In this document: positions 1-64,000 of the stretch, one piece after another
Layout of the letters: the number at the start of each line of letters is the position of its first letter
Position numbering within the stretch: the stretch's first letter is position 1
Translations under genes and position numbers: made by a program
Notes under the pieces: model-generated
Database searches by the model: none
Told to the model about the DNA's origin: nothing
The model's input: the letters and a program-made list of their open reading frames with translations, nothing else
NCBI GenBank assembly: GCA_030427635.1
Contig: JAUIBA010000010.1
Coordinates: 62,001 to 126,000 of the forward strand
Direction of reading: 5' to 3'
Source: Bacteroidia bacterium
GTDB lineage: Bacteria > Bacteroidota > Bacteroidia > Chitinophagales > Chitinophagaceae
DNA length: 64,000 bases

Positions 1-2413
1 ATTTACCGTTCTGCTCCAGGTTTACCTCATTGCTAATGTGATAGAAGTAGCCGGCATTGAGTGAATAATAGTACATACTGCCCGATTGTAGTCTTATAAG
101 ATTATTAAGCAGCAGGCCCGCCTCATGATAGCCATCGCCATCTGGCACGCCGGGAGTAATGCCGCTGTGTGCCTCCCTGTGTGCCAGCGTGCCGTATAGC
201 ATACCATACTGCAGCCCTACCGATGGGGCAGAACTGATGGGCACCTCCTTATGAGCAAGGTGAAACAGCTTTCTGTCAAAATCGTGACGGTATATAAACT
301 GTACAAACTGGTCGGTATAATAGTCGTAGGGGTACATGGTCATTAGTCCGCCAAATGCGTACAGGGAAAGGGTTTTAGCATCATACTTGAAGCCGTTACC
401 GGCAAAGAGCCGGGAGAGGGGCAGGGGAGCATCGCTCCATGAGCGGCCGGCTTCTATCATCATACGTTCCATGCCCATCCTGTTAATGTGTACCTGCCAT
501 GTAGCGGCTACTATAGCCTGCATATAGGGGATGGATGCATGGCCCGTGGTAAGTTCACCTCCGGTAGCAGTTGCATAGATAACCGGGTAGCGACCGGGTA
601 TGCTGTAGTAACTGCCAAAGAATGGCGCGGTTTTTTCGCCGGGTGCATATCGTATCTTCAGTGAAGCCTGCCGCGCCGTAAAGCTGCTGTAGGGAATACC
701 GTCCATTGCCAGTGCATAGGTATAGCGGGGTGTTATTTCCTGCTGTGCTGCTGTCACTTCTGTTTGCCACCAGCCCAGCCGTTTGCGAAGGGATACCTCC
801 GCCGTACGTATATTATCTACCCGCTGCATCAGATACTGGCGCAGGTAGCCCTTGTCTATACTTCCCCCCAGCTGTATACGTCCCGGGTCAGAGAGGTCGT
901 CGTTCCACGACAGGCGGATGATGGTTTCCCTGTACTTGTCGGCATATACCTCGGCAAATGCACCATATTTCCATGCTTTATCACCAAAGCCATATCCTCC
1001 CCAGCCGCCCACACTCAGCCATTTTATAAGGCGTTCATTGGTTTGCAGGCCCATGCCCAGCCTCAGGTTTTCGTATTGGTTATAGCTCAGTAAGCGGGTT
1101 ATATCAGCATCCAGTATGCCAATAGATATTCTGCCATCAGGCAGGTGCCGCATCCATTGCATGATTCTGTCGGCCTTTGCCTCCTGGCCTATACTGTCTA
1201 TAACATGATAGGTGAGCTGCTCGCGGTTGTTTAGAGCCGCAGGGCGTAGCTGCTGCAGGAGTGTATCTGCCTCTGTATCTGCTCCCGGTGCTATACGCAC
1301 CGTGTGGGCCTTGTCAAACCGGAAGTTGTCAGGTATCTGCCACTTTACAGAGTCTATAGAAGAGTTGCCCTTCATACGCAGTGTATAGGATAGTGTACTG
1401 CTCTTCATCTGCTTGTCTATGATATAGTTGAGCCGGGATGGAAACCATCGCCGGATGGTATCATTCAGCTGATGGGAGCTGTATTCCTGCTCTATACTGG
1501 TGGTCTGTCCCAGTATGGTATCTATACCACGGGCTATGATACGGGTTATTGCATAGTCCTGCTCACTTATATATACAGTTCCGCTAAGACAGTTGGCCGT
1601 ATTGCCCCTGGGGCGGAAGCTGATGACCCATGTGGTGCCGGTATTTTCTGTAATCTCATCTGCAAGACTGAAGCGGTAGTATTTTTCATATCCCCGGCTC
1701 ACGGGGGTGTGATAATCTTTTCCGTTAAGGGCTATATAGTCGGTATAGGCATGAAATGGCAGTACATCGGTTATTGTGCTGGTAAATGCTGCCCGCTTCA
1801 GTCCGGAAAACCGGGTAGCCTGTATGTCTTCCTGTAGTGTGGCCGGGCCCTTCCATGTGCGGGTGCTGTAAGTTTCTGACAGCAGAAGGTGCTGCCTGTT
1901 GGTAAATTCGGTGATTTTTCTTCTCTTTTCGGCAGTATCACTCTTTACTGTGTCTGGCAGCACTATGTCCACAGCCATTTTATAATACACATTGCACTGC
2001 CATGTTTTGTATTTATCAGGATTGTTTCGGTTTCTGTTTGCTATTGTTTTGTTGAGTATCTCTCTTATTCTATCCATTTGTGGCCTTATCGTCACCTCTT
2101 TCAGTTCATTTGTTGCCGGTGCCAGCCATACAGTGTCAGTTTTTTTTAGCTGTGTTATGGTTAGCGTGCGTGTAAGGTATCCTGTAGCCGATATACTTAA
2201 TTGCTTTTGTTGTTTCCTGCCAGGTGTATTCCCTGTACTTATTGTAAAATGGCCGTTCAGGTCGGCTATGCTGCCTTGACCCTCGGCATGTATGGTGGCA
2301 AAAGGAACCGGATTGCGGGTGAGAGAATCTATAACGATACCACTATATATGCCCTGTGTAAAGGCTATAAAGGGCAGTAACAGCAATATGGCAAGCAGCA
2401 GTTTTTTTCTCAT
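1..2413 (-). CDS. Carboxypeptidase-regulatory-like / DUF5686 outer-membrane protein (3' end outside window)
   Basis: The reverse strand is open from an ATG at 2413 through base 1, about 804 codons, so the C-terminus lies beyond the left edge. The start (MRKKLLLAILLLLPFIAFTQ) is a signal peptide. Residues about 20-105 form a carboxypeptidase-regulatory-like beta-sandwich (GIVIDSLTRNPVPFATI...GSIADLNGHFTIS). From about residue 110 the pattern (MDRIREILNKTIANRNRNNP, then a Tyr-rich YYKM stretch) is typical of DUF5686 proteins. The rest is rich in alternating aromatic strands ending in glycine, as in an outer-membrane beta-barrel. DUF5686 proteins are common in Bacteroidota surface loci, with no proven role that I know. 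The gene is divergent from the small lipoprotein, with only 70 bp between the starts. The family call is good; the function is unknown. Confidence 0.88.
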   Translation of the reverse strand, partial: MRKKLLLAILLLLPFIAFTQGIYSGIVIDSLTRNPVPFATIHAEGQGSIADLNGHFTISTGNTPGRKQQKQLSISATGYLTRTLTITQLKKTDTVWLAPATNELKEVTIRPQMDRIREILNKTIANRNRNNPDKYKTWQCNVYYKMAVDIVLPDTVKSDTAEKRRKITEFTNRQHLLLSETYSTRTWKGPATLQEDIQATRFSGLKRAAFTSTITDVLPFHAYTDYIALNGKDYHTPVSRGYEKYYRFSLADEITENTGTTWVISFRPRGNTANCLSGTVYISEQDYAITRIIARGIDTILGQTTSIEQEYSSHQLNDTIRRWFPSRLNYIIDKQMKSSTLSYTLRMKGNSSIDSVKWQIPDNFRFDKAHTVRIAPGADTEADTLLQQLRPAALNNREQLTYHVIDSIGQEAKADRIMQWMRHLPDGRISIGILDADITRLLSYNQYENLRLGMGLQTNERLIKWLSVGGWGGYGFGDKAWKYGAFAEVYADKYRETIIRLSWNDDLSDPGRIQLGGSIDKGYLRQYLMQRVDNIRTAEVSLRKRLGWWQTEVTAAQQEITPRYTYALAMDGIPYSSFTARQASLKIRYAPGEKTAPFFGSYYSIPGRYPVIYATATGGELTTGHASIPYMQAIVAATWQVHINRMGMERMMIEAGRSWSDAPLPLSRLFAGNGFKYDAKTLSLYAFGGLMTMYPYDYYTDQFVQFIYRHDFDRKLFHLAHKEVPISSAPSVGLQYGMLYGTLAHREAHSGITPGVPDGDGYHEAGLLLNNLIRLQSGSMYYYSLNAGYFYHISNEVNLEQNGK

Positions 2414-2483
2414 TCTGTGGGTAATAGCAGTTTTTTCGAAAATAATATATTTTACCTATCTTTAGCCGGTATAAGAAGCTACT

Positions 2484-3020
2484 ATGAAGAAGATTATATA
2501 TGGGTTACTCATAACGTCTATTTCTGCCTTTGTGATGTCCTGCAGCAATGGCGATTATCAGGCCGACCCTGACAGCCCGGCTAATGAAGCTGTGAACCCC
2601 ATTACCCCACTTGGCGACGATGAGTTTACGTGGGGTGGAGAAAAGCCCATGAGCTACAAGGTAAATGGTAACTTCCACAAGGCAGATTATGCTGGTTTTG
2701 CACTGGATACCAGTGGTACCAATGTAATAATAGGTGTGATGGATAACGCTCCTGCCCGTATGCAGTTCTACCTCCGCGATGTATGGAAGGGTAATCTGTA
2801 TTCCATGGAGTGGCAGAACTATACCCGTATGGCAACCTATACAGATAGTCTGTATGGCAAGTATCTTCAGTTCTCCAGCGACAGAAGCAATTCCGGTGGT
2901 ATAAAGATATTACGTAACGATACTGCAGTTATTGAAGCTAAGTTTTACTTTAAAGGAGTGACCGCGAATGGAGAGGTTGTAAATATATCTGACGGCTATT
3001 TCTATATAGAAAAATATTGA
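2484..3020 (+). CDS. Small hypothetical lipoprotein
   Basis: A 178-residue protein with an N-terminal hydrophobic segment ending in a lipobox (AFVMSC, Cys at residue 20), so it is predicted to be a lipoprotein. The mature part starts with an acidic linker (SNGDYQADPDSPANE) and continues as mixed beta-strand sequence with many Tyr and Trp residues; I recognise no family. A box one base from the Bacteroidota -7 consensus (TATCTTTA, 2457-2464) lies 19 bp before the ATG, and a strong hairpin terminator follows at 3053-3088, so it is probably monocistronic. It is divergent from the DUF5686 gene and precedes the giant adhesin-like gene in the same direction, but the terminator separates them. Confidence 0.8.
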   Translation: MKKIIYGLLITSISAFVMSCSNGDYQADPDSPANEAVNPITPLGDDEFTWGGEKPMSYKVNGNFHKADYAGFALDTSGTNVIIGVMDNAPARMQFYLRDVWKGNLYSMEWQNYTRMATYTDSLYGKYLQFSSDRSNSGGIKILRNDTAVIEAKFYFKGVTANGEVVNISDGYFYIEKY

Positions 3021-3052
3021 TGCTTACATAATAAATTCAATTTTATTTTCAT

Positions 3053-3088
3053 AAAAAAAAGACCACCAGGAGAGGTGGTCTTTTTTTT
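3053..3088. terminator. Bidirectional rho-independent terminator
   Basis: Perfect 7-bp stem GACCACC (3061-3067) / GGTGGTC (3074-3080) with a 6-nt loop, flanked by A8 upstream and T8 downstream. The A and T runs can extend the stem. It ends the lipoprotein transcript. Confidence 0.9.
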
Positions 3089-3302
3089 ATGCATGTAAAT
3101 AGCATAAATTCTCAATTAATTACAATTAAGTATCATTTGTTTAATCCGCTAACAAATTCTTTGCCATTTTTACTGTTAAAAGAAATGTAAAAGTTTCTAT
3201 ATTGTAAGCAATAATAGGGCGGAATACCCCTACGCCCGTCCCTCCTATGAATACAAATGTTATTTAATTCATTGAGTGTAAATTAGTTATATCATATATT
3301 GT

Positions 3303-6300
3303 ATGAGAAAGTTATCTGCATTATTTGTTTTGCTCCTGGCTGCGGCAGCAGGAAAAGCACAAACATATTGTACCCCTAATTACCTGAATACATGTAGCAG
3401 TGGTACTCCTATGTATGCAAGCTTTGCATCCTTCGTAGGAGAAGCGGGCTCTTCCATCGTAGACCCTAGTTCCACCTGTTCGCAAGAGTATATCAATAAC
3501 ACTGCGATGTCAGTTACTCTGTATAGAGGAATTACATACACACCATCACTTAATATAACCACCACGTACTATGCAAACTATTCATTTCAGATATGGATAG
3601 ATTATAACGATGATGGTACATTCGCTGCAGGAGAATCTGTAGGCGGGCTGGCTACAATACCCAGCAGTACTACATCGGTATCAATTAATATCCCGGCAGG
3701 GGCTACAACGGGTACTCACAGAATGAGGCTTGTAGGTAACTATAAGTCCTGCTGTGGCGGTGTCACATATCCGTCAATTCCTCCCTGCGTTACCACGTCT
3801 ATTAATTATGGACAGGCGCGTGACTATACTGTGCTGATTACAGATCCGGCGCCCTGCACTACACCTGCGGCACAGCCTACAGCGTTAGGGTTCACATCCT
3901 CATTAAATTCAATAACCGGTTCATTTACTGCCAGTGCATCTGCCAACGCATATCTGGTAGTAATGACAAATACTTCCACACCGCCTACTGCCCCTACCGA
4001 CGGGCAGACGTATACTGTGGGTAGCTCGGCATTGGGTGGAACAATTGTTCATTCCAGTGGAGCTACGTCATTCACTGCTACCGGGCTTACGGACAATACA
4101 ACTTATTACTTCTGGGTTTATGCTATGAATGCAGGATGTATCGGCACACCTCCGCTCTACCTTGCTACCACACCTCTGAGTGGCTCTACAGCTACACAGC
4201 CATGTTCTTTCACTGGTCCTAAAACGATAGGTCCCGGTGGTGATTATGCTACGATTGCATCGGCTGTGACTGCTATTAATACACAGGGTTTGGGCGTCAA
4301 TGCCAGTCTGGAAATTCTGCCATCCTACACTTCAGAAAGCTTCCCTGTCAATATCACATCATTGACATGTGCGAGTGCAGACAGGCGTCTTATCATACGC
4401 CCTCACTCCAGTAATGGCAGTACCAAGAGCATCACTTCATCTGTGACCAATGCAATAATAAGTATGAATGGTGCCAGGTATGTGACCATTGATGGTCGTA
4501 TCAACTCTACGGGCAGTACCAGCCGGCTTACTATTACCAATAGCTATACCAGTACATCTTCATCGGCCAGCACACTGCAGTTTATTAATGGCGCTTCAGA
4601 CAACATCGTACGTTACGTAACATTACAGGGTTCTGGACGCAGTACGGCAAGTGGTATAGTTAAGTTTACTACCTCAACAGCAACAACCGGTAATAACAAT
4701 AACAAGCTGGAGTACTGCAATATTACGGCCAATGGTTCCAGTTATCCATATAATGCCATCTACTCTGCGGGCACTACAGGAAAAGATAACAGCTTTGACA
4801 CAATCTCCAATTGTAATATAAGTAACTATTATTACACTTCAGGCACTACACATGGTATCTACATTGCTTCTGGTAATACTGACTGGAACATATCTTCCAA
4901 CAGGCTTTTTCAAACAGCTAACAGGTCATACTCTGCTTCTGTTGCACATTATGGTATCAGAATTGCCAGTACAAATGGTAATAACTTCCGCGTAGCAGAC
5001 AATATTATAGGCGCTCTGAATGCTTCAGGTACGGGTACCTGCTCTCTTACCGTGTCTTCTACGTCATACAGTATGACCTTCCGGGCTATCTCCATGCAGG
5101 TAGGTGCTATCACACCTTCTTCGGTACAGGGTAATACGGTAACAAATCTTGTGTCATATGGTGGTTCGTCGTCAGCAGGTCTATATGGTATTGAGCTCTT
5201 AGCGGGTAGTAACAATGTAGGTACTGAGTCTGGTAACGTAATCGGCTCTCAGACTACTCTCGGTGCACTTAAACGTGTGGCCAGCAGTAATGGGTCAGTA
5301 GGTATGTATGGTATATATTCCAGTGTGTCAACGCCGGGTGTAACAAACATTTCCAATAATACTATCGGCTGTATCTCCCTGAATGGCACATCTACCAGTA
5401 TCGGCTGTAGCATGTATGGTATATACGCTACAGGAACTGCCGCTACTACCATATCAGGCAATGTAATAGGTAGTAACACACTTGCAGGAAGTATCAGTAC
5501 TGCGGTAACCACATCCGGTGCAAACCGTTTTTACGGTATATATACAACCATATCCAGTTCTTCGCCGTCTCCGGTTGCTATTACGGATAACATTATAGCC
5601 AATATTACGACATCGGGATATAGTACCAGCTCTACCAATATTATGAGGGGTATTTATCATACAGGTACAGCTGCTGCCCATATGGAGCGCAATCATGTAC
5701 ATCATCTGAGTTCCGGCAGCCGCTATTCAGGCACTACTACTACATGGGCCATGGCCGCTATTTCCTATAATGGTTCTACGGGTTCTGCTATCATACATCA
5801 GAATACGGTAAACGCCCTGTCTCTTACTAATAGCACATCTGTTTCTCAGAGTGTGGCAGGTATATACCTTACGTCGTCGCTGAATGGTACTATTTCTTCA
5901 AACAGGGTATATGATATCTCCAATGCATCTACCTATACAAGTACCACAACACCGGCACGTGCAGCAGGTATTATCTGTTATTCTCCCAACACCAGTGTAA
6001 CGATACTGAATAATATGATATCCCTGGGTACAGGCCAGACAAAGAATACTGCTTACAATGGTATAATGGCCGGTGCAAACGGATCATATACCATGAGGGT
6101 ATATCATAACAGTGTATATATAGGAGGTAATGTAAGCTCCGGCAGTGTGGCAACAGCCTGTTTCCACAGAGGGTACTACAGCAGCTCTTCGGTGACATCT
6201 ACTACAGTAGATATAAAAAACAACATCTTTGTCAATGCGCGAACGGGGGGCAGTAATAATCACTACGCGATAGCTAACTGTATAAATTATTCTGCCTCTA

Positions 6301-9300
6301 CTACCGGGTGGCCGGGAGGTGCCAGTAACTACAATATTCTTAACTCTGCCAATGCCTCTACCCTCGGCTATTGGTCAGGTAACAGAACTTTTGCATCATG
6401 GAAGACAGCCATGTCGCCCAATCAGGATTTAAATTCATTCTCTGCTACTACGGTCACCTTTGCCAATACGACAACGGGCGACCTGCATATTAACATGGGA
6501 ACAACTCCCAATGATATAGAATCACATGGCAATACATTAAGTGGTTATACCACCGATTATGATGGTGATACCCGTCCTGGCCCCACAGGTTCCGTGAATG
6601 GTGGTGCAGGCGCTGCTGACATAGGTGCAGATGAATTTGACGGTGTGGCAAATGATAATATTCCACCGGCTATTACATACACAGTGAATGGTTGTCATAC
6701 TAATACTGACTATGTATTCACTGCTCAGATATCTGACCCCGGAGGTGTAGCTACAGGTTCCTTTGCGCCACGTGTATATTTCCGTAAGGGGGCTGCATCA
6801 TATACCAGCTCACAGGGTACTCTGGTGTCAGGAACCACGCTGAATGGTGTATGGTCATTTACTGTTTCTGCTAGTGCCATGGGCGGACTTACAACAGGAA
6901 ATTCTGTTAGCTATTATGTCATTGCACAGGATGCCGCAGGTTATGTAGGTTCTAACACCAACATCAGTCTCAATGCATCAAATGTAAACACAGTGACTAC
7001 GCACCCTACTAACCCTGCTACATTCAGTATCGGGTTAGGCGGTACCTATACTGTAGGTAGTGGAGGTAACTATACCACACTTACATCGGCAGTAGCGGCA
7101 TACAATGCCTACTGCCTTACAGGGCCGGTAGTATTTAGTCTTATAACATCTACATATCCCAGCGAAAGCTACCCGATACAGATTAACAACAATATATGGG
7201 CCAGCAGTACGAATACGCTTACTATACAGCCGGCAGCAGGAGTAAATGCCTCTATTTCTGCCTCGGTATCGTCTTATGCCCCCATCAGGCTGTATGGAGC
7301 AAAACATGTCATCATCGATGGCCTCAAATCGGGAGGTAGCAGTCTCTCCATCACTAATACATACACCAGTACTTCAGCAGTAGTACTGCTGAGCTCTCTG
7401 GGTACAAATAATGGCTGTAGAAATGTTACACTGAAAAATCTGAATCTGACTGGTGGTTCCAATACTTCTTCTGGTGTATATGGTATCTGCGCTACCAGCA
7501 CTACTTCGGCGTCCACAGCATCTTCTTATGACCATGATACTATTACAATAGAGGGAAATACAATTCAGCGTGTTTACTATGGTATTTCTGCGTACAGTGC
7601 CACCACTGCATCTACAGGATATAACGACTGGGTAATACAGAATAACATTATTGGTCCATCTACCTATAATACAACTACAAATGTTTACTACAGAGGTATA
7701 TATCTGACAAACATGCAGAGGACTACCATCAAGGGAAATACTATCAATAACATTGGTATTACCAGCAATTCTACCCAGGCTGTAGGTATATTTTTTAACT
7801 CTGGTATGAATGGATATACTATAGATAGCAACACTATAAAGAATATTGGAGCTAACTATGCCACTACATCTGTTACAGGTGCCATATGTGGTATATATAT
7901 AGGCTCATCCTGTATAAATGGTAAAATACGTGGCAATACCATATCAAATATTGCCAACTATTATACGAGCTCTTCAGGCAGTGTAAAAGGAATATATCTA
8001 TACACAGGTACATCAGTATCTAATATTGAGATATCAAACAATATGATTTCTGATGTCCGTCATTATGGTACCTATACATCCACCACGGGTTATCCCGCGG
8101 GTATTGCCCTGGCCAGTAGTAATGGTATGGTTAGGATATACCATAATACGGTGATGATGGATGCTACCACTGGTGGTAATGCGTCTACACGCTCTGCCTG
8201 CCTTGCGGTATATTCTGCAGCGGGCCCGATAGATGTGCGGAACAATATATTTATCAATAAGTATAATAATGCAGCATCCTCATCAGATAGGGGTTATACA
8301 TTCTATACCTCTGTGTCTAACACTTATTTTTCTAATCTTGACTATAATAACTACTATGCAGAGTCGCCCAGTATAGTTGCATATACCAGTGGTGACAGGA
8401 CTACACTGTCAGACTTCCAGTCGGCATACGGAAGTAATGCTAATAGTGTCAGTATAGCGGCAGAGTGTACTTCATCTTCCGATCTCCACCTTACAACAGC
8501 ATCAATAAACTCATCTATGCAGATGGGTACTCCGCTGGCAGATGTCACAAAAGACATTGATGGAGAAACGAGAAATGGTACGAATCCTACCATAGGTGCC
8601 GATGAAATTGCCACGTGTACTGTTACCGCAGGCACTGTGAATCCGGCAGTTGGTACATTCTGTGGTTCCGGTACTACTACCGTAACTGCTACGGGCGCTT
8701 CTACTGACGGACTGATGCAATGGCGTTCGTCCACTGATAGTACTAACTGGACTACTATTGCCGGTGCTACTGCCAGCAGTTATGTCATTTCACCATCTAT
8801 TACTACTACTACGTGGTACAGGTTTGTGAACAAATGTGCATCCTCTTCAGAAGCTGATTCAGCAGTAACCAAAGTTGTTATCAATCCACTACCAGCTGCT
8901 ATTACTGGTCAGCAGGTGTTGTGCGTAGGTGGCAACTCTACACTGAGTACAGTAACCGCAGGCGGTACATGGTCTACATCAGATGCGGGAGTAGCTAGTA
9001 TTAATGCTACTTCAGGGCTGGTATCGGCCAATGGTGCGGGTACTGCTACTATATCTTATACAATTACTGCTACCGGTTGTGTACGTACTACCGTTGTTAC
9101 CGTGAATGCATTGCCAACAGTAGCGTCTGTTTCCGCTTCTGATAATGGGTTCTGCGTAGGTACTGCAGTAACATTTACTGCAGGTAGTGTTACGGGTACC
9201 GGTTCTGTTCAGTCTTACAACTGGAGCGGTCCTAACTCATTCAGCACTACCAGCGCAGGCAACAGTACGGGGTTAACAACCTCTACTACTGCACAGTCAG

Positions 9301-12300
9301 GTAACTATTCTGTAACTGTTACCTACCCAGGTGCGGGCTGTACCAGTGCTATGGCGGTTACCAGTCCGGCGGTTACGGTGAATGCACTACCTACCGTTGC
9401 TTCGGTATCATCGTCTACCAATAATCTTTGTATCGGTGCAGGGGTTACATTAACAGCAGGTGCTACTACAGGTGCAGGCGCTCTTACTTCTTATAACTGG
9501 ACAGGACCAAATGGTTTCAGCACTACAACAGCTGCTGACAATACAAACTTTACAACCACTACCACTGCACAGTCAGGCAACTATTCTGTGACTGTTACGT
9601 ATCCTGGTACAGGCTGTACCAGCTCTGCTGCGGTTACCAGTCCGGCAGTCACAGTAAACGCATTGCCTACCGTGGCAGGTATCACACCTTCAGCTAGTGA
9701 ACTTTGTATAGGTGGTGCAGTAACATTTACCGCAGGTGCAGTAACAGGTTCCGGTACACTTACCTCTTATAACTGGTCAGGCCCCAATTCGTTCAGCACT
9801 ACTACCTCGGCTAATACTACCGGCTTTACTACATCAGCTACTGCTGAGAGTGGTGCATATACGGTAAGTGTCACTTATCCGGGTGATGGCTGTACAAGTG
9901 CTGCGGTGGTTACCAGCCCGGCGGTAACGGTAAATGCAGTGCCTACTGTAGCCAGCATTACACCATCATCTACTAATCTCTGTGTGGGAACTGCACTGAA
10001 CTTTACTGCAGGTGCAGTGACAGGTGCAGGTACACTCACATCATATAACTGGACTGGTCCCAACTCATACAGTACTACTACTGCCGGAAATACTACCGCA
10101 TTTACAACGGCAGCTGCTGCAGAGAGTGGTGCTTATTCAGTATCGGTAACATATAGCGGTGTAGGATGTACCAGCTCTATGGTGCAGACCAGCCCGGCGG
10201 TAACAGTAAATGCCCTGCCTACAGTAGCATCTGTTGCTGCTTCTACCAGCAATGTTTGTGTGGGTACTGGTATCACATTTACAGCCGGTGCAGTAAATGG
10301 TACAGGTACACTTACATCTTATAACTGGACAGGCCCTAACGCCTTCAGCACCACTACTGCTGCTAATACTACAGGGTTCACAACCAGCACTACAGCAGAA
10401 AGCGGTGCATACTCTGTTACTGTTACCTATCCTGGCGATGGCTGTACCAGCACAATGGCGGTAACCAGCCCCGCAGTAACAGTAAATGCCCTGCCTACTG
10501 TAGCTTCCATTACGCCGTCTCAGACAGAACTCTGTACGGGTAATGCAATTACATTTACTGCGGGTGCGGTATCTGGTGCCGGCACACTTACATCTTACAA
10601 CTGGAGTGGTCCTAACTCATTCAGCACCACTACTGCTGCAAATACAACAGGATTTACAACCAGCACAACGGCAGAAAGCGGTACTTATTCACTGTCTGTA
10701 ACATATCCAGGCAATGGCTGTACCAGCACTACGGTAGTTACCAGCCCTGCTGTCACAGTTAACCCGGCACCTACGGTAGCATCCATCACGGCATCTACCA
10801 GCAATCTGTGTGTGGGTACTGGTATTACATTTACAGCAGGTGCTACTACAGGTACCGGCGCGCTTACATCATATAACTGGACTGGTCCTAACTCGTTTAG
10901 CACTACTACTGCTACCAATACCGTAGGATTTACAACATCTACTCCTGCCGAAAGCGGTGCTTATTCAGTAAGTGTCACTTATGCAGGTGCCGGATGTAAC
11001 AGCCCTGTGGTTGCAACATCACCAGCGGTAACAGTAAATGCACTGCCTACAGTAGCATCTGTAACACCGTCAGAAACTGATATGTGTATTGGTGCGGCGG
11101 TAACATTTACTGCTGGTGCAGTAACCGGTGCAGGTACGCTTACTTCTTACAACTGGAGTGGCCCTAATGCATTCAGCACTACTACTGGCGCCAATACTAC
11201 AGGATTTACAACCAGCACTACTGCTCAGAGCGGCGCTTACTCACTGTCTGTTACCTATCCCGGCGATGGCTGTACCAGCAGTACGGTTGTAACCAGCCCT
11301 GCGGTTACGGTTAACCCTGTACCAACAGTGTCATCTATATCAGCTTCTACCAGCAACCTGTGTGTGGGTACCGGAATTACATTTACTGCCGGTGCAGTAA
11401 CCGGTGCCGGTACGCTTACATCTTACAACTGGAGCGGTCCTAACTCGTTCAGTACTACCACTGCTGCCAATACTACCGGCTTTACAGCCGCTACTACAGC
11501 AGAGAGTGGTGCTTACTCTGTAAGTGTTACTTATACAGGACTGGGTTGTAACAGCTCAACTGTTGTTACTTCACCAGAGGTTACAGTTAATGCACTGCCA
11601 ACGGTAGCATCTATAACGCCATCTACTACAGAAATATGTACCGGAACAGCGCTTTCATTTACAGCAGGTGCTGCTACAGGTGCCGGTACGCTTTCATCTT
11701 ACAACTGGAGCGGCCCTGATGGCTACTCCGCAGTTACAGCAATTGACAATGCTTCATTCACACCTGCTGCTACAGCAGCCAGTGGTAACTACTCTGTAAC
11801 GGTTACTTATCCGGGTTCGGGTTGTACCAGTGCTGCGGCTGTTACCAGCCCTGCAGTTACAGTTAATGCACTCCCATCGCTTACATCTGTATCTGCGCTG
11901 CCTGCTTCACTTTGTGAGCAGCAGGAGCTTACGCTTACAGCTACAGGCGCTACGGGTACCGGCTCGCTTACTTCTTATAACTGGAGCGGCCCCGCAGGCT
12001 ACTCATCATCTACCACTGGTGCCACACAGACATATACGGTGCCTGCTACTACAGCCAGTGGCTCATACAGTGTATCCGTAACATATCAGGGTACAGGTTG
12101 TACCAGCACTCAGGTAGCATCTTCTGCCGTTACAGTAAATGCACTGCCGATAGCGTACGAAGTAAATGGCGGCGGTACCTATTGTGCAGGCGGTGGCGGA
12201 CTCGTAGTAGGGCTTGATGGCTCTCAGACGGGTGTGGAATATCAGTTGTATCTGGATGGTACTCCTACCGGAGCTCCTGTAGCAGGTACCGGCTCAGCTA

Positions 12301-15300
12301 TAGATTTCGGTTCTCAGGTGCCGGCAGGCACTTATACGGTACATGCCGTAAATACTACTACCGGTTGTCAGCAGGATATGAACGGAAGCTCTTTCGTAAT
12401 AGTAAGTGCTACGCCTACTATCTATGCAGTAACAGGTGGCGGTACATATTGTGAAAACACCGGTGGTCTGCATGTAGGTGTGTCATCCTCAAACGTAGGT
12501 GTGAGCTACCAGTTGTACCGCGATGGTACGCCGGTAGGGTCACTGGTGGTAGGTGATGGCAGCCCTGTAGATATGGGTGCACAGATAGATCCGGGTACCT
12601 ATACTATAGTAGGTAATCCAGGTACCGCATGTGAGCGTACCATGACGGGAAGCGCAGTAATAATAATGCACCCCGCTCCTAACGTATATGATGTGAGCGG
12701 TGGTGGTACAATATGTAATGGTGATGCCGGTGTACACATTAACCTGAGCTGGTCGGTACTGGGTATCAACTACCAGCTTTATAATGGTGCTGTAACATAT
12801 GGCGCTCCGGTAGCGGGTTCTTCTTCAGCTCTGGATCTGGGTCTGGCAAATGCAGCGGGTACTTATACCGTACTGGCTACCAATGCCACTACAGGTTGTA
12901 TGAGCGATATGAACGGCAGTGCCACAGTAATAGTTAATCCATTACCTACAGCATATACGGTAACAGGTGGCGGCACTACATGCAGCGGCACTGGTGCAGT
13001 TTCAGTAGGTCTGGATAATTCAGATGTGAATATGAGCTACCAGCTCTATAATGGCGCAACGGCTACCGGTACCGCAGTAGCGGGCAGCGGTGCAGCTATT
13101 ACATTCGGCTCACAGAATGTAACTGGTGTTTACAGTGTAATAGCTACCAATACTATTACGGGTTGCGTTGGTCCTATGAATAGCTCAGTTGTCGTAAGCA
13201 TCAATCCTGCTCCGGTTCCATATACGGTAGTAGGTGGTGGCGCATATTGTCAGGGTGAGGCTGGCCTCACAGTTGGCATGGCTGCTACCAATGTAGGTGT
13301 ACTTTATCAGCTGTATAATGGTGCGGCTACCGTGGGCAGCGCCATCGCAGGTACAGGAGCGGCTATCAGCTTCGGTACGCAGACGGCGTCAGGAACTTAC
13401 TCTGTACTGGGTACTAATATGCTTACTTCCTGCTCTGGTTCTATGAGTGGTTCTGTAGATATTGTTATTAATCCGCAGCCTACAGTATATAATGTAAGCG
13501 GTGGCGGTCATTATTGCAGTGGCGATGGTGGCATGCCTGTTACACTTTCATTCTCTTCTTCTGCTATCAGCTATCAGCTGTACAGAGGTTCTGTAGCTGT
13601 TGGTGCTGCTGTTACCGGTACCGGCGATGCGCTGGACTTTGGTAACCAGACTATTGCTGGCACTTACTCGGTAATGGCTACCAATACAGGTACCGGCTGT
13701 ACTGCCGATATGAGCGGTACTGCAACAGTTGTGGAAAATCCGCTTCCTGTAGCTTACTCAGTAACGGGTGGTGGCAGCTACTGCGCCGGTGGTACTGGTG
13801 TTGCAGTAGGTCTTGGCAGCTCACAGAGCGGTGTAAACTATCAGTTATATAATGGTGCAGCGGCTATAGGTACTCCTGTGGCAGGTAATGGCAGTGCTAT
13901 ATCGTTTGGTATGCAGGGTGCAGCGGGTACTTACACCGTACGCGCTACCAATGCTGTTTCTACTTGCTCCAGCGTAATGAATGGCTCTGCAACGGTAACA
14001 GTAAATACACTGCCTACCCAGTACGTAGTATCGGGTGGTGGTCATTACTGTGCAGGCGGCACTGGCGTAGAGGTAACTCTTATAGGCTCAGAGCCAGGTG
14101 TCACTTATCAGTTGTATAACGGTGCTACTGCAGTAGGTACTGCTATCTCAGGTACCGGTACCGATATCAGCTTCGGTATGGTTACCACAGTAGGCTCTTA
14201 CTCTGTTATGGCTACTAATGTATCCACATCGTGCAGCAGCAACATGTTCGGCTCTGTAGCCGTATATGCCGATCCGCTTCCTGATGCATTTGCAGTAACC
14301 GGTGGTGGTAACTACTGTGCAGGTGGTTCAGGTGTGGCTGTAGGTATGGCCTCATCGGCTACAGGTATCAGCTATCAGCTTTATAATGGTGCCGCTCCTG
14401 TGGGTAGTGCAGTGGCAGGCACTGGCCTGGCCATCACATTCGGCTCTCAGACAGCTTCAGGTACTTATACCGTACTGGCTACAAACAGTGTTACCGGCTG
14501 TACCAATGCTATGGTAGGAAATGCTGTAGTAGGTACTAATCCGCTCCCTGTTCAGTACAATGTTACCGGCGGCGGTACTTACTGTGAAGGTGGTGCTGGT
14601 GTTGCTGTAGGCCTTGCAGGCTCCAACACTGGTATCAGTTATCAGTTATATAATGGTGCTACTGCACTGGGCAGCCCTGTGGCTGGTACCGGCAGTGCCC
14701 TTGATTTTGGCAATCAGATACTTGGAGGTTCTTATACTGTAATGGCTACTAATACAACTACTTCATGTGCCCGTGCTATGACCAGCAGTGCAGTGATAGT
14801 GGTTAACCCTGCTCCGCTTACTTATGCAGTTACCGGCGGTGGTCAGTACTGCAGCGGTGGTAGTGGAGTTACTGTAGGCCTTGCAGGTTCTCAGATAGGT
14901 ATTACTTATCAGCTTTATAATGGCGCAGCTACAGCTGGCGCTCCGGTTACAGGTTCCGGCACTACGCTCAGCTTCGGTACATTTGGTGCAGCAGGTACTT
15001 ATACAGTACTGGGTACGCACAATGGTACCGGTTGTACTGCTGCTATGAGTGGCGATGCAGCGGTTGTTATCAATCCGCTGCCTGTAGCTTATAATATGAC
15101 CGGTGGCGGTGGCTACTGCGTAGGCGGTACTGGTGTTGCCATGGGCGTTGCTTCATCGCAGACAGGCGTTAACTACCAGCTATACAGAGGTGTTGATGTT
15201 GTAGGTAGCCCTGTAGCAGGTACAGGAGCTGCTATCAGCTTCGGTCTGCAGACGGTAGGCGGTGTATACTCTGTATTGGCTACCGATGCTACTACAACGT

Positions 15301-18300
15301 GTACCAACGCTATGTCTACAACCGCATCGGTTGTTATTAATTCTCTGCCTGTTGTTTACACTGTTACCGGTGGTGGTAACTACTGTGCAGGCAGCGCCGG
15401 TGCTCATGTAGGTCTTGAGTCTTCTGAGCCTGGTGTAAACTATCAGTTGTATCTCGGCTCAGATGCTGTGGGCAGCCCAATGCCAGGCTCTGGTGCCGGT
15501 CTTGATTTTGGTGAAATGTACACTATCGGTACTTACTCTGTAGCTGCAGCAAACGCTATAACAGGTTGCGCATCACAGATGTCAGGTACTGCCAGTGTAA
15601 TGGTTTATACGCCACCGGCTGCATTTACAGTTACAGGTGGTGGCAGCTACTGTGCCGATGGTGCAGGTGTTGCTGTTGGGCTCAGTGGCTCGCAGAGTGG
15701 TGTTAACTATACACTTTATGCGGGTACTTCAGTCGCAGGTACAATGGTTGCAGGTACAGGTTCCGATATCAGCTTCGGCTCTCAGATGGTGGCAGGTACT
15801 TATACCGTTCGTGCTACAGGAGCATCATCCGGCTGCGAAGCTGGTATGACAGGTACAGCTACAGTAGTTATCAATCCGCTTCCTGCTACGTTCAGCGTTA
15901 CGGGTGGTGGTAGCTTCTGTGCCGGTGGTACAGGTGTTGATGTAGGTCTGTCAGGTTCTGCATCCGGCGTTACATATCAGTTATATATGGGTAGCACACC
16001 GGTAGGAGGTACTATAATGGGTACTGGTAGCCCGCTCAGCATGGGTCTTCAGACGGGTGTTGGCTCTTACTCTGCAGTAGCTACAAATCTCCTTACAGGT
16101 TGTGTAAGCAACATGACGGGTGCAGCCAGCGTATCTCAGTTGCCTCAGCCTACAGCATATACAGTTACGGGCGGTGGCTCTTACTGTAATGGCGGCAGCG
16201 GTGTTGCTGTTGGCCTCAGCGGTTCTCAGCCAGGCGTTTCTTACCAGTTGTATAATGGTTCATCAGTTGCAGCTACTGCATCTGGTACCGGTTCTCCTCT
16301 GAACTTCGGTCTGCAGACATCCGGTGGCTCTTACACCGTGACTGCTACCAATACCAGCACAGGCTGTACCAACGATATGACAGGTACCGTATCTGTAGCT
16401 GTTAATGCACTGCCTACGGTTTACCTCACTACAGGTGGTGGTAACTATTGTGCAGGTGGCAGTGGCTATGCTGTAGTACTTAATGGCTCTCAGACTGGTA
16501 TCAACTATGAGCTCTACCGCGACAATGTACCGGTAGGTATGACCATAGCTGGTACAGGCATGTTCCTTGATTTTGGTCTGCAGTCGGTAGCCGGCTTCTA
16601 CACAGTTAAGGCAAATAACCCTGCTACAGGCTGTGTACGCACTATGGCAGGCACTCCTGAAATTGTGGTTCATCCGCTGCCAGGTGTATTCACTGTTATA
16701 GGCGGTGGTAACTACTGTGCTGGTGGTGCAGGCGTAGAGGTAGCTCTTTCCGGCTCATCATCTGCAATTGATTATCGTCTTTATAATGGTTCTACTCCGG
16801 TAAGTGCATTTGTATCAGGTAGCGGTTCTATACTGTCATTCGGTGCACAGACTACAGCAGGCACCTACTCTGTACAGGCAGTAAATCCTGCTACCGGTTG
16901 TACTAATTATATGTCAGGAGCAGTAACAGTAGTAATAGATGCAGTTCCTGCAGCATATGAAGTTACCGGTGGTGGTGGTTACTGCGCTGGTGGCTCTGGT
17001 GTAGCTGTTGGTCTTGCCGGTACTGAAACTGGCGTTAACTATCAGCTGTACCGTAACGGTGTCATGAGCGGTTCTGCAATATCAGGTACCGGTTCTTCAC
17101 TGGACTTCGGTATGATGACTGCTACAGGTACTTATTCTGTAATGGCGGTTAGCGGCACTACTTCCTGCTCATCTTCAATGACAGGCGCTGTAACGGTAAG
17201 TGTTAATCCTATGCCTGTTGTTTACTCTGTAACGGGTGGCGGTAGCTACTGTCAGGGTGATGCAGGTATTCAGGTAGGACTTGCCAACTCTCAGAGTGGT
17301 GTTAACTATACACTTTATAATGGTGCTACTGCTGTAGGTACTATGTCGGGTACAGGTTCAGTACTCACATTTGGTCCTCAGCTGGCAGGCACATATCATG
17401 CAAAGGCTACTGACGCTGCTACTGGTTGCGAAAGCAATATGACAGGCAGTGTAAGTGTGCTGGAAAATCCGCTGCCTGCTGTTTATACAGTTGCTGGTGG
17501 TGGTGCGGTTTGTTCTGGTTCGGCAGGTACTGCAGTTACACTGTCCGGCTCCGATGCTAATGTTACCTACGCACTGTACAGAGACGGTATTGCCACGGGC
17601 GCTACCGTAGCGGGTACAGGTGCTATAGCTTCCTTCGGTCTGCAGAACGTAGCAGGTAGCTATACCGCTAAGGCTACAAGCATGCTTTCCGGTTGTACAT
17701 CAGATATGACAGGCAGCGCCGCTGTATCTGTTAATCCGCTTCCTGTTCAGTTCGCAGTTACAGGCGGTGGTAGCTATTGTGCCGGTGGTGCAGGCGCTGT
17801 AATAGGATTGACAGGTTCTCAGGCAGGTGTTCAGTATCGCCTCTGGCGTAATGGGGTAGCTACTTCAGCATTAGTGAGTGGTACAGGTGGTGTGGTTTCA
17901 TTCGCACCACAGTTCACCGCAGGCAGCTACACAGCTGTTGCTGTAGATGCTGCTACTTCTTGTACTACTAATATGTCAGGTACTACTACCGTATCTGTGA
18001 ATCCTACACCTGTGGTACACACTGTATCTGGTGGCGGTTCACTTTGTCAGGGTGGTGCCGGTGTAAATGTGGTAATGAATACCTCTACTCCGGGTGTGTC
18101 TTACCAGTTGTATAATGGTAGCATGACAGTAGGTACTGCAATTGCAGGTACTGGCAGCGCTATCAACTTCGGTGGTCAGAGCACAGCCGGTACTTATACC
18201 GTACTGGCTACTAATGCAGCTACATCATGTACTTCGGCTATGAGCGGCAGTGCAACGGTTATAGTTAATCCACTTCCTGCAGTTCATGCTGTTACCGGTG

Positions 18301-21300
18301 GTGGTGCATACTGCTCCGGTGGTACTGGTGTACATGTAGGCCTTGCAGGTTCTCAGGCAGGTGTTACTTATCGCCTGTATAAGGGTACAGCAGCGGTAGG
18401 TGCAGCTATCACAGGCACCGGCGATGCAGTTGACTTCGGACCAATAACTGTAGCAGGCACTTACTCTGTACGTGCTACCAATGCATCTACATCGTGCGGT
18501 GCCGCAATGGACGGTACAGCTACCGTACAGATAAATGCGCTGCCACTGGCACAGACAGTTACAGGCGGTGGTGCATATTGTCAGGGTAGTGCTGGCGTTG
18601 CAGTAGGTCTCAGTGGCTCTCAGGCTGGTGTTACTTATTCGCTTTACAATGGCAGCACAGCAGTTGCTACAGCATCGGGCACCGGCGATATCATTATGTT
18701 CGGTGTGTATAGTACTACTGGTACTTATTCAGTTTCAGCAGTTAATACTACTACAGGTTGCACCAGCAGCATGACAGGCACTGTGCCGGTTATGGTCAAT
18801 ACGCTGCCTTCAGTTTATGCTGTGGCAGGTGGTGGCAGCTACTGCGCCGGTGGTAATGGTGTTGCGGTAAGCCTCTCTGGTTCTCAGTCAGGTGTTAACT
18901 ACAATATCTACCGCGATGGTGCTATGGTTAGCACGGTAGCTGGTTCAGGAGCATCGCTTGCACTGGGTATATTCACAGCCGCCGGTTCTTACTCGGTAGC
19001 TGCGGTCAACAGCAGTACTGGTTGTACGGCTCCAATGGCAGGTGCAGCAACTGTGGTAGTTAATCCTAAACCAATTGTTTATACAGTTTCTTCAGGTGGG
19101 GCTTATTGCTCTGGCGAAGAAGGAATAGAAGTGGCGCTGAATGGTTCTGAAGCAGGTATCATGTATCAGCTGTACAAAGGCACAGCGGTGTCCGGTGGCG
19201 CTGTAGCAGGTACAGGTTCTGCTATCAGCTTCGGTAGTCGCGCGGCAGGTGTTTATTCTGTAATAGCTACCAATGCTGCTACAGCCTGCACGCAGTCGAT
19301 GACTGGTGCAGCTACAATAGTAATGAACGCTCTGCCTGTTACTTATAATGTTACTGGTGGTGGTGGTTACTGTGAAGGTGGTAGCGGCAAGGCGGTTGGC
19401 CTCAGCGGCTCTCAGGCTGGTATAGCTTACACGCTTTATAATGGTGCAGTTGCTACAGGCACACCGGTAATAGGTACAGGTAGCGCCATCAGCTTTGGCA
19501 ATCAGCCTGTAGGTAATTATACCGTAATGGCAGAAAGCTTCGCTACGGGCTGTACCCGTGCTATGACAGGCGCAGCCACAGTTTACAACTTCGCTCAGCC
19601 GGTGGCGTTCGGAGTTGCTGGTGGTGGTAACTACTGTGCCGGTGGTAATGGTGTAGGTGTTATGCTCAATGGCTCTCAGTCGGGTATCAGCTATCGTCTG
19701 TACAGAGATGGAGCTATGGTAGGTACTCCTGTTAGTGGTACTGGTTCTTCGCTCACATTTGGTATGTATACGGCGGCAGGTGCTTATACAGTTAAAGCTA
19801 CAGATATGGTTACTGGTTGTGCCGGTGATATGACAGGTAGTGTTTCTGTAGGTATCAATGCGCTGCCTGTTGCTCAAACAGTTACAGGTGGCGGTAGCTA
19901 TTGTTCTGGTGGTACTGGTGTTGCTGTTGGTCTCTCAGGTTCTGATGCCGGTATCAGCTATCAGCTGTACAATGGCAGCACAGCATCGGGCGATGCTGTT
20001 GCAGGTACAGGTAGCGCACTCAGCTTTGGCAACCGTGCCGATGCAGGTACTTACCGTGTTGTAGCTACAGATGAGACTACAATGTGTACATCTGAGATGA
20101 ACAGTACCGTGAATGTGGCTATCAATCCACTGCCTGCAGTATACGTACTTGCAGCAGGTAGCGGTTCATACTGCGCAGGTGGTGCAGGCGTTCAGGTTAC
20201 ACTCAGCAATTCACAGTCAGGAGTTTCTTACCAGCTGTATCATGATGGTGCTGCTACAGGTAGCGCTGTTTCCGGTGCGTCTGGCAATGGTCTGAACTTT
20301 GGTATGCATACAGCTACAGGTAGCTACTCTGTAATGGCTACAGACCTTACTACAGGTTGTATGGCAGCTATGACAGGTATGCCTTCAGTTGCTGTTAATC
20401 CGCTCCCTGCTCAGTACACAGTTACTGGTGGTGGTAGCTACTGTGCCGATGATGCTGGTGTGGTTGTTGGCCTCAGCGGTTCTCAGCTGGGTATCAGCTA
20501 CAGACTTTATAAAGGTACAGGCGTAGTTGGCGCAGCGGTGTCAGGTACAGGTGCTGCTCTTGATTTTGGTATACAGACAGGTGGTAACTATACAGTTCGT
20601 GCTGTAAATGCAGCTACTGGTTGTATGAGCAATATGACAGGTGCTGCATCAGTAGTGGTTAATGCGCTCCCTGCTGTAGCATCTGTTACAGGTGGTGGTC
20701 AGTTCTGTGCCGATGGTGCTGGCGTTCACGTAGGTCTTACGGCTTCGTCATCAGATGTTCAGTATCAGCTCTATAACGGTGCTGATATGGCAGGCACTGC
20801 ATTGAATGGTAACGGTGGCGCACTTGATTTCGGTCTGCTTACTTCAGCTGGTACTTATACGGTGCATGCTACCAACGTACTCACAGGTTGTGCTGCTGGT
20901 ATGACGGGTGCAGCTACAGTAGTAGTTAATGCTACACCGGTTGCGCAGTCAGTATCAGGTGGCGGTGCGCTCTGTGTGGGTGCTGCGGGTGTTAATATAG
21001 TTCTTGATGGCTCTGAAGCAGGCATCAGTTATCGTCTCTACAATGGTACAGAGGCAGTAGGCGCATGGGTTAGTGGTACAGGTTCAGGCATCAGCTTCCC
21101 TGCTACTACTACAGCCGGCACTTACTCTGTAACGGCAATGAATGCAGCTACTGGTTGTGCTGCTGCTATGAGTGGTACTGCCGATGTTATTGTTAACAAT
21201 CCTCCTGCTGCATTTGTGGTTACCGGTGGTGGTGCATACTGTGCCGGTGGCGATGGTCTTGCAGTAGGCCTCAGTGCTTCAGCATCGGGTGTTAACTACA

Positions 21301-22556
21301 CATTGTATCGCGATGGTTCTATGGTTACATCAGTAAGCGGCACCGGCGGTCTTATTAACTTCGGTCTGCAGACGCTCGCTGGCTCTTATGCTGTAACAGC
21401 TACAGATGCAGCTTCAGGATGTATGCGCAATATGACAGGTACAGTATCTGTAAGCGTTACTCCTGGCGTTACTCCGGTTGTTACACTAACCAGCTCGGCC
21501 GATGCGGTTTGTGCAGGTACACTGGTTACATACACTACCAGCCAGACAAATGGCGGTACAGCTCCTGCTTATCAGTGGAAGGTGAATGGTGATAATGTAG
21601 CGGTAACTACCAGCACATACAGCTATATCCCTGCCAATGGAGATGTGGTAAGTGTAGAAATGACCAGCAACGCAGTTTGTGTTACTTCACCGGTAGCTAC
21701 AGCATCACGTACAATGGTGGTGAACGCCGGCCAGACACCTGTAGTTACGGCTACACTGTCATCAGGTAGTGATACTATCTGTAACGGTACACCGGTTACA
21801 TTCTCTGCCGTTGCAGAGTTCGGTGGTGACGCTCCTGTGTTTGAGTGGATTAAGAATGGCTCGGTATCTACTACCGGTACTTCATTCACTTATACACCTG
21901 CCGATGGCGACGTGATTTACTGCCGCCTCACCAGCAACTATGAGTGCCGTACTACTGCACTGGTAAGCAGTGAGTCTACGCTGCTGCATGTTATGAGTCA
22001 GATAGCGCCTGCTGTTACAATCGTGGCAGACCCGGGCACCAGCATCGCTCAGGGCCAGTCTCTGAAGCTGACTGCTGTAGCTACTAACACATATATGCCT
22101 ACATACCAGTGGTACATAAATGGTGCAGCTATACACAACGCTACCAGCACTGTATTTAACTACAGCAGCTATCAGGATGGTGATTCTGTAGTATGCCGTG
22201 TGGTAAACAATACACCTTGCGGTGAGTTCGATGTGTTCAGCTCAGTTGTTGTTAACGTAAGCAGTGTGAGTGTTAATACCGTACCATCAGTATCATTCGA
22301 TGTGCGTCTGATGCCTAACCCTACTACAGGTCACTTCGTAATCACTGGTGCGGTAAGCAATACCGTGAATGGTTCTGTGAACATTGAGGTTGCTAACATG
22401 CTGGGTCAGATTGTGTACCGTGGTGCTGCCGATGTGAAAGGCGGTAACATAAACGCAGCTGTTACACTGGATGCAGGCCTCTCTAACGGAATGTATCTGG
22501 TTAATCTGCGCTCAGGCAATGATGCCCGTGTGTTCCATGTAGTACTGGATCGTTAA
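3303..22556 (+). CDS. Giant modular T9SS-secreted adhesin-like protein (6417 aa)
   Basis: A single uninterrupted frame of 6417 codons. Modules in order: signal peptide (residues 1-19, ending GKAQ); GEVED-type domain (about 60-183; IDYNDDGTF and GQARDYTVLI); FnIII-like domain (about 186-298); right-handed beta-helix region 1 (about 300-1110, ending DIGADEFDG); a linker domain; beta-helix region 2 (about 1246-1766); an Ig-like and a Big2-like domain; 11 tandem repeats of about 92 residues (1939-2949); 35 tandem repeats of about 89 residues (2950 to about 6056); three Ig-like domains (about 6056-6320); and a T9SS type A sorting domain (about 6321-6417; LMPNPTTGHF...). It is probably exported across the outer membrane and anchored or released at the surface as a very long fibre for adhesion. 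Length is comparable to Flavobacterium SprB, but the sorting domain is type A. No catalytic motif was seen. Adhesion is inferred from architecture. No neighbouring gene appears co-transcribed. Confidence 0.93.
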   Translation: MRKLSALFVLLLAAAAGKAQTYCTPNYLNTCSSGTPMYASFASFVGEAGSSIVDPSSTCSQEYINNTAMSVTLYRGITYTPSLNITTTYYANYSFQIWIDYNDDGTFAAGESVGGLATIPSSTTSVSINIPAGATTGTHRMRLVGNYKSCCGGVTYPSIPPCVTTSINYGQARDYTVLITDPAPCTTPAAQPTALGFTSSLNSITGSFTASASANAYLVVMTNTSTPPTAPTDGQTYTVGSSALGGTIVHSSGATSFTATGLTDNTTYYFWVYAMNAGCIGTPPLYLATTPLSGSTATQPCSFTGPKTIGPGGDYATIASAVTAINTQGLGVNASLEILPSYTSESFPVNITSLTCASADRRLIIRPHSSNGSTKSITSSVTNAIISMNGARYVTIDGRINSTGSTSRLTITNSYTSTSSSASTLQFINGASDNIVRYVTLQGSGRSTASGIVKFTTSTATTGNNNNKLEYCNITANGSSYPYNAIYSAGTTGKDNSFDTISNCNISNYYYTSGTTHGIYIASGNTDWNISSNRLFQTANRSYSASVAHYGIRIASTNGNNFRVADNIIGALNASGTGTCSLTVSSTSYSMTFRAISMQVGAITPSSVQGNTVTNLVSYGGSSSAGLYGIELLAGSNNVGTESGNVIGSQTTLGALKRVASSNGSVGMYGIYSSVSTPGVTNISNNTIGCISLNGTSTSIGCSMYGIYATGTAATTISGNVIGSNTLAGSISTAVTTSGANRFYGIYTTISSSSPSPVAITDNIIANITTSGYSTSSTNIMRGIYHTGTAAAHMERNHVHHLSSGSRYSGTTTTWAMAAISYNGSTGSAIIHQNTVNALSLTNSTSVSQSVAGIYLTSSLNGTISSNRVYDISNASTYTSTTTPARAAGIICYSPNTSVTILNNMISLGTGQTKNTAYNGIMAGANGSYTMRVYHNSVYIGGNVSSGSVATACFHRGYYSSSSVTSTTVDIKNNIFVNARTGGSNNHYAIANCINYSASTTGWPGGASNYNILNSANASTLGYWSGNRTFASWKTAMSPNQDLNSFSATTVTFANTTTGDLHINMGTTPNDIESHGNTLSGYTTDYDGDTRPGPTGSVNGGAGAADIGADEFDGVANDNIPPAITYTVNGCHTNTDYVFTAQISDPGGVATGSFAPRVYFRKGAASYTSSQGTLVSGTTLNGVWSFTVSASAMGGLTTGNSVSYYVIAQDAAGYVGSNTNISLNASNVNTVTTHPTNPATFSIGLGGTYTVGSGGNYTTLTSAVAAYNAYCLTGPVVFSLITSTYPSESYPIQINNNIWASSTNTLTIQPAAGVNASISASVSSYAPIRLYGAKHVIIDGLKSGGSSLSITNTYTSTSAVVLLSSLGTNNGCRNVTLKNLNLTGGSNTSSGVYGICATSTTSASTASSYDHDTITIEGNTIQRVYYGISAYSATTASTGYNDWVIQNNIIGPSTYNTTTNVYYRGIYLTNMQRTTIKGNTINNIGITSNSTQAVGIFFNSGMNGYTIDSNTIKNIGANYATTSVTGAICGIYIGSSCINGKIRGNTISNIANYYTSSSGSVKGIYLYTGTSVSNIEISNNMISDVRHYGTYTSTTGYPAGIALASSNGMVRIYHNTVMMDATTGGNASTRSACLAVYSAAGPIDVRNNIFINKYNNAASSSDRGYTFYTSVSNTYFSNLDYNNYYAESPSIVAYTSGDRTTLSDFQSAYGSNANSVSIAAECTSSSDLHLTTASINSSMQMGTPLADVTKDIDGETRNGTNPTIGADEIATCTVTAGTVNPAVGTFCGSGTTTVTATGASTDGLMQWRSSTDSTNWTTIAGATASSYVISPSITTTTWYRFVNKCASSSEADSAVTKVVINPLPAAITGQQVLCVGGNSTLSTVTAGGTWSTSDAGVASINATSGLVSANGAGTATISYTITATGCVRTTVVTVNALPTVASVSASDNGFCVGTAVTFTAGSVTGTGSVQSYNWSGPNSFSTTSAGNSTGLTTSTTAQSGNYSVTVTYPGAGCTSAMAVTSPAVTVNALPTVASVSSSTNNLCIGAGVTLTAGATTGAGALTSYNWTGPNGFSTTTAADNTNFTTTTTAQSGNYSVTVTYPGTGCTSSAAVTSPAVTVNALPTVAGITPSASELCIGGAVTFTAGAVTGSGTLTSYNWSGPNSFSTTTSANTTGFTTSATAESGAYTVSVTYPGDGCTSAAVVTSPAVTVNAVPTVASITPSSTNLCVGTALNFTAGAVTGAGTLTSYNWTGPNSYSTTTAGNTTAFTTAAAAESGAYSVSVTYSGVGCTSSMVQTSPAVTVNALPTVASVAASTSNVCVGTGITFTAGAVNGTGTLTSYNWTGPNAFSTTTAANTTGFTTSTTAESGAYSVTVTYPGDGCTSTMAVTSPAVTVNALPTVASITPSQTELCTGNAITFTAGAVSGAGTLTSYNWSGPNSFSTTTAANTTGFTTSTTAESGTYSLSVTYPGNGCTSTTVVTSPAVTVNPAPTVASITASTSNLCVGTGITFTAGATTGTGALTSYNWTGPNSFSTTTATNTVGFTTSTPAESGAYSVSVTYAGAGCNSPVVATSPAVTVNALPTVASVTPSETDMCIGAAVTFTAGAVTGAGTLTSYNWSGPNAFSTTTGANTTGFTTSTTAQSGAYSLSVTYPGDGCTSSTVVTSPAVTVNPVPTVSSISASTSNLCVGTGITFTAGAVTGAGTLTSYNWSGPNSFSTTTAANTTGFTAATTAESGAYSVSVTYTGLGCNSSTVVTSPEVTVNALPTVASITPSTTEICTGTALSFTAGAATGAGTLSSYNWSGPDGYSAVTAIDNASFTPAATAASGNYSVTVTYPGSGCTSAAAVTSPAVTVNALPSLTSVSALPASLCEQQELTLTATGATGTGSLTSYNWSGPAGYSSSTTGATQTYTVPATTASGSYSVSVTYQGTGCTSTQVASSAVTVNALPIAYEVNGGGTYCAGGGGLVVGLDGSQTGVEYQLYLDGTPTGAPVAGTGSAIDFGSQVPAGTYTVHAVNTTTGCQQDMNGSSFVIVSATPTIYAVTGGGTYCENTGGLHVGVSSSNVGVSYQLYRDGTPVGSLVVGDGSPVDMGAQIDPGTYTIVGNPGTACERTMTGSAVIIMHPAPNVYDVSGGGTICNGDAGVHINLSWSVLGINYQLYNGAVTYGAPVAGSSSALDLGLANAAGTYTVLATNATTGCMSDMNGSATVIVNPLPTAYTVTGGGTTCSGTGAVSVGLDNSDVNMSYQLYNGATATGTAVAGSGAAITFGSQNVTGVYSVIATNTITGCVGPMNSSVVVSINPAPVPYTVVGGGAYCQGEAGLTVGMAATNVGVLYQLYNGAATVGSAIAGTGAAISFGTQTASGTYSVLGTNMLTSCSGSMSGSVDIVINPQPTVYNVSGGGHYCSGDGGMPVTLSFSSSAISYQLYRGSVAVGAAVTGTGDALDFGNQTIAGTYSVMATNTGTGCTADMSGTATVVENPLPVAYSVTGGGSYCAGGTGVAVGLGSSQSGVNYQLYNGAAAIGTPVAGNGSAISFGMQGAAGTYTVRATNAVSTCSSVMNGSATVTVNTLPTQYVVSGGGHYCAGGTGVEVTLIGSEPGVTYQLYNGATAVGTAISGTGTDISFGMVTTVGSYSVMATNVSTSCSSNMFGSVAVYADPLPDAFAVTGGGNYCAGGSGVAVGMASSATGISYQLYNGAAPVGSAVAGTGLAITFGSQTASGTYTVLATNSVTGCTNAMVGNAVVGTNPLPVQYNVTGGGTYCEGGAGVAVGLAGSNTGISYQLYNGATALGSPVAGTGSALDFGNQILGGSYTVMATNTTTSCARAMTSSAVIVVNPAPLTYAVTGGGQYCSGGSGVTVGLAGSQIGITYQLYNGAATAGAPVTGSGTTLSFGTFGAAGTYTVLGTHNGTGCTAAMSGDAAVVINPLPVAYNMTGGGGYCVGGTGVAMGVASSQTGVNYQLYRGVDVVGSPVAGTGAAISFGLQTVGGVYSVLATDATTTCTNAMSTTASVVINSLPVVYTVTGGGNYCAGSAGAHVGLESSEPGVNYQLYLGSDAVGSPMPGSGAGLDFGEMYTIGTYSVAAANAITGCASQMSGTASVMVYTPPAAFTVTGGGSYCADGAGVAVGLSGSQSGVNYTLYAGTSVAGTMVAGTGSDISFGSQMVAGTYTVRATGASSGCEAGMTGTATVVINPLPATFSVTGGGSFCAGGTGVDVGLSGSASGVTYQLYMGSTPVGGTIMGTGSPLSMGLQTGVGSYSAVATNLLTGCVSNMTGAASVSQLPQPTAYTVTGGGSYCNGGSGVAVGLSGSQPGVSYQLYNGSSVAATASGTGSPLNFGLQTSGGSYTVTATNTSTGCTNDMTGTVSVAVNALPTVYLTTGGGNYCAGGSGYAVVLNGSQTGINYELYRDNVPVGMTIAGTGMFLDFGLQSVAGFYTVKANNPATGCVRTMAGTPEIVVHPLPGVFTVIGGGNYCAGGAGVEVALSGSSSAIDYRLYNGSTPVSAFVSGSGSILSFGAQTTAGTYSVQAVNPATGCTNYMSGAVTVVIDAVPAAYEVTGGGGYCAGGSGVAVGLAGTETGVNYQLYRNGVMSGSAISGTGSSLDFGMMTATGTYSVMAVSGTTSCSSSMTGAVTVSVNPMPVVYSVTGGGSYCQGDAGIQVGLANSQSGVNYTLYNGATAVGTMSGTGSVLTFGPQLAGTYHAKATDAATGCESNMTGSVSVLENPLPAVYTVAGGGAVCSGSAGTAVTLSGSDANVTYALYRDGIATGATVAGTGAIASFGLQNVAGSYTAKATSMLSGCTSDMTGSAAVSVNPLPVQFAVTGGGSYCAGGAGAVIGLTGSQAGVQYRLWRNGVATSALVSGTGGVVSFAPQFTAGSYTAVAVDAATSCTTNMSGTTTVSVNPTPVVHTVSGGGSLCQGGAGVNVVMNTSTPGVSYQLYNGSMTVGTAIAGTGSAINFGGQSTAGTYTVLATNAATSCTSAMSGSATVIVNPLPAVHAVTGGGAYCSGGTGVHVGLAGSQAGVTYRLYKGTAAVGAAITGTGDAVDFGPITVAGTYSVRATNASTSCGAAMDGTATVQINALPLAQTVTGGGAYCQGSAGVAVGLSGSQAGVTYSLYNGSTAVATASGTGDIIMFGVYSTTGTYSVSAVNTTTGCTSSMTGTVPVMVNTLPSVYAVAGGGSYCAGGNGVAVSLSGSQSGVNYNIYRDGAMVSTVAGSGASLALGIFTAAGSYSVAAVNSSTGCTAPMAGAATVVVNPKPIVYTVSSGGAYCSGEEGIEVALNGSEAGIMYQLYKGTAVSGGAVAGTGSAISFGSRAAGVYSVIATNAATACTQSMTGAATIVMNALPVTYNVTGGGGYCEGGSGKAVGLSGSQAGIAYTLYNGAVATGTPVIGTGSAISFGNQPVGNYTVMAESFATGCTRAMTGAATVYNFAQPVAFGVAGGGNYCAGGNGVGVMLNGSQSGISYRLYRDGAMVGTPVSGTGSSLTFGMYTAAGAYTVKATDMVTGCAGDMTGSVSVGINALPVAQTVTGGGSYCSGGTGVAVGLSGSDAGISYQLYNGSTASGDAVAGTGSALSFGNRADAGTYRVVATDETTMCTSEMNSTVNVAINPLPAVYVLAAGSGSYCAGGAGVQVTLSNSQSGVSYQLYHDGAATGSAVSGASGNGLNFGMHTATGSYSVMATDLTTGCMAAMTGMPSVAVNPLPAQYTVTGGGSYCADDAGVVVGLSGSQLGISYRLYKGTGVVGAAVSGTGAALDFGIQTGGNYTVRAVNAATGCMSNMTGAASVVVNALPAVASVTGGGQFCADGAGVHVGLTASSSDVQYQLYNGADMAGTALNGNGGALDFGLLTSAGTYTVHATNVLTGCAAGMTGAATVVVNATPVAQSVSGGGALCVGAAGVNIVLDGSEAGISYRLYNGTEAVGAWVSGTGSGISFPATTTAGTYSVTAMNAATGCAAAMSGTADVIVNNPPAAFVVTGGGAYCAGGDGLAVGLSASASGVNYTLYRDGSMVTSVSGTGGLINFGLQTLAGSYAVTATDAASGCMRNMTGTVSVSVTPGVTPVVTLTSSADAVCAGTLVTYTTSQTNGGTAPAYQWKVNGDNVAVTTSTYSYIPANGDVVSVEMTSNAVCVTSPVATASRTMVVNAGQTPVVTATLSSGSDTICNGTPVTFSAVAEFGGDAPVFEWIKNGSVSTTGTSFTYTPADGDVIYCRLTSNYECRTTALVSSESTLLHVMSQIAPAVTIVADPGTSIAQGQSLKLTAVATNTYMPTYQWYINGAAIHNATSTVFNYSSYQDGDSVVCRVVNNTPCGEFDVFSSVVVNVSSVSVNTVPSVSFDVRLMPNPTTGHFVITGAVSNTVNGSVNIEVANMLGQIVYRGAADVKGGNINAAVTLDAGLSNGMYLVNLRSGNDARVFHVVLDR
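4206..6632 (+). other. Beta-helix region 1 of the giant protein
   Basis: It opens with GPKTIGPGGDYATIASAV and continues as short turns such as 'N.I.N....GIY' repeated through the segment (GIYIASGN, YGIYSS, YGIYAT, RGIYHT). It ends with GAADIGADEFDG, a common end signature of secreted parallel beta-helix proteins in Bacteroidota. The folds are inferred from the turn pattern. Confidence 0.75.
7030..8602 (+). other. Beta-helix region 2 of the giant protein
   Basis: A second, shorter copy of the same layout: entry motif GTYTVGSGGNYTTLTSAV, internal turns (GISAYS, RGIYLT, CGIYIG, KGIYLY), exit motif TIGADEIATC. It is clearly related to region 1, but the internal turns are too diverged to be a recent duplicate. 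Confidence 0.75.
9117..12149 (+). repeat. Tandem array A: 11 Ig-like repeats of about 276 bp
   Basis: Eleven in-frame copies; 3033 bp divided by 11 gives 276 bp (92 aa). The consensus runs: TVAS(V/I), x4-6, (L/V/I/M)C(V/I/T)G, TFTAGAVTG, GTLTSYNW(S/T)GPN, FSTTTAANTTGFTT, AESGAYSVSVTYPG, GCTS, VVTSPAVTVNALP. Each copy has two Cys (near the start and in GCTS) that could form a disulfide. Copies 5-10 alternate between two subtypes. Copy 11 is the most diverged (SLTSVSALPASLCEQQE). Confidence 0.95.
12150..21470 (+). repeat. Tandem array B: 35 repeats of about 266 bp
   Basis: Thirty-five in-frame copies counted by hand, mean about 266 bp (89 aa). Consensus: (V/T)GGG.YCAGG.GVAVGLSGSQ, then GV.YQLYNG, VAGTGS...FG.QT.AGTYTV.ATN, TGC...M.G.ATV.VNPLP. 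The Cys in YC and the Cys in TGC/TSC are kept in every copy I read, suggesting one disulfide per domain. Several copies are one or a few residues shorter (20, 27, 28, 32), and copy 31 has a small insertion. Copies are more diverged from each other than in array A. Confidence 0.95.
21471..22553 (+). other. Three Ig-like domains plus type A sorting domain at the C-terminus of the giant protein
   Basis: Three stretches of 85-90 residues start with TPVVTLTSS, TPVVTATLSS and APAVTIVADPG. Each carries a central W (YQWKVNG, FEWIKNG, YQWYING) and a late VEMTSNAVC / CRLTSNYEC / CRVVNNTPC strand. The last about 95 residues (LMPNPTTGHF, ANMLGQIVY, SNGMYLVNLRSG) match the T9SS type A sorting domain. Confidence 0.85.
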
Positions 22557-22580
22557 TTGTCGATTAATTTGTATAATGTA

Positions 22581-22612
22581 ACAGGGGGCTTTCCGGCCCC
22601 CTGTTATTTTTT
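22581..22612 (+). terminator. Terminator of the giant gene
   Basis: Nine-bp stem ACAGGGGGC (22581-22589) / GCCCCCTGT (22596-22604), 6-nt loop, then TATTTTTT. It starts 24 bp after the stop codon. Confidence 0.9.
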
Positions 22613-22628
22613 GTCACACTTCGTTATT

Positions 22629-22636
22629 TACCTTTG
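22629..22636 (+). promoter_or_regulatory. Bacteroidota -7 box (TACCTTTG) for the arginase-family gene
   Basis: Exact match to TAnnTTTG, 4 bp before the ATG. A TTG at 22611-22613 is at slightly short spacing (15 bp). It lies directly behind the preceding terminator, and its position implies a leaderless or near-leaderless mRNA. Confidence 0.6.
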
Positions 22637-22640
22637 CGGC

Positions 22641-23687
22641 ATGTCACAGCTAAGCAATTTCGACCCCAACTCAGTGGGGCTCAGTTCCAATAACATATTC
22701 GGTCTGCCATTTACACAGCAGGAGGCAGAGCTGGTACTCGTTCCCATACCCTGGGAGGTAACCGTTTCTTATCGTACAGGTACGGCACAGGGCCCGGAAA
22801 GTATCTTTAATGCAGCCATGCAGGTCGATCTGTATGATCCCGATGTGGAAGGTGGCTGGAAGAAGGGTTTTTACATGCAGGAGCCCGATGCGGCTATCCT
22901 GGAGCAGAGCGCTCATCTGCGTCGTGGTGCAGAGCAGATAATAGAGTTTATGACCGATGGCGGTATTGTGCAGGAGAATGAAGCATTATCTCAGAAAATG
23001 CAGGAGATAAACGAAGGTTGCAGCGCACTGCATCAGAAAGTGCAGGACATTACTGCAGCACTGCTGCGCGAGGGTAAAAAAGTAGCGCTCGTAGGTGGCG
23101 ACCATAGTACACCTCTGGGCTTTATCCGTGCACTTGCGGGTCAGCATAGCGACTTTGGTATACTGCAGATAGATGCCCATGCCGACCTCCGTATAGCATA
23201 TGAAGGCTTTACCTATTCACATGCCTCCATTATGTACAATACATTGAAAGAGGTGCCTCAGGTAAGCAAACTGGTGCAGGTAGGTATCCGCGATTATTGC
23301 GATGAAGAGCTGGATATCATTCGTGGTAGCGAAGGTCGGGTGGTTACATTTTTCGACCGTGATATCAAGGCCCGCCAGTACGAGGGGGAAACCTGGAAGG
23401 CCATTTGTGAAGATATCATTGCAGCATTGCCTCAGAAGGTTTACATCAGTTTTGATATTGATGGGCTGGACCCCAAGCTGTGCCCTAATACAGGCACACC
23501 TGTACCGGGCGGTTTTGAAACAGAGCAGATATTCTATCTCTTCCGTCTCCTGCATCAGTCTGGCCGGGAGCTTATAGGTTTCGACCTCAATGAGGTATCT
23601 ACCGGTGGCAATGAGGAAGATTGTATAGATTCTATTACAGGCGCAAGGGTCTTGTTCAAGTTGTGCAATTTTATGGTAGCCCGTTAA
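22641..23687 (+). CDS. Arginase/agmatinase/formimidoylglutamase family hydrolase
   Basis: A 348-residue ureohydrolase-fold enzyme with the Mn-binding motifs GGDHS, DAHADLR and SFDIDGLDP followed by PVPGGF, all with the metal-ligand Asp and His residues in place. The ATG at 22641 (MSQLSNFDPN) is chosen because the upstream extension of the frame runs through the giant gene's terminator and a promoter box. Members of this subgroup in Bacteroidota are often annotated formimidoylglutamase (histidine degradation) or arginase. The substrate (arginine, agmatine or N-formimidoylglutamate) cannot be decided here, and no hut or arginine-catabolism gene is adjacent. It converges on the zinc peptidase gene across a strong shared hairpin. 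Confidence 0.85.
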   Translation: MSQLSNFDPNSVGLSSNNIFGLPFTQQEAELVLVPIPWEVTVSYRTGTAQGPESIFNAAMQVDLYDPDVEGGWKKGFYMQEPDAAILEQSAHLRRGAEQIIEFMTDGGIVQENEALSQKMQEINEGCSALHQKVQDITAALLREGKKVALVGGDHSTPLGFIRALAGQHSDFGILQIDAHADLRIAYEGFTYSHASIMYNTLKEVPQVSKLVQVGIRDYCDEELDIIRGSEGRVVTFFDRDIKARQYEGETWKAICEDIIAALPQKVYISFDIDGLDPKLCPNTGTPVPGGFETEQIFYLFRLLHQSGRELIGFDLNEVSTGGNEEDCIDSITGARVLFKLCNFMVAR

Positions 23688-23700
23688 ATGGGACATATTA

Positions 23701-23755
23701 ATACCAAGAAAGGGGCCGGGCTATACTACAGCCCGGCCCCTTTCTTGTCTGGTAT
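23701..23755. terminator. Bidirectional terminator between convergent genes
   Basis: Perfect 16-bp stem: arms 23706-23721 and 23731-23746, 9-nt loop. The outer bases ATACC / GGTAT can extend it. It serves both the arginase-family gene and the zinc peptidase gene. Confidence 0.9.
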
Positions 23756-23761
23756 ATTATG

Positions 23762-24454
23762 TTAGTCGTCCCTTCTGTTCAGAAATATCATAATGAAGTA
23801 CAGCAGCTGGGCTACAGATGCTACCGCCGCTACCACATAGGTACGTGCAGCCCATTTTAGTGCATCGGCAGCATTGTCATGTTCCTGTGGGGTGGTTACA
23901 TTGGTCGATTCCAGCCAGCGTAGCGCTCTCGCGCTCGCATCATACTCTACCGGCAGGGTTATGAGAGAGAATAGGGTAGAGATGGCAAAGAGTACTATAC
24001 CTATAAGCAGTATGGTCTGGTTGCCACCACCAAAGCCCATCACACCCAGGCCCGCCAGTATTACCCATTGTCCTATACTGGTGCTTACCTGTACTATAGG
24101 CACCAGCTGGCTGCGCAGTTGCAGTATGGCATATCCTTTGGCATGCTGTATGGCATGCCCGCATTCATGGGCGGCTACTGCCGCTGCCGATATGCTCCTG
24201 CCCGAATAGACATCTGCACTCAGGTTCACCGTCTTGTTAGCCGGGTTATAGTGGTCAGATAGAAACCCTTCCGATGTGGTTACACGTACATCGGTAATGC
24301 CATTTTCGCGTAGCATACGCTCGGCTACTTCCCTGCCGCTCAGTCCGCGGGCCAGTGGCATAGCGCCATATTCTTTAAACTTACGTTGTAGTGTAGAGCT
24401 TACCAGCATACCCACCAGAAAGATGACACCCGTAAGCAGATAATATCCTATCAT
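23762..24454 (-). CDS. Membrane zinc metallopeptidase, YugP type
   Basis: A 230-residue protein with an N-terminal transmembrane segment (residues 2-20), the metalloprotease motif HECGHAIQH (His96, Glu97, His100), and further hydrophobic segments (about 118-140, 143-168, 207-225). Together these match the neutral zinc metallopeptidase family of Bacillus YugP (Zn_peptidase_2). A downstream EYDASARAL stretch probably holds the third metal ligand. The physiological substrate of the family is unknown to me; it is predicted to act in the inner membrane. It is a single gene with its own terminator side. Confidence 0.9.
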   Translation of the reverse strand: MIGYYLLTGVIFLVGMLVSSTLQRKFKEYGAMPLARGLSGREVAERMLRENGITDVRVTTSEGFLSDHYNPANKTVNLSADVYSGRSISAAAVAAHECGHAIQHAKGYAILQLRSQLVPIVQVSTSIGQWVILAGLGVMGFGGGNQTILLIGIVLFAISTLFSLITLPVEYDASARALRWLESTNVTTPQEHDNAADALKWAARTYVVAAVASVAQLLYFIMIFLNRRDD

Positions 24455-24563
24455 GTTTTCATTCGTATTTGTTAATACACCAGCAAATTATTTACCAAAC
24501 TTTAAAGATGTCAGTTTTTAGGTGTTTTCACCGTCATTATGACATTTTTAAGGCGTTCCCCAT

Positions 24564-24590
24564 AAAAAAAGGAGGCCGTGTGGCCTCCTT
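24564..24590 (-). terminator. Terminator of the small membrane-protein gene
   Basis: Nine-bp stem AAGGAGGCC (24569-24577) / GGCCTCCTT (24582-24590) with loop GTGT. The A7 on the plus strand becomes the T tract on the minus strand. Confidence 0.85.
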
Positions 24591-24613
24591 CCATGTATTG
24601 TATATGTCGTTTA

Positions 24614-25057
24614 TTAGAATATAGGTAGTGGAGCTGTGCCTTCAAAAGCCAGCATTACTATTACTGCCAAACCCAATATGAAAGCAGCTACACCTAGTCC
24701 TTTCTTGCGGAAACCCCTGTTAGAGAATCCCAGGAAACCGAATGCTACGGCTACCACAGAAAAAATAGGGAAGAAAAAGCCGGCTATACCACACAGCAGT
24801 GCTATAGTACTTACCTGACCGCGGTACAGCATCCGTACAAACGTTCCGGACGGGGACTTTGACTCCTGGATTGCCGTAACAGCTTCTGTTATTGCAGCCT
24901 GTTCTTCTTTTGTGTACTGGGCCATGGCGGCACTGTTAGTGCTTGCAGCAGTTGCAGCAGCCACGGTTTGTTTCCTCACCAGCAGGCCTGCCTGTGTTGT
25001 TACCGGGGTAAAAAACAGCACAGCAATAGCAAGGATGAAAAGTATCCTGTTCTTCAT
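24614..25057 (-). CDS. Small hypothetical membrane protein
   Basis: A 147-residue protein with a signal peptide (MKNRILFILAIAVLFFTPVTTQA), a short Ala/Thr-rich linker, a predicted amphipathic helix (residues about 48-75, KEEQAAITEAVTAIQE), and two C-terminal transmembrane helices (about 83-108 and 118-138). The two helices are joined by a basic loop, GFSNRGFRKKG. The two-helix block resembles small DUF4190-like membrane modules, but I am not sure of a family. Secretion followed by membrane insertion suggests an inner-membrane protein with a periplasmic N-terminal part. The neighbours give no clue to its role. Confidence 0.75.
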   Translation of the reverse strand: MKNRILFILAIAVLFFTPVTTQAGLLVRKQTVAAATAASTNSAAMAQYTKEEQAAITEAVTAIQESKSPSGTFVRMLYRGQVSTIALLCGIAGFFFPIFSVVAVAFGFLGFSNRGFRKKGLGVAAFILGLAVIVMLAFEGTAPLPIF

Positions 25058-25699
25058 AAAAGGTAAATTGTGGTTTCAAATATACAGTTTTATGTACAGG
25101 TTATATAGTGTTACTGTACAAAAATGTAGCGCCGCTTTCACATAGCAGGTTTCTGCACGCAGATACACGTTTTCTGTCAGCATAACAGCTTGGTATTTCG
25201 TGCATTGTGTGCAGTATATTTTATATCATATGCTGCCTGCTGTTGTATTATATGCCAATTAGAGTGTACCATACTAATAGTATTTTATGGCATCGGTTAC
25301 CTGGTGCAATTTGCATGTATGTGCATACTTATTAACTCTTACCTTCCGTTGTTACCATCCCTTCGGCTGAGAAGAATAGGGATATATGATAAAAAACGCG
25401 CGAGCAATTTTCGGGAAGAAAATGTAACATTTTATCCTTCCTGTTTTCGCAATAGTTGTTTTTATCTCATTGTTTATCAGTTGCTTACGTTCAGTAGTGG
25501 CATATTGGGCAGATTCAGAAAAATAAAACTGCTCACTGCGCAGTTTTCCGCTTTTTAGGTCGGTTGTTCCAGGCGCTGCTACCATTAGTTCCCATTATTT
25601 TACTATTAGCTCATAGCAGGAACTCTTTATGACATTCAGGCTCACATTACCTCAGTCTTGTCATGTCGTACATAGCAGCACTGTCAAGGCAATTTGCCA
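25058..25699. other. AT-rich stretch without a supported gene
   Basis: About 640 bp between the small membrane-protein gene and the aldehyde dehydrogenase promoter. Short frames exist on both strands but start at TTG/GTG and have implausible composition. I saw no tRNA-like cloverleaf. A hairpin AAAACTGC / GCAGTTTT (25525-25532 / 25540-25547) is the only clear structure. Confidence 0.5.
25525..25560 (+). terminator. Possible terminator hairpin in the intergenic stretch
   Basis: Eight-bp stem AAAACTGC / GCAGTTTT, 7-nt loop, followed shortly by CTTTTT. No gene upstream explains it. Confidence 0.35.
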
Positions 25700-25707
25700 T
25701 AACTTTG
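25700..25707 (+). promoter_or_regulatory. -7 box (TAACTTTG) for the aldehyde dehydrogenase gene
   Basis: Exact TAnnTTTG match 22 bp before the ATG at 25730. No well-placed TTG -33 element was seen. Confidence 0.55.
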
Positions 25708-25729
25708 CAGCCTTAAAACACATGATAAT

Positions 25730-27262
25730 ATGAAAATGGATAAAGTGCTTAGCAAGCTGGGGATAGAAAAAGTGAACCAGGGAGCGGCTACCGGAACCGA
25801 ATGGCTGAAAGCCGGAGGGGAAAAAATAGAATCATTCTCTCCTGTAGACGGAAAGCGTATAGCTTCTGTAACTGCTGTTACCAGAGAGACATATGATGCT
25901 GTAATAGCAAAAGCACAGTTTGCATTTGCCGAATGGCGCATGTGGCCGGCTCCACGCCGTGGCGAAATCGTTCGTCAGCTGGGCGAGGAGCTGCGTAAGT
26001 ATAAAGAGCCTCTGGGCCGTCTCGTATCTTATGAAATGGGTAAAAGCCTGCAGGAAGGTCTGGGAGAGGTACAGGAAATGATTGATATCTGCGACTTTGC
26101 AGTTGGTATGTCGCGCCAGTTATATGGTCTTACCATGCATAGTGAGCGTCCGCTGCACCGTATGTACGAGCAGTGGCACCCGCTGGGTGTGGTAGGTATT
26201 ATCAGTGCCTTCAATTTCCCGGTTGCCGTTTGGAGCTGGAATAGTATGATAGCATTTATATGCGGTAACACCTGTGTATGGAAGCCATCAGAAAAAACAC
26301 CACTTTCTGCCATCGCCTGCCAGAATATCATAGCTACAGTATTTAAGGCCAATGGCGTACCTGAAGGTGTATGTGGTTTGGTAGTAGGTGGCCGTGAAAC
26401 AGGTGAGTGGATGAGCAATGATACCCGTGTACCACTGGTGTCTGCTACAGGCTCTACCCGTATGGGTAAGGCCGTAGGTGCTGCGGTAGCAGGCCGTCTG
26501 GGTCGCTCCCTGTTGGAGCTGGGTGGCAACAATGCCATCATCGTTTCTGAGCATGCCGACCTCAACATAGCCCTTCGCGCTGCGCTCTTCGGGGCCGTAG
26601 GTACTGCCGGTCAGCGTTGCACTACTACCCGCCGTCTCATTATTCATGAGTCGGTATATGATGCTTTCCGCAAAAAGCTGGTAGCAGCATATAAGCAGTT
26701 GGTTATTGGTAGCCCACTCGATGAAAAGTCGCACGTAGGTCCACTTATCGATACCGATGCGGTTGCAGCATATCAGAATACAATTGCGGCTGTGAAGAAA
26801 GCTGGTGGTAAGGCTATTGTACAGGGTGGTGTACTGAGTGGAGAAGGTTATGAGAGTGGCTGTTATGTGAAGCCTTGCATATTTGAAGTGCAGAACGAGT
26901 GGGAAATAGTACAGCATGAAACATTTGCGCCTATACTCTATATAATGAAGTACAGCACCCTGCAGGAGGCTATTGCTATACAGAATGCAGTACCTCAGGG
27001 TCTTTCTTCTGCTATCATGACGCTCAATATGCGCGAGTCTGAGCTGTTCCTGTCTCATGCCGGTAGCGACTGCGGTATCGCCAATGTAAACATAGGTACC
27101 AGCGGCGCTGAAATAGGTGGTGCATTTGGTGGTGAGAAAGAAACAGGTGGTGGCCGTGAAAGCGGTTCTGATAGCTGGAAGGCTTACATGCGTCGCCAGA
27201 CAAATACCATCAACTGGAGCGATCAGCTTCCTCTGGCGCAGGGAATTAAATTTAATGTCTGA
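25730..27262 (+). CDS. ALDH7-type aldehyde dehydrogenase (aminoadipate semialdehyde / piperideine-6-carboxylate dehydrogenase-like)
   Basis: A 510-residue NAD(P)-dependent aldehyde dehydrogenase. The catalytic Glu263 lies in LELGGNNA and the catalytic Cys297 in GTAGQRCTTTRR; the cofactor-binding segment is ISAFNFPVAVWSW...WKPSEKTPL. The GQRCTTTRR and LELGGNNAI wording is characteristic of the ALDH7/antiquitin group. Bacterial members oxidise alpha-aminoadipate semialdehyde (piperideine-6-carboxylate) in lysine breakdown. The exact substrate is an inference, because no lysine-degradation gene is adjacent. The ATG at 25730 is used; a second ATG two codons on (25736) is equally possible. A hairpin terminator follows, so it appears monocistronic. 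Confidence 0.88.
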   Translation: MKMDKVLSKLGIEKVNQGAATGTEWLKAGGEKIESFSPVDGKRIASVTAVTRETYDAVIAKAQFAFAEWRMWPAPRRGEIVRQLGEELRKYKEPLGRLVSYEMGKSLQEGLGEVQEMIDICDFAVGMSRQLYGLTMHSERPLHRMYEQWHPLGVVGIISAFNFPVAVWSWNSMIAFICGNTCVWKPSEKTPLSAIACQNIIATVFKANGVPEGVCGLVVGGRETGEWMSNDTRVPLVSATGSTRMGKAVGAAVAGRLGRSLLELGGNNAIIVSEHADLNIALRAALFGAVGTAGQRCTTTRRLIIHESVYDAFRKKLVAAYKQLVIGSPLDEKSHVGPLIDTDAVAAYQNTIAAVKKAGGKAIVQGGVLSGEGYESGCYVKPCIFEVQNEWEIVQHETFAPILYIMKYSTLQEAIAIQNAVPQGLSSAIMTLNMRESELFLSHAGSDCGIANVNIGTSGAEIGGAFGGEKETGGGRESGSDSWKAYMRRQTNTINWSDQLPLAQGIKFNV

Positions 27263-27287
27263 TAAAACGTAGCATATTTAACTGAAA

Positions 27288-27320
27288 GAAATGCGGCATC
27301 TGATGCCGCATTTCACTTTT
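27288..27320 (+). terminator. Terminator after the aldehyde dehydrogenase gene
   Basis: Eleven-bp stem GAAATGCGGCA (27288-27298) / TGCCGCATTTC (27304-27314) with 5-nt loop, followed by ACTTTT. The T tract is weak. Confidence 0.7.
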
Positions 27321-27338
27321 AAAACATCCGATAAGATT

Positions 27339-28607
27339 ATGAAAAATATACTCATTGCTATACTATCCCTGTGGGGCTGTACGGCAATGGCACAGGAAAC
27401 TGTAAGCGAGGATGATATTGCTGCCTTGATGAAGCACCGCATGTTTAGCTGTTTTGAGGTAGAATATAACGGTATGCAGGTGGCAGAGGACCTGTTTGAA
27501 GCCGGTAAGTATGATAGCCTGGATGCACTGGTCAGTTTCTGGCAGGGGCATTGTGAACCCAATGAGCGCATTTTCTCCCTGGGAATGCTCAACAGCATCC
27601 GTAACGGCACGTTCAGGGAACGCATAAGTGGCTCATTGTTCTTGAGTTCGCGGGTACGCTCTACCGTAAATGATACCAATCTATATCGCTACCGTATCCT
27701 GAGTATGATGCAGCAATATAAAGAGGCGAGTAGTGGCTCCCTTTCCAGTGAGCCTTACAATCAGTGGTTGCGGGAAAACTATCGCCTGCCGAAGGATGCG
27801 ACAGAATATTACAACCTGTACGAGAACTACTACGACTTTCTGAAGTATATGGCGCGCACTATGCTGGCCCGGCGGGAGTACCCACCCCTGGAGCAGTATT
27901 TCCTGCGGTTTTATGCGCGGCCCGATACAGTGCGATATGCAGAGATAGACTCTATGCTGTACAACGGTACCGTGCTACAGAAGGAGTACAAGGCTTACTG
28001 GCGTTATTTTACGCAGGTACATGGTGGCGATTATGGTATTACTGTAGGAGCCTGGGCGCCTTTTGGCAGACTTTCTGTTTTTGGTGGGCAACCATATATA
28101 GGTCTCAATCTGGGTGGTAGGAGTTATAAGGCTGCATGGGATCTGGTAGTGGGTGGTATTGCAGGCAAAAGCCCTACCACTATTGCCGTACCGAAGGACG
28201 ATTCTATATACACGTCCGACCATTTTGGAGGCTTGTATATCGGTATGGATGTAGCCCATATGATGTGGCGCAAAAAGCGGCATGAATTTGATATACTCTG
28301 GGGTGTAGGATATACACGGCTTGATCTGTTGTACGTCAAAGAAGATCCGGATGATAGTAAAAGCACTGCCATTACTCAGAACACGGGTAGTTGCTATGCC
28401 AATGTGGGGCTGTGTTACCGCTTCTATGTACGTCATTCTGTAGCGCATGATATGCGGAGACATAGCTATCTGGCATTGCAGGCGCGTTATCACATGGCTG
28501 ACTTCAGCAATCGTGGTGGCACAGATGTGCATGGTAACTACGTGACAATAGGCCTTACTTATGGCGCTTATGCGCATAGGATGACATTGTACCCATTCCT
28601 GAAGTAA
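27339..28607 (+). CDS. Hypothetical exported protein, possible outer-membrane barrel
   Basis: A 422-residue protein. The ATG at 27339 gives a clean signal peptide (MKNILIAILSLWGCTAMAQ); the frame can be read further upstream but only through the terminator hairpin. The N-terminal half (about 25-230) is predicted mostly helical with many Tyr, Arg and Leu residues. The C-terminal half (about 235-422) alternates short strands with glycine-aspartate turns (YIGLNLGGRSYKAAW, LYIGMDVAHMMW, YVTIGLTYGAY), as in an outer-membrane beta-barrel or lipocalin-like fold. I recognise no family. There is no clear terminator before the response regulator gene 109 bp on. Confidence 0.75.
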   Translation: MKNILIAILSLWGCTAMAQETVSEDDIAALMKHRMFSCFEVEYNGMQVAEDLFEAGKYDSLDALVSFWQGHCEPNERIFSLGMLNSIRNGTFRERISGSLFLSSRVRSTVNDTNLYRYRILSMMQQYKEASSGSLSSEPYNQWLRENYRLPKDATEYYNLYENYYDFLKYMARTMLARREYPPLEQYFLRFYARPDTVRYAEIDSMLYNGTVLQKEYKAYWRYFTQVHGGDYGITVGAWAPFGRLSVFGGQPYIGLNLGGRSYKAAWDLVVGGIAGKSPTTIAVPKDDSIYTSDHFGGLYIGMDVAHMMWRKKRHEFDILWGVGYTRLDLLYVKEDPDDSKSTAITQNTGSCYANVGLCYRFYVRHSVAHDMRRHSYLALQARYHMADFSNRGGTDVHGNYVTIGLTYGAYAHRMTLYPFLK

Positions 28608-28690
28608 TAAACATTATTGGCATTGGCACGAATGGCAAACAGGTTGTAATGTATTAACAAAATATTGCGTATTCTCTGGGTTTCTGGTAT

Positions 28691-28698
28691 TATATTTG
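28691..28698 (+). promoter_or_regulatory. -7 box (TATATTTG) for the response regulator gene
   Basis: Exact TAnnTTTG match, with a TTG at 28665-28667 (23-bp spacer). It lies upstream of the ATG at 28717 and overlaps the possible TTG start at 28696, which argues for the ATG. Confidence 0.65.
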
Positions 28699-28716
28699 AA
28701 GTACAAACCACACGAT

Positions 28717-29418
28717 ATGGAAAAGGAAATGAATAAAATACTGCTTGTTGAGGACGATACTAATTTTGGCCAGGTACTCAAAAGCTATCTGGAGCTGAAT
28801 GACTTTGTGGTAGAGCTGGCCCGTGATGGTATTCTGGGTCTTGCAGCGTTCCGCAGGGAGCGTTTCGATGTTTGTCTGCTGGATGTGATGATGCCTAACA
28901 TGGACGGATTTGCACTTGCAGAGGAAATACGCAATGTAGACCCCGATGTGCCGCTGTTTTTCCTCTCTGCCAAGAGCATGAAGGAAGACATCCTTAATGG
29001 CTATAAGCTGGGGGCTGATGATTATATCACCAAGCCTTTTGATAGTGAAGTGTTGCTGCTGAAAATAAAAGCAATACTGAAACGCAACCAGGAGATACAG
29101 GAGAAAAACCATGCTCAGGTTGAGTTCACAATCGGTACTTACCACTTTAACAGTAAGCTGCGCACACTGAAGCATGGCGACGAGTCGCACACATTATCTC
29201 CTAAGGAGAATGAACTGCTGCTTATGCTGTGTGAGTACAAAAACGACCTGCTGCCGCGCGAAACTGCACTGAAGCGTATATGGGGTAGTGATACCTACTT
29301 CAATGGTCGTAGCATGGATGTGTATATAGCCAAGCTGCGTAAATACCTGAAAGGGGATAGCAGTGTAGAGATTGTAAACATCCACGGCAATGGTTTCAGA
29401 CTTGTAGCTCCTGAATAG
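28717..29418 (+). CDS. OmpR/PhoB-family response regulator (orphan)
   Basis: A 233-residue two-domain regulator. The receiver domain (residues about 6-120) has the acidic pair VEDD, phosphoacceptor Asp56 in LLDVMMPNMDG, the FFLSAK switch Ser, and the conserved Lys in DDYITKPF. A winged-helix DNA-binding domain (about 130-230) shows LSPKENELL, GRSMDVYIAKLRKYL and HGNGFRLV. The ATG at 28717 is preferred because the promoter box overlaps the more upstream TTG; an ATG at 28732 is also possible. No histidine kinase gene is nearby, so its partner is elsewhere. The receiver resembles RprY-type regulators of Bacteroidota, but I would not assign the symbol. A hairpin follows the stop codon. Confidence 0.92.
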   Translation: MEKEMNKILLVEDDTNFGQVLKSYLELNDFVVELARDGILGLAAFRRERFDVCLLDVMMPNMDGFALAEEIRNVDPDVPLFFLSAKSMKEDILNGYKLGADDYITKPFDSEVLLLKIKAILKRNQEIQEKNHAQVEFTIGTYHFNSKLRTLKHGDESHTLSPKENELLLMLCEYKNDLLPRETALKRIWGSDTYFNGRSMDVYIAKLRKYLKGDSSVEIVNIHGNGFRLVAPE

Positions 29419-29441
29419 TACAGGGCTTGATGAAAAAATAT

Positions 29442-29472
29442 AGCATGGGGTCGCATATGTGGCCCCATGTTG
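29442..29472 (+). terminator. Probable terminator after the response regulator
   Basis: Stem CATGGGG (29444-29450) / CCCCATG (29463-29469), extendable by wobble pairs, but with only a poor T tract (TTGTTATAT). Confidence 0.5.
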
Positions 29473-29529
29473 TTATATAACGACAATACAATAATTACAT
29501 ATATACCGCCATATTACTTGTATCAGTCG

Positions 29530-29537
29530 TATCTTTG
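29530..29537 (+). promoter_or_regulatory. -7 box (TATCTTTG) for mdh
   Basis: Exact TAnnTTTG match 43 bp before the mdh ATG. No TTG at standard distance. Confidence 0.6.
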
Positions 29538-29580
29538 CACCCGCAACATTTATTATCTAACACAAAAAATAAACAAGTAG

Positions 29581-30516
29581 ATGAAAATTACGGTAGTAGG
29601 TGCAGGCGCAGTAGGCGCTACCTGTGCTGACAACATTGCCCGTAGGGAACTGGCAGAAGAAGTAGTGATACTGGACATCAAGGAAGGCTTTGCTGAAGGT
29701 AAGGCGCTTGACATCATGCAGACAGCGTCACTTTGTGGTTTTGATACCCGCGTGAAAGGCGTTACTAATGATTATGCTGCAACTGCAGGTTCTGATGTTG
29801 TGGTTGTTACTTCCGGTATCCCACGTAAGCCAGGTATGACTCGTGAAGAGCTTATCGGCACAAACGCCCGTATTGTTGAGACCGTTTGCAAGAATGCGCT
29901 GGAATATTCACCTAATGCTATCATAGTGGTTATCTCTAACCCTATGGATACAATGACTTACTTGGCGCTGAAATCTACAGGTCTGCCAAAGAACCGCATC
30001 ATTGGTATGGGCGGTATCCTGGATAGCGCTCGTTTCAAGTGCTATCTGCAGAAAGAGCTTAAATGCTCTGCAAACGACCTGCAGGCTACGGTAATAGGTG
30101 GTCATGGCGATACTACTATGATACCGCTTACTCGTCTGGCTTCTATTAATGGTACACCGGTATCTAACATGCTCAGTGCTGAAACATTGAAGCAGGTAGC
30201 TGCCGATACTATGGTAGGTGGCGCTACACTTACCAAACTGCTGGGTACATCTGCATGGTATGCACCAGGTGCTGCAGGAGCTGAGCTGGTAGAGTCTATC
30301 ATCCGCAATCAGAAGAAAGTATTCCCTTGCTGCGTATATCTGGAAGGTGAGTACGGTCAGAACGATATCTGTCTTGGCGTTCCTGTTGTTATTGGTAGCA
30401 ATGGCTGGGAAAGCATTATCGACTTCAAACTGAATGAAGAAGAGCAGGCTGCTTTCAACAAGTCGGCAGAAGCTGTACGTAACATGAACGGGGTATTGAG
30501 CACACTGGTTGCTTAA
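29581..30516 (+). CDS. mdh: Malate dehydrogenase
   Basis: A 311-residue NAD-dependent malate dehydrogenase of the lactate/malate dehydrogenase-like type: malate + NAD+ gives oxaloacetate + NADH in the TCA cycle. The Rossmann motif GAGAVGATCA is at residues 7-16, with an acidic residue in ILDIKEG for NAD preference. The substrate loop Arg is in PRKPGMTREEL, the second Arg in KNRIIGMGGILDSARF, and the catalytic His in VIGGHGDTTMIPL. Length is typical. It stands alone between its own promoter box and a 13-bp hairpin terminator. The family call is certain; a lactate dehydrogenase role is unlikely given the malate-type substrate loop. Confidence 0.95.
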   Translation: MKITVVGAGAVGATCADNIARRELAEEVVILDIKEGFAEGKALDIMQTASLCGFDTRVKGVTNDYAATAGSDVVVVTSGIPRKPGMTREELIGTNARIVETVCKNALEYSPNAIIVVISNPMDTMTYLALKSTGLPKNRIIGMGGILDSARFKCYLQKELKCSANDLQATVIGGHGDTTMIPLTRLASINGTPVSNMLSAETLKQVAADTMVGGATLTKLLGTSAWYAPGAAGAELVESIIRNQKKVFPCCVYLEGEYGQNDICLGVPVVIGSNGWESIIDFKLNEEEQAAFNKSAEAVRNMNGVLSTLVA

Positions 30517-30537
30517 TCGCTATATTCATAAACTTAT

Positions 30538-30576
30538 CAGCGAACCCCGTCTACATATGACGGGGTTCGCTGTTTA
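30538..30576 (+). terminator. Terminator of mdh
   Basis: Perfect 13-bp stem: arms 30538-30550 and 30560-30572, 9-nt loop, followed by TTTAT. Confidence 0.8.
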
Positions 30577-30599
30577 TAGATAATTCCTAAGATTTTCTA

Positions 30600-30621
30600 A
30601 AAATTAGATAAGTCTAATTTT
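30600..30621. promoter_or_regulatory. Perfect inverted repeat, likely metalloregulator operator for the Nramp gene
   Basis: Arms AAAATTAGA (30600-30608) and TCTAATTTT (30613-30621), 4-bp spacer TAAG. The layout (TTAGA...TCTAA) resembles operators of DtxR/MntR-family Mn/Fe repressors. It lies just upstream of the -7 box at 30628, where a bound repressor would block RNA polymerase. MntR control is an inference. Confidence 0.6.
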
Positions 30622-30627
30622 ATATTT

Positions 30628-30635
30628 TAGTTTTG
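30628..30635 (+). promoter_or_regulatory. -7 box (TAGTTTTG) for the Nramp gene
   Basis: Exact TAnnTTTG match ending 7 bp before the ATG, implying a leader of only a few nucleotides. Confidence 0.6.
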
Positions 30636-30642
30636 GCATCAA

Positions 30643-32523
30643 ATGAGTCATGTCAATAGCGATAGGTCGTTGAGTGAGGTGCATGGGCAGGTGGTACCAT
30701 CGGCTGCATCCAGCCGGTGGAAACGTGTTCTGGCATTCTTTGGTCCGGCCTATCTGGTAAGTGTGGGGTATATGGACCCCGGCAACTGGGCCACCGATAT
30801 AGCCGGTGGCAGCCAGTTTGGTTATGCGCTGGTATGGGTATTGCTTATGAGCAATCTCATGGCGCTGCTGCTGCAGTCGCTCTCTGCCCGCCTGGGTATA
30901 GTACAGGGGCGCGATCTGGCGCAGTGTAGCCGGGAAACTTATCCGCGCTCAGTAAACTTTATACTGTACATCCTTGCCGAGATTGCTATAGCAGCCTGCG
31001 ACCTTGCCGAGGTGCTGGGTATGGCTATAGGTCTGAATCTGCTGTTTGGCTGGCCGCTGCTATGGGGTGTATTGATATCCCTGCTCGATACCATCCTGCT
31101 CCTATGGTTGCAGAAGCTGGGTATGCGCAAGCTGGAAGCGTTTATTATAGCGCTTGTAGCTATAATAGGAGGCTGTTTCCTCACCGAGATGATTATTGCC
31201 AAACCGCATCTTGGGGACGTGATGAAAGGGTTCAGACCATCACTGCCCGGCGATGGAGCATTGTTCATAGCCATTGGTATAATAGGCGCTACCGTCATGC
31301 CGCATAATCTGTACCTGCATTCGGCACTGGTGCAAACCCGTAAGATAAACCGGGATAGTGGTTCTATTCGCACCTCTCTGCGGCTCAATAATATAGATAG
31401 TACCATCGCGCTCAATCTGGCTTTCTTTGTCAATGCCGCCATACTCATTCTGGCAGGTGCGGTGTTCTATACATCAGGGCATCATGATGTAGCCTCTTTG
31501 CAGGATGCTCATACATTACTGGCCCCGCTGCTGGGTAGCAGTGTGGCTCCGGTACTTTTTGCTATTGCACTCATTGCCGCAGGGCAGAGCTCTACGGTAA
31601 CGGGTACGCTGGCCGGGCAGATAATAATGGAAGGATATCTGCGTCTGCGTATCAATCCCGCATTGCGCAGGCTGCTTACACGCCTGCTGGCTATAGTGCC
31701 TGCAGTAGCTGTACTGGTAGTAGCCGGCGATGCTATGGTAGATAAGCTGCTTATTTTCAGTCAGGTGCTGCTCAGTATGCAGCTGGCATTTGCGGTTATA
31801 CCACTCATCCATTTTGTGAGCGACCGTAAAAAGATGGGGGAGTTTACCATCGGCACACTTACTAAGATTGCAGCATGGCTTATAGCATCAGTGATAGTGG
31901 TGCTTAACCTGAAGTTGTTTTTTGATAGTGTGCAGGAGTGGGTGGCAGGCTCAGACTCATTTTGGCTGAAAGCGCTGGTGGCACTGTTTGTGGTATTTGT
32001 TTGCGTTTTGTTGGTTATCACTGTTGTGTATCCCTTCATTCAGCGGCACCGCACAGCCAATATCAGCATACATGACCGTATGGGTGAGGTGGCTTTGGCT
32101 GTATCTAAGAAAGTGCCTTTCAAAAAGGTGGCTCTGGCGCTTGACTTTAGTAATAACGATAGTCAGGTAATAAAGTATGCCATGCAGCTTTGCAGCACTC
32201 AGGCTCATTATGTGCTGATACATGTAGTAGAGAGTGCCTCGGCACGTATGATGGGGCACGAGGCCCATGACCTGGAAACACGCGAAGATCAGCAGCAGCT
32301 GGATATGTATGCTGCCTTATTTGCAGAGCAGGGGCATGAAGTTACCGCATTGCTTGGCTACAAAGACCGTGCCGGTGAGATAGCCCGCATCGTAAAAGAG
32401 CAGGAGTGTGACTTACTGGTTATAGGTAGTCATGGTCACCGTACCGCCCACGATTTCATATTCGGGGAAACCGTGAATACAGTTCGTCATCTGGTGAAGG
32501 TACCGGTATTCATTGCTCAGTAA
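30643..32523 (+). CDS. mntH: Nramp divalent-metal transporter (MntH-like) with C-terminal UspA domain
   Basis: A 626-residue fusion. Residues about 30-470 are an Nramp proton-coupled Mn2+/Fe2+ importer. TM1 carries the metal-binding DPGNWATD motif, and a middle TM carries the second signature, TVMPHNLYLHSAL; about eleven hydrophobic segments are visible. Residues about 488-626 form a universal stress protein (UspA) domain that opens FKKVALALDFSNND and ends with the ATP-type motif GSHGHRTAHDFIFG, then a terminal strand VKVPVFIAQ. Plain Nramp proteins are usually 400-450 residues. The cytoplasmic UspA domain may sense ATP or stress and gate uptake (inference). A DtxR/MntR-like inverted repeat overlaps the promoter region, suggesting metal-repressed expression. 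Confidence 0.9.
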   Translation: MSHVNSDRSLSEVHGQVVPSAASSRWKRVLAFFGPAYLVSVGYMDPGNWATDIAGGSQFGYALVWVLLMSNLMALLLQSLSARLGIVQGRDLAQCSRETYPRSVNFILYILAEIAIAACDLAEVLGMAIGLNLLFGWPLLWGVLISLLDTILLLWLQKLGMRKLEAFIIALVAIIGGCFLTEMIIAKPHLGDVMKGFRPSLPGDGALFIAIGIIGATVMPHNLYLHSALVQTRKINRDSGSIRTSLRLNNIDSTIALNLAFFVNAAILILAGAVFYTSGHHDVASLQDAHTLLAPLLGSSVAPVLFAIALIAAGQSSTVTGTLAGQIIMEGYLRLRINPALRRLLTRLLAIVPAVAVLVVAGDAMVDKLLIFSQVLLSMQLAFAVIPLIHFVSDRKKMGEFTIGTLTKIAAWLIASVIVVLNLKLFFDSVQEWVAGSDSFWLKALVALFVVFVCVLLVITVVYPFIQRHRTANISIHDRMGEVALAVSKKVPFKKVALALDFSNNDSQVIKYAMQLCSTQAHYVLIHVVESASARMMGHEAHDLETREDQQQLDMYAALFAEQGHEVTALLGYKDRAGEIARIVKEQECDLLVIGSHGHRTAHDFIFGETVNTVRHLVKVPVFIAQ

Positions 32524-32683
32524 GCCTTAGTATAGCCTCTTTATGATGCATTGCTTATAAGTAGTGTATAGGTTTCAGATATGAATATGTGTGTGTCACC
32601 CAGGATTCAGTATGTTTTTTTCGTCTTTATAGTGGGAGCATTCCCATTCCTTGCTATATCACTTTAAAGAACGCACAATTTGT

Positions 32684-34051
32684 ATGAAAAAACTATTGAC
32701 TCTTACAGGCATGTTATGCCTGCTCATTACTGGTGCAAAAGCACAATGGACCACTATCTGCAGCTCCGGAAATGGAATGGTAGTAAACATGGTCAACTAT
32801 CATGATACCATTTATGCCACCGGATTTTTCACTTCTGTATGTGGGGAAACAGCCAGATATATTGCAGGCTGGGATGGTACCTCATGGCACGCACTTGATA
32901 CCGGCCTTTATAATGAAGGGCATAAACTCAGCGTTATTGACGACCAGTTGTACGTAGCTAAGTATAGCTGGGCCGTAGATTCTAACTGGGTATTGCGGTG
33001 GAATGGTGCAGGCTTTGATAAGGTAGGTGCAGGAGTATATCTTTCCGGGGCGGCAACCGGCACTTTGAAAACACCCGGGCTATACGACATTGTAAGCTAC
33101 AGAGGTAAAATGGTAGTGTCTGGCGAATTTGATAGTGTGGGTAATCAGGGTATATCCGGTATCATGCAGTGGAATGGCAGTGACTGGGAAGGGCTGGGCT
33201 CTGGTTTATCTGGCGCTATGGGTATGTCTGGTATCATGTACCCACATCAGATGCTGGTCATTGATACCTCGCTTTATGTGGCAGGTAACTTCACCACTGC
33301 CGGCGGTGTTACCGTAAATGGCATAGCCCGCTGGGATGGATACGCATGGCATAGCGTGGGAGCTGGCTTTGATGGTATCGTGTATGCACTGGGGGAGGTA
33401 GATGGCGTTCTTTATGCTGGTGGAGAGTTTACCATGTCAGGTTCTACTCAGTTACAGCGTGTGGCAAAATGGAGTGGCTCTGAATGGGTTTATCCCGGGT
33501 TTGGGGTGTATTATACCTCCGCCGGTGTAAAACCCTATATACATACCATAAAGCAGATAGGGGCAAGAGGGGTTTTCGAAGGTGGCTTTGACAGGCTCAT
33601 TACCCCTGCTGATACTATGATTGCCCATTCTGTTGTAGCTGTCCGGTCAGGTGGTTTTGATACCCTGGCAGGAGGTATCGCCAATGGTGAGTTTGAAGGT
33701 CTGTTGCCTTATCATGATACGGATGTGTTGGTAGGAGGTGCCATATTTGGCCTCACCACCAGTACACATATAGCACACTATCACTTTGAGCCATTGTCAG
33801 TGACGGGTGTAGCTGGTAGCCACATACGGCTTTACCCTAATCCTGTAACAGATGTACTGCATATAGAAGGCTGTACCTCTGGCGACATAGTTATAATAAC
33901 AGATGTTACTGGTCGCAGATGGCAGGCGCAGGAGCTTACAGGTACCAGTAGTTCAGTGAGCCTGAAGGATATGCCTCAGGCATTACTGTACCTGCGTATC
34001 ATACAGCCCGATGGTAGCGAAAAAATGTCGCAGATGCTGATAAAAGAATAG
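32684..34051 (+). CDS. Secreted beta-propeller-like protein with T9SS type A sorting domain
   Basis: A 455-residue protein. The ATG at 32684 gives a good signal peptide (MKKLLTLTGMLCLLITGAKA). The central part (about 25-365) repeats a motif of the form W(D/N)G..W..(L/V)G.G...(LYVAG.FT..GG) (for example WDGTSWHALDTG, WNGSDWEGLGSG, WDGYAWHSVGAG, WSGSEWVYPGFG). This fits blades of a beta-propeller known from other Bacteroidota surface proteins. The last about 85 residues (IRLYPNPVTDVLHIEG, ITDVTGRRW, LYLRIIQPDGS) are a type A sorting domain. It is probably a surface or released binding protein; the ligand is unknown. It converges on the DUF1003 gene with 4 bp between stop codons and no hairpin. 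Confidence 0.85.
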   Translation: MKKLLTLTGMLCLLITGAKAQWTTICSSGNGMVVNMVNYHDTIYATGFFTSVCGETARYIAGWDGTSWHALDTGLYNEGHKLSVIDDQLYVAKYSWAVDSNWVLRWNGAGFDKVGAGVYLSGAATGTLKTPGLYDIVSYRGKMVVSGEFDSVGNQGISGIMQWNGSDWEGLGSGLSGAMGMSGIMYPHQMLVIDTSLYVAGNFTTAGGVTVNGIARWDGYAWHSVGAGFDGIVYALGEVDGVLYAGGEFTMSGSTQLQRVAKWSGSEWVYPGFGVYYTSAGVKPYIHTIKQIGARGVFEGGFDRLITPADTMIAHSVVAVRSGGFDTLAGGIANGEFEGLLPYHDTDVLVGGAIFGLTTSTHIAHYHFEPLSVTGVAGSHIRLYPNPVTDVLHIEGCTSGDIVIITDVTGRRWQAQELTGTSSSVSLKDMPQALLYLRIIQPDGSEKMSQMLIKE

Positions 34052-34055
34052 TCCG

Positions 34056-34772
34056 TCAGAGCTTCTTTTTGTCATTCTTAATATGGTTATCCAGCCGTTG
34101 GCTGAGTTCCTCCATAGAGTCCATCTGCATCTGCTGAAATTCCATGATTTTCTGCATCTGTGTCACCATCAGATGATCCAGTTTTTCGTGAAGCATGCGT
34201 ATTTCCAGTTCTGCTTTCAGGTTTACTTTATAGTCATACTCGTTCCTTTCCCTGTCCTTGGCTTCCTGCCGGTTCTGGCTCATCATTATTACCGGGGCCT
34301 GTAGTGCAGCCAGGCAGGAAAGAACAAGATTCAGCAGAATGTAGGGGTAGGGGTCAAAGCCCTTATTGGCAAGTACAAAGGTGTTTACAAAAATCCATAT
34401 CAGCAGTATGGTACTGAAAGACAGGATGAAAGTCCAGCTACCGCCAAAGTCGGCAACTTTATCAGCCAGCTTTTGCCCGAATGATGACTGATCATCATTA
34501 TCCGGTGTAGTGGTAGTCAGCTCCTGTTTTATGATTGAGTCTACTACCTCTGCTTCCACTTTTACAGCCTCTCCGGCTTCTTTCTCTATAATGCTTTGCA
34601 GGTACTTTCGCCGGTACTGCTGTAGCGCCTCGTGCGACAGATAAGCATTGTCATCAAAGTCAGGGTGCTCAGTTCTGATAAAATCAGTCAGATTTCTCCT
34701 GATGGAGGATGCCGGAACAGCATCACGCTTATCCAGCTTTTTCCCGGTTATGAAGCACTTTATGTTATTCAT
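34056..34772 (-). CDS. DUF1003 membrane protein
   Basis: A 238-residue protein. The ATG at 34772 (MNNIKCFITGKKL) is chosen because the family opens with such a Cys/Gly segment; an upstream start would add 19 residues of unlike sequence. Residues about 1-95 are soluble. Two transmembrane helices follow (WTFILSFSTILLIWIFVNTF and YPYILLNLVLSCLAALQAPVIMM). The stretch FDPYPYILLNLVLS...QNRQEAKDR is the DUF1003 signature. A C-terminal coiled coil (about 185-235) is rich in Met, Gln and Glu. The function of DUF1003 is unknown; it is predicted to be an inner-membrane protein. The terminator at 34829-34860 separates it from the upstream type B T9SS gene. Confidence 0.85.
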   Translation of the reverse strand: MNNIKCFITGKKLDKRDAVPASSIRRNLTDFIRTEHPDFDDNAYLSHEALQQYRRKYLQSIIEKEAGEAVKVEAEVVDSIIKQELTTTTPDNDDQSSFGQKLADKVADFGGSWTFILSFSTILLIWIFVNTFVLANKGFDPYPYILLNLVLSCLAALQAPVIMMSQNRQEAKDRERNEYDYKVNLKAELEIRMLHEKLDHLMVTQMQKIMEFQQMQMDSMEELSQRLDNHIKNDKKKL

Positions 34773-34828
34773 TGTCGTTGCAGAATATAGACTGTAAATT
34801 ACAGAATATCGGTTAGCACAGGACATCA

Positions 34829-34860
34829 TAAAAAAGCCGCTGCCCGGGGAGCAGCGGCTG
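34829..34860 (-). terminator. Terminator of the type B T9SS gene
   Basis: Nine-bp stem AGCCGCTGC (34835-34843) / GCAGCGGCT (34851-34859), 7-nt loop. The A6 on the plus strand gives a T tract on the minus strand. Confidence 0.85.
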
Positions 34861-34882
34861 TAAAATCAGTATCAGTGGCAGA

Positions 34883-37800
34883 TTATCTTATGAGGGTTAC
34901 ATCCCCTTTGTAGTAGCGTAGCTTGCCCGACGGAGATTCCAGTATAATGCTGTAGTAGTATACCCCTATATCCTGCTTTATACCACCAGTGGTTCCATCC
35001 CAGCCGCCGTTAGGGTCATAGGAGTTATGATACACTTCCTGGCCCCATCTGTTATATATGGTAAAGTCAATGAGCTTTTTGAAGCGCATTTTTCCTATCC
35101 TGAATACATCATTGCGTCCGTCTCCATTGGGAGTAAATGCATTGGGAATATATTCCTGTTCGTCAAACACAACACGTATGGTAACGTATGCCGAGTCTTT
35201 ACAACCGTATTCGTTTATACCATGTACCCAGTAGGTAGTTATGGAATCTACCGGGCGTGCCACAGGGTTATATATATATGGGTCTCTGATAGTGCCGTTC
35301 AGTGGGGTCCATGAGTAGTATGTGGCACCATTGGCATATAGCTGTATGCTGTCGCCATATACAATCTGGTATTTGTCTGATGCTACATCCGTAAGTTTTA
35401 TCACAGGCTGTAGTTTTATGAGTGCCTGTGTGCTGCTGGTACAGTTAAGATACGTATACGTAAGTGTGTAAACGCCTTCTGCAGCCTGTGTTACTGCCAC
35501 AATGGACGGGTTTTGCAGGTTGGAAGAAAAACCGTTTGGTCCGGCCCATGTATAGCTGCCACCGGGCACTGCATCACTCCCTGTAAGTAGCAGCGTAAGC
35601 CCTACGCAGATGGGGGCATTGCTGGAGATAACAGGCGGCGGCGGCGGCGGTGGGTCTGTCAGTATCACTTCACGCGATGCCTTGCCAACACAGGTAAAGG
35701 ACTCTACAAGTATGCCGGAGTAGGTGCCGGCAGTAAGTCCCATTATGGTTACAAATCCGCCGGCATCAGCGGTGATACTTACAGTGACAGGAGTAGTTCC
35801 GTTTATGACATAGGAAACATTATAGGTAATACCAGGGGTAAGCCCTTCCAGTGTTATGGTACCCTCATTACCGCCGCAGGTTACGGGGTTGGTAAAGGTC
35901 ATGTTGGTTACTTCCGGTATGGGGTTTATAAATACTGTTACAGTAGCCGGTACCGATACACAACCCGCCAGAGTGGCGGTAACGGTATAAGTACCTGCGT
36001 TTACAAGGAAAGCAGGAGAAATGACGGGATTGGGTAGTGTGGACGAGAAGCCTGCCGGTCCGCTCCAGTCAAAAGTAGCCCCTGGTGACGATGTAGCAGA
36101 AAGTGTAAGTGTGCTGCCATCGCATATGGGGGAGTTGGTAACAATAGCCGGAGCCGGAGGTGCGCCTGCATCTGTAAGTGTTATAGTCCCATGCAGTGTG
36201 CCGGAGCAGCCATTGCTGTTAGTGATGGTCACCGATGAGTACGTGCCGGCTGTAAGCCCTGTAATAATAACGGTACCTGCGCCGTTGGCCGTGAGTACTG
36301 TTGTTACCGGACCCGAGGCAGTCGTGTAGGTCACTGTATAGGTCTCTGCCGGTGATAATCCCAGTAGCGATATGGTGCCATCACTGGCGCCACAGCCGGT
36401 AGGGTCTGTCTGTACTACAGATGCAATAGCCGGATTGGGGTGTACGGTTACTACAGCGCTGGCCGTGCAGCCTGGGCTGGTAGCATATTCTATGGTAGCC
36501 GTACCCGGATTCATACCGGTTACAATGCCGGTACCTGCGCCTACTGTAGCAATGGTAGTACTCATGCTGGACCATGTGCCACCCATAGTACTGTTGGTAA
36601 GTGTTACAGAGTTGCCTATACACACTTCCAGCGGTCCGGAAACAGGAGCCGGCATTGCCAGCACGGTTACTACGGTTGTGGCATAACAGCCCACACTGTT
36701 TACAAATGAAATGGTAGCCGTGCCTGCTGTAACACCTGTTACGGTGCCGGATGACGGCCCTACCACCGCAACTGCCGTATTGGAGCTGCTCCATGTACCG
36801 GCACCGGAAGCGTTACTGAGCGTAGTGTTCCCGCCTACACATATCACATCCGTGCCGGTATTGGCAGTTAGTGGTGCCACTGTTATCGTCTGCGTAGCGG
36901 TAGCCGTCTGGAAGCATGCATCTGTAACAGTTACCGTATAGGTGGTAGTTGTAGTAGGTGTGAGTGTGGCCGGGCTACCTGTGGCGCCGCCGGGTGTCCA
37001 TACATAGGTATAGGATGGCACACCGTATGCAGGTGTGGTAGAAAGCGTCACTGACTGCCCCAGACATATAGAGGTAAGCCCTCCTGCAGAGTTAATGGGG
37101 CTGGTTTCAAGCGTACGGCCGAAAACAGTAACTGTAAGCGGAGAGCCTGCAGTAATGTAGGTGGTGGCACAGGGTGGGGTAGTAGCAAAGTTCTGGTAGA
37201 ACCGCATTGTAAGATTAAGCGGGTACGAAGAGCATTGCCGGGGAGGAAGACAGGCAGATATATCAGAGAATATAGAAACATTGGTACCTGTACAGGTACC
37301 CGCACTGGCAAGGTTACAGAACCAGAACAGGCTGGACACTCCCGGACTGCGGCATGGCCCCAGCATAAAGTCCACAGCACCATTCAGCAGCAGAGCGCCG
37401 CCGCTTGCTGTGTAGTTAAAAGACCAGCGTACATCAGTAACCGTAACATTGGGTGGTACGTTTGCTGCATTCACATAATTACAGCTTACAGTATTGGTGG
37501 GGCTATAGGAAGAGCCACCTACGGTAGATGCAGTAGCCGTAGTAACCAGAGGGTCTATGATAACAGGATATGCACCTGATGCCCTGTTCAGAAAGTTGCC
37601 GGGTAGCACTATATCCAGTGCAGTAGCTGTGTGACGATACGCTATCATCTCTAGCGTGTGCTGCACATCGCCCTGCTCATATGCAGTAGCTGCCGATATC
37701 AGATACATAGGCTTGCCACCCTCATCTACTACTTCTATGTTGCCGGTATAGTCCTCAGATGGCATATTTAAATGCATCCCGCTTTCTGTGAGCAGGTGAT

Positions 37801-38512
37801 CGCGCACGAGCAGTTGCCCATCGGCATATGCAGGCATTGCATGTTTTACATGAAAGTTGGTTTTCAGTGCGCCACGGCTGGCATATATTTCTATATCCAC
37901 GCCAGGCCATGCATCTGTAACATAAACACCATCGTCACCGGCAGTGTGGTGACTCCAGTCTGCTTTGCCCAGTGTAGTTTCCTTACCGTCAGGCGACAGG
38001 TATATAAGTTCCAGATTCTGGTTGAATTTCAGCTCTTCCCCCGTTTTTCCCAAAGATGAAAACCCTGTTGTTGTATTAATACTGACAGGTACAGGCTGGT
38101 GAGTAGCAGCATAAACACCTTTGGCTTCAGGTCGCAGATGTGTTTGTATGGTAAGCCAGTTACCCTGTCCATCTTTATAATGCATTGCTTCAGTAGAGCT
38201 CTGCATCATTACTTCGCGGCCGTTACTACCTTCCTTTACAAAGTACTTGGTGTTCACTGTTCTTTCGCTCAGTACCTCATAACAATCGGCAGCTGGCGCT
38301 TCTGCAAACAGCATTCCCAGTTCGGGATGTTGCTCGTATCCGGAATTCCCATTAATTGCTTCTTCAGAAGCATGGCGATAACCAGGGCTGAATGTGCGGT
38401 AATTTCGTTCATGCTCAGTCATACCCTCCTGCACATTAAGGGTGTTTTGTGCAGATAGCAGCAATGGTGTGGCGCTGAATAGCCACAAGATAAGGTATTG
38501 AAGTTTTTTCAT
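34883..38512 (-). CDS. Large secreted Ig-like protein with gliding-type (type B) T9SS sorting domain
   Basis: A 1209-residue protein. The ATG at 38512 gives the signal peptide MKKLQYLILWLFSATPLLLSA. Residues about 25-320 form an N-terminal domain found in large Bacteroidota surface proteins (it includes GVYVTDAWPGVDIEIY and ends YPVIIDPL). A Cys-rich domain follows (about 330-480), then Ig-like and Big2-like domains (about 480-1110; motifs YVWTPGG, GTWSS, TFDWSGPAGF, SYTWAGPNGF). The last about 90 residues (YIPNAFTPNGDGRNDVF, YNRWGQEVYH, WDGTTGG, GDVTLIR) are the CHU_C / gliding-motility type B sorting domain. Type B cargo is generally attached to the cell surface. A seven-proline run is encoded by a GGC-rich tract at 35634-35651. 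Adhesion or gliding is inferred. The Ig-like wording resembles array A of the giant protein. Confidence 0.9.
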   Translation of the reverse strand: MKKLQYLILWLFSATPLLLSAQNTLNVQEGMTEHERNYRTFSPGYRHASEEAINGNSGYEQHPELGMLFAEAPAADCYEVLSERTVNTKYFVKEGSNGREVMMQSSTEAMHYKDGQGNWLTIQTHLRPEAKGVYAATHQPVPVSINTTTGFSSLGKTGEELKFNQNLELIYLSPDGKETTLGKADWSHHTAGDDGVYVTDAWPGVDIEIYASRGALKTNFHVKHAMPAYADGQLLVRDHLLTESGMHLNMPSEDYTGNIEVVDEGGKPMYLISAATAYEQGDVQHTLEMIAYRHTATALDIVLPGNFLNRASGAYPVIIDPLVTTATASTVGGSSYSPTNTVSCNYVNAANVPPNVTVTDVRWSFNYTASGGALLLNGAVDFMLGPCRSPGVSSLFWFCNLASAGTCTGTNVSIFSDISACLPPRQCSSYPLNLTMRFYQNFATTPPCATTYITAGSPLTVTVFGRTLETSPINSAGGLTSICLGQSVTLSTTPAYGVPSYTYVWTPGGATGSPATLTPTTTTTYTVTVTDACFQTATATQTITVAPLTANTGTDVICVGGNTTLSNASGAGTWSSSNTAVAVVGPSSGTVTGVTAGTATISFVNSVGCYATTVVTVLAMPAPVSGPLEVCIGNSVTLTNSTMGGTWSSMSTTIATVGAGTGIVTGMNPGTATIEYATSPGCTASAVVTVHPNPAIASVVQTDPTGCGASDGTISLLGLSPAETYTVTYTTASGPVTTVLTANGAGTVIITGLTAGTYSSVTITNSNGCSGTLHGTITLTDAGAPPAPAIVTNSPICDGSTLTLSATSSPGATFDWSGPAGFSSTLPNPVISPAFLVNAGTYTVTATLAGCVSVPATVTVFINPIPEVTNMTFTNPVTCGGNEGTITLEGLTPGITYNVSYVINGTTPVTVSITADAGGFVTIMGLTAGTYSGILVESFTCVGKASREVILTDPPPPPPPVISSNAPICVGLTLLLTGSDAVPGGSYTWAGPNGFSSNLQNPSIVAVTQAAEGVYTLTYTYLNCTSSTQALIKLQPVIKLTDVASDKYQIVYGDSIQLYANGATYYSWTPLNGTIRDPYIYNPVARPVDSITTYWVHGINEYGCKDSAYVTIRVVFDEQEYIPNAFTPNGDGRNDVFRIGKMRFKKLIDFTIYNRWGQEVYHNSYDPNGGWDGTTGGIKQDIGVYYYSIILESPSGKLRYYKGDVTLIR

Positions 38513-38718
38513 TATATGCAAATATACTGTAAATTGAATTGCCAGCCACATACTGATGGAAAGAGATACATAACTGTGATTATACTACCATTAGCGTACA
38601 ATGATGTTTGGGTAACTAATACCGATAATTGCCTTTGTTGAACCGGCAGTATCAATGCTTCCTGATGTAAACTTTCAGATATAAATGTATTGATAGATAC
38701 AAAACACATAACAATTCC

Positions 38719-38726
38719 TACATTTG
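38719..38726 (+). promoter_or_regulatory. -7 box (TACATTTG) for metK
   Basis: Exact TAnnTTTG match 52 bp before the metK ATG. The nearest upstream TTG (38690-38692) is 26 bp away, longer than usual. I saw no SAM riboswitch fold in the short leader. Confidence 0.6.
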
Positions 38727-38778
38727 CACCCTGATTATCTGAAACTATTTTTTTTCACCCAAAATATAGTACGAAACA

Positions 38779-40032
38779 ATGCCGTATTTATTCACATCAG
38801 AGTCAGTGTCTGAAGGACATCCTGACAAAGTAGCTGATCAGATCTCTGACGCACTCGTTGATAACTTTCTTGCGTGGGATTCTCAATCAAAAATCGCTTG
38901 CGAAACACTGGTTACCACAGGTCAGGTAGTACTGGCTGGTGAGGTAAAGTGTAACACTTACATCGATGTTCAGACCATCGCACGTGACGTGATAGCAAAA
39001 ATTGGCTACACGAAGAGTGAATATATGTTTGAAGCTCACTCATGTGGTGTACTTTCTGCTATACATGAGCAGTCTGCCGACATCAACCAGGGTGTAGATA
39101 AAAAGAAAAAGGAAGAGCAGGGCGCCGGCGATCAGGGTATGATGTTTGGCTATGCTACCAATGAGACAGCCAACTATATGCCACTGGCACTGGACCTGGC
39201 ACACAACCTGCTGCGTCAGTTGTCTGTTATTCGTCGTGAAGGTAAGCAGATGAAGTATCTGCGTCCTGATGCGAAGAGCCAGGTAACACTGGAATATGAT
39301 GATAACAACAAGCCTGTGCGCATTGATGCTATCGTTATATCTACACAGCATGACGATTTTGCAGAAGAAAAAGCAATGCAGGAACGTATCACAAAGGATG
39401 TGAAAACAATTCTTATCCCGCGTGTTATCAAGAGCTATCCTCAGTACAAGCACCTGTTCAATGAGCACATCAAATATCACATCAACCCTACAGGTAAATT
39501 TGTGATAGGTGGTCCTCATGGCGATACTGGTCTTACAGGTCGTAAAATAATCGTTGATACTTATGGTGGTAAAGGTGCCCACGGTGGTGGTGCATTCTCT
39601 GGTAAAGACCCCAGCAAGGTAGACCGCTCTGCAGCATATGCTACCCGTCATATAGCTAAAAACCTGGTAGCTGCAGGTGTATGTGACGAAGTACTGGTTC
39701 AGGTTTCCTACGCTATAGGCGTAGCAGAGCCAATGGGCCTTTACGTAAATACATATGGTACTGCAAAGGTGGATATGAACGACGGACAGATAGCTAAGAT
39801 ACTCAGCGGTATTTTTGATATGCGTCCTTACTTCATTGAAGAACGCCTGAAACTGCGTCAGCCAATGTATAGCGAGTGTGCAGCTTATGGCCACATGGGT
39901 CGTGTGCCGGAAGTAGTAACCAAGACTTTCAAAAGCGCAGATGGTAAGAGCAAAAATGTAAAAGTAGAGCTCTTTACATGGGAAAAACTTGATTACGTAA
40001 CGAAAGTGAAGAAAGCTTTCAAGGTTAAGTAA
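38779..40032 (+). CDS. metK: S-adenosylmethionine synthetase
   Basis: A 417-residue methionine adenosyltransferase (ATP + methionine + water gives S-adenosylmethionine, phosphate and diphosphate). It starts with the family signature [21 protein letters not shown], which holds the ATP/Mg-binding His and Asp. The other motifs are [25 protein letters not shown] and [19 protein letters not shown]. Length matches the longer Bacteroidota variant (E. coli is 384). The cytosolic enzyme is normally essential. It is monocistronic: its own promoter box lies 52 bp upstream and a strong terminator follows. The divergent neighbour is the type B T9SS gene. Confidence 0.97.
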
Positions 40033-40054
40033 CTTCCCGTTATACAACATAAGG

Positions 40055-40086
40055 AAAAGCAGGAGTCACTGACTCCTGCTTTTTTA
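40055..40086 (+). terminator. Terminator of metK
   Basis: Thirteen-bp stem AAAAGCAGGAGTC (40055-40067) / GACTCCTGCTTTT (40071-40083), loop ACT, running into a T7 tract. Confidence 0.9.
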
Positions 40087-40148
40087 TTTACAGGAATCGG
40101 AAAAAAGTAGTTTTCCCGATTGTGCAAGGGTGGGTGGATGCGCATGGA

Positions 40149-40156
40149 TAGCTTTG
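40149..40156 (+). promoter_or_regulatory. -7 box (TAGCTTTG) for the first imelysin gene
   Basis: Exact TAnnTTTG match 49 bp before the ATG. Confidence 0.55.
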
Positions 40157-40205
40157 CGAACTCTAATCGTTTTTTAATTTCTCAAGAGTAAAACCACCAC
40201 TTATA

Positions 40206-41471
40206 ATGAACGTTTCAAAGGTATTATGTACAGCGGCACTGCTGGGAGTAGCATCAGTAACCACATTTACATCGTGCAAAAAGAAATCTGGTTGTACCGA
40301 CAGTGCAGCCAGCAATTATAACCCTGATGCATCTAAAGATGATGGCAGCTGCATATACACAGACCAGTATGCTGCTATGAAGCAGGAGATAAAAGAGAAT
40401 TATGCCAATATTGTATTTGCATCTTATCAGGATGCCTATACAGAGGCAGTAAAATTACAGTCTGCTATAGATGCTTTTCTGGCCGCACCAACGGCTGCGG
40501 GGCTGGAAGCCTGTAAAACTGCCTGGAAGGCAGCACGTGAGCCATACGGACAAACAGAAGGGTATCGCTTTGCAGGTGGCCCCATTGATGATGAGAATGG
40601 ACCGGAAGGTATGCTGAATGCATGGCCGCTGGATGAGAACTATATAGATTATGTGACAGGTGCGGCTACGTCGGGCATAATCAATAATGCAGTTACATAT
40701 CCTATTCTCGATAAAGATTTGCTAACCTCACTCAATGAACAGGGGGGCGAAGCAAATATCTCGGCAGGTTATCATGCCATAGAGTTTCTGCTATGGGGAC
40801 AGGATGACCCCGAAACCTCATTGCTTACACCAGGCAACAGACCATACACAGACTATCTGACAACCGGAGGTACTGCAGCTAATCAGGAAAGAAGAGGTCA
40901 GTATCTGAAAGCGGCAATAGATTTGCTGATAGATGATCTGGCAACTGTAAAGAATGCATGGGACCCTGCTGTGTCTGCAAACTACCGTACCACATTCCTG
41001 GCGCTGGATAACAACACTGCGCTGAAAAATATGCTCACAGGTATAGGTACACTCAGTAAGTCAGAGCTGGCAGGTGAGCGGATGCTGGTAGCGCTCAATA
41101 ATCAGGACCAGGAAGATGAGCATTCCTGCTTCAGTGATAATACACACCGCGATATAATACTGAATGCAAAGAGCATAGCTAATGTATATAACGGCAGCTA
41201 TACACGGGTAGATGGTACCGTAGTATCTGGTAAATCTGTAAAAGACCTGATAGGTGCAGTTAATACCACGCTGGCCGGTGAGCTGAATACACTGTCAGCT
41301 GAAACATTGACAAAAACACAGGCTATTCCTGTTCCTTTTGATAATGCACTTACACAGGAAACTGTTGGCGGCAGCGGGCCTATCATGACCGCAATAACCA
41401 GCCTGCAGGCACAGGGCGATAAAATTGCTGAGGTAGCTGCAGCACTGGGAATCACTATTACTACTGAATAA
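40206..41471 (+). CDS. Imelysin-family lipoprotein (putative iron uptake)
   Basis: A 421-residue protein with a lipobox (VTTFTSC, Cys24). A small Cys-containing motif follows (CTDSAASNYNPDASKDDGSC, residues about 30-49) that is common in Bacteroidota surface proteins and may bind a metal. The remainder is an all-helical imelysin (peptidase M75) domain with the conserved GxHxxE motif GYHAIEFLLWG (Gly188, His190, Glu193). Imelysin proteins are linked to periplasmic or outer-membrane iron acquisition (EfeO/IrpA relatives); protease activity is doubtful. Its hairpin terminator and the promoter of the next gene suggest separate transcription, although the three-gene cluster is clearly functional as a unit. 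Confidence 0.9.
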   Translation: MNVSKVLCTAALLGVASVTTFTSCKKKSGCTDSAASNYNPDASKDDGSCIYTDQYAAMKQEIKENYANIVFASYQDAYTEAVKLQSAIDAFLAAPTAAGLEACKTAWKAAREPYGQTEGYRFAGGPIDDENGPEGMLNAWPLDENYIDYVTGAATSGIINNAVTYPILDKDLLTSLNEQGGEANISAGYHAIEFLLWGQDDPETSLLTPGNRPYTDYLTTGGTAANQERRGQYLKAAIDLLIDDLATVKNAWDPAVSANYRTTFLALDNNTALKNMLTGIGTLSKSELAGERMLVALNNQDQEDEHSCFSDNTHRDIILNAKSIANVYNGSYTRVDGTVVSGKSVKDLIGAVNTTLAGELNTLSAETLTKTQAIPVPFDNALTQETVGGSGPIMTAITSLQAQGDKIAEVAAALGITITTE

Positions 41472-41498
41472 ACCAAAACTGGACCTGTTCTCTATCAT

Positions 41499-41531
41499 GC
41501 AGCCGGAGCATCGTCTCCGGTTGCATTTTTT
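41499..41531 (+). terminator. Terminator after the first imelysin gene
   Basis: Ten-bp stem GCAGCCGGAG (41499-41508) / CTCCGGTTGC (41515-41524) with one G-T pair, loop CATCGT, followed by ATTTTTT. Confidence 0.85.
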
Positions 41532-41539
41532 CAAATAAC

Positions 41540-41547
41540 TACTTTTG
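41540..41547 (+). promoter_or_regulatory. -7 box (TACTTTTG) for the di-heme oxidoreductase gene
   Basis: Exact TAnnTTTG match ending 8 bp before the ATG at 41556, with a TTG at 41521-41523 (16-bp spacer). The leader would be only a few nucleotides. Confidence 0.6.
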
Positions 41548-41555
41548 CACGCGAA

Positions 41556-42992
41556 ATGAAGAAAATAAGACGCAAGTATCATACTCTATTGATAATGGGA
41601 GTAGTATGTGTGCTTGCTATTCATGCCTGTCGCAAAGACACACTGGACCCTCTGGGTAATGAATATATTTCCACAGAAGAAGGGGAAGAAACACCTGGTG
41701 GAAAATGGAATACAGTAGCTGATGTATCTACCAATGCATTTTCATTCTCGTCTCCGGGGCTTACCGGAGCAGATAATCAGACCGCCTTTTTTGTAGGTAA
41801 CTCTTTTTTTAAGCAAAACTGGGTGGCAGCTCCGGCATCCACATTGGCACGCGATGGGCTGGGGCCTACATTTAATGCGCGCTCATGTTCGTCCTGTCAT
41901 CTTAAAGACGGTCGTGGCAATCCTCCTGCATATGATGGCGCACCATCTACCGGTCTGCTGGTTAGGCTTAGCGTGCCGGGTGTAAGTAACAATGGTGGTG
42001 TGATACCAGACCCGAATTATGGTGACCAATTGAATGATCAGGCCATCCCGACTGTAGATGCTGAAGGAACTATTTCCATATCCTACAAAACAATAAATGG
42101 TACATACCCTGATGGTACCGCTTATGAGCTTCAGGAGCCGGTATATGCCATAAAGGATATGAAGTATGGACCATTTGCCGCAGGTATTATGATGTCGCCA
42201 CGGGTAGGGCAGCAGGTAATAGGTCTTGGGCTGCTGGAAGTAATAGAAGATAGTCGCCTGCTGGAGCTGGCAGACGAAACTGATGCCAATGGTGATGGTA
42301 TATCGGGCCGGGTTAACTATGTGTGGGATATGAAGAGACATGTAGCTGTCATTGGTCGTTTTGGCTGGAAGGCCAATCAGCCCACACTGCATCAGCAGTC
42401 AGCAGGGGCATTTTTAGGGGATATCGGCATTACATCTTCGTTGTTCCCCGATCAGAACTGTACCGGTATCCAGACCGGTTGCATGTCATCGCCCGATGGT
42501 GGCAAGCCGGAAATAGAAGATGCTGATATGGATGCCATGGTGGTTTATATCAGCAATCTGGCAGTACCTGCCCGCCGTAATGCAGGTGATGCAGCCATAC
42601 TGAATGGTAAAAAATATTTTAACAGAACAGGCTGTGCTGCATGTCATGTGCCCCGCCATGTAACGGGAACACATCCACGCTTTACCAACCTTTCTGCGCA
42701 AACCATATTTCCGTACACCGATCTTCTGCTGCATGATATGGGCCCGGCATTGGCTGATGGTCGTCCCGACTTTCTGGCTACTGGAGCAGAATGGCGTACC
42801 CCGCCATTGTGGGGTATAGGGCTAATACATACAGTGAATAGCCACACCCGCCTGCTGCATGATGGCCGGGCACGTAATGTGGAAGAAGCTATATTATGGC
42901 ATGGCGGTGAAGCAGAAAAAAGCAGAGAGGCATTTAAGATGCTTACAGAAGCCAACAGGAAAGATGTAATCAGTTTTATTAATTCATTATAA
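41556..42992 (+). CDS. Di-heme oxidoreductase lipoprotein (DHOR / DUF1111)
   Basis: A 478-residue protein with an N-terminal hydrophobic segment and lipobox (LAIHAC, Cys25). Two c-type heme sites are present: CSSCH (Cys111, Cys114, His115) and CAACH (Cys360, Cys363, His364). Between and after them lie blocks typical of the 'thiol oxidoreductase'/DUF1111 family (GLGPTFNARSCSSCHLKDGRG, PRVGQQVIGLGLLE, FGWKANQPTLHQQSAGAFLGDIGIT, WRTPPLWGIGL, LLHDGRARNVEEAILWHGGEA). It is placed in the periplasm or on the membrane as an electron-transfer enzyme, perhaps oxidising or reducing iron for the flanking imelysins (inference). It sits 9 bp before the second imelysin gene, so the two are almost surely co-transcribed. 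Confidence 0.92.
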   Translation: MKKIRRKYHTLLIMGVVCVLAIHACRKDTLDPLGNEYISTEEGEETPGGKWNTVADVSTNAFSFSSPGLTGADNQTAFFVGNSFFKQNWVAAPASTLARDGLGPTFNARSCSSCHLKDGRGNPPAYDGAPSTGLLVRLSVPGVSNNGGVIPDPNYGDQLNDQAIPTVDAEGTISISYKTINGTYPDGTAYELQEPVYAIKDMKYGPFAAGIMMSPRVGQQVIGLGLLEVIEDSRLLELADETDANGDGISGRVNYVWDMKRHVAVIGRFGWKANQPTLHQQSAGAFLGDIGITSSLFPDQNCTGIQTGCMSSPDGGKPEIEDADMDAMVVYISNLAVPARRNAGDAAILNGKKYFNRTGCAACHVPRHVTGTHPRFTNLSAQTIFPYTDLLLHDMGPALADGRPDFLATGAEWRTPPLWGIGLIHTVNSHTRLLHDGRARNVEEAILWHGGEAEKSREAFKMLTEANRKDVISFINSL

Positions 42993-43001
42993 AGTATAAA
43001 G

Positions 43002-44135
43002 ATGCTCAGAAGCAGAAGGCAACTTATATATGCTGTTGTTATGACACTAACCATATCGGGAGTGGTAGCAGCATGTAAGAAAAAGCAGGACAATCAGGCT
43101 ACGCCACAGTTTGAGAGAAGTGCAATGCTGAAAGATATTGCCGGTAATGTAATCATGCCCGGTCTGGATTCTTTTGTAGCTGCTACCGAGACACTCTCTG
43201 CCACCGTGCAGCAGTGGGGTAGCACACCGCTCACTACTGCCGATATAGAAACTGCGCAGGCACAATGGCGGCGTGTAGCCAATGCATGGAAGGTATGCGA
43301 GTTGTTTAATATCGGTAAGGTGCAGGAAACATATGTATATGGTACCGTACACACATGGCCTGTAAATGATGCCTTTATTGAGCAGTTCATCAGTGGCAGC
43401 AGTGAGCTTACTGAGGCTTTCATAGCCTCTAAAGGTTCCAGTTCCAAAGGTATTGCCGGTATAGAGTATCTGTTGTTTGGAGATGGTACAACCACGGGGG
43501 TATTGGATAGTTTCAGTACATCGGCACGTGGTGTGCGTAGATTCAGTTATCTGAAAGCATGTGCTGCTAACCTGAGTACAGTAGCCATACAGGTGCGTGA
43601 TATGTGGGCGGAAAACGTGGGCAATTATTATACTGATTTTGTCAGCGCTACCGGCACAGGGTTATCGGGTAGTATTAACATGCTGGTCAATGCTATGATA
43701 GCGCTGGACGAGCAGCTGGCATCGGCAAAGCTGGCACATCCTGCAGGGCTGCCATCCTCAGAAATTGATAAGACACTTGCAGAGGCCTGGCGCAGCGACG
43801 AGTCACTGGCATTGATAAAAACAGGTGTTACGGTACTGGAAGCCGCATGGCATGGCGGTGCCGATACCTCATATACGGGTATAGATGATAATCTGAGCGC
43901 ACTAGGTGCAAAGTATGATGATATGCGCCTGTCTGATAAAGTAGAAGAACAGTTTGCACTGGTACATCAGTCACTGGCAGGTATCAACGGTACGCTCAAC
44001 AGTGCTGTGAAAAGCGACCGTTCACACATTCAGATAGCATCCAATGAGCTGAAAGCATTATTGGTGTTATTGAAAACAGATGTAGTGAGTAACCTTTCCA
44101 TAACGCTTACCTGGAGCGATAATGATGGTGACTAG
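43002..44135 (+). CDS. Second imelysin-family lipoprotein, diverged motif
   Basis: A 377-residue protein with a lipobox (SGVVAAC, Cys25) followed by a basic KKKQ stretch. The rest is all-helical and of imelysin type (WRRVANAWKVCELFNIG; TWPVNDAFIEQFI; KGIAGIEYLLFGDG). The GxHxxE motif reads GIAGIE (Gly150 to Glu155), so the His is replaced by Ala. This resembles IrpA-like imelysins, in which the site is altered. It is nine bases downstream of the di-heme oxidoreductase, so in the same operon. It is probably a partner in metal capture. The 3' end converges on the UMF1 transporter with 19 bp between stops and no hairpin. Confidence 0.85.
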   Translation: MLRSRRQLIYAVVMTLTISGVVAACKKKQDNQATPQFERSAMLKDIAGNVIMPGLDSFVAATETLSATVQQWGSTPLTTADIETAQAQWRRVANAWKVCELFNIGKVQETYVYGTVHTWPVNDAFIEQFISGSSELTEAFIASKGSSSKGIAGIEYLLFGDGTTTGVLDSFSTSARGVRRFSYLKACAANLSTVAIQVRDMWAENVGNYYTDFVSATGTGLSGSINMLVNAMIALDEQLASAKLAHPAGLPSSEIDKTLAEAWRSDESLALIKTGVTVLEAAWHGGADTSYTGIDDNLSALGAKYDDMRLSDKVEEQFALVHQSLAGINGTLNSAVKSDRSHIQIASNELKALLVLLKTDVVSNLSITLTWSDNDGD

Positions 44136-44154
44136 TATCGTTGTTCCGGTTGTA

Positions 44155-45486
44155 TTATGCTTCCTGCACGCCATCTGTAGTTTTCATGGCACGGTACAGT
44201 ATTATAGCGCCAATGCTGAAAAATGATATGAGCGCTACTATGGCGCTGCGCATATTCATGATACTATCAATGAAGCCAAATGAGAACATGCCTATTACAA
44301 TAGCAAGCTTTTCTGTAACATCATAAAAGCTGAAAAATGATGCCGTGTCATGGGTTGGTGGCATGAGCTTGGAGTAGGTAGAGCGGCTCAGAGATTGTAT
44401 GCCTCCCATAATGATACCCACAATAGCTGCTACAATGTAGAATTCTGTAGCGGTATAGGTATAATATGCAGCTATACATACACCTATCCATATCAGCACT
44501 ACAAAGAAGAGCACCTGAAGATTACCAAACCTGTCCGATAGCCGGGCCATGGCATAGGCACCCACTATAGCCACCAGCTGTATGATAAGGATAGCGCCTA
44601 TAAGCTGGCCTGTTTCCAGTTTCAGTTCCTTGCTGCCGAAGATGGTAGCAGCCAGCATCACCGTCTGTACCCCCATGCTGTAAAAGAAGAAAGAGAGCAG
44701 ATAGGTTTTAAGCCGGGGCAGATGGCGTATCTGTTCCCATACCTTACGCAGTTCATGAAACCCGCCAGAGAGGATACCACCTCCCGGCTCCTGAGGCAAT
44801 GCAGTGCCTTTAGGGAGTTTGGCAAAAGGTATCATCGCAAAACCGGCCCACCATATACCCACCAGTACAAACGAAAGCCGGGGCGGGAAACTATCATCAG
44901 TAATGCCAAACATTTCTGGCTTCAGTACAAACAGGAAGCAGATAAGCTGTAGTATCACACTGCCTATATAACCATATGCAAACCCCTGCGCACTTACCTT
45001 GTCCCGCTCGGCAGGCAGCGCTATTTCCGGCAGGTAGGAGTTATAGAATACCAGACTGCCACAATACCCCAGTGCTGCTACAGAGGAGCATATGATACCC
45101 AACTCCAGCGTACTGCCTTTAAAGAAATACAGACAGCAGCACGATATAGCTCCTGTAAAGCAGAATAGCTGCATGAACAGCTTCTTATTACCTCGGTAAT
45201 CGGCAATGGATGATAGTATGGGCGATATGAGGGCTATTATCAGATAGGCAGCAGCTACCGAATAGTCAAAAAGAGAACTGTTTTTCACTTTTATGCCGAA
45301 GAAGGACACAATATCACTCGTTACTATGCCATTCTCTTTCTGTGTGGTCACAGCAGTATAGTAGGCGGGGAATATGGTAGAGGTAATGACCAGGTTATAT
45401 GCCGAGTTTGCCCAGTCATACATAGCCCATGCCCTTTGTACCGGTTTTGATGATGATATGGTAGCGGTAGCGCTCGTGGTTTCCAT
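44155..45486 (-). CDS. UMF1-family MFS transporter
   Basis: A 443-residue, 12-helix membrane protein. The start motif AWAMYDWANSAYNLVITSTIFPAYY is the hallmark of the UMF1 / Atg22-like branch of the major facilitator superfamily. A typical MFS loop (DYRGNKKLF) and the second-half loop ARLSDRFGN are present. The ATG at 45486 (METTSATAT) is used; a GTG 33 bases upstream would add 11 residues that overlap the divergent gene's promoter region. Fungal Atg22 exports amino acids from the vacuole; for bacterial members the substrate is unknown. The divergent neighbour is a hotdog thioesterase, 55 bp away. Confidence 0.88.
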   Translation of the reverse strand: METTSATATISSSKPVQRAWAMYDWANSAYNLVITSTIFPAYYTAVTTQKENGIVTSDIVSFFGIKVKNSSLFDYSVAAAYLIIALISPILSSIADYRGNKKLFMQLFCFTGAISCCCLYFFKGSTLELGIICSSVAALGYCGSLVFYNSYLPEIALPAERDKVSAQGFAYGYIGSVILQLICFLFVLKPEMFGITDDSFPPRLSFVLVGIWWAGFAMIPFAKLPKGTALPQEPGGGILSGGFHELRKVWEQIRHLPRLKTYLLSFFFYSMGVQTVMLAATIFGSKELKLETGQLIGAILIIQLVAIVGAYAMARLSDRFGNLQVLFFVVLIWIGVCIAAYYTYTATEFYIVAAIVGIIMGGIQSLSRSTYSKLMPPTHDTASFFSFYDVTEKLAIVIGMFSFGFIDSIMNMRSAIVALISFFSIGAIILYRAMKTTDGVQEA

Positions 45487-45541
45487 TTGTCTAATGTAAG
45501 ACGAATTTGGAATTTGCACTTGTCCGGCTGAGATTTGCAGT

Positions 45542-46006
45542 ATGAGTTACAGGGAAATTCCACGGGGAGAGGTCCTCAGTTTTATAAAAGCAACATATTT
45601 AGGCAAGGTCGTTACTGATTCCCGTTCACCGGCGGGCAACTGGTTACAGTTTACACTGGAGGAAATAGAGAAAGGGCGTGCTGTATTGTCTATGACAGTG
45701 AGGGAGGAAATGACTAATCCTTACGGGCATATACACGGGGGTATGATGAGCCTTATTATAGACGAGGCTATAGGATGGGGCGTAGTAAGTATGGATGCAG
45801 ACAGTCATTATACATCCCTTACGCTCAATGTAGACTTTCTTTATGCTATAAAGGCCGGAGACAAACTAAAGGCAGAGTCAAAGGTGCTGAGGGTAGGAAA
45901 GAAGATAATCAATGTAGAGTGTCATGTATATGATATGAACGGGCGTATTCTGGCGCGGGCCAATAGCAACCTCATTGTTACCGGTATGGAATATAGTCAG
46001 TCATAG
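45542..46006 (+). CDS. PaaI-type hotdog thioesterase
   Basis: A 154-residue single hotdog domain. The active-site block NPYGHIHGGMMSLIIDEAIG (residues about 60-79) carries the Asn, the HGG turn, and the acidic residue on the central helix expected for PaaI-like acyl-CoA thioesterases. The following strand (YTSLTLNVDFLYAIKAGDKLKAES) also fits. The substrate is unknown; phenylacetyl-CoA-type substrates are typical of the name-giving enzyme, but no paa gene is here. A box GAGATTTG (45530-45537, one mismatch to TAnnTTTG) with a TTG 20 bp upstream lies 4 bp before the ATG. It converges on ricT over a shared terminator. Confidence 0.85.
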   Translation: MSYREIPRGEVLSFIKATYLGKVVTDSRSPAGNWLQFTLEEIEKGRAVLSMTVREEMTNPYGHIHGGMMSLIIDEAIGWGVVSMDADSHYTSLTLNVDFLYAIKAGDKLKAESKVLRVGKKIINVECHVYDMNGRILARANSNLIVTGMEYSQS

Positions 46007-46050
46007 CACTTTCCGGTAACTGTATTTCATCGTCAGTTATATGGTATTAA

Positions 46051-46084
46051 TTAAAGATGCCGGCCATAAGGCCGGCATCTTTCG
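46051..46084. terminator. Bidirectional terminator between thioesterase gene and ricT
   Basis: Perfect 13-bp stem AAAGATGCCGGCC (46053-46065) / GGCCGGCATCTTT (46070-46082), loop ATAA. Confidence 0.9.
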
Positions 46085-46107
46085 TATAGTTATGTTATAT
46101 ACTTTAC

Positions 46108-47646
46108 TTATGCTGATGGTGGTGCAGGTTCTGGCTGGCTGTTGTTGTCGCGTGGAGGTCTTGGGCCTCTGTTTTGCGGCTTATTACCACCACCGCCTTC
46201 CCTGTTCCCTTTAGGGCCTTGTTGTTTATTGCCCTGTTGTGGTCTGGGTGGTCGTTGCTGTTGCGGATTGCCTGCATTGTCTCCTGCCGCAGCATTGGGT
46301 TGGCTATTGTCAGGCCGCTCACGTCTAGGCTGGTTGTTGCCACTCTTTTCGCCCTGTGGTCGTCCTTGTTTATTACCTTGTTTTCCTTCCTGTTGTGGTT
46401 TTCCTCCACCTGTGTTACCTGATGGCTTCTGCTGGCCTTTCTGCTGCTGAGGTCTGTTACCACCTCCCTGGTTCTGCTGACCTTTACCGCTGCCCTGTGC
46501 ATTTTGCTCTCCGCCGGGTTTTCCTTTCTTCTTTTTCTTCTTGTTTTTCTCCAGGTTTTTCAGCGTTATCTGGCCTACGTCATTCACAAAGCCCATGTCG
46601 GCCTTTATGCTGCCGCGTGCATCTCTTGCTTCCAGCTCCACAGGCTGTAGTTCGTCGGCCTTCTTACCTTCCTTATTCAGCTTTATTATTTCCTGTACAC
46701 GCTCTATGCTTAGTGGGTATTGCTTGTTGTTGCCAGGGAAGCTATACCACATGAGGTTTTTGAATATGTCCTTTTTCTGCAGGTAGGCAGGTCCGTTTAC
46801 AGTATCCAGCGAGTCGGCATTGTCAGGAAATACAGTCAGGGCATCCATGTAGGTGTCCAGCTCATAGTTCAGGCAGCATTTCAGCCTGCCGCACTGCCCC
46901 GACAATTTGGTCTGGTTAATAGACAGGTTCTGATATCTTGCCGCCGATGTGTTTACCGATTTAAACTCGGTAAGCCAGGTACTGCAACACAGCTCCCGTC
47001 CGCAGGAGCCTATACCTCCCACTTTACCACTTTCCTGGCGGGCGCCTATCTGGCGCATTTCTACTTTCAGTTTAAAGTCAGTAGCAAATACACGTATCAG
47101 TTCGCGGAAGTCAACACGCTGGTCGGCGGTGTAAAAAAATGTTCCTTTCTTACCGTCGGCCTGCAGCTCCACTTCGCATAGCTTCATATCCAGATTCAGG
47201 CTGCGTGCTATTGCGCGTGAGCGTATCAGTGTTTCCGGTTCTCTCTCTTTGGTAGTAGCGCTTGTCTGCAGCTCTTCTTCAGTAGCATGGTGTAGTATAC
47301 GTTTGGTTACGTCATTTTCTTTTACACCATATTTCTTCATCTGCAGCTTCACCAGTTCGCCGGTCAGGCTTACCTGGCCTACATCAAAGCCGCTGGTGCC
47401 TTCTACAGCCATCCAGTCGCCTTTTTCCAGTATCATGCCGGTATTATTGCGGAAGAATTCTTTTCTGCTCCCTTTATTAAAGGTCATCTCCACTACGGTA
47501 TAGGGCCTGGCGCCATCATGAAGCGGTATATCCCGCAGCCAGTTATACACGTTAAAGCGGTTGCACGCACCGGTGCTGCATCCGCCGTTACCTTTGCAGC
47601 CCGCCGGCGACCCACCGGTGCCGGAGCTGCAATTACCACATCCCAT
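46108..47646 (-). CDS. ricT: RicT-like PSP1-domain protein with long low-complexity tail
   Basis: A 512-residue protein. The N-terminal Cys-rich segment (CGNC..., CKGNGGCSTGAC, residues 3-28) is followed by the PSP1 domain (about 50-330), which has GMILEKGDWMAVEG, the Cys pairs GRELCCSTWL and GQCGRLKCCLNYEL, and FYTADQRVDFRELIR. RicT (YaaT) in Bacillus forms the Fe-S-containing Ric complex that affects RNA processing and development. The conserved Cys residues fit cluster binding. From about residue 365 the tail is disordered: a Lys run (NKKKKKKGKPGG), then Gly/Gln/Asn/Pro/Arg-rich sequence ending PEPAPPSA. Such a tail is absent from Bacillus RicT and suggests RNA or ribosome contact (inference). 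The gene appears to have its own upstream region of 291 bp. Confidence 0.9.
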   Translation of the reverse strand: MGCGNCSSGTGGSPAGCKGNGGCSTGACNRFNVYNWLRDIPLHDGARPYTVVEMTFNKGSRKEFFRNNTGMILEKGDWMAVEGTSGFDVGQVSLTGELVKLQMKKYGVKENDVTKRILHHATEEELQTSATTKEREPETLIRSRAIARSLNLDMKLCEVELQADGKKGTFFYTADQRVDFRELIRVFATDFKLKVEMRQIGARQESGKVGGIGSCGRELCCSTWLTEFKSVNTSAARYQNLSINQTKLSGQCGRLKCCLNYELDTYMDALTVFPDNADSLDTVNGPAYLQKKDIFKNLMWYSFPGNNKQYPLSIERVQEIIKLNKEGKKADELQPVELEARDARGSIKADMGFVNDVGQITLKNLEKNKKKKKKGKPGGEQNAQGSGKGQQNQGGGNRPQQQKGQQKPSGNTGGGKPQQEGKQGNKQGRPQGEKSGNNQPRRERPDNSQPNAAAGDNAGNPQQQRPPRPQQGNKQQGPKGNREGGGGNKPQNRGPRPPRDNNSQPEPAPPSA

Positions 47647-47937
47647 CTATCAAATAAGTTTATATCAAGCAGACCGTTACAGCTCATATCGGGTACCGGA
47701 GTGATACCGGAGGACTTTATTTGTCCTGGTCATCATCACCGGCTATATATATTACTGACACCAACTATCGTTGTTCCCTTCCGCACAGCCGTTCACTATT
47801 GTCTGCTAATAGTTAAAACAAAAATTACAATCTACAAACCTACAAAGAAAAGTGATGATATTACGTATTGAAAAATCAAATACGTTTTGCTCTTCATTTG
47901 TATAAAACTATGTTACAATACGGCAGCAATGGTGCCA
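47647..47937. other. Intergenic region between GH92 gene and ricT
   Basis: About 290 bp, AT-rich near the GH92 stop codon. It must hold the ricT promoter and the end of the GH92 transcript. I could not identify an exact TAnnTTTG box or a convincing hairpin. A short direct repeat of the ACCGGAG type occurs near 47694-47711. Confidence 0.4.
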
Positions 47938-50181
47938 TTAATTTACCGATGATGGCCAGTCCTGTTCTGCCGCACCAAACTGTTTATTGGGGGTAGCCCC
48001 CATTACAAACTCCAGTTTGCCACCTGCCATCAGCTGGTCATGTGTTATATAGGTTTTTGTATAAGGTTGCCCGTTCAGCTTCACCGATTGTATGTACGGA
48101 TTTTTACTGCCGGTATTCCGGGTTGTTATATGCATCTTTTTATTGCCAGGTAACATTATCGTTACCTCGTCAAATACAGGACTGCCAAACACATACTCAC
48201 CTCCACTGGGATTGGCGGGATAAAAGCCGGTCATGCTCAGTACTCCCCATGCACTCATCTGGCCGCAGTCCTCATTACCTGCATAGCCTTCCGGTGCGGC
48301 ATGGTACATAGAGTCTATAATGGTGCGTATCCATTTTTGTGTTTTCCATGCCTGCCCCACATAGCTATACATATAGGCTATATGATGGCTGGGTTCGTTG
48401 CCATGGGCATACTGCCCTATCAGGCCGCTTACGTCAGGTGGTGCCTGCTCTCCTTTCATTTCTGATGGTGCGCTGAATAGTTCGTCCAGCTTGCCGGTAA
48501 ACCCATCATAGCTGCCATATCCTTTTGCCAGCCCGCGTATATCATGAGGTACAAAGAAGGTATATTGCCATGCATTACCCTCCTCATAGCCCGATTTGCT
48601 ACCGTCAGTAGATGCGAAGTAGGGGTCGAAAGGCTCTGTCCAGGAGCCATTTTTATTTTTTGGCCTTATGAACCCTGTCTTTTTGTCAAACAGGAGCGTG
48701 TATGCCTGTGCTTTTTTGCTGTACAGGGCATAGTCGTCCTTTTTATGCAGCATAGCGGCCACCTGTGCTATACACCAGTCGTCATAGGCATATTCCAGTG
48801 TTTTGGTCACTGTATGCCATGCCAGGTCCTGTGGCACATAGCCATATTCACGGTACCATTGTGTGCCTCTTATATTCTGCTCTGCACTTTTTTTCATTGC
48901 TTCCAGTGCACGTTCCGGGTCTATGCCAGGGGTATGTTTCAGCACAGCATCGGCCAGTACCGGCACTGCATGGTAGCCACTCATACAGTTGGTCTCATAG
49001 GTACTGAGGTCCCATACCGGCAGTAATCCTGTTTCATCGCAGAAGGCTAGCATACTGTTCATCATATCGCGCAGGCGCTCCGGCTGTGTAATGGTAAATA
49101 GCGGATGCAAGCCTCTGAAAGTATCCCAGAGAGAAAAAACCGTGTACCGCTGCCCGCCCCCCGGCATTTTTAGTTTTTGGTTATCGGCATTGGCATATTC
49201 ACCATCGGCATCTGAGTACAGGTTAGGAGCCATACAGGTATGGTATAGCGCCGAGTAAAAGATGCGTTTCAGCTGCGCGTCCTTTGTGCTTACCTGCACT
49301 TTTGCCATCTCATGTTCCCACAGCTGCTCTGCATTCTTTTTTACAGTCTCAAATGTTTTACCCCGGGTTTCGTTCAGTGCCAGTATGGCCTTATCGGTAC
49401 TGGTCATGGATAGCGCTACACGCATCAGCAGGGTAGTGCCCTTCAGGTCGCCCAGCTCCAGCTCTCCATTATAGCGGCCGCTGTCTGCCAGCTGGCTTTG
49501 CCGTATTTCTGTATGTGTGTTGTTTTCATATATGTGTAGCTTACGGATGGGGACAGACAGACGGGCCGCAAAATATACCCGCTGCGTTCTGGCCCACCCG
49601 CGCGACATGCGCCAGCCGGTTATTGTAGAATCGTCTACCTGCTTTATATAGGTATGTGTTGCGCTGTCCCAGTTCATCATGTAGGTGAGGTGAAAGCGCA
49701 GCCATGCCTGCTTGCCCCGGGGGAACGTATATTTATGTACACCACAGCGCTCTGTCGCAGTTAACTGCACATCTATGCCATTGTTCATTTTTACATGATA
49801 GTATCCTGCCGATGCATTTTCATTCTTATGGTCAAAACCTACCCTGAAAAACTTACAGGTATCGTTTATCTGCTCTGTATGGGGCATTACTGATATGTCG
49901 GTCCAGTCGCCGCATCCGGTACCACTCAGGTGCATGTGGCTGAATCCCGTTATCATACTGTCTGCAAAGTTGTAGCCACTGCACCAGTCCCAGCCCTGAG
50001 TGCCATTGTCTGGGCTTAGTTGCACCATGCCAAAGGGCACCGTAGCACCCGGAAAGGTATGGCCATGCCCTCCCGTACCTATAAAGGGGTCTATATAGCT
50101 TATCAGCTTTTGTGCATCCCCACAATATGGTATCAGCAAACCTATGAGCGCAAATGCAGTCTTTCTTAACACAGAATTCAT
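47938..50181 (-). CDS. GH92-family alpha-mannosidase, exported
   Basis: A 747-residue protein with a signal peptide (MNSVLRKTAFALIGLLIPYCGDA). It begins with the GH92 signature ISYIDPFIGTGGHGHTFPGA and PFGMVQLSPDNG. It also carries the family blocks GFSHMHLSGTGC, FSLWDTFRGLHPL, HGNEPSHHIAYMY and GNEDCGQMSAWGV, which contribute the Ca2+ site and acid/base residues. GH92 enzymes are Ca2+-dependent exo-alpha-mannosidases that release mannose from N-glycans or mannans, usually in the periplasm of Bacteroidota. The linkage (alpha-1,2, -1,3, etc.) cannot be told from the sequence. No susC/susD pair or other glycoside hydrolase is adjacent, so this is not a typical polysaccharide-utilisation locus. 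Confidence 0.93.
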   Translation of the reverse strand: MNSVLRKTAFALIGLLIPYCGDAQKLISYIDPFIGTGGHGHTFPGATVPFGMVQLSPDNGTQGWDWCSGYNFADSMITGFSHMHLSGTGCGDWTDISVMPHTEQINDTCKFFRVGFDHKNENASAGYYHVKMNNGIDVQLTATERCGVHKYTFPRGKQAWLRFHLTYMMNWDSATHTYIKQVDDSTITGWRMSRGWARTQRVYFAARLSVPIRKLHIYENNTHTEIRQSQLADSGRYNGELELGDLKGTTLLMRVALSMTSTDKAILALNETRGKTFETVKKNAEQLWEHEMAKVQVSTKDAQLKRIFYSALYHTCMAPNLYSDADGEYANADNQKLKMPGGGQRYTVFSLWDTFRGLHPLFTITQPERLRDMMNSMLAFCDETGLLPVWDLSTYETNCMSGYHAVPVLADAVLKHTPGIDPERALEAMKKSAEQNIRGTQWYREYGYVPQDLAWHTVTKTLEYAYDDWCIAQVAAMLHKKDDYALYSKKAQAYTLLFDKKTGFIRPKNKNGSWTEPFDPYFASTDGSKSGYEEGNAWQYTFFVPHDIRGLAKGYGSYDGFTGKLDELFSAPSEMKGEQAPPDVSGLIGQYAHGNEPSHHIAYMYSYVGQAWKTQKWIRTIIDSMYHAAPEGYAGNEDCGQMSAWGVLSMTGFYPANPSGGEYVFGSPVFDEVTIMLPGNKKMHITTRNTGSKNPYIQSVKLNGQPYTKTYITHDQLMAGGKLEFVMGATPNKQFGAAEQDWPSSVN

Positions 50182-50283
50182 ACTGCTAAGTTAGTGACCG
50201 CCGGTTAAAATATGAGGATTGGATGGTCTGCGTATTATTACTGAAGGTCAATTCCTCATCATCTCTCTGTCTGTACCGGTTTA

Positions 50284-51327
50284 ATGTTTATCTTTCAAAA
50301 AAAATATACCATGTTTGGCATCCGGCATATCAAGTTCGACTCCATGACTTATGTCCTTCATTATTCCAATGGACAGATTGTTAAGGAAGGAAGAGGATTA
50401 TCGTTTTTCTATTTTTCGTTAGGAAGTTCAATTGTAGCTATCCCCATGGGGAGTAATGACCTTCCTTTTATTTTTAATGACATAGCCAGTGATTATCAGC
50501 CGGTGTCTATTCAGGGGCAGATTACTTATAAAATAAGTAAACCTGCCGTACTGGCCGATGTGCTGGATTTTACCGTAGATGATGCCGGGATATACAAAAA
50601 GAATGATCTGGAGAAACTAAATCAGCGTATCATAAACGAGGCGCAGACAGCAACATCCTCATTTATTCATAATGCAAAGCTTAAAGATGCCATACGGTCG
50701 GCCAAGGTAGTAGAACAGTGTATTCTTGATGGACTCAGAGCATCAGAAGCACTGAGTATGCTGGGAATCGAAATTCTGGGTGCAAATATCCTTGCTGTGC
50801 AGGCTACACCGGAAATGGCCAGGGCGCTGGAGACGGAGACCAGGGAAAGGTTACAGCAGGAAGCAGACCAGGCAATCTATGAAAGAAGAAACTTTGCGGT
50901 AGAGCAGGAGCGACGCATCAAAGAGTCAGAACTCAATACTGAAATAGCTGTAGAGGAAAAGCAGAAGCAGATTACAGAGAAAAAAATGGAGTCTGAGGTA
51001 ATGAAAGCAGAAAATGACCGGAAGCTGAAAGAAATACGACTTCAGAGTGAAATAGCAATAGAAGAGCAGAAGAAAAGTCTCGTAGAGCAGAAAGCTGAAA
51101 ACGACCGGAAAGAAGCTGAGACAAAAGGATATGTAATAGAGGCTACGCTCAAACCATACCGGGATATGGACTGGAAGACATTAACAGCGCTGTCTGGTAA
51201 TGCCGACCCCCGTGTTAATGTAGCACTGGCATTCAGACAGCTGGCAGAAAATGCAGAGAAAATAGGCACACTTAATATCAGTCCGGAGTTGCTTGAGTCA
51301 TTGATGGAGGAGAAGAAAGCCAGATAA
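50284..51327 (+). CDS. SPFH (band 7) domain protein with long coiled coil
   Basis: A 347-residue protein. Residues about 15-190 fit an SPFH/band 7 domain (VSIQGQITYKISKPAVLADVLDF, LSMLGIEILGANILAVQATPEMARALETE). Residues about 185-285 are a charged Ala/Glu/Lys/Gln coiled coil, as in flotillins. No N-terminal transmembrane helix or signal peptide is present, so membrane attachment, if any, is peripheral. The ATG at 50284 is used; the one at 50311 (MFGIRHIKF) is possible. The stop codon overlaps the start of the next gene (TAATG), so the two are translationally coupled. SPFH proteins scaffold membrane microdomains or cap proteases; the role here is unknown. Its coupling with a NAD-kinase-fold protein is the main clue. 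Confidence 0.85.
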   Translation: MFIFQKKYTMFGIRHIKFDSMTYVLHYSNGQIVKEGRGLSFFYFSLGSSIVAIPMGSNDLPFIFNDIASDYQPVSIQGQITYKISKPAVLADVLDFTVDDAGIYKKNDLEKLNQRIINEAQTATSSFIHNAKLKDAIRSAKVVEQCILDGLRASEALSMLGIEILGANILAVQATPEMARALETETRERLQQEADQAIYERRNFAVEQERRIKESELNTEIAVEEKQKQITEKKMESEVMKAENDRKLKEIRLQSEIAIEEQKKSLVEQKAENDRKEAETKGYVIEATLKPYRDMDWKTLTALSGNADPRVNVALAFRQLAENAEKIGTLNISPELLESLMEEKKAR

Positions 51328-52253
51328 TGAGTATTGAGTACGCCATCATCGTCAGAAATAAAACACGCCTTGAAGTACTGATTGAGCGCTTCAATACGCG
51401 CGCGCAGGCAAAGTTTTATATAGAAAGTCAGGGTGGGGATTTTGATGATTACCAGCAGGAGCATGAGCGTTTTCATGAGGCGCTTTCCGCTATACAGAGG
51501 CAATTGTCAACAGTTATGAAACACAAGCTTGTTGACCGCTCCTTTGTTCCTTCGTTTTTATTTTCACCCGCGCATCTCATTATAGTAGTAGGTCAGGATG
51601 GGCTTGTTGCCAATACGGCAAAGTATGCTGGTATGGCTCCTGTAGTAGCTGTAAATCCAGACCGGACACGTTACGATGGTGTCCTTCTTCCTTATGATAC
51701 CGGAAACTTTCTCGGGGGAGTCAGTCAGGTGTTGTCGGGTAGTGCCGTATATAAGACAGTACGCTTTGCCGAGGCCAGGCTAAATGATGGGCAAAGGCTC
51801 CTGGCGTTTAATGATTTGTTTGTAGGAGCATCATCGCATGTGTCGGCTCGTTATCGTCTGTCATGGAACGGCCTGTCAGAGGAGCAGTCCTCAAGCGGAT
51901 TAATTATTTCCACTCATGCAGGCAGTACCGGATGGCTCAGCTCTGTGTTTAATATGGCATATGGAGTTGCCGCAATGTTTGAGCCTGACCTGAAGCCCAA
52001 ACGTCCCCGTATCAAAGCTGATGAGCTGGTTTTTGCAGTACGTGAGCCATTTAAAAGTGTACGTACTCAAACCACACTGAATATAGGACGTATGCAAGCG
52101 AATGACGTTCTGAAGATAGAGTCTCTTATGCCTGCTCATGGGGTTATATTCAGCGACGGTATGGAGTCCGATTTTCTGAAGTTTAACAGTGGCTCTGTTG
52201 TAACTATCGGCATTGCTCCGGAGACTGCAAGACTGGTGATGAAAAACAAATAG
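51327..52253 (+). CDS. NAD-kinase-fold protein coupled to the SPFH gene
   Basis: A 308-residue protein with the outline of the NAD kinase / diacylglycerol kinase fold. A nucleotide loop reads VVGQDGL (Gly89, Gln90, Asp91, Gly92), where NAD kinases have GGDG; the catalytic Asp is kept. An AFND motif (near residue 162) replaces the usual NE. HAGSTGW (near residues 195-201) corresponds to the TGSTAY turn. The last part (VIFSDGMESDFLKFNSGSVVTIGIAP) matches the C-terminal strands. Residues 1-75 (helical, RNKTRLEVLIERFNTRAQ) are unlike standard NAD kinases. It may phosphorylate NAD, another nucleoside or a lipid, or only bind a nucleotide. Translational coupling (TAATG) implies a shared function with the SPFH protein. 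It converges on the CsgG-like operon with 8 bp between stops. Confidence 0.75.
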   Translation: MSIEYAIIVRNKTRLEVLIERFNTRAQAKFYIESQGGDFDDYQQEHERFHEALSAIQRQLSTVMKHKLVDRSFVPSFLFSPAHLIIVVGQDGLVANTAKYAGMAPVVAVNPDRTRYDGVLLPYDTGNFLGGVSQVLSGSAVYKTVRFAEARLNDGQRLLAFNDLFVGASSHVSARYRLSWNGLSEEQSSSGLIISTHAGSTGWLSSVFNMAYGVAAMFEPDLKPKRPRIKADELVFAVREPFKSVRTQTTLNIGRMQANDVLKIESLMPAHGVIFSDGMESDFLKFNSGSVVTIGIAPETARLVMKNK

Positions 52254-52261
52254 TTCAGGTC

Positions 52262-53176
52262 TTACCGTCTGCGTTTTCCCTTATAGGACGATACTGCTAT
52301 TTCCGTTATCGCATTCATGCGATGGTGTTCCAGTGCTACCGCATCGCTGTATATTTTCAGTACCGCATCCCATGCCCTCTTTTCTTCGGCGCTCACTTTT
52401 GCAGCGGTAGCTTTTATCAGTTCGTTTGCTTCTCTGCTGCACTTACATGCAGGGTCTACCATACGCAGGTGTTCCAGCCCGGCTGCATAATCTCCGGCTG
52501 CTATCTGGGTTCTTGCATCCTGTATCTGTCTGCTGCATACCTGGTTTTCATATGCGGTAAAGACTTTTGTGGCCTGCTGCTGTGCTTTATCATAGCAGGG
52601 TTTTACAGCATCTGGTATAGATAGTAGCATCCCTATTGCTTCCTCATACTCCTTTCGTTTTACCAGTGCCTCAGCTTTGCTCATTATATCGTCACAGTGC
52701 TGCCCGTAGTAGACTGTTATCTTTTCTTTGGATGACTGTATGAAGTCTTTATATATAGCATCCCCGGCTTTTATCCCTGCTATGGCATTGGATATGGCTG
52801 CTTCCTTACTGCTGCCACTACCTCTTATGTTTTTGGTAACAGAGGAAAATATCACCTTACTGCCGGCCTGCATTACAAACAGGGCCAGCTCGGCATTTAC
52901 CACTGTAATCTGTTTCATGCCGCCATCAGCCACATTTGTTTCATTGATGGTCAGTTTGGGCGTTAAGATAAAGTCGCCATATCCTGCTGCTGCCAGTCCA
53001 TTGCCCGTGGCTATGTGGGCGCATTTCAGCTCCAGGTTAGTGAGCTGTGCATTGGTAAGCCCCTCCATTGACGAAGGCACCACTACCGATAGCATTATCT
53101 TGCCTATATCCGTTTTCGACTGCCCATATGCTGTAGCCATACCTAGCAGGGCTATAAATGTCAGTATCTTTTTCAT
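52262..53176 (-). CDS. Exported hypothetical protein, last gene of CsgG-like operon
   Basis: A 304-residue protein with a signal peptide (MKKILTFIALLGMATAYG). The N-terminal part (about 20-145) is a beta-rich domain (DFILTPKLTINETNVADGGMKQITVVNAELALFVMQAG). Part of it resembles the way CsgG-associated proteins handle 'all-instances' nucleotide-free domains, but I cannot name a family. Residues about 150-290 are helical and TPR-like (SKAEALVKRKEYEEAIGMLLSIPD; ARTQIAAGDYAAGLEHLRMVDPACKC), with several Cys residues (CDD, CYD, CSR, CKC). It is 6 bp downstream of the preceding gene, so it is the fourth gene of a tight operon. It is predicted periplasmic. I do not know its function. Confidence 0.75.
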   Translation of the reverse strand: MKKILTFIALLGMATAYGQSKTDIGKIMLSVVVPSSMEGLTNAQLTNLELKCAHIATGNGLAAAGYGDFILTPKLTINETNVADGGMKQITVVNAELALFVMQAGSKVIFSSVTKNIRGSGSSKEAAISNAIAGIKAGDAIYKDFIQSSKEKITVYYGQHCDDIMSKAEALVKRKEYEEAIGMLLSIPDAVKPCYDKAQQQATKVFTAYENQVCSRQIQDARTQIAAGDYAAGLEHLRMVDPACKCSREANELIKATAAKVSAEEKRAWDAVLKIYSDAVALEHHRMNAITEIAVSSYKGKRRR

Positions 53177-53182
53177 AGAGGT

Positions 53183-54076
53183 TTATTTAAGTGTAATGTA
53201 GATAGTATTACCTTTTACGTCTTTCTGTGGCTCCAGCCCTATCGATTTCAGGTATTTAAAGATTTCCAGCGCAAATCTGTTGGCATTATAGTTACGTCCC
53301 GTCGCCTGATCTTTAAGGGGTATCCGCACATCATCAAATATCATGCGCAGGTCGGTAGTGCCCTGTAGGTGATAGTTGTTCTTATACGCATTCTTTGACA
53401 TCCACTCTTCCAGCACATCAGATAAGGGTAAGTCCTGTCCTTTTATTTCAGACGACATCGTGTAGGATGCTCCCTGGTCAAAGCTAATATCCACCATTAC
53501 AGACCGTCCGTTATTCACTATCTCAGTGAATTTGCTCTGTAATGTATTCATCATCTCACTGCCACATGCATTTACTGCTTTGGTAGTCAGCTTGCCATAA
53601 TCTTCTGTATAGAACTTCCCGCTGGAGCCTACCTTGTTAGCCAGTGAGTTTCCTCCTGCTGCCTCATATGCCGATAGTATCACATTCACAGAGTTGCCAC
53701 TGGCCGACTGTTGCTTATCCACTTCTACCTGTACATACATATCTGCACCGGACGACTGTATGAGCAGGCTTTTTATATCCTCCTGATTATCCGATGTGAA
53801 TACCTTATTGTCATTGGCCGACTTCAGTTTGCCTATAAAGTCTACCGTAGAAAATCCCCGGTTGTCAAAGGCCTCCTTTACTTTGGTTATTGCTATCCTG
53901 CGGGTCACATCTTCATCCAGTACTGTGCGTATATCTTCACCTTCTTTGGTAAAGGGTATCACCATTATTCTGGGCTGTACTGTGTTCACCGTGCCATAGC
54001 TGTTTGTAGCTGCCACCTGTGCATATGTAACAGAGCCGGCACCCATCAGGCATAGTATCAATAGTAGTTTTCTCAT
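53183..54076 (-). CDS. Exported hypothetical protein, resembles DUF6175
   Basis: A 297-residue protein with a signal peptide (MRKLLLILCLMGAGSVTYA). The next block, PRIMVIPFTKEGEDIRTVLDEDVTRRIAITKVKEAF, is like the start of CsgG/TolB-type 'DNA-independent regulator' domains. SGADMYVQVEVDKQ follows, where CsgG-like proteins have GADYLVTG. The C-terminal third (DLPLSDVLEEWMSKN; MIFDDVRIPLKDQATGRNYNANRFALEIFKYL) is less clear. From memory this matches a family labelled DUF6175; not verified. It lies in an operon with a CsgG homologue, 14 bp from the previous and 6 bp from the next gene. It is predicted periplasmic or outer-membrane associated. Confidence 0.75.
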   Translation of the reverse strand: MRKLLLILCLMGAGSVTYAQVAATNSYGTVNTVQPRIMVIPFTKEGEDIRTVLDEDVTRRIAITKVKEAFDNRGFSTVDFIGKLKSANDNKVFTSDNQEDIKSLLIQSSGADMYVQVEVDKQQSASGNSVNVILSAYEAAGGNSLANKVGSSGKFYTEDYGKLTTKAVNACGSEMMNTLQSKFTEIVNNGRSVMVDISFDQGASYTMSSEIKGQDLPLSDVLEEWMSKNAYKNNYHLQGTTDLRMIFDDVRIPLKDQATGRNYNANRFALEIFKYLKSIGLEPQKDVKGNTIYITLK

Positions 54077-54090
54077 AGCATATAAGATGT

Positions 54091-54525
54091 TTAGAAGCCA
54101 AATTTTCTGGTTACCTTATTATCCTCCAGGTCTTTTCTCAGCGCCTGCACATTAACGGTGATGTCAAGGTACACACTGCGTGTACGGTGTTTTCCTTTTA
54201 TTACATCCCCGCTCTGCACGGCATTGGTTATAAACGTCTCATAACGCTTATCAAAAAATGCCTCCAGATATGGTTTGAATTGTTGCTGTGCCTCCTGCTC
54301 CGGCACATCTATAAGTGCACTGTTTATATCAGACTCCGGCACACCTCTGTACAGTAATACAAAGAATACATTCCTTGCGGCATTGGCATTGGCTTCATCT
54401 ATGTTCTTTCCCGTACCGGATGAGCGCAGTGTTATCGTCCCCTTTGTTTCTGATACAAGCGCTACCTGCGCCCGAAGGCAGGTAATCATGCATAGGAGCA
54501 CGGTCGTAAAGAGCATCCTTTTCAT
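54091..54525 (-). CDS. Small exported hypothetical protein in CsgG-like operon
   Basis: A 144-residue protein with a signal peptide (MKRMLFTTVLLCMITCLRA); a Cys in ITCLRA is not a clean lipobox. The mature domain has TKGTITLRSSGTGKNIDEANANAARNVFFVLLYRGVP, a strand-helix pattern like that of LPP20-type lipoproteins or other domains in which a helix 'EANANAARN' follows two strands. It ends YLDITVNVQALRKDLEDNKV. It is 15 bp downstream of the CsgG-like gene and 14 bp before the next. The family is not certain; a role as a periplasmic partner of the CsgG-like protein is inferred from the operon. Confidence 0.7.
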   Translation of the reverse strand: MKRMLFTTVLLCMITCLRAQVALVSETKGTITLRSSGTGKNIDEANANAARNVFFVLLYRGVPESDINSALIDVPEQEAQQQFKPYLEAFFDKRYETFITNAVQSGDVIKGKHRTRSVYLDITVNVQALRKDLEDNKVTRKFGF

Positions 54526-54540
54526 AGTGTATAGTGGTTA

Positions 54541-55482
54541 TTAGTCTTCGTAAAATGTTTTTGCTTCTATCTTTTCTTTGGCTGCAATTGCTGCTGCTAT
54601 ATCTTCTGTTTCATCGCTCACTGCTGCTATGCAGAAATGCTCATCTTCCACCTTTTTTACAGTGGCAATGCCTATCTGCTTGCGGCGCACCATCTGCTGC
54701 CCGTTTACCTGTAACGGTTGCAGCTTCATGAGCTTCATTTTCTGTCCTGTTGCTACGCCCATATCTTTTCCTCCGGCTATGAGCAGGGTAGCGGCCTTGC
54801 CTGCCTTCGTGGTGTTCTCTACACTTACCACAGTGAAGGTGGCAGGGAAATTTACAGCTACGAAGTCCTGTATCTGTGGGTATATATCATTGAGCGACTT
54901 TTCAAACACCTTTTTCCTTGCGTCGGCATAGTTGTCGTCGCGTCCGTGTAGTGCGGCAGCGCCTGCCATAGCTGCCAGGCCTACCCCCGGCACTCTGGAC
55001 CCTACAGCCAGTGCGCCACCCAGCAGCCCGGCTTTTCCCAGTCCTTTTCTGCGGTTTCCGCCCTTTGTATCTATTACCTCTGTGCTGGTCGTTTGTCCGG
55101 TAGTTACATCCAGTATGTTCAGTGATATTTTCATTTTGCATACCTGTCCGTCATTAGTGTATTGGTCCACATTGCCGGTTACAAGATATTCAGCCCCCAG
55201 GCTTTTGCCCTGTTCCACCACACTGCCATCTATAAAGCTTTCTGATTTCTGCAGGTTACGCTCTTTTTCTATCACGTTCATCTTAGTGCGGTCCACTACT
55301 ATAAACCGGTGTGTCTCTATAAAGCTCTCTGTAACCTTTCTTGTTATTTCTGTCAGGTAATTATCTTTTACTCCCCTGCCCGTTATAGGCAATACGCCCA
55401 CTACTGTTTTGTTTTCGGCCTGAGTATATGCCGTAAATGATATTAGGGAGAGTAGTGTATGGAGGATAATAGTTTTCATCAT
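54541..55482 (-). CDS. CsgG/HfaB-family protein (non-lipidated)
   Basis: A 313-residue protein. The tandem ATGs at 55482 and 55479 follow a promoter box; the signal peptide is MMKTIILHTLLSLISFTAYTQA. The mature part has the CsgG domain: TVVGVLPITGRGVKDNYLTEITRKVTESFIETHRFIVVDRTKMNVIEKER, then GKSLGAEYLVTGNVDQY. CsgG/HfaB proteins form outer-membrane channels or assembly factors for curli and holdfast; these are normally lipoproteins, but this one has no lipobox Cys. A Gly/Ala-rich segment (about residues 155-195, GLGKAGLLGGALAVGSRVPGVG) is unusual and could insert into a membrane. A C-terminal domain (about 225-313) carries a beta-rich 'GVATGQKMKLMK' pattern. It is the first gene of a four-gene operon. 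Confidence 0.85.
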   Translation of the reverse strand: MMKTIILHTLLSLISFTAYTQAENKTVVGVLPITGRGVKDNYLTEITRKVTESFIETHRFIVVDRTKMNVIEKERNLQKSESFIDGSVVEQGKSLGAEYLVTGNVDQYTNDGQVCKMKISLNILDVTTGQTTSTEVIDTKGGNRRKGLGKAGLLGGALAVGSRVPGVGLAAMAGAAALHGRDDNYADARKKVFEKSLNDIYPQIQDFVAVNFPATFTVVSVENTTKAGKAATLLIAGGKDMGVATGQKMKLMKLQPLQVNGQQMVRRKQIGIATVKKVEDEHFCIAAVSDETEDIAAAIAAKEKIEAKTFYED

Positions 55483-55497
55483 CTGAAAAGGTTCCAA

Positions 55498-55505
55498 CAA
55501 ATATA
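55498..55505 (-). promoter_or_regulatory. -7 box (TATATTTG) for the CsgG-like operon
   Basis: Exact TAnnTTTG match on the minus strand, 15 bp before the first ATG at 55482. No convincing -33 TTG. Confidence 0.6.
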
Positions 55506-55652
55506 GCAGCACGGCTTTTTATAGTGAATAAAGCAGGAATGTTTTTTGTAAATGTCTGTTTTTAGATGTTGGCTACTGCACAATAGTGCCATCATATTGC
55601 CTCCTGCAGGCAGAAAGCAATACATTATTTTTCATCAGGAAAAATGCAGTAT

Positions 55653-56273
55653 CTAGGATGCTGGTGATATAGGCTGCCGCAGTATGGTTTTTAGCTTTTC
55701 CGGTGCTGTTCTGCGCATGTCACTGAGGTATATTTCACGGTGTTTTCCCCTCAGGGTATATCCCTGTTGTTTTATCCATTCATGCATATGGGCTATAACA
55801 GGAGGCTCATCGCTATACGGGCCGGTATGCAATGTTTGTGCACATAACCCTTCATGTATAGTCTCCAGCCTCAGGTCAGGTGGTAGTTGTAAGCCCTTCT
55901 TCTTCTTTATCAGTGTTGCCGTAGCCTCGTTAAACAGCTCCTGTGTTACTGCTTCAGGCTGTAGTATCATCAGTGTCCACTTCCACGGAGTTCTGTCTTC
56001 CATAGAAAACTGCATATCGTCGGTCCACCATAGTCCTTCCAGTGGCATTACGGTATAGTCGGCCTGTAGTGGTCCTTTTTTTAGCATGAACTTCATTGTA
56101 TAGGCAGTGCCATAAAGTGCTTCTACTACTGTCTGGAACAGGGACGAGTTATTGGGGTCTCCATGCCCGTCAGCCATAATGTATTGCAGTGGGGGTACAT
56201 CAGTGATTTTTATTTTACCGGCAGGCATTTTATACAGTTCTGCATAGTGCTTCTTCAGGTCTGTCTTGTCCAT
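55653..56273 (-). CDS. GyrI-like small-molecule-binding domain protein
   Basis: A 206-residue protein of the GyrI-like / SBM domain group. It opens KIKITDVPPLQYIMADGHGDPNNSSLF, typical for the 'effector-binding' fold; the second half repeats the pattern with HEGLCAQTLHTGPYSDEPPVIAHMHEWIKQQGY and closes HREIYLSDMRRT. GyrI-like proteins bind hydrophobic small molecules or, in E. coli SbmC, protect gyrase. No HTH domain is fused here, so it is a stand-alone binding or hydrolase-like domain. It is a single gene, with a near-consensus box (TATCTTGG, 56295-56302 on the minus strand) placed between the terminator of the previous gene and the ATG. Confidence 0.85.
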   Translation of the reverse strand: MDKTDLKKHYAELYKMPAGKIKITDVPPLQYIMADGHGDPNNSSLFQTVVEALYGTAYTMKFMLKKGPLQADYTVMPLEGLWWTDDMQFSMEDRTPWKWTLMILQPEAVTQELFNEATATLIKKKKGLQLPPDLRLETIHEGLCAQTLHTGPYSDEPPVIAHMHEWIKQQGYTLRGKHREIYLSDMRRTAPEKLKTILRQPISPAS

Positions 56274-56301
56274 TGGTTTATTGTTTTGGGATATCCAAGA
56301 T

Positions 56302-56345
56302 AAGAAAAAGGCGCATTCCCATTTTAAGGAATGCGCCTTTAAATA
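56302..56345 (-). terminator. Terminator of the first tandem T9SS paralogue
   Basis: Thirteen-bp stem AAAGGCGCATTCC (56307-56319) / GGAATGCGCCTTT (56328-56340), 8-nt loop. The T tract is on the minus strand. Confidence 0.85.
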
Positions 56346-56363
56346 TAGTTGGTAAGATGTCTG

Positions 56364-57773
56364 TTAGTGTACTACAGATATCCTTCCGGTCATTTTTTGT
56401 CCGTCAGCCGATACTGTATACATATACAGTCCTGCAGGGAGTTTAGCTGTGCTGAATACGGCTTTGCCATTAGATACTTTGGAGTATTGCATAGATGCCA
56501 CAGCACGTCCGGTCATATCATTGAGTGTTACCAGTACATCTGCGTCCTTATTCAGGTTGAAAGGTACTGTTATTTCATCGTTTGCAGGGTTTGGATATGC
56601 ACTTGCTTTGTTGATGGTAGTAACACTGTTAACGCCACCTGGGTCACCTACAATACCGCATGTAGCACATGCCGATACGCGGAACTCTATCCATGGATAC
56701 TGCAGTGTGCTTGCAGTACCGCCCGATGCTGACCAGAACCACAGAGGTATGTACTGTCCGCCCCAGCCATTAGCTGTGTCAGGCAGCGTTTTGAATACAC
56801 CATTGTTCCTGTCATCAGCAGAGTAAGTAGCCCATGCCGGAGTAGCGCTGGTGCCTCTGAATGCTACAAACGGACGGAACATGTTGTATTTGAATCCTAC
56901 TGAAGAACCAAACACAGTATCATGTGCTGTAAATGAAGCATCGCCGCTAATGAATGTTACACTTGCTCCCAGCAGGTTGCCTGCAGGTATAGATATGCCC
57001 GATGAAGATACCTGTACCTGACCTACATAGGTACCATCGCTCAGGGTATCACCCCATGCAGGGCTGGCGCCTGAGTTGTCCAGAATGATGTCTTTTACTA
57101 CTACATTCACACCTGTAGCTCTGGTAGTAACCGTATCAAAATGCAGGCGGTAAGTATTCATGGTATCTGTAGCTGCCAGACCGTAACGTGTAAGTACGGC
57201 TGGGTTAGTGGTTCTGCCCAGGTACACATCATCAGTGCTGGTCATACCGGCTCCATAGGCAAATACCACACGTAGTGTGTCCGTAACTCCGGTTTTTGTT
57301 GGGTTATAACCATAACGGCCAAAGAATCTGATAGAATCCACCGTATATGCATCGCCGGATGTTACCTGCGTTTCTCCGTAATAGTAAGATGCATCGTTAA
57401 ATCCGCTGTATGCAGGATCTGTTGTTAAGCCAAGTGATACAGACCTGTTATGTTGCCACTCGGTGCCGCTGGTGCCTGAGTAAGCCATAACAGCCATAGT
57501 ATCTTTCCACAGGTATGGAGCGCTTACAGCTATGGAGCTTGAAGTAGCAGCTTCATTCTGGTCAAAATAGTCTACATAGCTGTACCATCTTGGTGATGCA
57601 GTTTTCTTTGCAGCTGTATAGCTGGCGCCAAAACGCTCGGCACGTGCAGCTTTAAAAGCTTCAAGGTTCACATCCGATTGTACCGGATTTGTGTAAATGC
57701 TCACGGCTTTTTCCTGAGCATTTACATTGGCAGCAAAGGCTGCTGCAGTAAGGAGTAGAAGTGTTTTTTTCAT
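56364..57773 (-). CDS. T9SS type A cargo protein, paralogue 1 of 3
   Basis: A 469-residue secreted protein with signal peptide MKKTLLLLTAAAFAANVNA. The core block is PRWYSYVDYFDQNEAATSSSIAVSAPYLWKD, then AYTVDSIRFFG and DTLRVVFAYG, then GNLLGASVTFISGD and DTVFGSSVGFKYNMFRPFVAFRG. A CATCG motif precedes the sorting domain (about 395-469: ASAYPNPANDEITVPFNL; LNDMTGRAVASM; GLYMYTVSADGQKMTGRI). The same blocks recur in the two upstream genes, so the three are tandem paralogues. There is no known family and no catalytic motif; probable surface or released proteins. Each copy has its own terminator. Confidence 0.85.
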   Translation of the reverse strand: MKKTLLLLTAAAFAANVNAQEKAVSIYTNPVQSDVNLEAFKAARAERFGASYTAAKKTASPRWYSYVDYFDQNEAATSSSIAVSAPYLWKDTMAVMAYSGTSGTEWQHNRSVSLGLTTDPAYSGFNDASYYYGETQVTSGDAYTVDSIRFFGRYGYNPTKTGVTDTLRVVFAYGAGMTSTDDVYLGRTTNPAVLTRYGLAATDTMNTYRLHFDTVTTRATGVNVVVKDIILDNSGASPAWGDTLSDGTYVGQVQVSSSGISIPAGNLLGASVTFISGDASFTAHDTVFGSSVGFKYNMFRPFVAFRGTSATPAWATYSADDRNNGVFKTLPDTANGWGGQYIPLWFWSASGGTASTLQYPWIEFRVSACATCGIVGDPGGVNSVTTINKASAYPNPANDEITVPFNLNKDADVLVTLNDMTGRAVASMQYSKVSNGKAVFSTAKLPAGLYMYTVSADGQKMTGRISVVH

Positions 57774-57899
57774 TTGCTGGTATTTGAGATGAAAGTTAAA
57801 TCAATATTATTGATTTTTAAAAATATTCAACTGGTATTGACTGATTTTTTATATCAGAATATTGAATTGCCTTTATATCTCCTGTTTAGGCATAATAGC

Positions 57900-57936
57900 C
57901 GTAAAAAAAAGTGGTTTTGCAGCAATGCAAAACCAC
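57900..57936 (-). terminator. Terminator of T9SS paralogue 2
   Basis: Ten-bp stem GTGGTTTTGC (57911-57920) / GCAAAACCAC (57927-57936), 6-nt loop. The A8 at 57903-57910 gives the minus-strand T tract. Confidence 0.85.
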
Positions 57937-57961
57937 CCGGACTCTTGTGTTCTGTTTATTG

Positions 57962-59395
57962 TTATTTTACCACAGTTACCTTACCTGTAGTCTTACTGTT
58001 ACCTGCACTCAGGGTGTAGGTATACAGGCCGGCAGGTAGCCTGGAAACATCCAGTGTTGCTATGCCTGTTAATGCATTGGCAATGGTCTGTTGAGCTACT
58101 GTCTGTCCCAGCATATTGGTTAAAGTCACATCCATATCGGCAGTTGTTTTAATTCTGTATGGGATGTTTATTTCTGTTACCGCTGGTACGGGATACGCCT
58201 GGCTGGCTGTTATCAGCTTAGTGTCTGTTACTTTGGTAGTAACAGTACCGCACGTAGCACAGGTAGCTTTTACTGATATGTCAGGATACTGTATGTCGGC
58301 AGCGCTGGTAAGAGCGCCTGCATACCAGTACCACTGTGGTGAGTAGCCGGTAGATGTTGTTCTGCTGGCAAAGCTGCCCGTATTTCTGTCTGTACTGTTA
58401 TATGGAGGGAACTGTACACTGCTCGATGTGCCACGGAAACCTACTGCACCGCGGAACATGTTGTACTTAACAGGTGGTACCGTAGGGCTGCCAAAGAATA
58501 CCGTATCGTATGGGGTAAATGTATTGTCGCCCGACAGGAACGATACAGAAACGCCTACCATTTCACCCGGATTTATGGTGATTGGCGGGTCAAATTTTAC
58601 CTTGCCTACATATATACCATTTACTGTATCCGCTTCCCATGATGGTGGTGTCGTTGTGTTATCCAGCAGTATGTCTCTCTGCTGCATAGTAGTACCTGCT
58701 GCTACTCTGTTGCCTCCGCTGAAGCCTACACGCTGTATTTTCATTGGGCTGCCTACTGCTGTATAGTTAGTCAGGGGACTGCCAGATGCTACTGTAACTG
58801 TATTTTCCACAATGTCAGAACCCGTAACTCCGGTTCCGTGTATTACTGATACTCTGAGGGTGTCGATAGGCCCTGTGGGAGATAATTTAGCCGGGTTTAC
58901 CAGATAGGTCCCGGTAAACATTACAGAGTCTATTGTGTAGGCATCTGTAGCTGTTATTTTCATTTCTCCGTCAAAGTAGTCATACTCGTTAAAGCCATCA
59001 TTCAGGGGCACATAGAAAGAAGGATCCAGCACCATGTTCATGGATACAAACCGGATGGTGTCAAAAGTAGTACCACCGCTACCGTCAGAGTATGCCGCAA
59101 GGCCGTCATCACTTCCCCACATATAGGGCAGCGAAAAACCGATGGAACTGGACATGGCTGTTTCGTTTAAATCGAAATAGTCATTGTAATTATACCACCG
59201 CGAGCCGCCTGCTGTTGTTTTGTTGGCGGTACCCGGGTGATGCTCATGTAGTGAATGGTGCATTCGTTGCCTGAACGATGCATAATCCACTTCCATAGGT
59301 GAGGGCAGATGCCGGTTTACGTTGGCACGTTCCTGGGCTTCGCTCTGTGCTGCCATCGAAGCCATAGTCAGAAGAAGTAACATTCTTTTTTTCAT
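57962..59395 (-). CDS. T9SS type A cargo protein, paralogue 2 of 3
   Basis: A 477-residue secreted protein with signal peptide MKKRMLLLLTMASMAAQSEA. It shares with its neighbours RWYNYNDYFDLNETAMSSSIGFSLPYMWG, AYTIDSVMFTGTYLVNPAK, LRVSVIHGTG, the DTTPS-like TTPPSWEADTVNGIYVGKVKF, and DTVFFGSPTVPPVKYNMFRGAVGFRG. The CATCG motif comes before the sorting domain (QAYPVPAVTEINIPYRI; LTNMLGQTVAQQ; GLYTYTLSAGNSKTTGKV). It is closer to paralogue 3 than to paralogue 1, because both share the FFGSPTVPPVKYNMFR and SPTxxYVDTLRV wording. Function unknown. Confidence 0.85.
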   Translation of the reverse strand: MKKRMLLLLTMASMAAQSEAQERANVNRHLPSPMEVDYASFRQRMHHSLHEHHPGTANKTTAGGSRWYNYNDYFDLNETAMSSSIGFSLPYMWGSDDGLAAYSDGSGGTTFDTIRFVSMNMVLDPSFYVPLNDGFNEYDYFDGEMKITATDAYTIDSVMFTGTYLVNPAKLSPTGPIDTLRVSVIHGTGVTGSDIVENTVTVASGSPLTNYTAVGSPMKIQRVGFSGGNRVAAGTTMQQRDILLDNTTTPPSWEADTVNGIYVGKVKFDPPITINPGEMVGVSVSFLSGDNTFTPYDTVFFGSPTVPPVKYNMFRGAVGFRGTSSSVQFPPYNSTDRNTGSFASRTTSTGYSPQWYWYAGALTSAADIQYPDISVKATCATCGTVTTKVTDTKLITASQAYPVPAVTEINIPYRIKTTADMDVTLTNMLGQTVAQQTIANALTGIATLDVSRLPAGLYTYTLSAGNSKTTGKVTVVK

Positions 59396-59556
59396 CTGAT
59401 CTTTTGTTTTTAAGGGTTAAGAAATGAGCATGTAGGATTTACAAGCTATAGATATCAATGTCTCAAATATTATACCACGTTTCATGTTTGAGACTCTATA
59501 TTTCATTTTTCACCCTTTAATCCCCTTCTTTTCTTTATAAAGCAGGATTGTATTAC

Positions 59557-59592
59557 AAAAGAAACGGGTTGCCAATGGGCAACCCGTTTTAT
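59557..59592 (-). terminator. Terminator of T9SS paralogue 3
   Basis: Twelve-bp stem AAACGGGTTGCC (59562-59573) / GGCAACCCGTTT (59578-59589), loop AATG. The A run upstream gives the minus-strand T tract. Confidence 0.85.
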
Positions 59593-59616
59593 ATTCAGAC
59601 GATTGAAAATCTCTGA

Positions 59617-61038
59617 TTAGTGTGCTACAGCTACACGGCCTGTAGTGCGTACACCGTCAGCTATTACAGCATAAGTGTAAAGACCTGAAGGCAGAGCAGT
59701 AGTGTTGAACTTAGCAACACCGTTAGCTACATTACCCATATTCTGAGTAGCAACTACCTGGCCCATTACGTTTGTAAGAGTAACAGTAACGTTAGCGTTA
59801 TTCTGCATAGAGAATGGAACATTCAGTTCACCTACAGCAGGGTTAGGATAAGCATTTACTTTTACTTTTTCTACAGAGCTTACTGATGTAGGTGGTTCTG
59901 TAACCACACCGCAGCTTGCACATGCCGATACATGGAAAGAGATATCTGGGTACTGTGCAGTAGCAGCAGATGAACCTGCACTCCAGAACCAGTGTGGAGA
60001 GTAAGCCGCTTCGTCGCCGCTTGCATAACCACCTGTGTTACGGTCGTTTACGTTATATGTCAGCCAGTTTACAGTTGCACCTGAACCTTTGTATGCAATG
60101 ATTGGGCGGAACATGTTGTACTTAACTGGTGGTACTGTTGGGCTACCGAAGAATACGGTATCACCTGCAGCATAGCCAGGATCACCTGTGATGAAACTTA
60201 CGCTGATACCAACCATGTTACCGGCTGGTACGTTAAATCCACCTGGTATTTCTATAGCGCCTATGTATATACCGTTTACGGTATCTGCAGACCATGATGC
60301 AGGAGTTACTGTGTTATCCAGCAGGATGTCTTTAGTGAATGACGGGCTGCCGTTTACGTAATTGTTAGCAGTGTCAAACAGCATGTACTGATATTTGAAT
60401 GTAGAACCTACTGCAGCGCCATAGTTTGTGAACAGGTCACCTGAAGCTACAGTCAGAGAGCCTTCGCGGATGTTGCTGGTAGCAGCGCCATTACCGTAAA
60501 CTACTTTTACACGGAGTGTATCTACATAGCCTGATGCTCCAACCTTTGCAGGATTGGTAACATACAGACCTGTGAACAGCAGTGAGTCGATAGTGAAAGC
60601 ATCTGCTGATGTGATTTTTGTTTCACCCAGGTAATAGTTATAGTCATTAAAACCATTATAACTGGTACCGAAAGCAGGATCTGTCATCATACCGTAAGAG
60701 ATAAAGTTTACAGTATCGAATGTAGTACCGCCTGAACCATCACCATAAGCCATCAGCGCATCGGGAGAATGCCACAGATATGGTGCTGCAAAGTCAATAG
60801 AACTTGACATTGCACTTTCGTTCTGGTCAAAGAAATCAACATAACTGTACCAACGTGGATCTGCAGTAGTTTTGTGAGCCAGACCCTTGTCCGATTTCAA
60901 TCTGTCCCTCATCATGCTCTTGTATCGAGCTGCGTCAATCTCACTGGGTGTAGCATTCACCACCGACTTTGGCTTAAGCTGCGCTGTCGTAGTGAAAGCG
61001 ATAGAGCCTGATGCTAAAAGTAAAAATAGCTTTCTCAT
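59617..61038 (-). CDS. T9SS type A cargo protein, paralogue 3 of 3
   Basis: A 473-residue secreted protein with signal peptide MRKLFLLLASGSIAFTTTA. The core blocks match paralogues 1 and 2 (PRWYSYVDFFDQNESAMSSSIDFAAPYLWHS; AFTIDSLLFTGLYVTNPAK; DTVFFGSPTVPPVKYNMFRP). A CASCG motif precedes the sorting domain (VNAYPNPAVGELNVPFSM; LTNVMGQVVATQ; GLYTYAVIADGVRTTGRVAVAH). It is divergent from the MocR-type regulator gene across 213 bp that carry two related palindromic sites, so it is the copy most likely controlled by that regulator (inference). Confidence 0.85.
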   Translation of the reverse strand: MRKLFLLLASGSIAFTTTAQLKPKSVVNATPSEIDAARYKSMMRDRLKSDKGLAHKTTADPRWYSYVDFFDQNESAMSSSIDFAAPYLWHSPDALMAYGDGSGGTTFDTVNFISYGMMTDPAFGTSYNGFNDYNYYLGETKITSADAFTIDSLLFTGLYVTNPAKVGASGYVDTLRVKVVYGNGAATSNIREGSLTVASGDLFTNYGAAVGSTFKYQYMLFDTANNYVNGSPSFTKDILLDNTVTPASWSADTVNGIYIGAIEIPGGFNVPAGNMVGISVSFITGDPGYAAGDTVFFGSPTVPPVKYNMFRPIIAYKGSGATVNWLTYNVNDRNTGGYASGDEAAYSPHWFWSAGSSAATAQYPDISFHVSACASCGVVTEPPTSVSSVEKVKVNAYPNPAVGELNVPFSMQNNANVTVTLTNVMGQVVATQNMGNVANGVAKFNTTALPSGLYTYAVIADGVRTTGRVAVAH

Positions 61039-61075
61039 TTTCTTGCTTGTTAAAATGGTTTTTGATGAAAAAATG

Positions 61076-61103
61076 GTAACGGTAAAGTTACAGTATTTTA
61101 CAA
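61076..61103. promoter_or_regulatory. Regulator site 1 between T9SS gene and MocR gene
   Basis: GTAAC (61076-61080) and GTTAC (61087-61091) flank GGTAAA. The segment from GGTAA (61081) to TTTTACA (61097-61103) recurs imperfectly at site 2. It is 38 bp in front of the T9SS gene's start. Confidence 0.5.
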
Positions 61104-61146
61104 CATAAAAAAGATTTTCGTCACGGAAAAGACCCCCTTCGCGGCA

Positions 61147-61175
61147 AACGGTAACTTTACCGTTAAATTTTACAC
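61147..61175. promoter_or_regulatory. Regulator site 2, perfect palindrome
   Basis: Perfect 8-bp inverted repeat AACGGTAA (61147-61154) / TTACCGTT (61157-61164) with a 2-bp centre, followed by TTTTACA as in site 1. It lies 88 bp upstream of the MocR-type gene's ATG. Binding by that regulator is an inference. Confidence 0.55.
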
Positions 61176-61251
61176 AAAATCCGTGCCATATTTATATCGT
61201 AGCTTTATGTATTGAAATATTTATCTTGTATAGTGCCCCTATTATCAGTAT

Positions 61252-62688
61252 ATGAGTAGCAGTCAGCTAGTATCAGATCATAAGTATCTGGCCCTTGCCT
61301 CAGGTATAGAGCAGCAGATACTATCGCAGGTGTTGCGTACTGGAGAGAAGTTGCCCTCGGTACGTAGCCTCAGCACACAGCGCGGTGTTAGTGTCAGCAC
61401 GGTGTTGCAGGCCTATTATCATCTGGAGGGCAAGGGGCTTATTGAGTCCCGGCCACAGTCAGGCTATTTTGTCCGCTTTGACCCTTCCCGCTTCCCGCGC
61501 AAAATTCAGAAATCAGATCCCCGGCCCGAGGTGCGCAGTAAAGATGTGGAAACCATTATTTCAGAAGTCTACAGTGATTTCACCATGGATGGTGTTATCC
61601 GCTTTTCCCTCAGTGTTCCGGCACCTGAGCTTTTGCCATTGGCTAAGCTCAACAAGGCTATGATGCAGGCCCTGCGCGATTTGCCGGCCAATGGTACTCA
61701 GTATGAGGAAGTAAAGGGTAACAGTCTGCTATGTCGTCAGGTAGCTGCAAGGTCTATAGAGTGGGGCGGGCATCTGCAGGAGGAGGATATCATTACCACA
61801 TCTGGCTGTATGAGTGCTATTGCTTACAGCCTTATGGCCGTTACCAGCCCTGGCGATACAATAGCTGTAGAGAGTCCTGTATATTTTGGTGCGCTTCGTT
61901 TTGCGCGTAGTATAGGGCTTAAGGTGCTGGAGCTACCTACCGACCCCGATACGGGTGTAGACCCCGACGATGTAGCTAAAGCGTTGCATACACACAACAT
62001 CAAGGCATGCTTTTTTGTTACCAACTTCAGTAATCCGCTGGGCTATTGTATGCCCGATGAGCAGAAACAGCATCTGGTAAAGCTTTTGGCGCATCATGGC
62101 GTACCGCTGATAGAAGATGACTTGTATGGCGATGTTTACTTTGGTAAGACACGCCCCCGTTCATGTAAGAGTTATGATGAGGAAGGGAATGTGCTATGGT
62201 GCAGCTCTGTATCCAAGACGCTGGCACCGGGCTACAGGGTTGGGTGGGTAGCCCCGGGGCGCTTTTATGATAAGGTACGGCACCTGAAGCTTTACCATAG
62301 TATCACCGCCGCTACTGCCCAGCAGCAGGCCATAGGCTCTTTTTTGGCAACCGGTCGTTATGAGCATCATTTGCGTAGCCTCAGGCATACACTCCATGCC
62401 AATAGTTTGCGTTTCATTGGTGCTGTTATTCAATATTTCCCGGCAGGCGTGCGCATTTCTAACCCTCAGGGTGGGTTTATTTTGTGGGTAGAACTGGATA
62501 AGTCTATCGATACGTATCAGTTATATCAGGAGGCTTTGCTGCATAAAATCAGCATTGCGCCGGGTACTATGTTCTCTCTGCACGACCGTTATCAGAATTG
62601 TCTCCGTCTCAGTTACGGGATGGTATGGTCGGTCGATGTGGAGCGTGCGCTGAAAAAGCTGGGAAGCCTCATCAAGGCTATGATGTAA
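61252..62688 (+). CDS. MocR-family regulator (GntR HTH fused to aminotransferase class I)
   Basis: A 478-residue fusion. Residues about 10-80 are a GntR-type winged helix (LRTGEKLPSVRSLSTQRGVSVSTVLQAYYHLEGKGLIESRPQSGYFV). Residues about 115-478 are a fold-type I PLP aminotransferase with the pyridoxal Lys322 in CSSVSKTLAPGYRVGW, the PLP-phosphate Asn/Asp region (TNFSNPLGY; LIEDDLYGDVYF) and a C-terminal Arg in CLRLSYG. MocR proteins bind PLP or an amino-acid adduct and switch transcription of nearby genes, often divergent ones. The divergent T9SS gene and two palindromic sites in between are candidate targets. A pdx target typical of PdxR was not seen. It ends in a 38-bp perfect palindrome. 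Confidence 0.92.
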   Translation: MSSSQLVSDHKYLALASGIEQQILSQVLRTGEKLPSVRSLSTQRGVSVSTVLQAYYHLEGKGLIESRPQSGYFVRFDPSRFPRKIQKSDPRPEVRSKDVETIISEVYSDFTMDGVIRFSLSVPAPELLPLAKLNKAMMQALRDLPANGTQYEEVKGNSLLCRQVAARSIEWGGHLQEEDIITTSGCMSAIAYSLMAVTSPGDTIAVESPVYFGALRFARSIGLKVLELPTDPDTGVDPDDVAKALHTHNIKACFFVTNFSNPLGYCMPDEQKQHLVKLLAHHGVPLIEDDLYGDVYFGKTRPRSCKSYDEEGNVLWCSSVSKTLAPGYRVGWVAPGRFYDKVRHLKLYHSITAATAQQQAIGSFLATGRYEHHLRSLRHTLHANSLRFIGAVIQYFPAGVRISNPQGGFILWVELDKSIDTYQLYQEALLHKISIAPGTMFSLHDRYQNCLRLSYGMVWSVDVERALKKLGSLIKAMM

Positions 62689-62689
62689 T

Positions 62690-62727
62690 GTAAAAGGAGC
62701 GGGAGATGCATCTCCCGCTCCTTTTAC
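62690..62727. terminator. Perfect 38-bp palindromic bidirectional terminator
   Basis: Each base of 62690-62708 pairs with 62709-62727 (19-bp arms). The core GGAGCGGGAGATG is flanked by A4 and T4 runs. It serves both the MocR-type gene and the convergent ABC-F gene. Confidence 0.9.
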
Positions 62728-62756
62728 GTTTGTTATGTCCCTGCGGTACTCAGCGT

Positions 62757-64000
62757 TTAGCTGGTTACTGCATACAGTTCAGCTTTGGCAGCTTTCACTC
62801 TGTCGCTGCTTACATATTCGTCAAAAGTCATTTCACGGTCTATCAGTCCTCCGGGAGTCAGTTCCAGTACCCTGTCGGCTACGGTACTGGCCAGCTCGTG
62901 GTCACGGGTGGTGAAGAGGATGGTTCCCTTGAAGTCCTTCATACCATTGTTCAGTGCCGTAATGCTTTCCAGATCCAGGTGGTTGGTAGGCTCATCCAGC
63001 ATCAGCACATTGCCTTTCAGCATCATCATGCGGCTCATCATGCAGCGCATTTTTTCACCACCACTCAGCACACTGGACTTTTTCAGCGTCTCCTCGCCAG
63101 AGAAGAGCATGCGTCCCAGAAATCCACGGATGAAAGTTTCATCTTTTTCTTCAGAGTATTGACGCAGCCAGTCTACCAGGTTGTCGTCATTGTCTTTGAA
63201 GTATTTAGTGTTGTCATTTGGCAGATAAGTAGGTGTTACAGTTACACCCCAGCGGAAACTGCCGCCAAAGTCATTGTCCTCTCCTGCCAGTATCTCATAG
63301 AATGCCGATGTTGCCAGAGAGTTGGATGAAAGTACCGCTATCTTCTGTCCGCGTTTCAGGTCAAAGCTGATGTTGTTAAACAGAACTTCACCGTTCAGCG
63401 TTTTGCTTAACTCTTTTACTTCCAGTATCTGGTCGCCGGCCTCACGTACCTGGTTGTTAAACAGGATAGCAGGATATTTTCTGTTAGACGGACGCATTTC
63501 GTCCAGCTTTATTTTATCCAGTGCTTTCTTACGGCTGGTAGCCTGTTTTGATTTTGAGGCGTTGGCAGAGAATCGGGCAATGAACTCTTTCAGTTCAGCA
63601 ATTTTATCTTCAGCCTTCTTGTTCTGGTCAGCACGCTGTTTCAGCAACAGCTGGCTCGATTCGTACCAGAATGTATAGTTACCTGAGAAGATGTTGATTT
63701 TACCGAAGTCAATATCTGCCACATGCGTACATACCTTATCCAGGAAGTGACGGTCGTGCGATACTACCAGTACTATTTTGTCATAGTCTGCTAGGAAGTC
63801 TTCCAGCCAGTTGATGGTCTCAAGATCCAGGTCATTGGTCGGTTCATCCAGCAGCATAATGTCCGGATGGCCAAAGAGTGCCTGTGCCAGGAGCACACGT
63901 ACTTTCTGGTTACCATCCAGCTCTTTCAGCAGCTTGTGGTGATGTTCTTCCTTTATGCCCAGGTTGCTCAGCAGGGTAGCTGCATCACTTTCCGCATTCC
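62757..64000 (-). CDS. ABC-F family ATPase (5' part outside window)
   Basis: The minus-strand frame is open from the right edge to the stop at 62757 (about 414 codons visible); the N-terminal part is missing. Visible: the end of the first ABC domain (Walker B IMLLDEPTNDLDLET, switch VVSHDRHFLDKV), a charged interdomain linker (about 60 residues, KAEDKIAELKEFIARF...), then the second ABC domain with signature LSGGEKMRC, Walker B VLMLDEPTNHLDLES and a switch His in FTTRDHE. There is no transmembrane segment, as expected for ABC-F translation factors that act on the ribosome E site. The wording resembles the YbiT branch (GVTVTPTYLPNDNTKYF), but the subtype cannot be fixed without the start. The missing part and the closely related resistance ABC-Fs cannot be compared here. 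Confidence 0.9.
   Translation of the reverse strand, partial: NAESDAATLLSNLGIKEEHHHKLLKELDGNQKVRVLLAQALFGHPDIMLLDEPTNDLDLETINWLEDFLADYDKIVLVVSHDRHFLDKVCTHVADIDFGKINIFSGNYTFWYESSQLLLKQRADQNKKAEDKIAELKEFIARFSANASKSKQATSRKKALDKIKLDEMRPSNRKYPAILFNNQVREAGDQILEVKELSKTLNGEVLFNNISFDLKRGQKIAVLSSNSLATSAFYEILAGEDNDFGGSFRWGVTVTPTYLPNDNTKYFKDNDDNLVDWLRQYSEEKDETFIRGFLGRMLFSGEETLKKSSVLSGGEKMRCMMSRMMMLKGNVLMLDEPTNHLDLESITALNNGMKDFKGTILFTTRDHELASTVADRVLELTPGGLIDREMTFDEYVSSDRVKAAKAELYAVTS

Follow-up and report, generated by a model that had tools for sequence, protein, structure and literature searches.

A predicted 6417-residue protein with tandem Ig-like repeats and a type A T9SS sorting domain in a Chitinophagaceae genome, and its apparent family of giant relatives

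The window analysed here is a 64,000-nucleotide stretch of a Bacteroidia bacterium genome of the family Chitinophagaceae (GCA_030427635.1, contig JAUIBA010000010.1, positions 62,001 to 126,000), and near its left end lies a giant gene (3303–22556, + strand) coding for a protein of 6417 residues (633 kDa, predicted pI 4.7). The frame runs from an ATG to a TAA with zero internal stops, as in the original prediction of a single unbroken gene, and profile searches and repeat mapping confirm the order of modules that it proposed, with a GEVED domain, an FnIII-like stretch and two beta-helix regions followed by 46 repeats and a type A end. By eye, the translation starts with a signal-peptide-like N-terminus (MRKLSALFVLLLAAAAGKAQ; 3303–3362, +). 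Misassembly is unlikely, since exact internal repeats of at least 30 nt are absent from the giant gene and no 31-mer is common to the window and 20 other stretches of the same genome. The lack of such internal repeats, together with a dN/dS of ~0.31 between repeats and an orthologue with a matching 35-repeat array (see below), argues at the sequence level that this is a maintained gene, not a chance frame.

Upstream is a gene for a DUF6252 protein that is weakly Riean_0653-like (2484–3020, +), and directly downstream is an arginase/agmatinase-family gene (22641–23687, +; the ATG start at 22641 was picked by eye), with a terminator-like hairpin and T run between it and the giant gene (22579–22612, +; also a by-eye reading). 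Neither of the two upstream neighbours is found near five orthologues at E ≤ 1e-5. The arginase-family gene is present in two of the four orthologues with downstream flank, directly following the giant gene in G011 and G012, and is absent from the downstream flanks of L115/G022 and L067. There are no tRNAs in the window, and a Bacteroidetes promoter consensus pattern has zero matches in the window where 1.4 are expected by chance.

The GEVED domain (aa 95–177; 3585–3833, +) scores 58.9 bits in Pfam against a cut-off of 24.4, and the FnIII-like stretch (aa 235–281; 4005–4145, +) gives an fn3 match of 24.6 bits, just under the cut-off of 25. The first beta-helix-like region (about aa 300–1120; 4200–6662, +) was modelled with AlphaFold2 from five orthologous sequences over 830 residues (pTM 0.80, mean pLDDT 75); the final 134 of these residues, past about aa 991, have pLDDT below 50, and the model-backed extent of the beta-helix is about aa 296–990. 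The second region (about aa 1240–1774; 7020–8624, +) is a BLASTP relative of the first (28% over 455 columns, E 1e-11), which suggests that the two are related and that the second is also beta-helix-like. The pair of beta-helices originally predicted thus stands for the first region on a structural model and for the second on kinship to the first. The head is followed by two single Ig-like domains (about aa 1770–1936; 8610–9110, +), with an Ig_7 match of 14.8 bits (cut-off 27.3) and an Ig_NUP210_16th match of 30.8 bits (cut-off 27).

Foldseek comparison of the first head region returns weak, fold-level PDB matches to PL6 alginate lyase, lacto-N-biosidase, tailspikes and the adhesin PfbA, and the viral matches include an EPS-depolymerase. 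Query TM-scores are 0.10–0.27, and a single match is at E < 0.001 among the best 50 matches listed, so that no function is readable from them; at the sequence level, the best PDB match of the giant protein has an E of 0.026, and no PDB relative was found. These matches nonetheless raise the prospect of a surface-tethered polysaccharide-active enzyme, in which one or both beta-helices would be lyases or glycosidases on a stalk. One paralogue carries a metallophosphatase head, and RGI_lyase (PF18370, a lyase beta-sheet domain) reaches 46.1 bits against a cut-off of 27.8 inside the repeat array. However, the structural matches have very low TM-scores, neither beta-helix region matches a Pfam family at E ≤ 0.1, and the RGI_lyase score, for which no single stretch passes, is a sum over weak Ig-like repeats and is not taken as a lyase. 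A tethered enzyme is, in our view, rather unlikely. DotD, FAD_binding_5, Filamin and Ig_2 exceed their cut-offs in the same scan of long stretches by similar summing, and were rejected for the same reason.

The central part of the protein consists of 11 tandem 92-aa PKD/Ig-like repeats (aa 1937–2947; 9111–12143, +) and 35 tandem 89-aa Ig_7-like repeats (aa 2948–6055; 12144–21467, +), giving the 46 that had been counted beforehand; a TRF array (9159–11709) lies inside the 92-aa region. Every repeat in both arrays (35 of 89 aa and 11 of 92 aa) has exactly two cysteines, and a disulfide in each bead is therefore likely from composition. The 92-aa array has no Lys or Arg, and there are nine Lys in the 3108 residues of the 89-aa array, a scarcity by which Lys-based isopeptide cross-links appear nearly excluded. 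When the repeats are scanned singly, PKD_6 (PF19408) matches 10 of the 11 92-aa repeats at E ≤ 0.01; repeat 1 scores 20.1 bits against a gathering threshold of 25, and the long stretch holding the array scores 85 bits. Ig_7 (PF19081), described as an 'Ig-like domain CHU_C associated', was left unlisted for the 89-aa array by the Pfam scan of long stretches, and in the single-repeat scan it matches 27 of the 35 at E ≤ 0.01, with eight not matching (repeat 9 has 28.4 bits against a gathering threshold of 27.3). The 89-aa repeat is an Ig-like bead of the known Ig_7 kind, here in 35 tandem copies in a type A protein. Of the two descriptions first offered for these repeats, Ig-like holds, and a novel repeat family is ruled out by the 27 single-repeat matches.

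An AlphaFold2 model of repeats 9–10, built on the window's own 34 overlapping pairs, has a mean pLDDT of 97.3 and matches 31 PDB chains at E ≤ 0.001, mostly tandem Ig or FnIII, with query TM-scores of 0.29–0.48 for the pair. Across the 595 pairwise comparisons of 89-aa repeats, median values are 0.48 for dN, 1.48 for dS and, over usable pairs, 0.31 for dN/dS (33 pairs have no usable dS); differences fall at 0.38, 0.33 and 0.59 on codon positions 1, 2 and 3. Mean DNA identity is 57% with a maximum of 66%; with no pair above this and no gain at lags of 1–12, 15, 20 or 25, a recent tandem expansion in this gene is ruled out.

The stalk ends in three Ig-like domains (21468–22286, +) that form a common C-terminal cassette, their single-domain Ig_3 and Ig_7 matches all being below cut-off, and the protein closes with a T9SS type A sorting domain (22299–22553, +). 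Both TIGR04183 (28.9 bits, cut-off 23) and Por_Secre_tail (35.8 bits, cut-off 27) exceed their curated cut-offs, in agreement with the type A end originally assigned, and the giant gene is not among the 27 own-genome matches to the type B C-terminal domain (CTD) model TIGR04131. The genome encodes SprA (2468 bits) and PorV (382 bits), and has at least 150 matches to the type A CTD (with 150 out of 224 candidates scored) and 25 type B matches over cut-off, none of these in a frame longer than 2593 aa. Type A cargo travels via PorV (excerpt of PMC12618676).

Among the closest known systems is SprB, the 669 kDa gliding adhesin of Flavobacterium johnsoniae, which is likewise a highly repetitive T9SS cargo; its length is of the same class, as had been pointed out at the start. 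SprB has a type B CTD, again as first stated, and it binds and needs SprF (PMC9143113, in the part available), whereas the giant protein has a type A CTD and Ig_7 plus PKD-like repeats. SprB also has a cognate PorP/SprF partner, while the two neighbours of the giant gene, DUF6252 and arginase, are not SprF-like. In F. johnsoniae, SprB that was tagged at the native locus and fitted with a type A CTD, from AmyB or from RemA, is secreted; the swaps leave it static or released, with the AmyB version in the medium and the RemA version both anchored and released (excerpt of PMC12618676). A type A cargo of 6400 residues is thus not a new limit, and the implication for a secretion limit that had been drawn from the giant protein was already answered by the export of SprB with a type A signal.

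These results bear on two other roles. The protein could be a gliding adhesin doing the work of SprB in this lineage, to which its size class and an encoded GldJ-like protein (262 bits, under the cut-off of 458) might point; the CTD is type A rather than type B, neither neighbour is PorP/SprF-like, the Pfam scans of the stretches and repeats of the giant protein list no SprB repeat family, and SprB itself becomes static or released once it carries a type A CTD, all of which makes this role very improbable. It could alternatively be a released matrix protein that builds a biofilm or extracellular network, not a cell-bound fibre. Some type A CTDs do lead to release, as for SprB with the AmyB CTD, but the RemA CTD gave anchoring as well (both in the excerpt of PMC12618676), and we consider a released matrix protein unlikely. 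RemA of F. johnsoniae is itself an adhesin that has a lectin domain and a type A CTD (same source), and the giant protein shares its type A route. One paralogue of the giant protein in its own genome also has a lectin-like head. RemA is not known to carry a giant Ig stalk.

A profile of the 89-aa repeat has at least 86 matches in the same genome at at least 20 loci, the window's included (150 of 203 candidates scored). At 16 of the 20 loci the gene has the same end, consisting of an 89-aa repeat, three Ig domains and a type A CTD, although at three of the 16 (L046, L047 and L053) the repeat is seen by the genome-wide repeat-profile search alone. Twelve of these proteins supplied the Ig-tail and CTD profiles and match them by construction; an independent TIGR04183 scan finds a type A CTD at each of the 16. 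Of the other four loci, L044, L045 and L055 have frames that continue past a contig end, and L059 has a CTD but only a weak Ig-tail match. The heads differ and include legume-lectin-like, metallophosphatase, glycine-rich ALK/LTK-like, GEVED and Big_2-array types, among up to 1300 N-terminal residues scanned in 13 of the 20 other stretches, 12 of which have the repeat (12 of the 19 other repeat loci). Judged from these sequences, the giant protein is one of a family of giants with a common end and differing heads; it is not unique, sitting at one of 20 own-genome repeat loci, and it is not the longest in the genus.

One common and one variable end within a single genome is also what might be seen in a polymorphic toxin or contact-dependent weapon. 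Here, however, the common end is the sorting end, the variable N-terminal end carries Ig, lectin, phosphatase and beta-helix modules, and no toxin family is listed for the giant protein or for the scanned heads (up to 1300 residues each), so that a weapon of this kind is extremely improbable. In three pairs of loci (L047/L048, L049/L051 and L052/L058) the last 520–580 C-terminal residues are nearly the same (identities of 99%, 98% and 95% among the pairs), with one or both members at contig ends; such likeness may stem from assembly variants, gene conversion or a recent exchange of ends. In eight of the 20 other own-genome stretches a contig end truncates the longest frame, and the assembly evidently breaks in such giant genes.

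Relatives are widespread in the genus. When the head (aa 188–1775) is the query, 16 of the 35 genus genomes, counting its own, give a match at E ≤ 1e-20; the matches in its own genome, G034, G009, G011, G012, G022 and G015 span nearly the whole head, with the initial 78 query residues missing in G015. In Flavipsychrobacter stenotrophus RB1R16 (L067) the orthologue is 3863 aa long, with 14 repeats and a CTD, and its head matches from residue 230 onwards at 44% identity. Counted from the first Met, the frame is 7176 aa in G011 and 11273 aa (1.10 MDa) in G012, where it has a signal-like start. The G012 frame (contig C10; L141/L140/L156) ends in a type A CTD and holds 33–34 of the 92-aa repeats and 62 of the 89-aa repeats, a count that is possibly wrong because of an exact internal repeat of 800 nt, the longest there; in G011 no exact internal repeat reaches 30 nt. 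Among the matches listed, open frames longer than the window's are those of G012 (11279 aa) and G008 (9551 aa), the latter also with a C-terminal CTD match. The 89-aa repeat occurs at E ≤ 1e-10 in all 35 genus genomes and at E ≤ 1e-20 in 13 of 395 genomes of a phylum draw, its own included, the two rates being unequal measures since fewer candidates (up to 13 per genome) were scored in the phylum draw and at a stricter threshold. Each of the 12 other positive genomes in that draw has one to three matches. A giant Ig stalk with a type A T9SS signal is accordingly a regular, multi-copy trait of the whole genus, with a common anchor end and differing heads. Among the entries listed in searches of the open-access literature, judged by titles and abstract openings, there is no paper on these giants.

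The number of 89-aa repeats is 35 both in the window gene and in that of G011, a different species, and the two arrays correspond by position, repeats on the diagonal being 57.3% identical and those off it 50.5%. Offset 0 has a z of 10.7, the next offset has 1.8, and none of 500 row shuffles reaches it. The order signal belongs to the average and not to every single repeat: 14 of the 35 window repeats and 10 of the 35 G011 repeats find their best partner on the diagonal. Partial order is kept in G009 (z 5.0; cut by a contig end) and G012 (z 4.6), and G012 follows G011 at offset +27 (z 6.8), with a five-repeat unit amplified in G012. As controls for the comparison with G011, the window array shows no positional order against the paralogue L041 (permutation p 0.54) or against G006_C5, which has another head (p 0.32). 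G006_C5 and G011_C56, a pair without a common head, show a weak order signal (p 0.024, offset -2), and weak order is therefore no proof of orthology. For the 92-aa array, conserved order was looked for and not found, with 11 repeats against 8 (over 40 bits) and no offset standing out. The 89-aa array is stable in number and order at a head identity of 49%, and the neighbouring 92-aa array is not. We offer, as a tentative and on balance doubtful suggestion from one species pair, that the 89-aa array may be a molecular ruler and that the genus swaps heads on a length-controlled stalk. Other lineages have longer or shorter stalks, and one assembly predicts a T9SS cargo of 11,273 residues and 1.1 MDa; if the ruler suggestion is true, there would be natural type A cargo well beyond SprB. 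The orthologues form a natural series of 7, 14, 35, 35 and, with the caveat on its count, 62 repeats, which allows tests of stalk length, T9SS capacity and reach.

We lean towards the giant protein being a fibrillar surface adhesin that takes the PorV route and has a beta-helix head on a long Ig stalk. Its observed basis is the anatomy, the models of one bead pair and of most of one head domain, the type A signal, the SprA and PorV genes, the orthologues and the gene family, from which we infer secretion, disulfides, extension and adhesion as function. The protein would be exported by Sec through its signal peptide, passed across the outer membrane by SprA and collected by PorV through its C-terminal sorting domain, to be anchored on, or shed from, the surface. 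The N-terminal head, with GEVED, FnIII-like and two beta-helix regions, would be the putative ligand-binding part, and the stalk would comprise about 51 Ig-like beads (2 + 11 + 35 + 3) with a probable disulfide in each of the 46 tandem ones. If one Ig-like bead spans about 4 nm, 51 of them would place the head ~200 nm from the cell. The type A CTD, the SprA and PorV genes, the tandem Ig-like model, the cysteine pairs and the common end with differing heads all favour this reading, as does the weak likeness of the head fold to glycan-handling beta-helices and the adhesin PfbA. A beta-helix head can also belong to an enzyme, which counts against adhesion, and type A cargo can be released, which counts against anchoring (excerpt of PMC12618676). 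Apilactobacillus Giant1–4 are described as having a similar plan, in which a giant elongated protein carries a beta-solenoid head (excerpt of PMC12863079), and this also favours the reading.

Other giant repetitive surface proteins include the RTX adhesins MpAFP and SiiE and the Mobiluncus adhesin with 51 Ig-like domains (PMC4083281, PMC6272769, PMC10619420, each in part), and the Apilactobacillus Giant1–5 proteins are giant or beta-solenoid-headed (PMC12863079, likewise). The window protein differs from all of these in having Lys-poor, two-Cys beads and a T9SS signal. The RTX adhesins, the Mobiluncus adhesin and the Apilactobacillus giants use other secretion routes and anchors.

Elsewhere in the window there are three further features of note. 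A reverse-strand gene (34883–38551) encodes a protein of 1222 aa that carries a CHU_C, type B T9SS signal as well as Ig_7 and Big_2 domains, and with the type A giant, both CTD types are thus present in the window. Three adjacent reverse-strand genes of ~470 aa (56364–61038) each finish with a type A sorting domain that passes its cut-off, match no further family above threshold, and probably represent a tandem cluster. A forward-strand gene (30643–32523) encodes an Nramp metal transporter fused to a universal stress protein domain.
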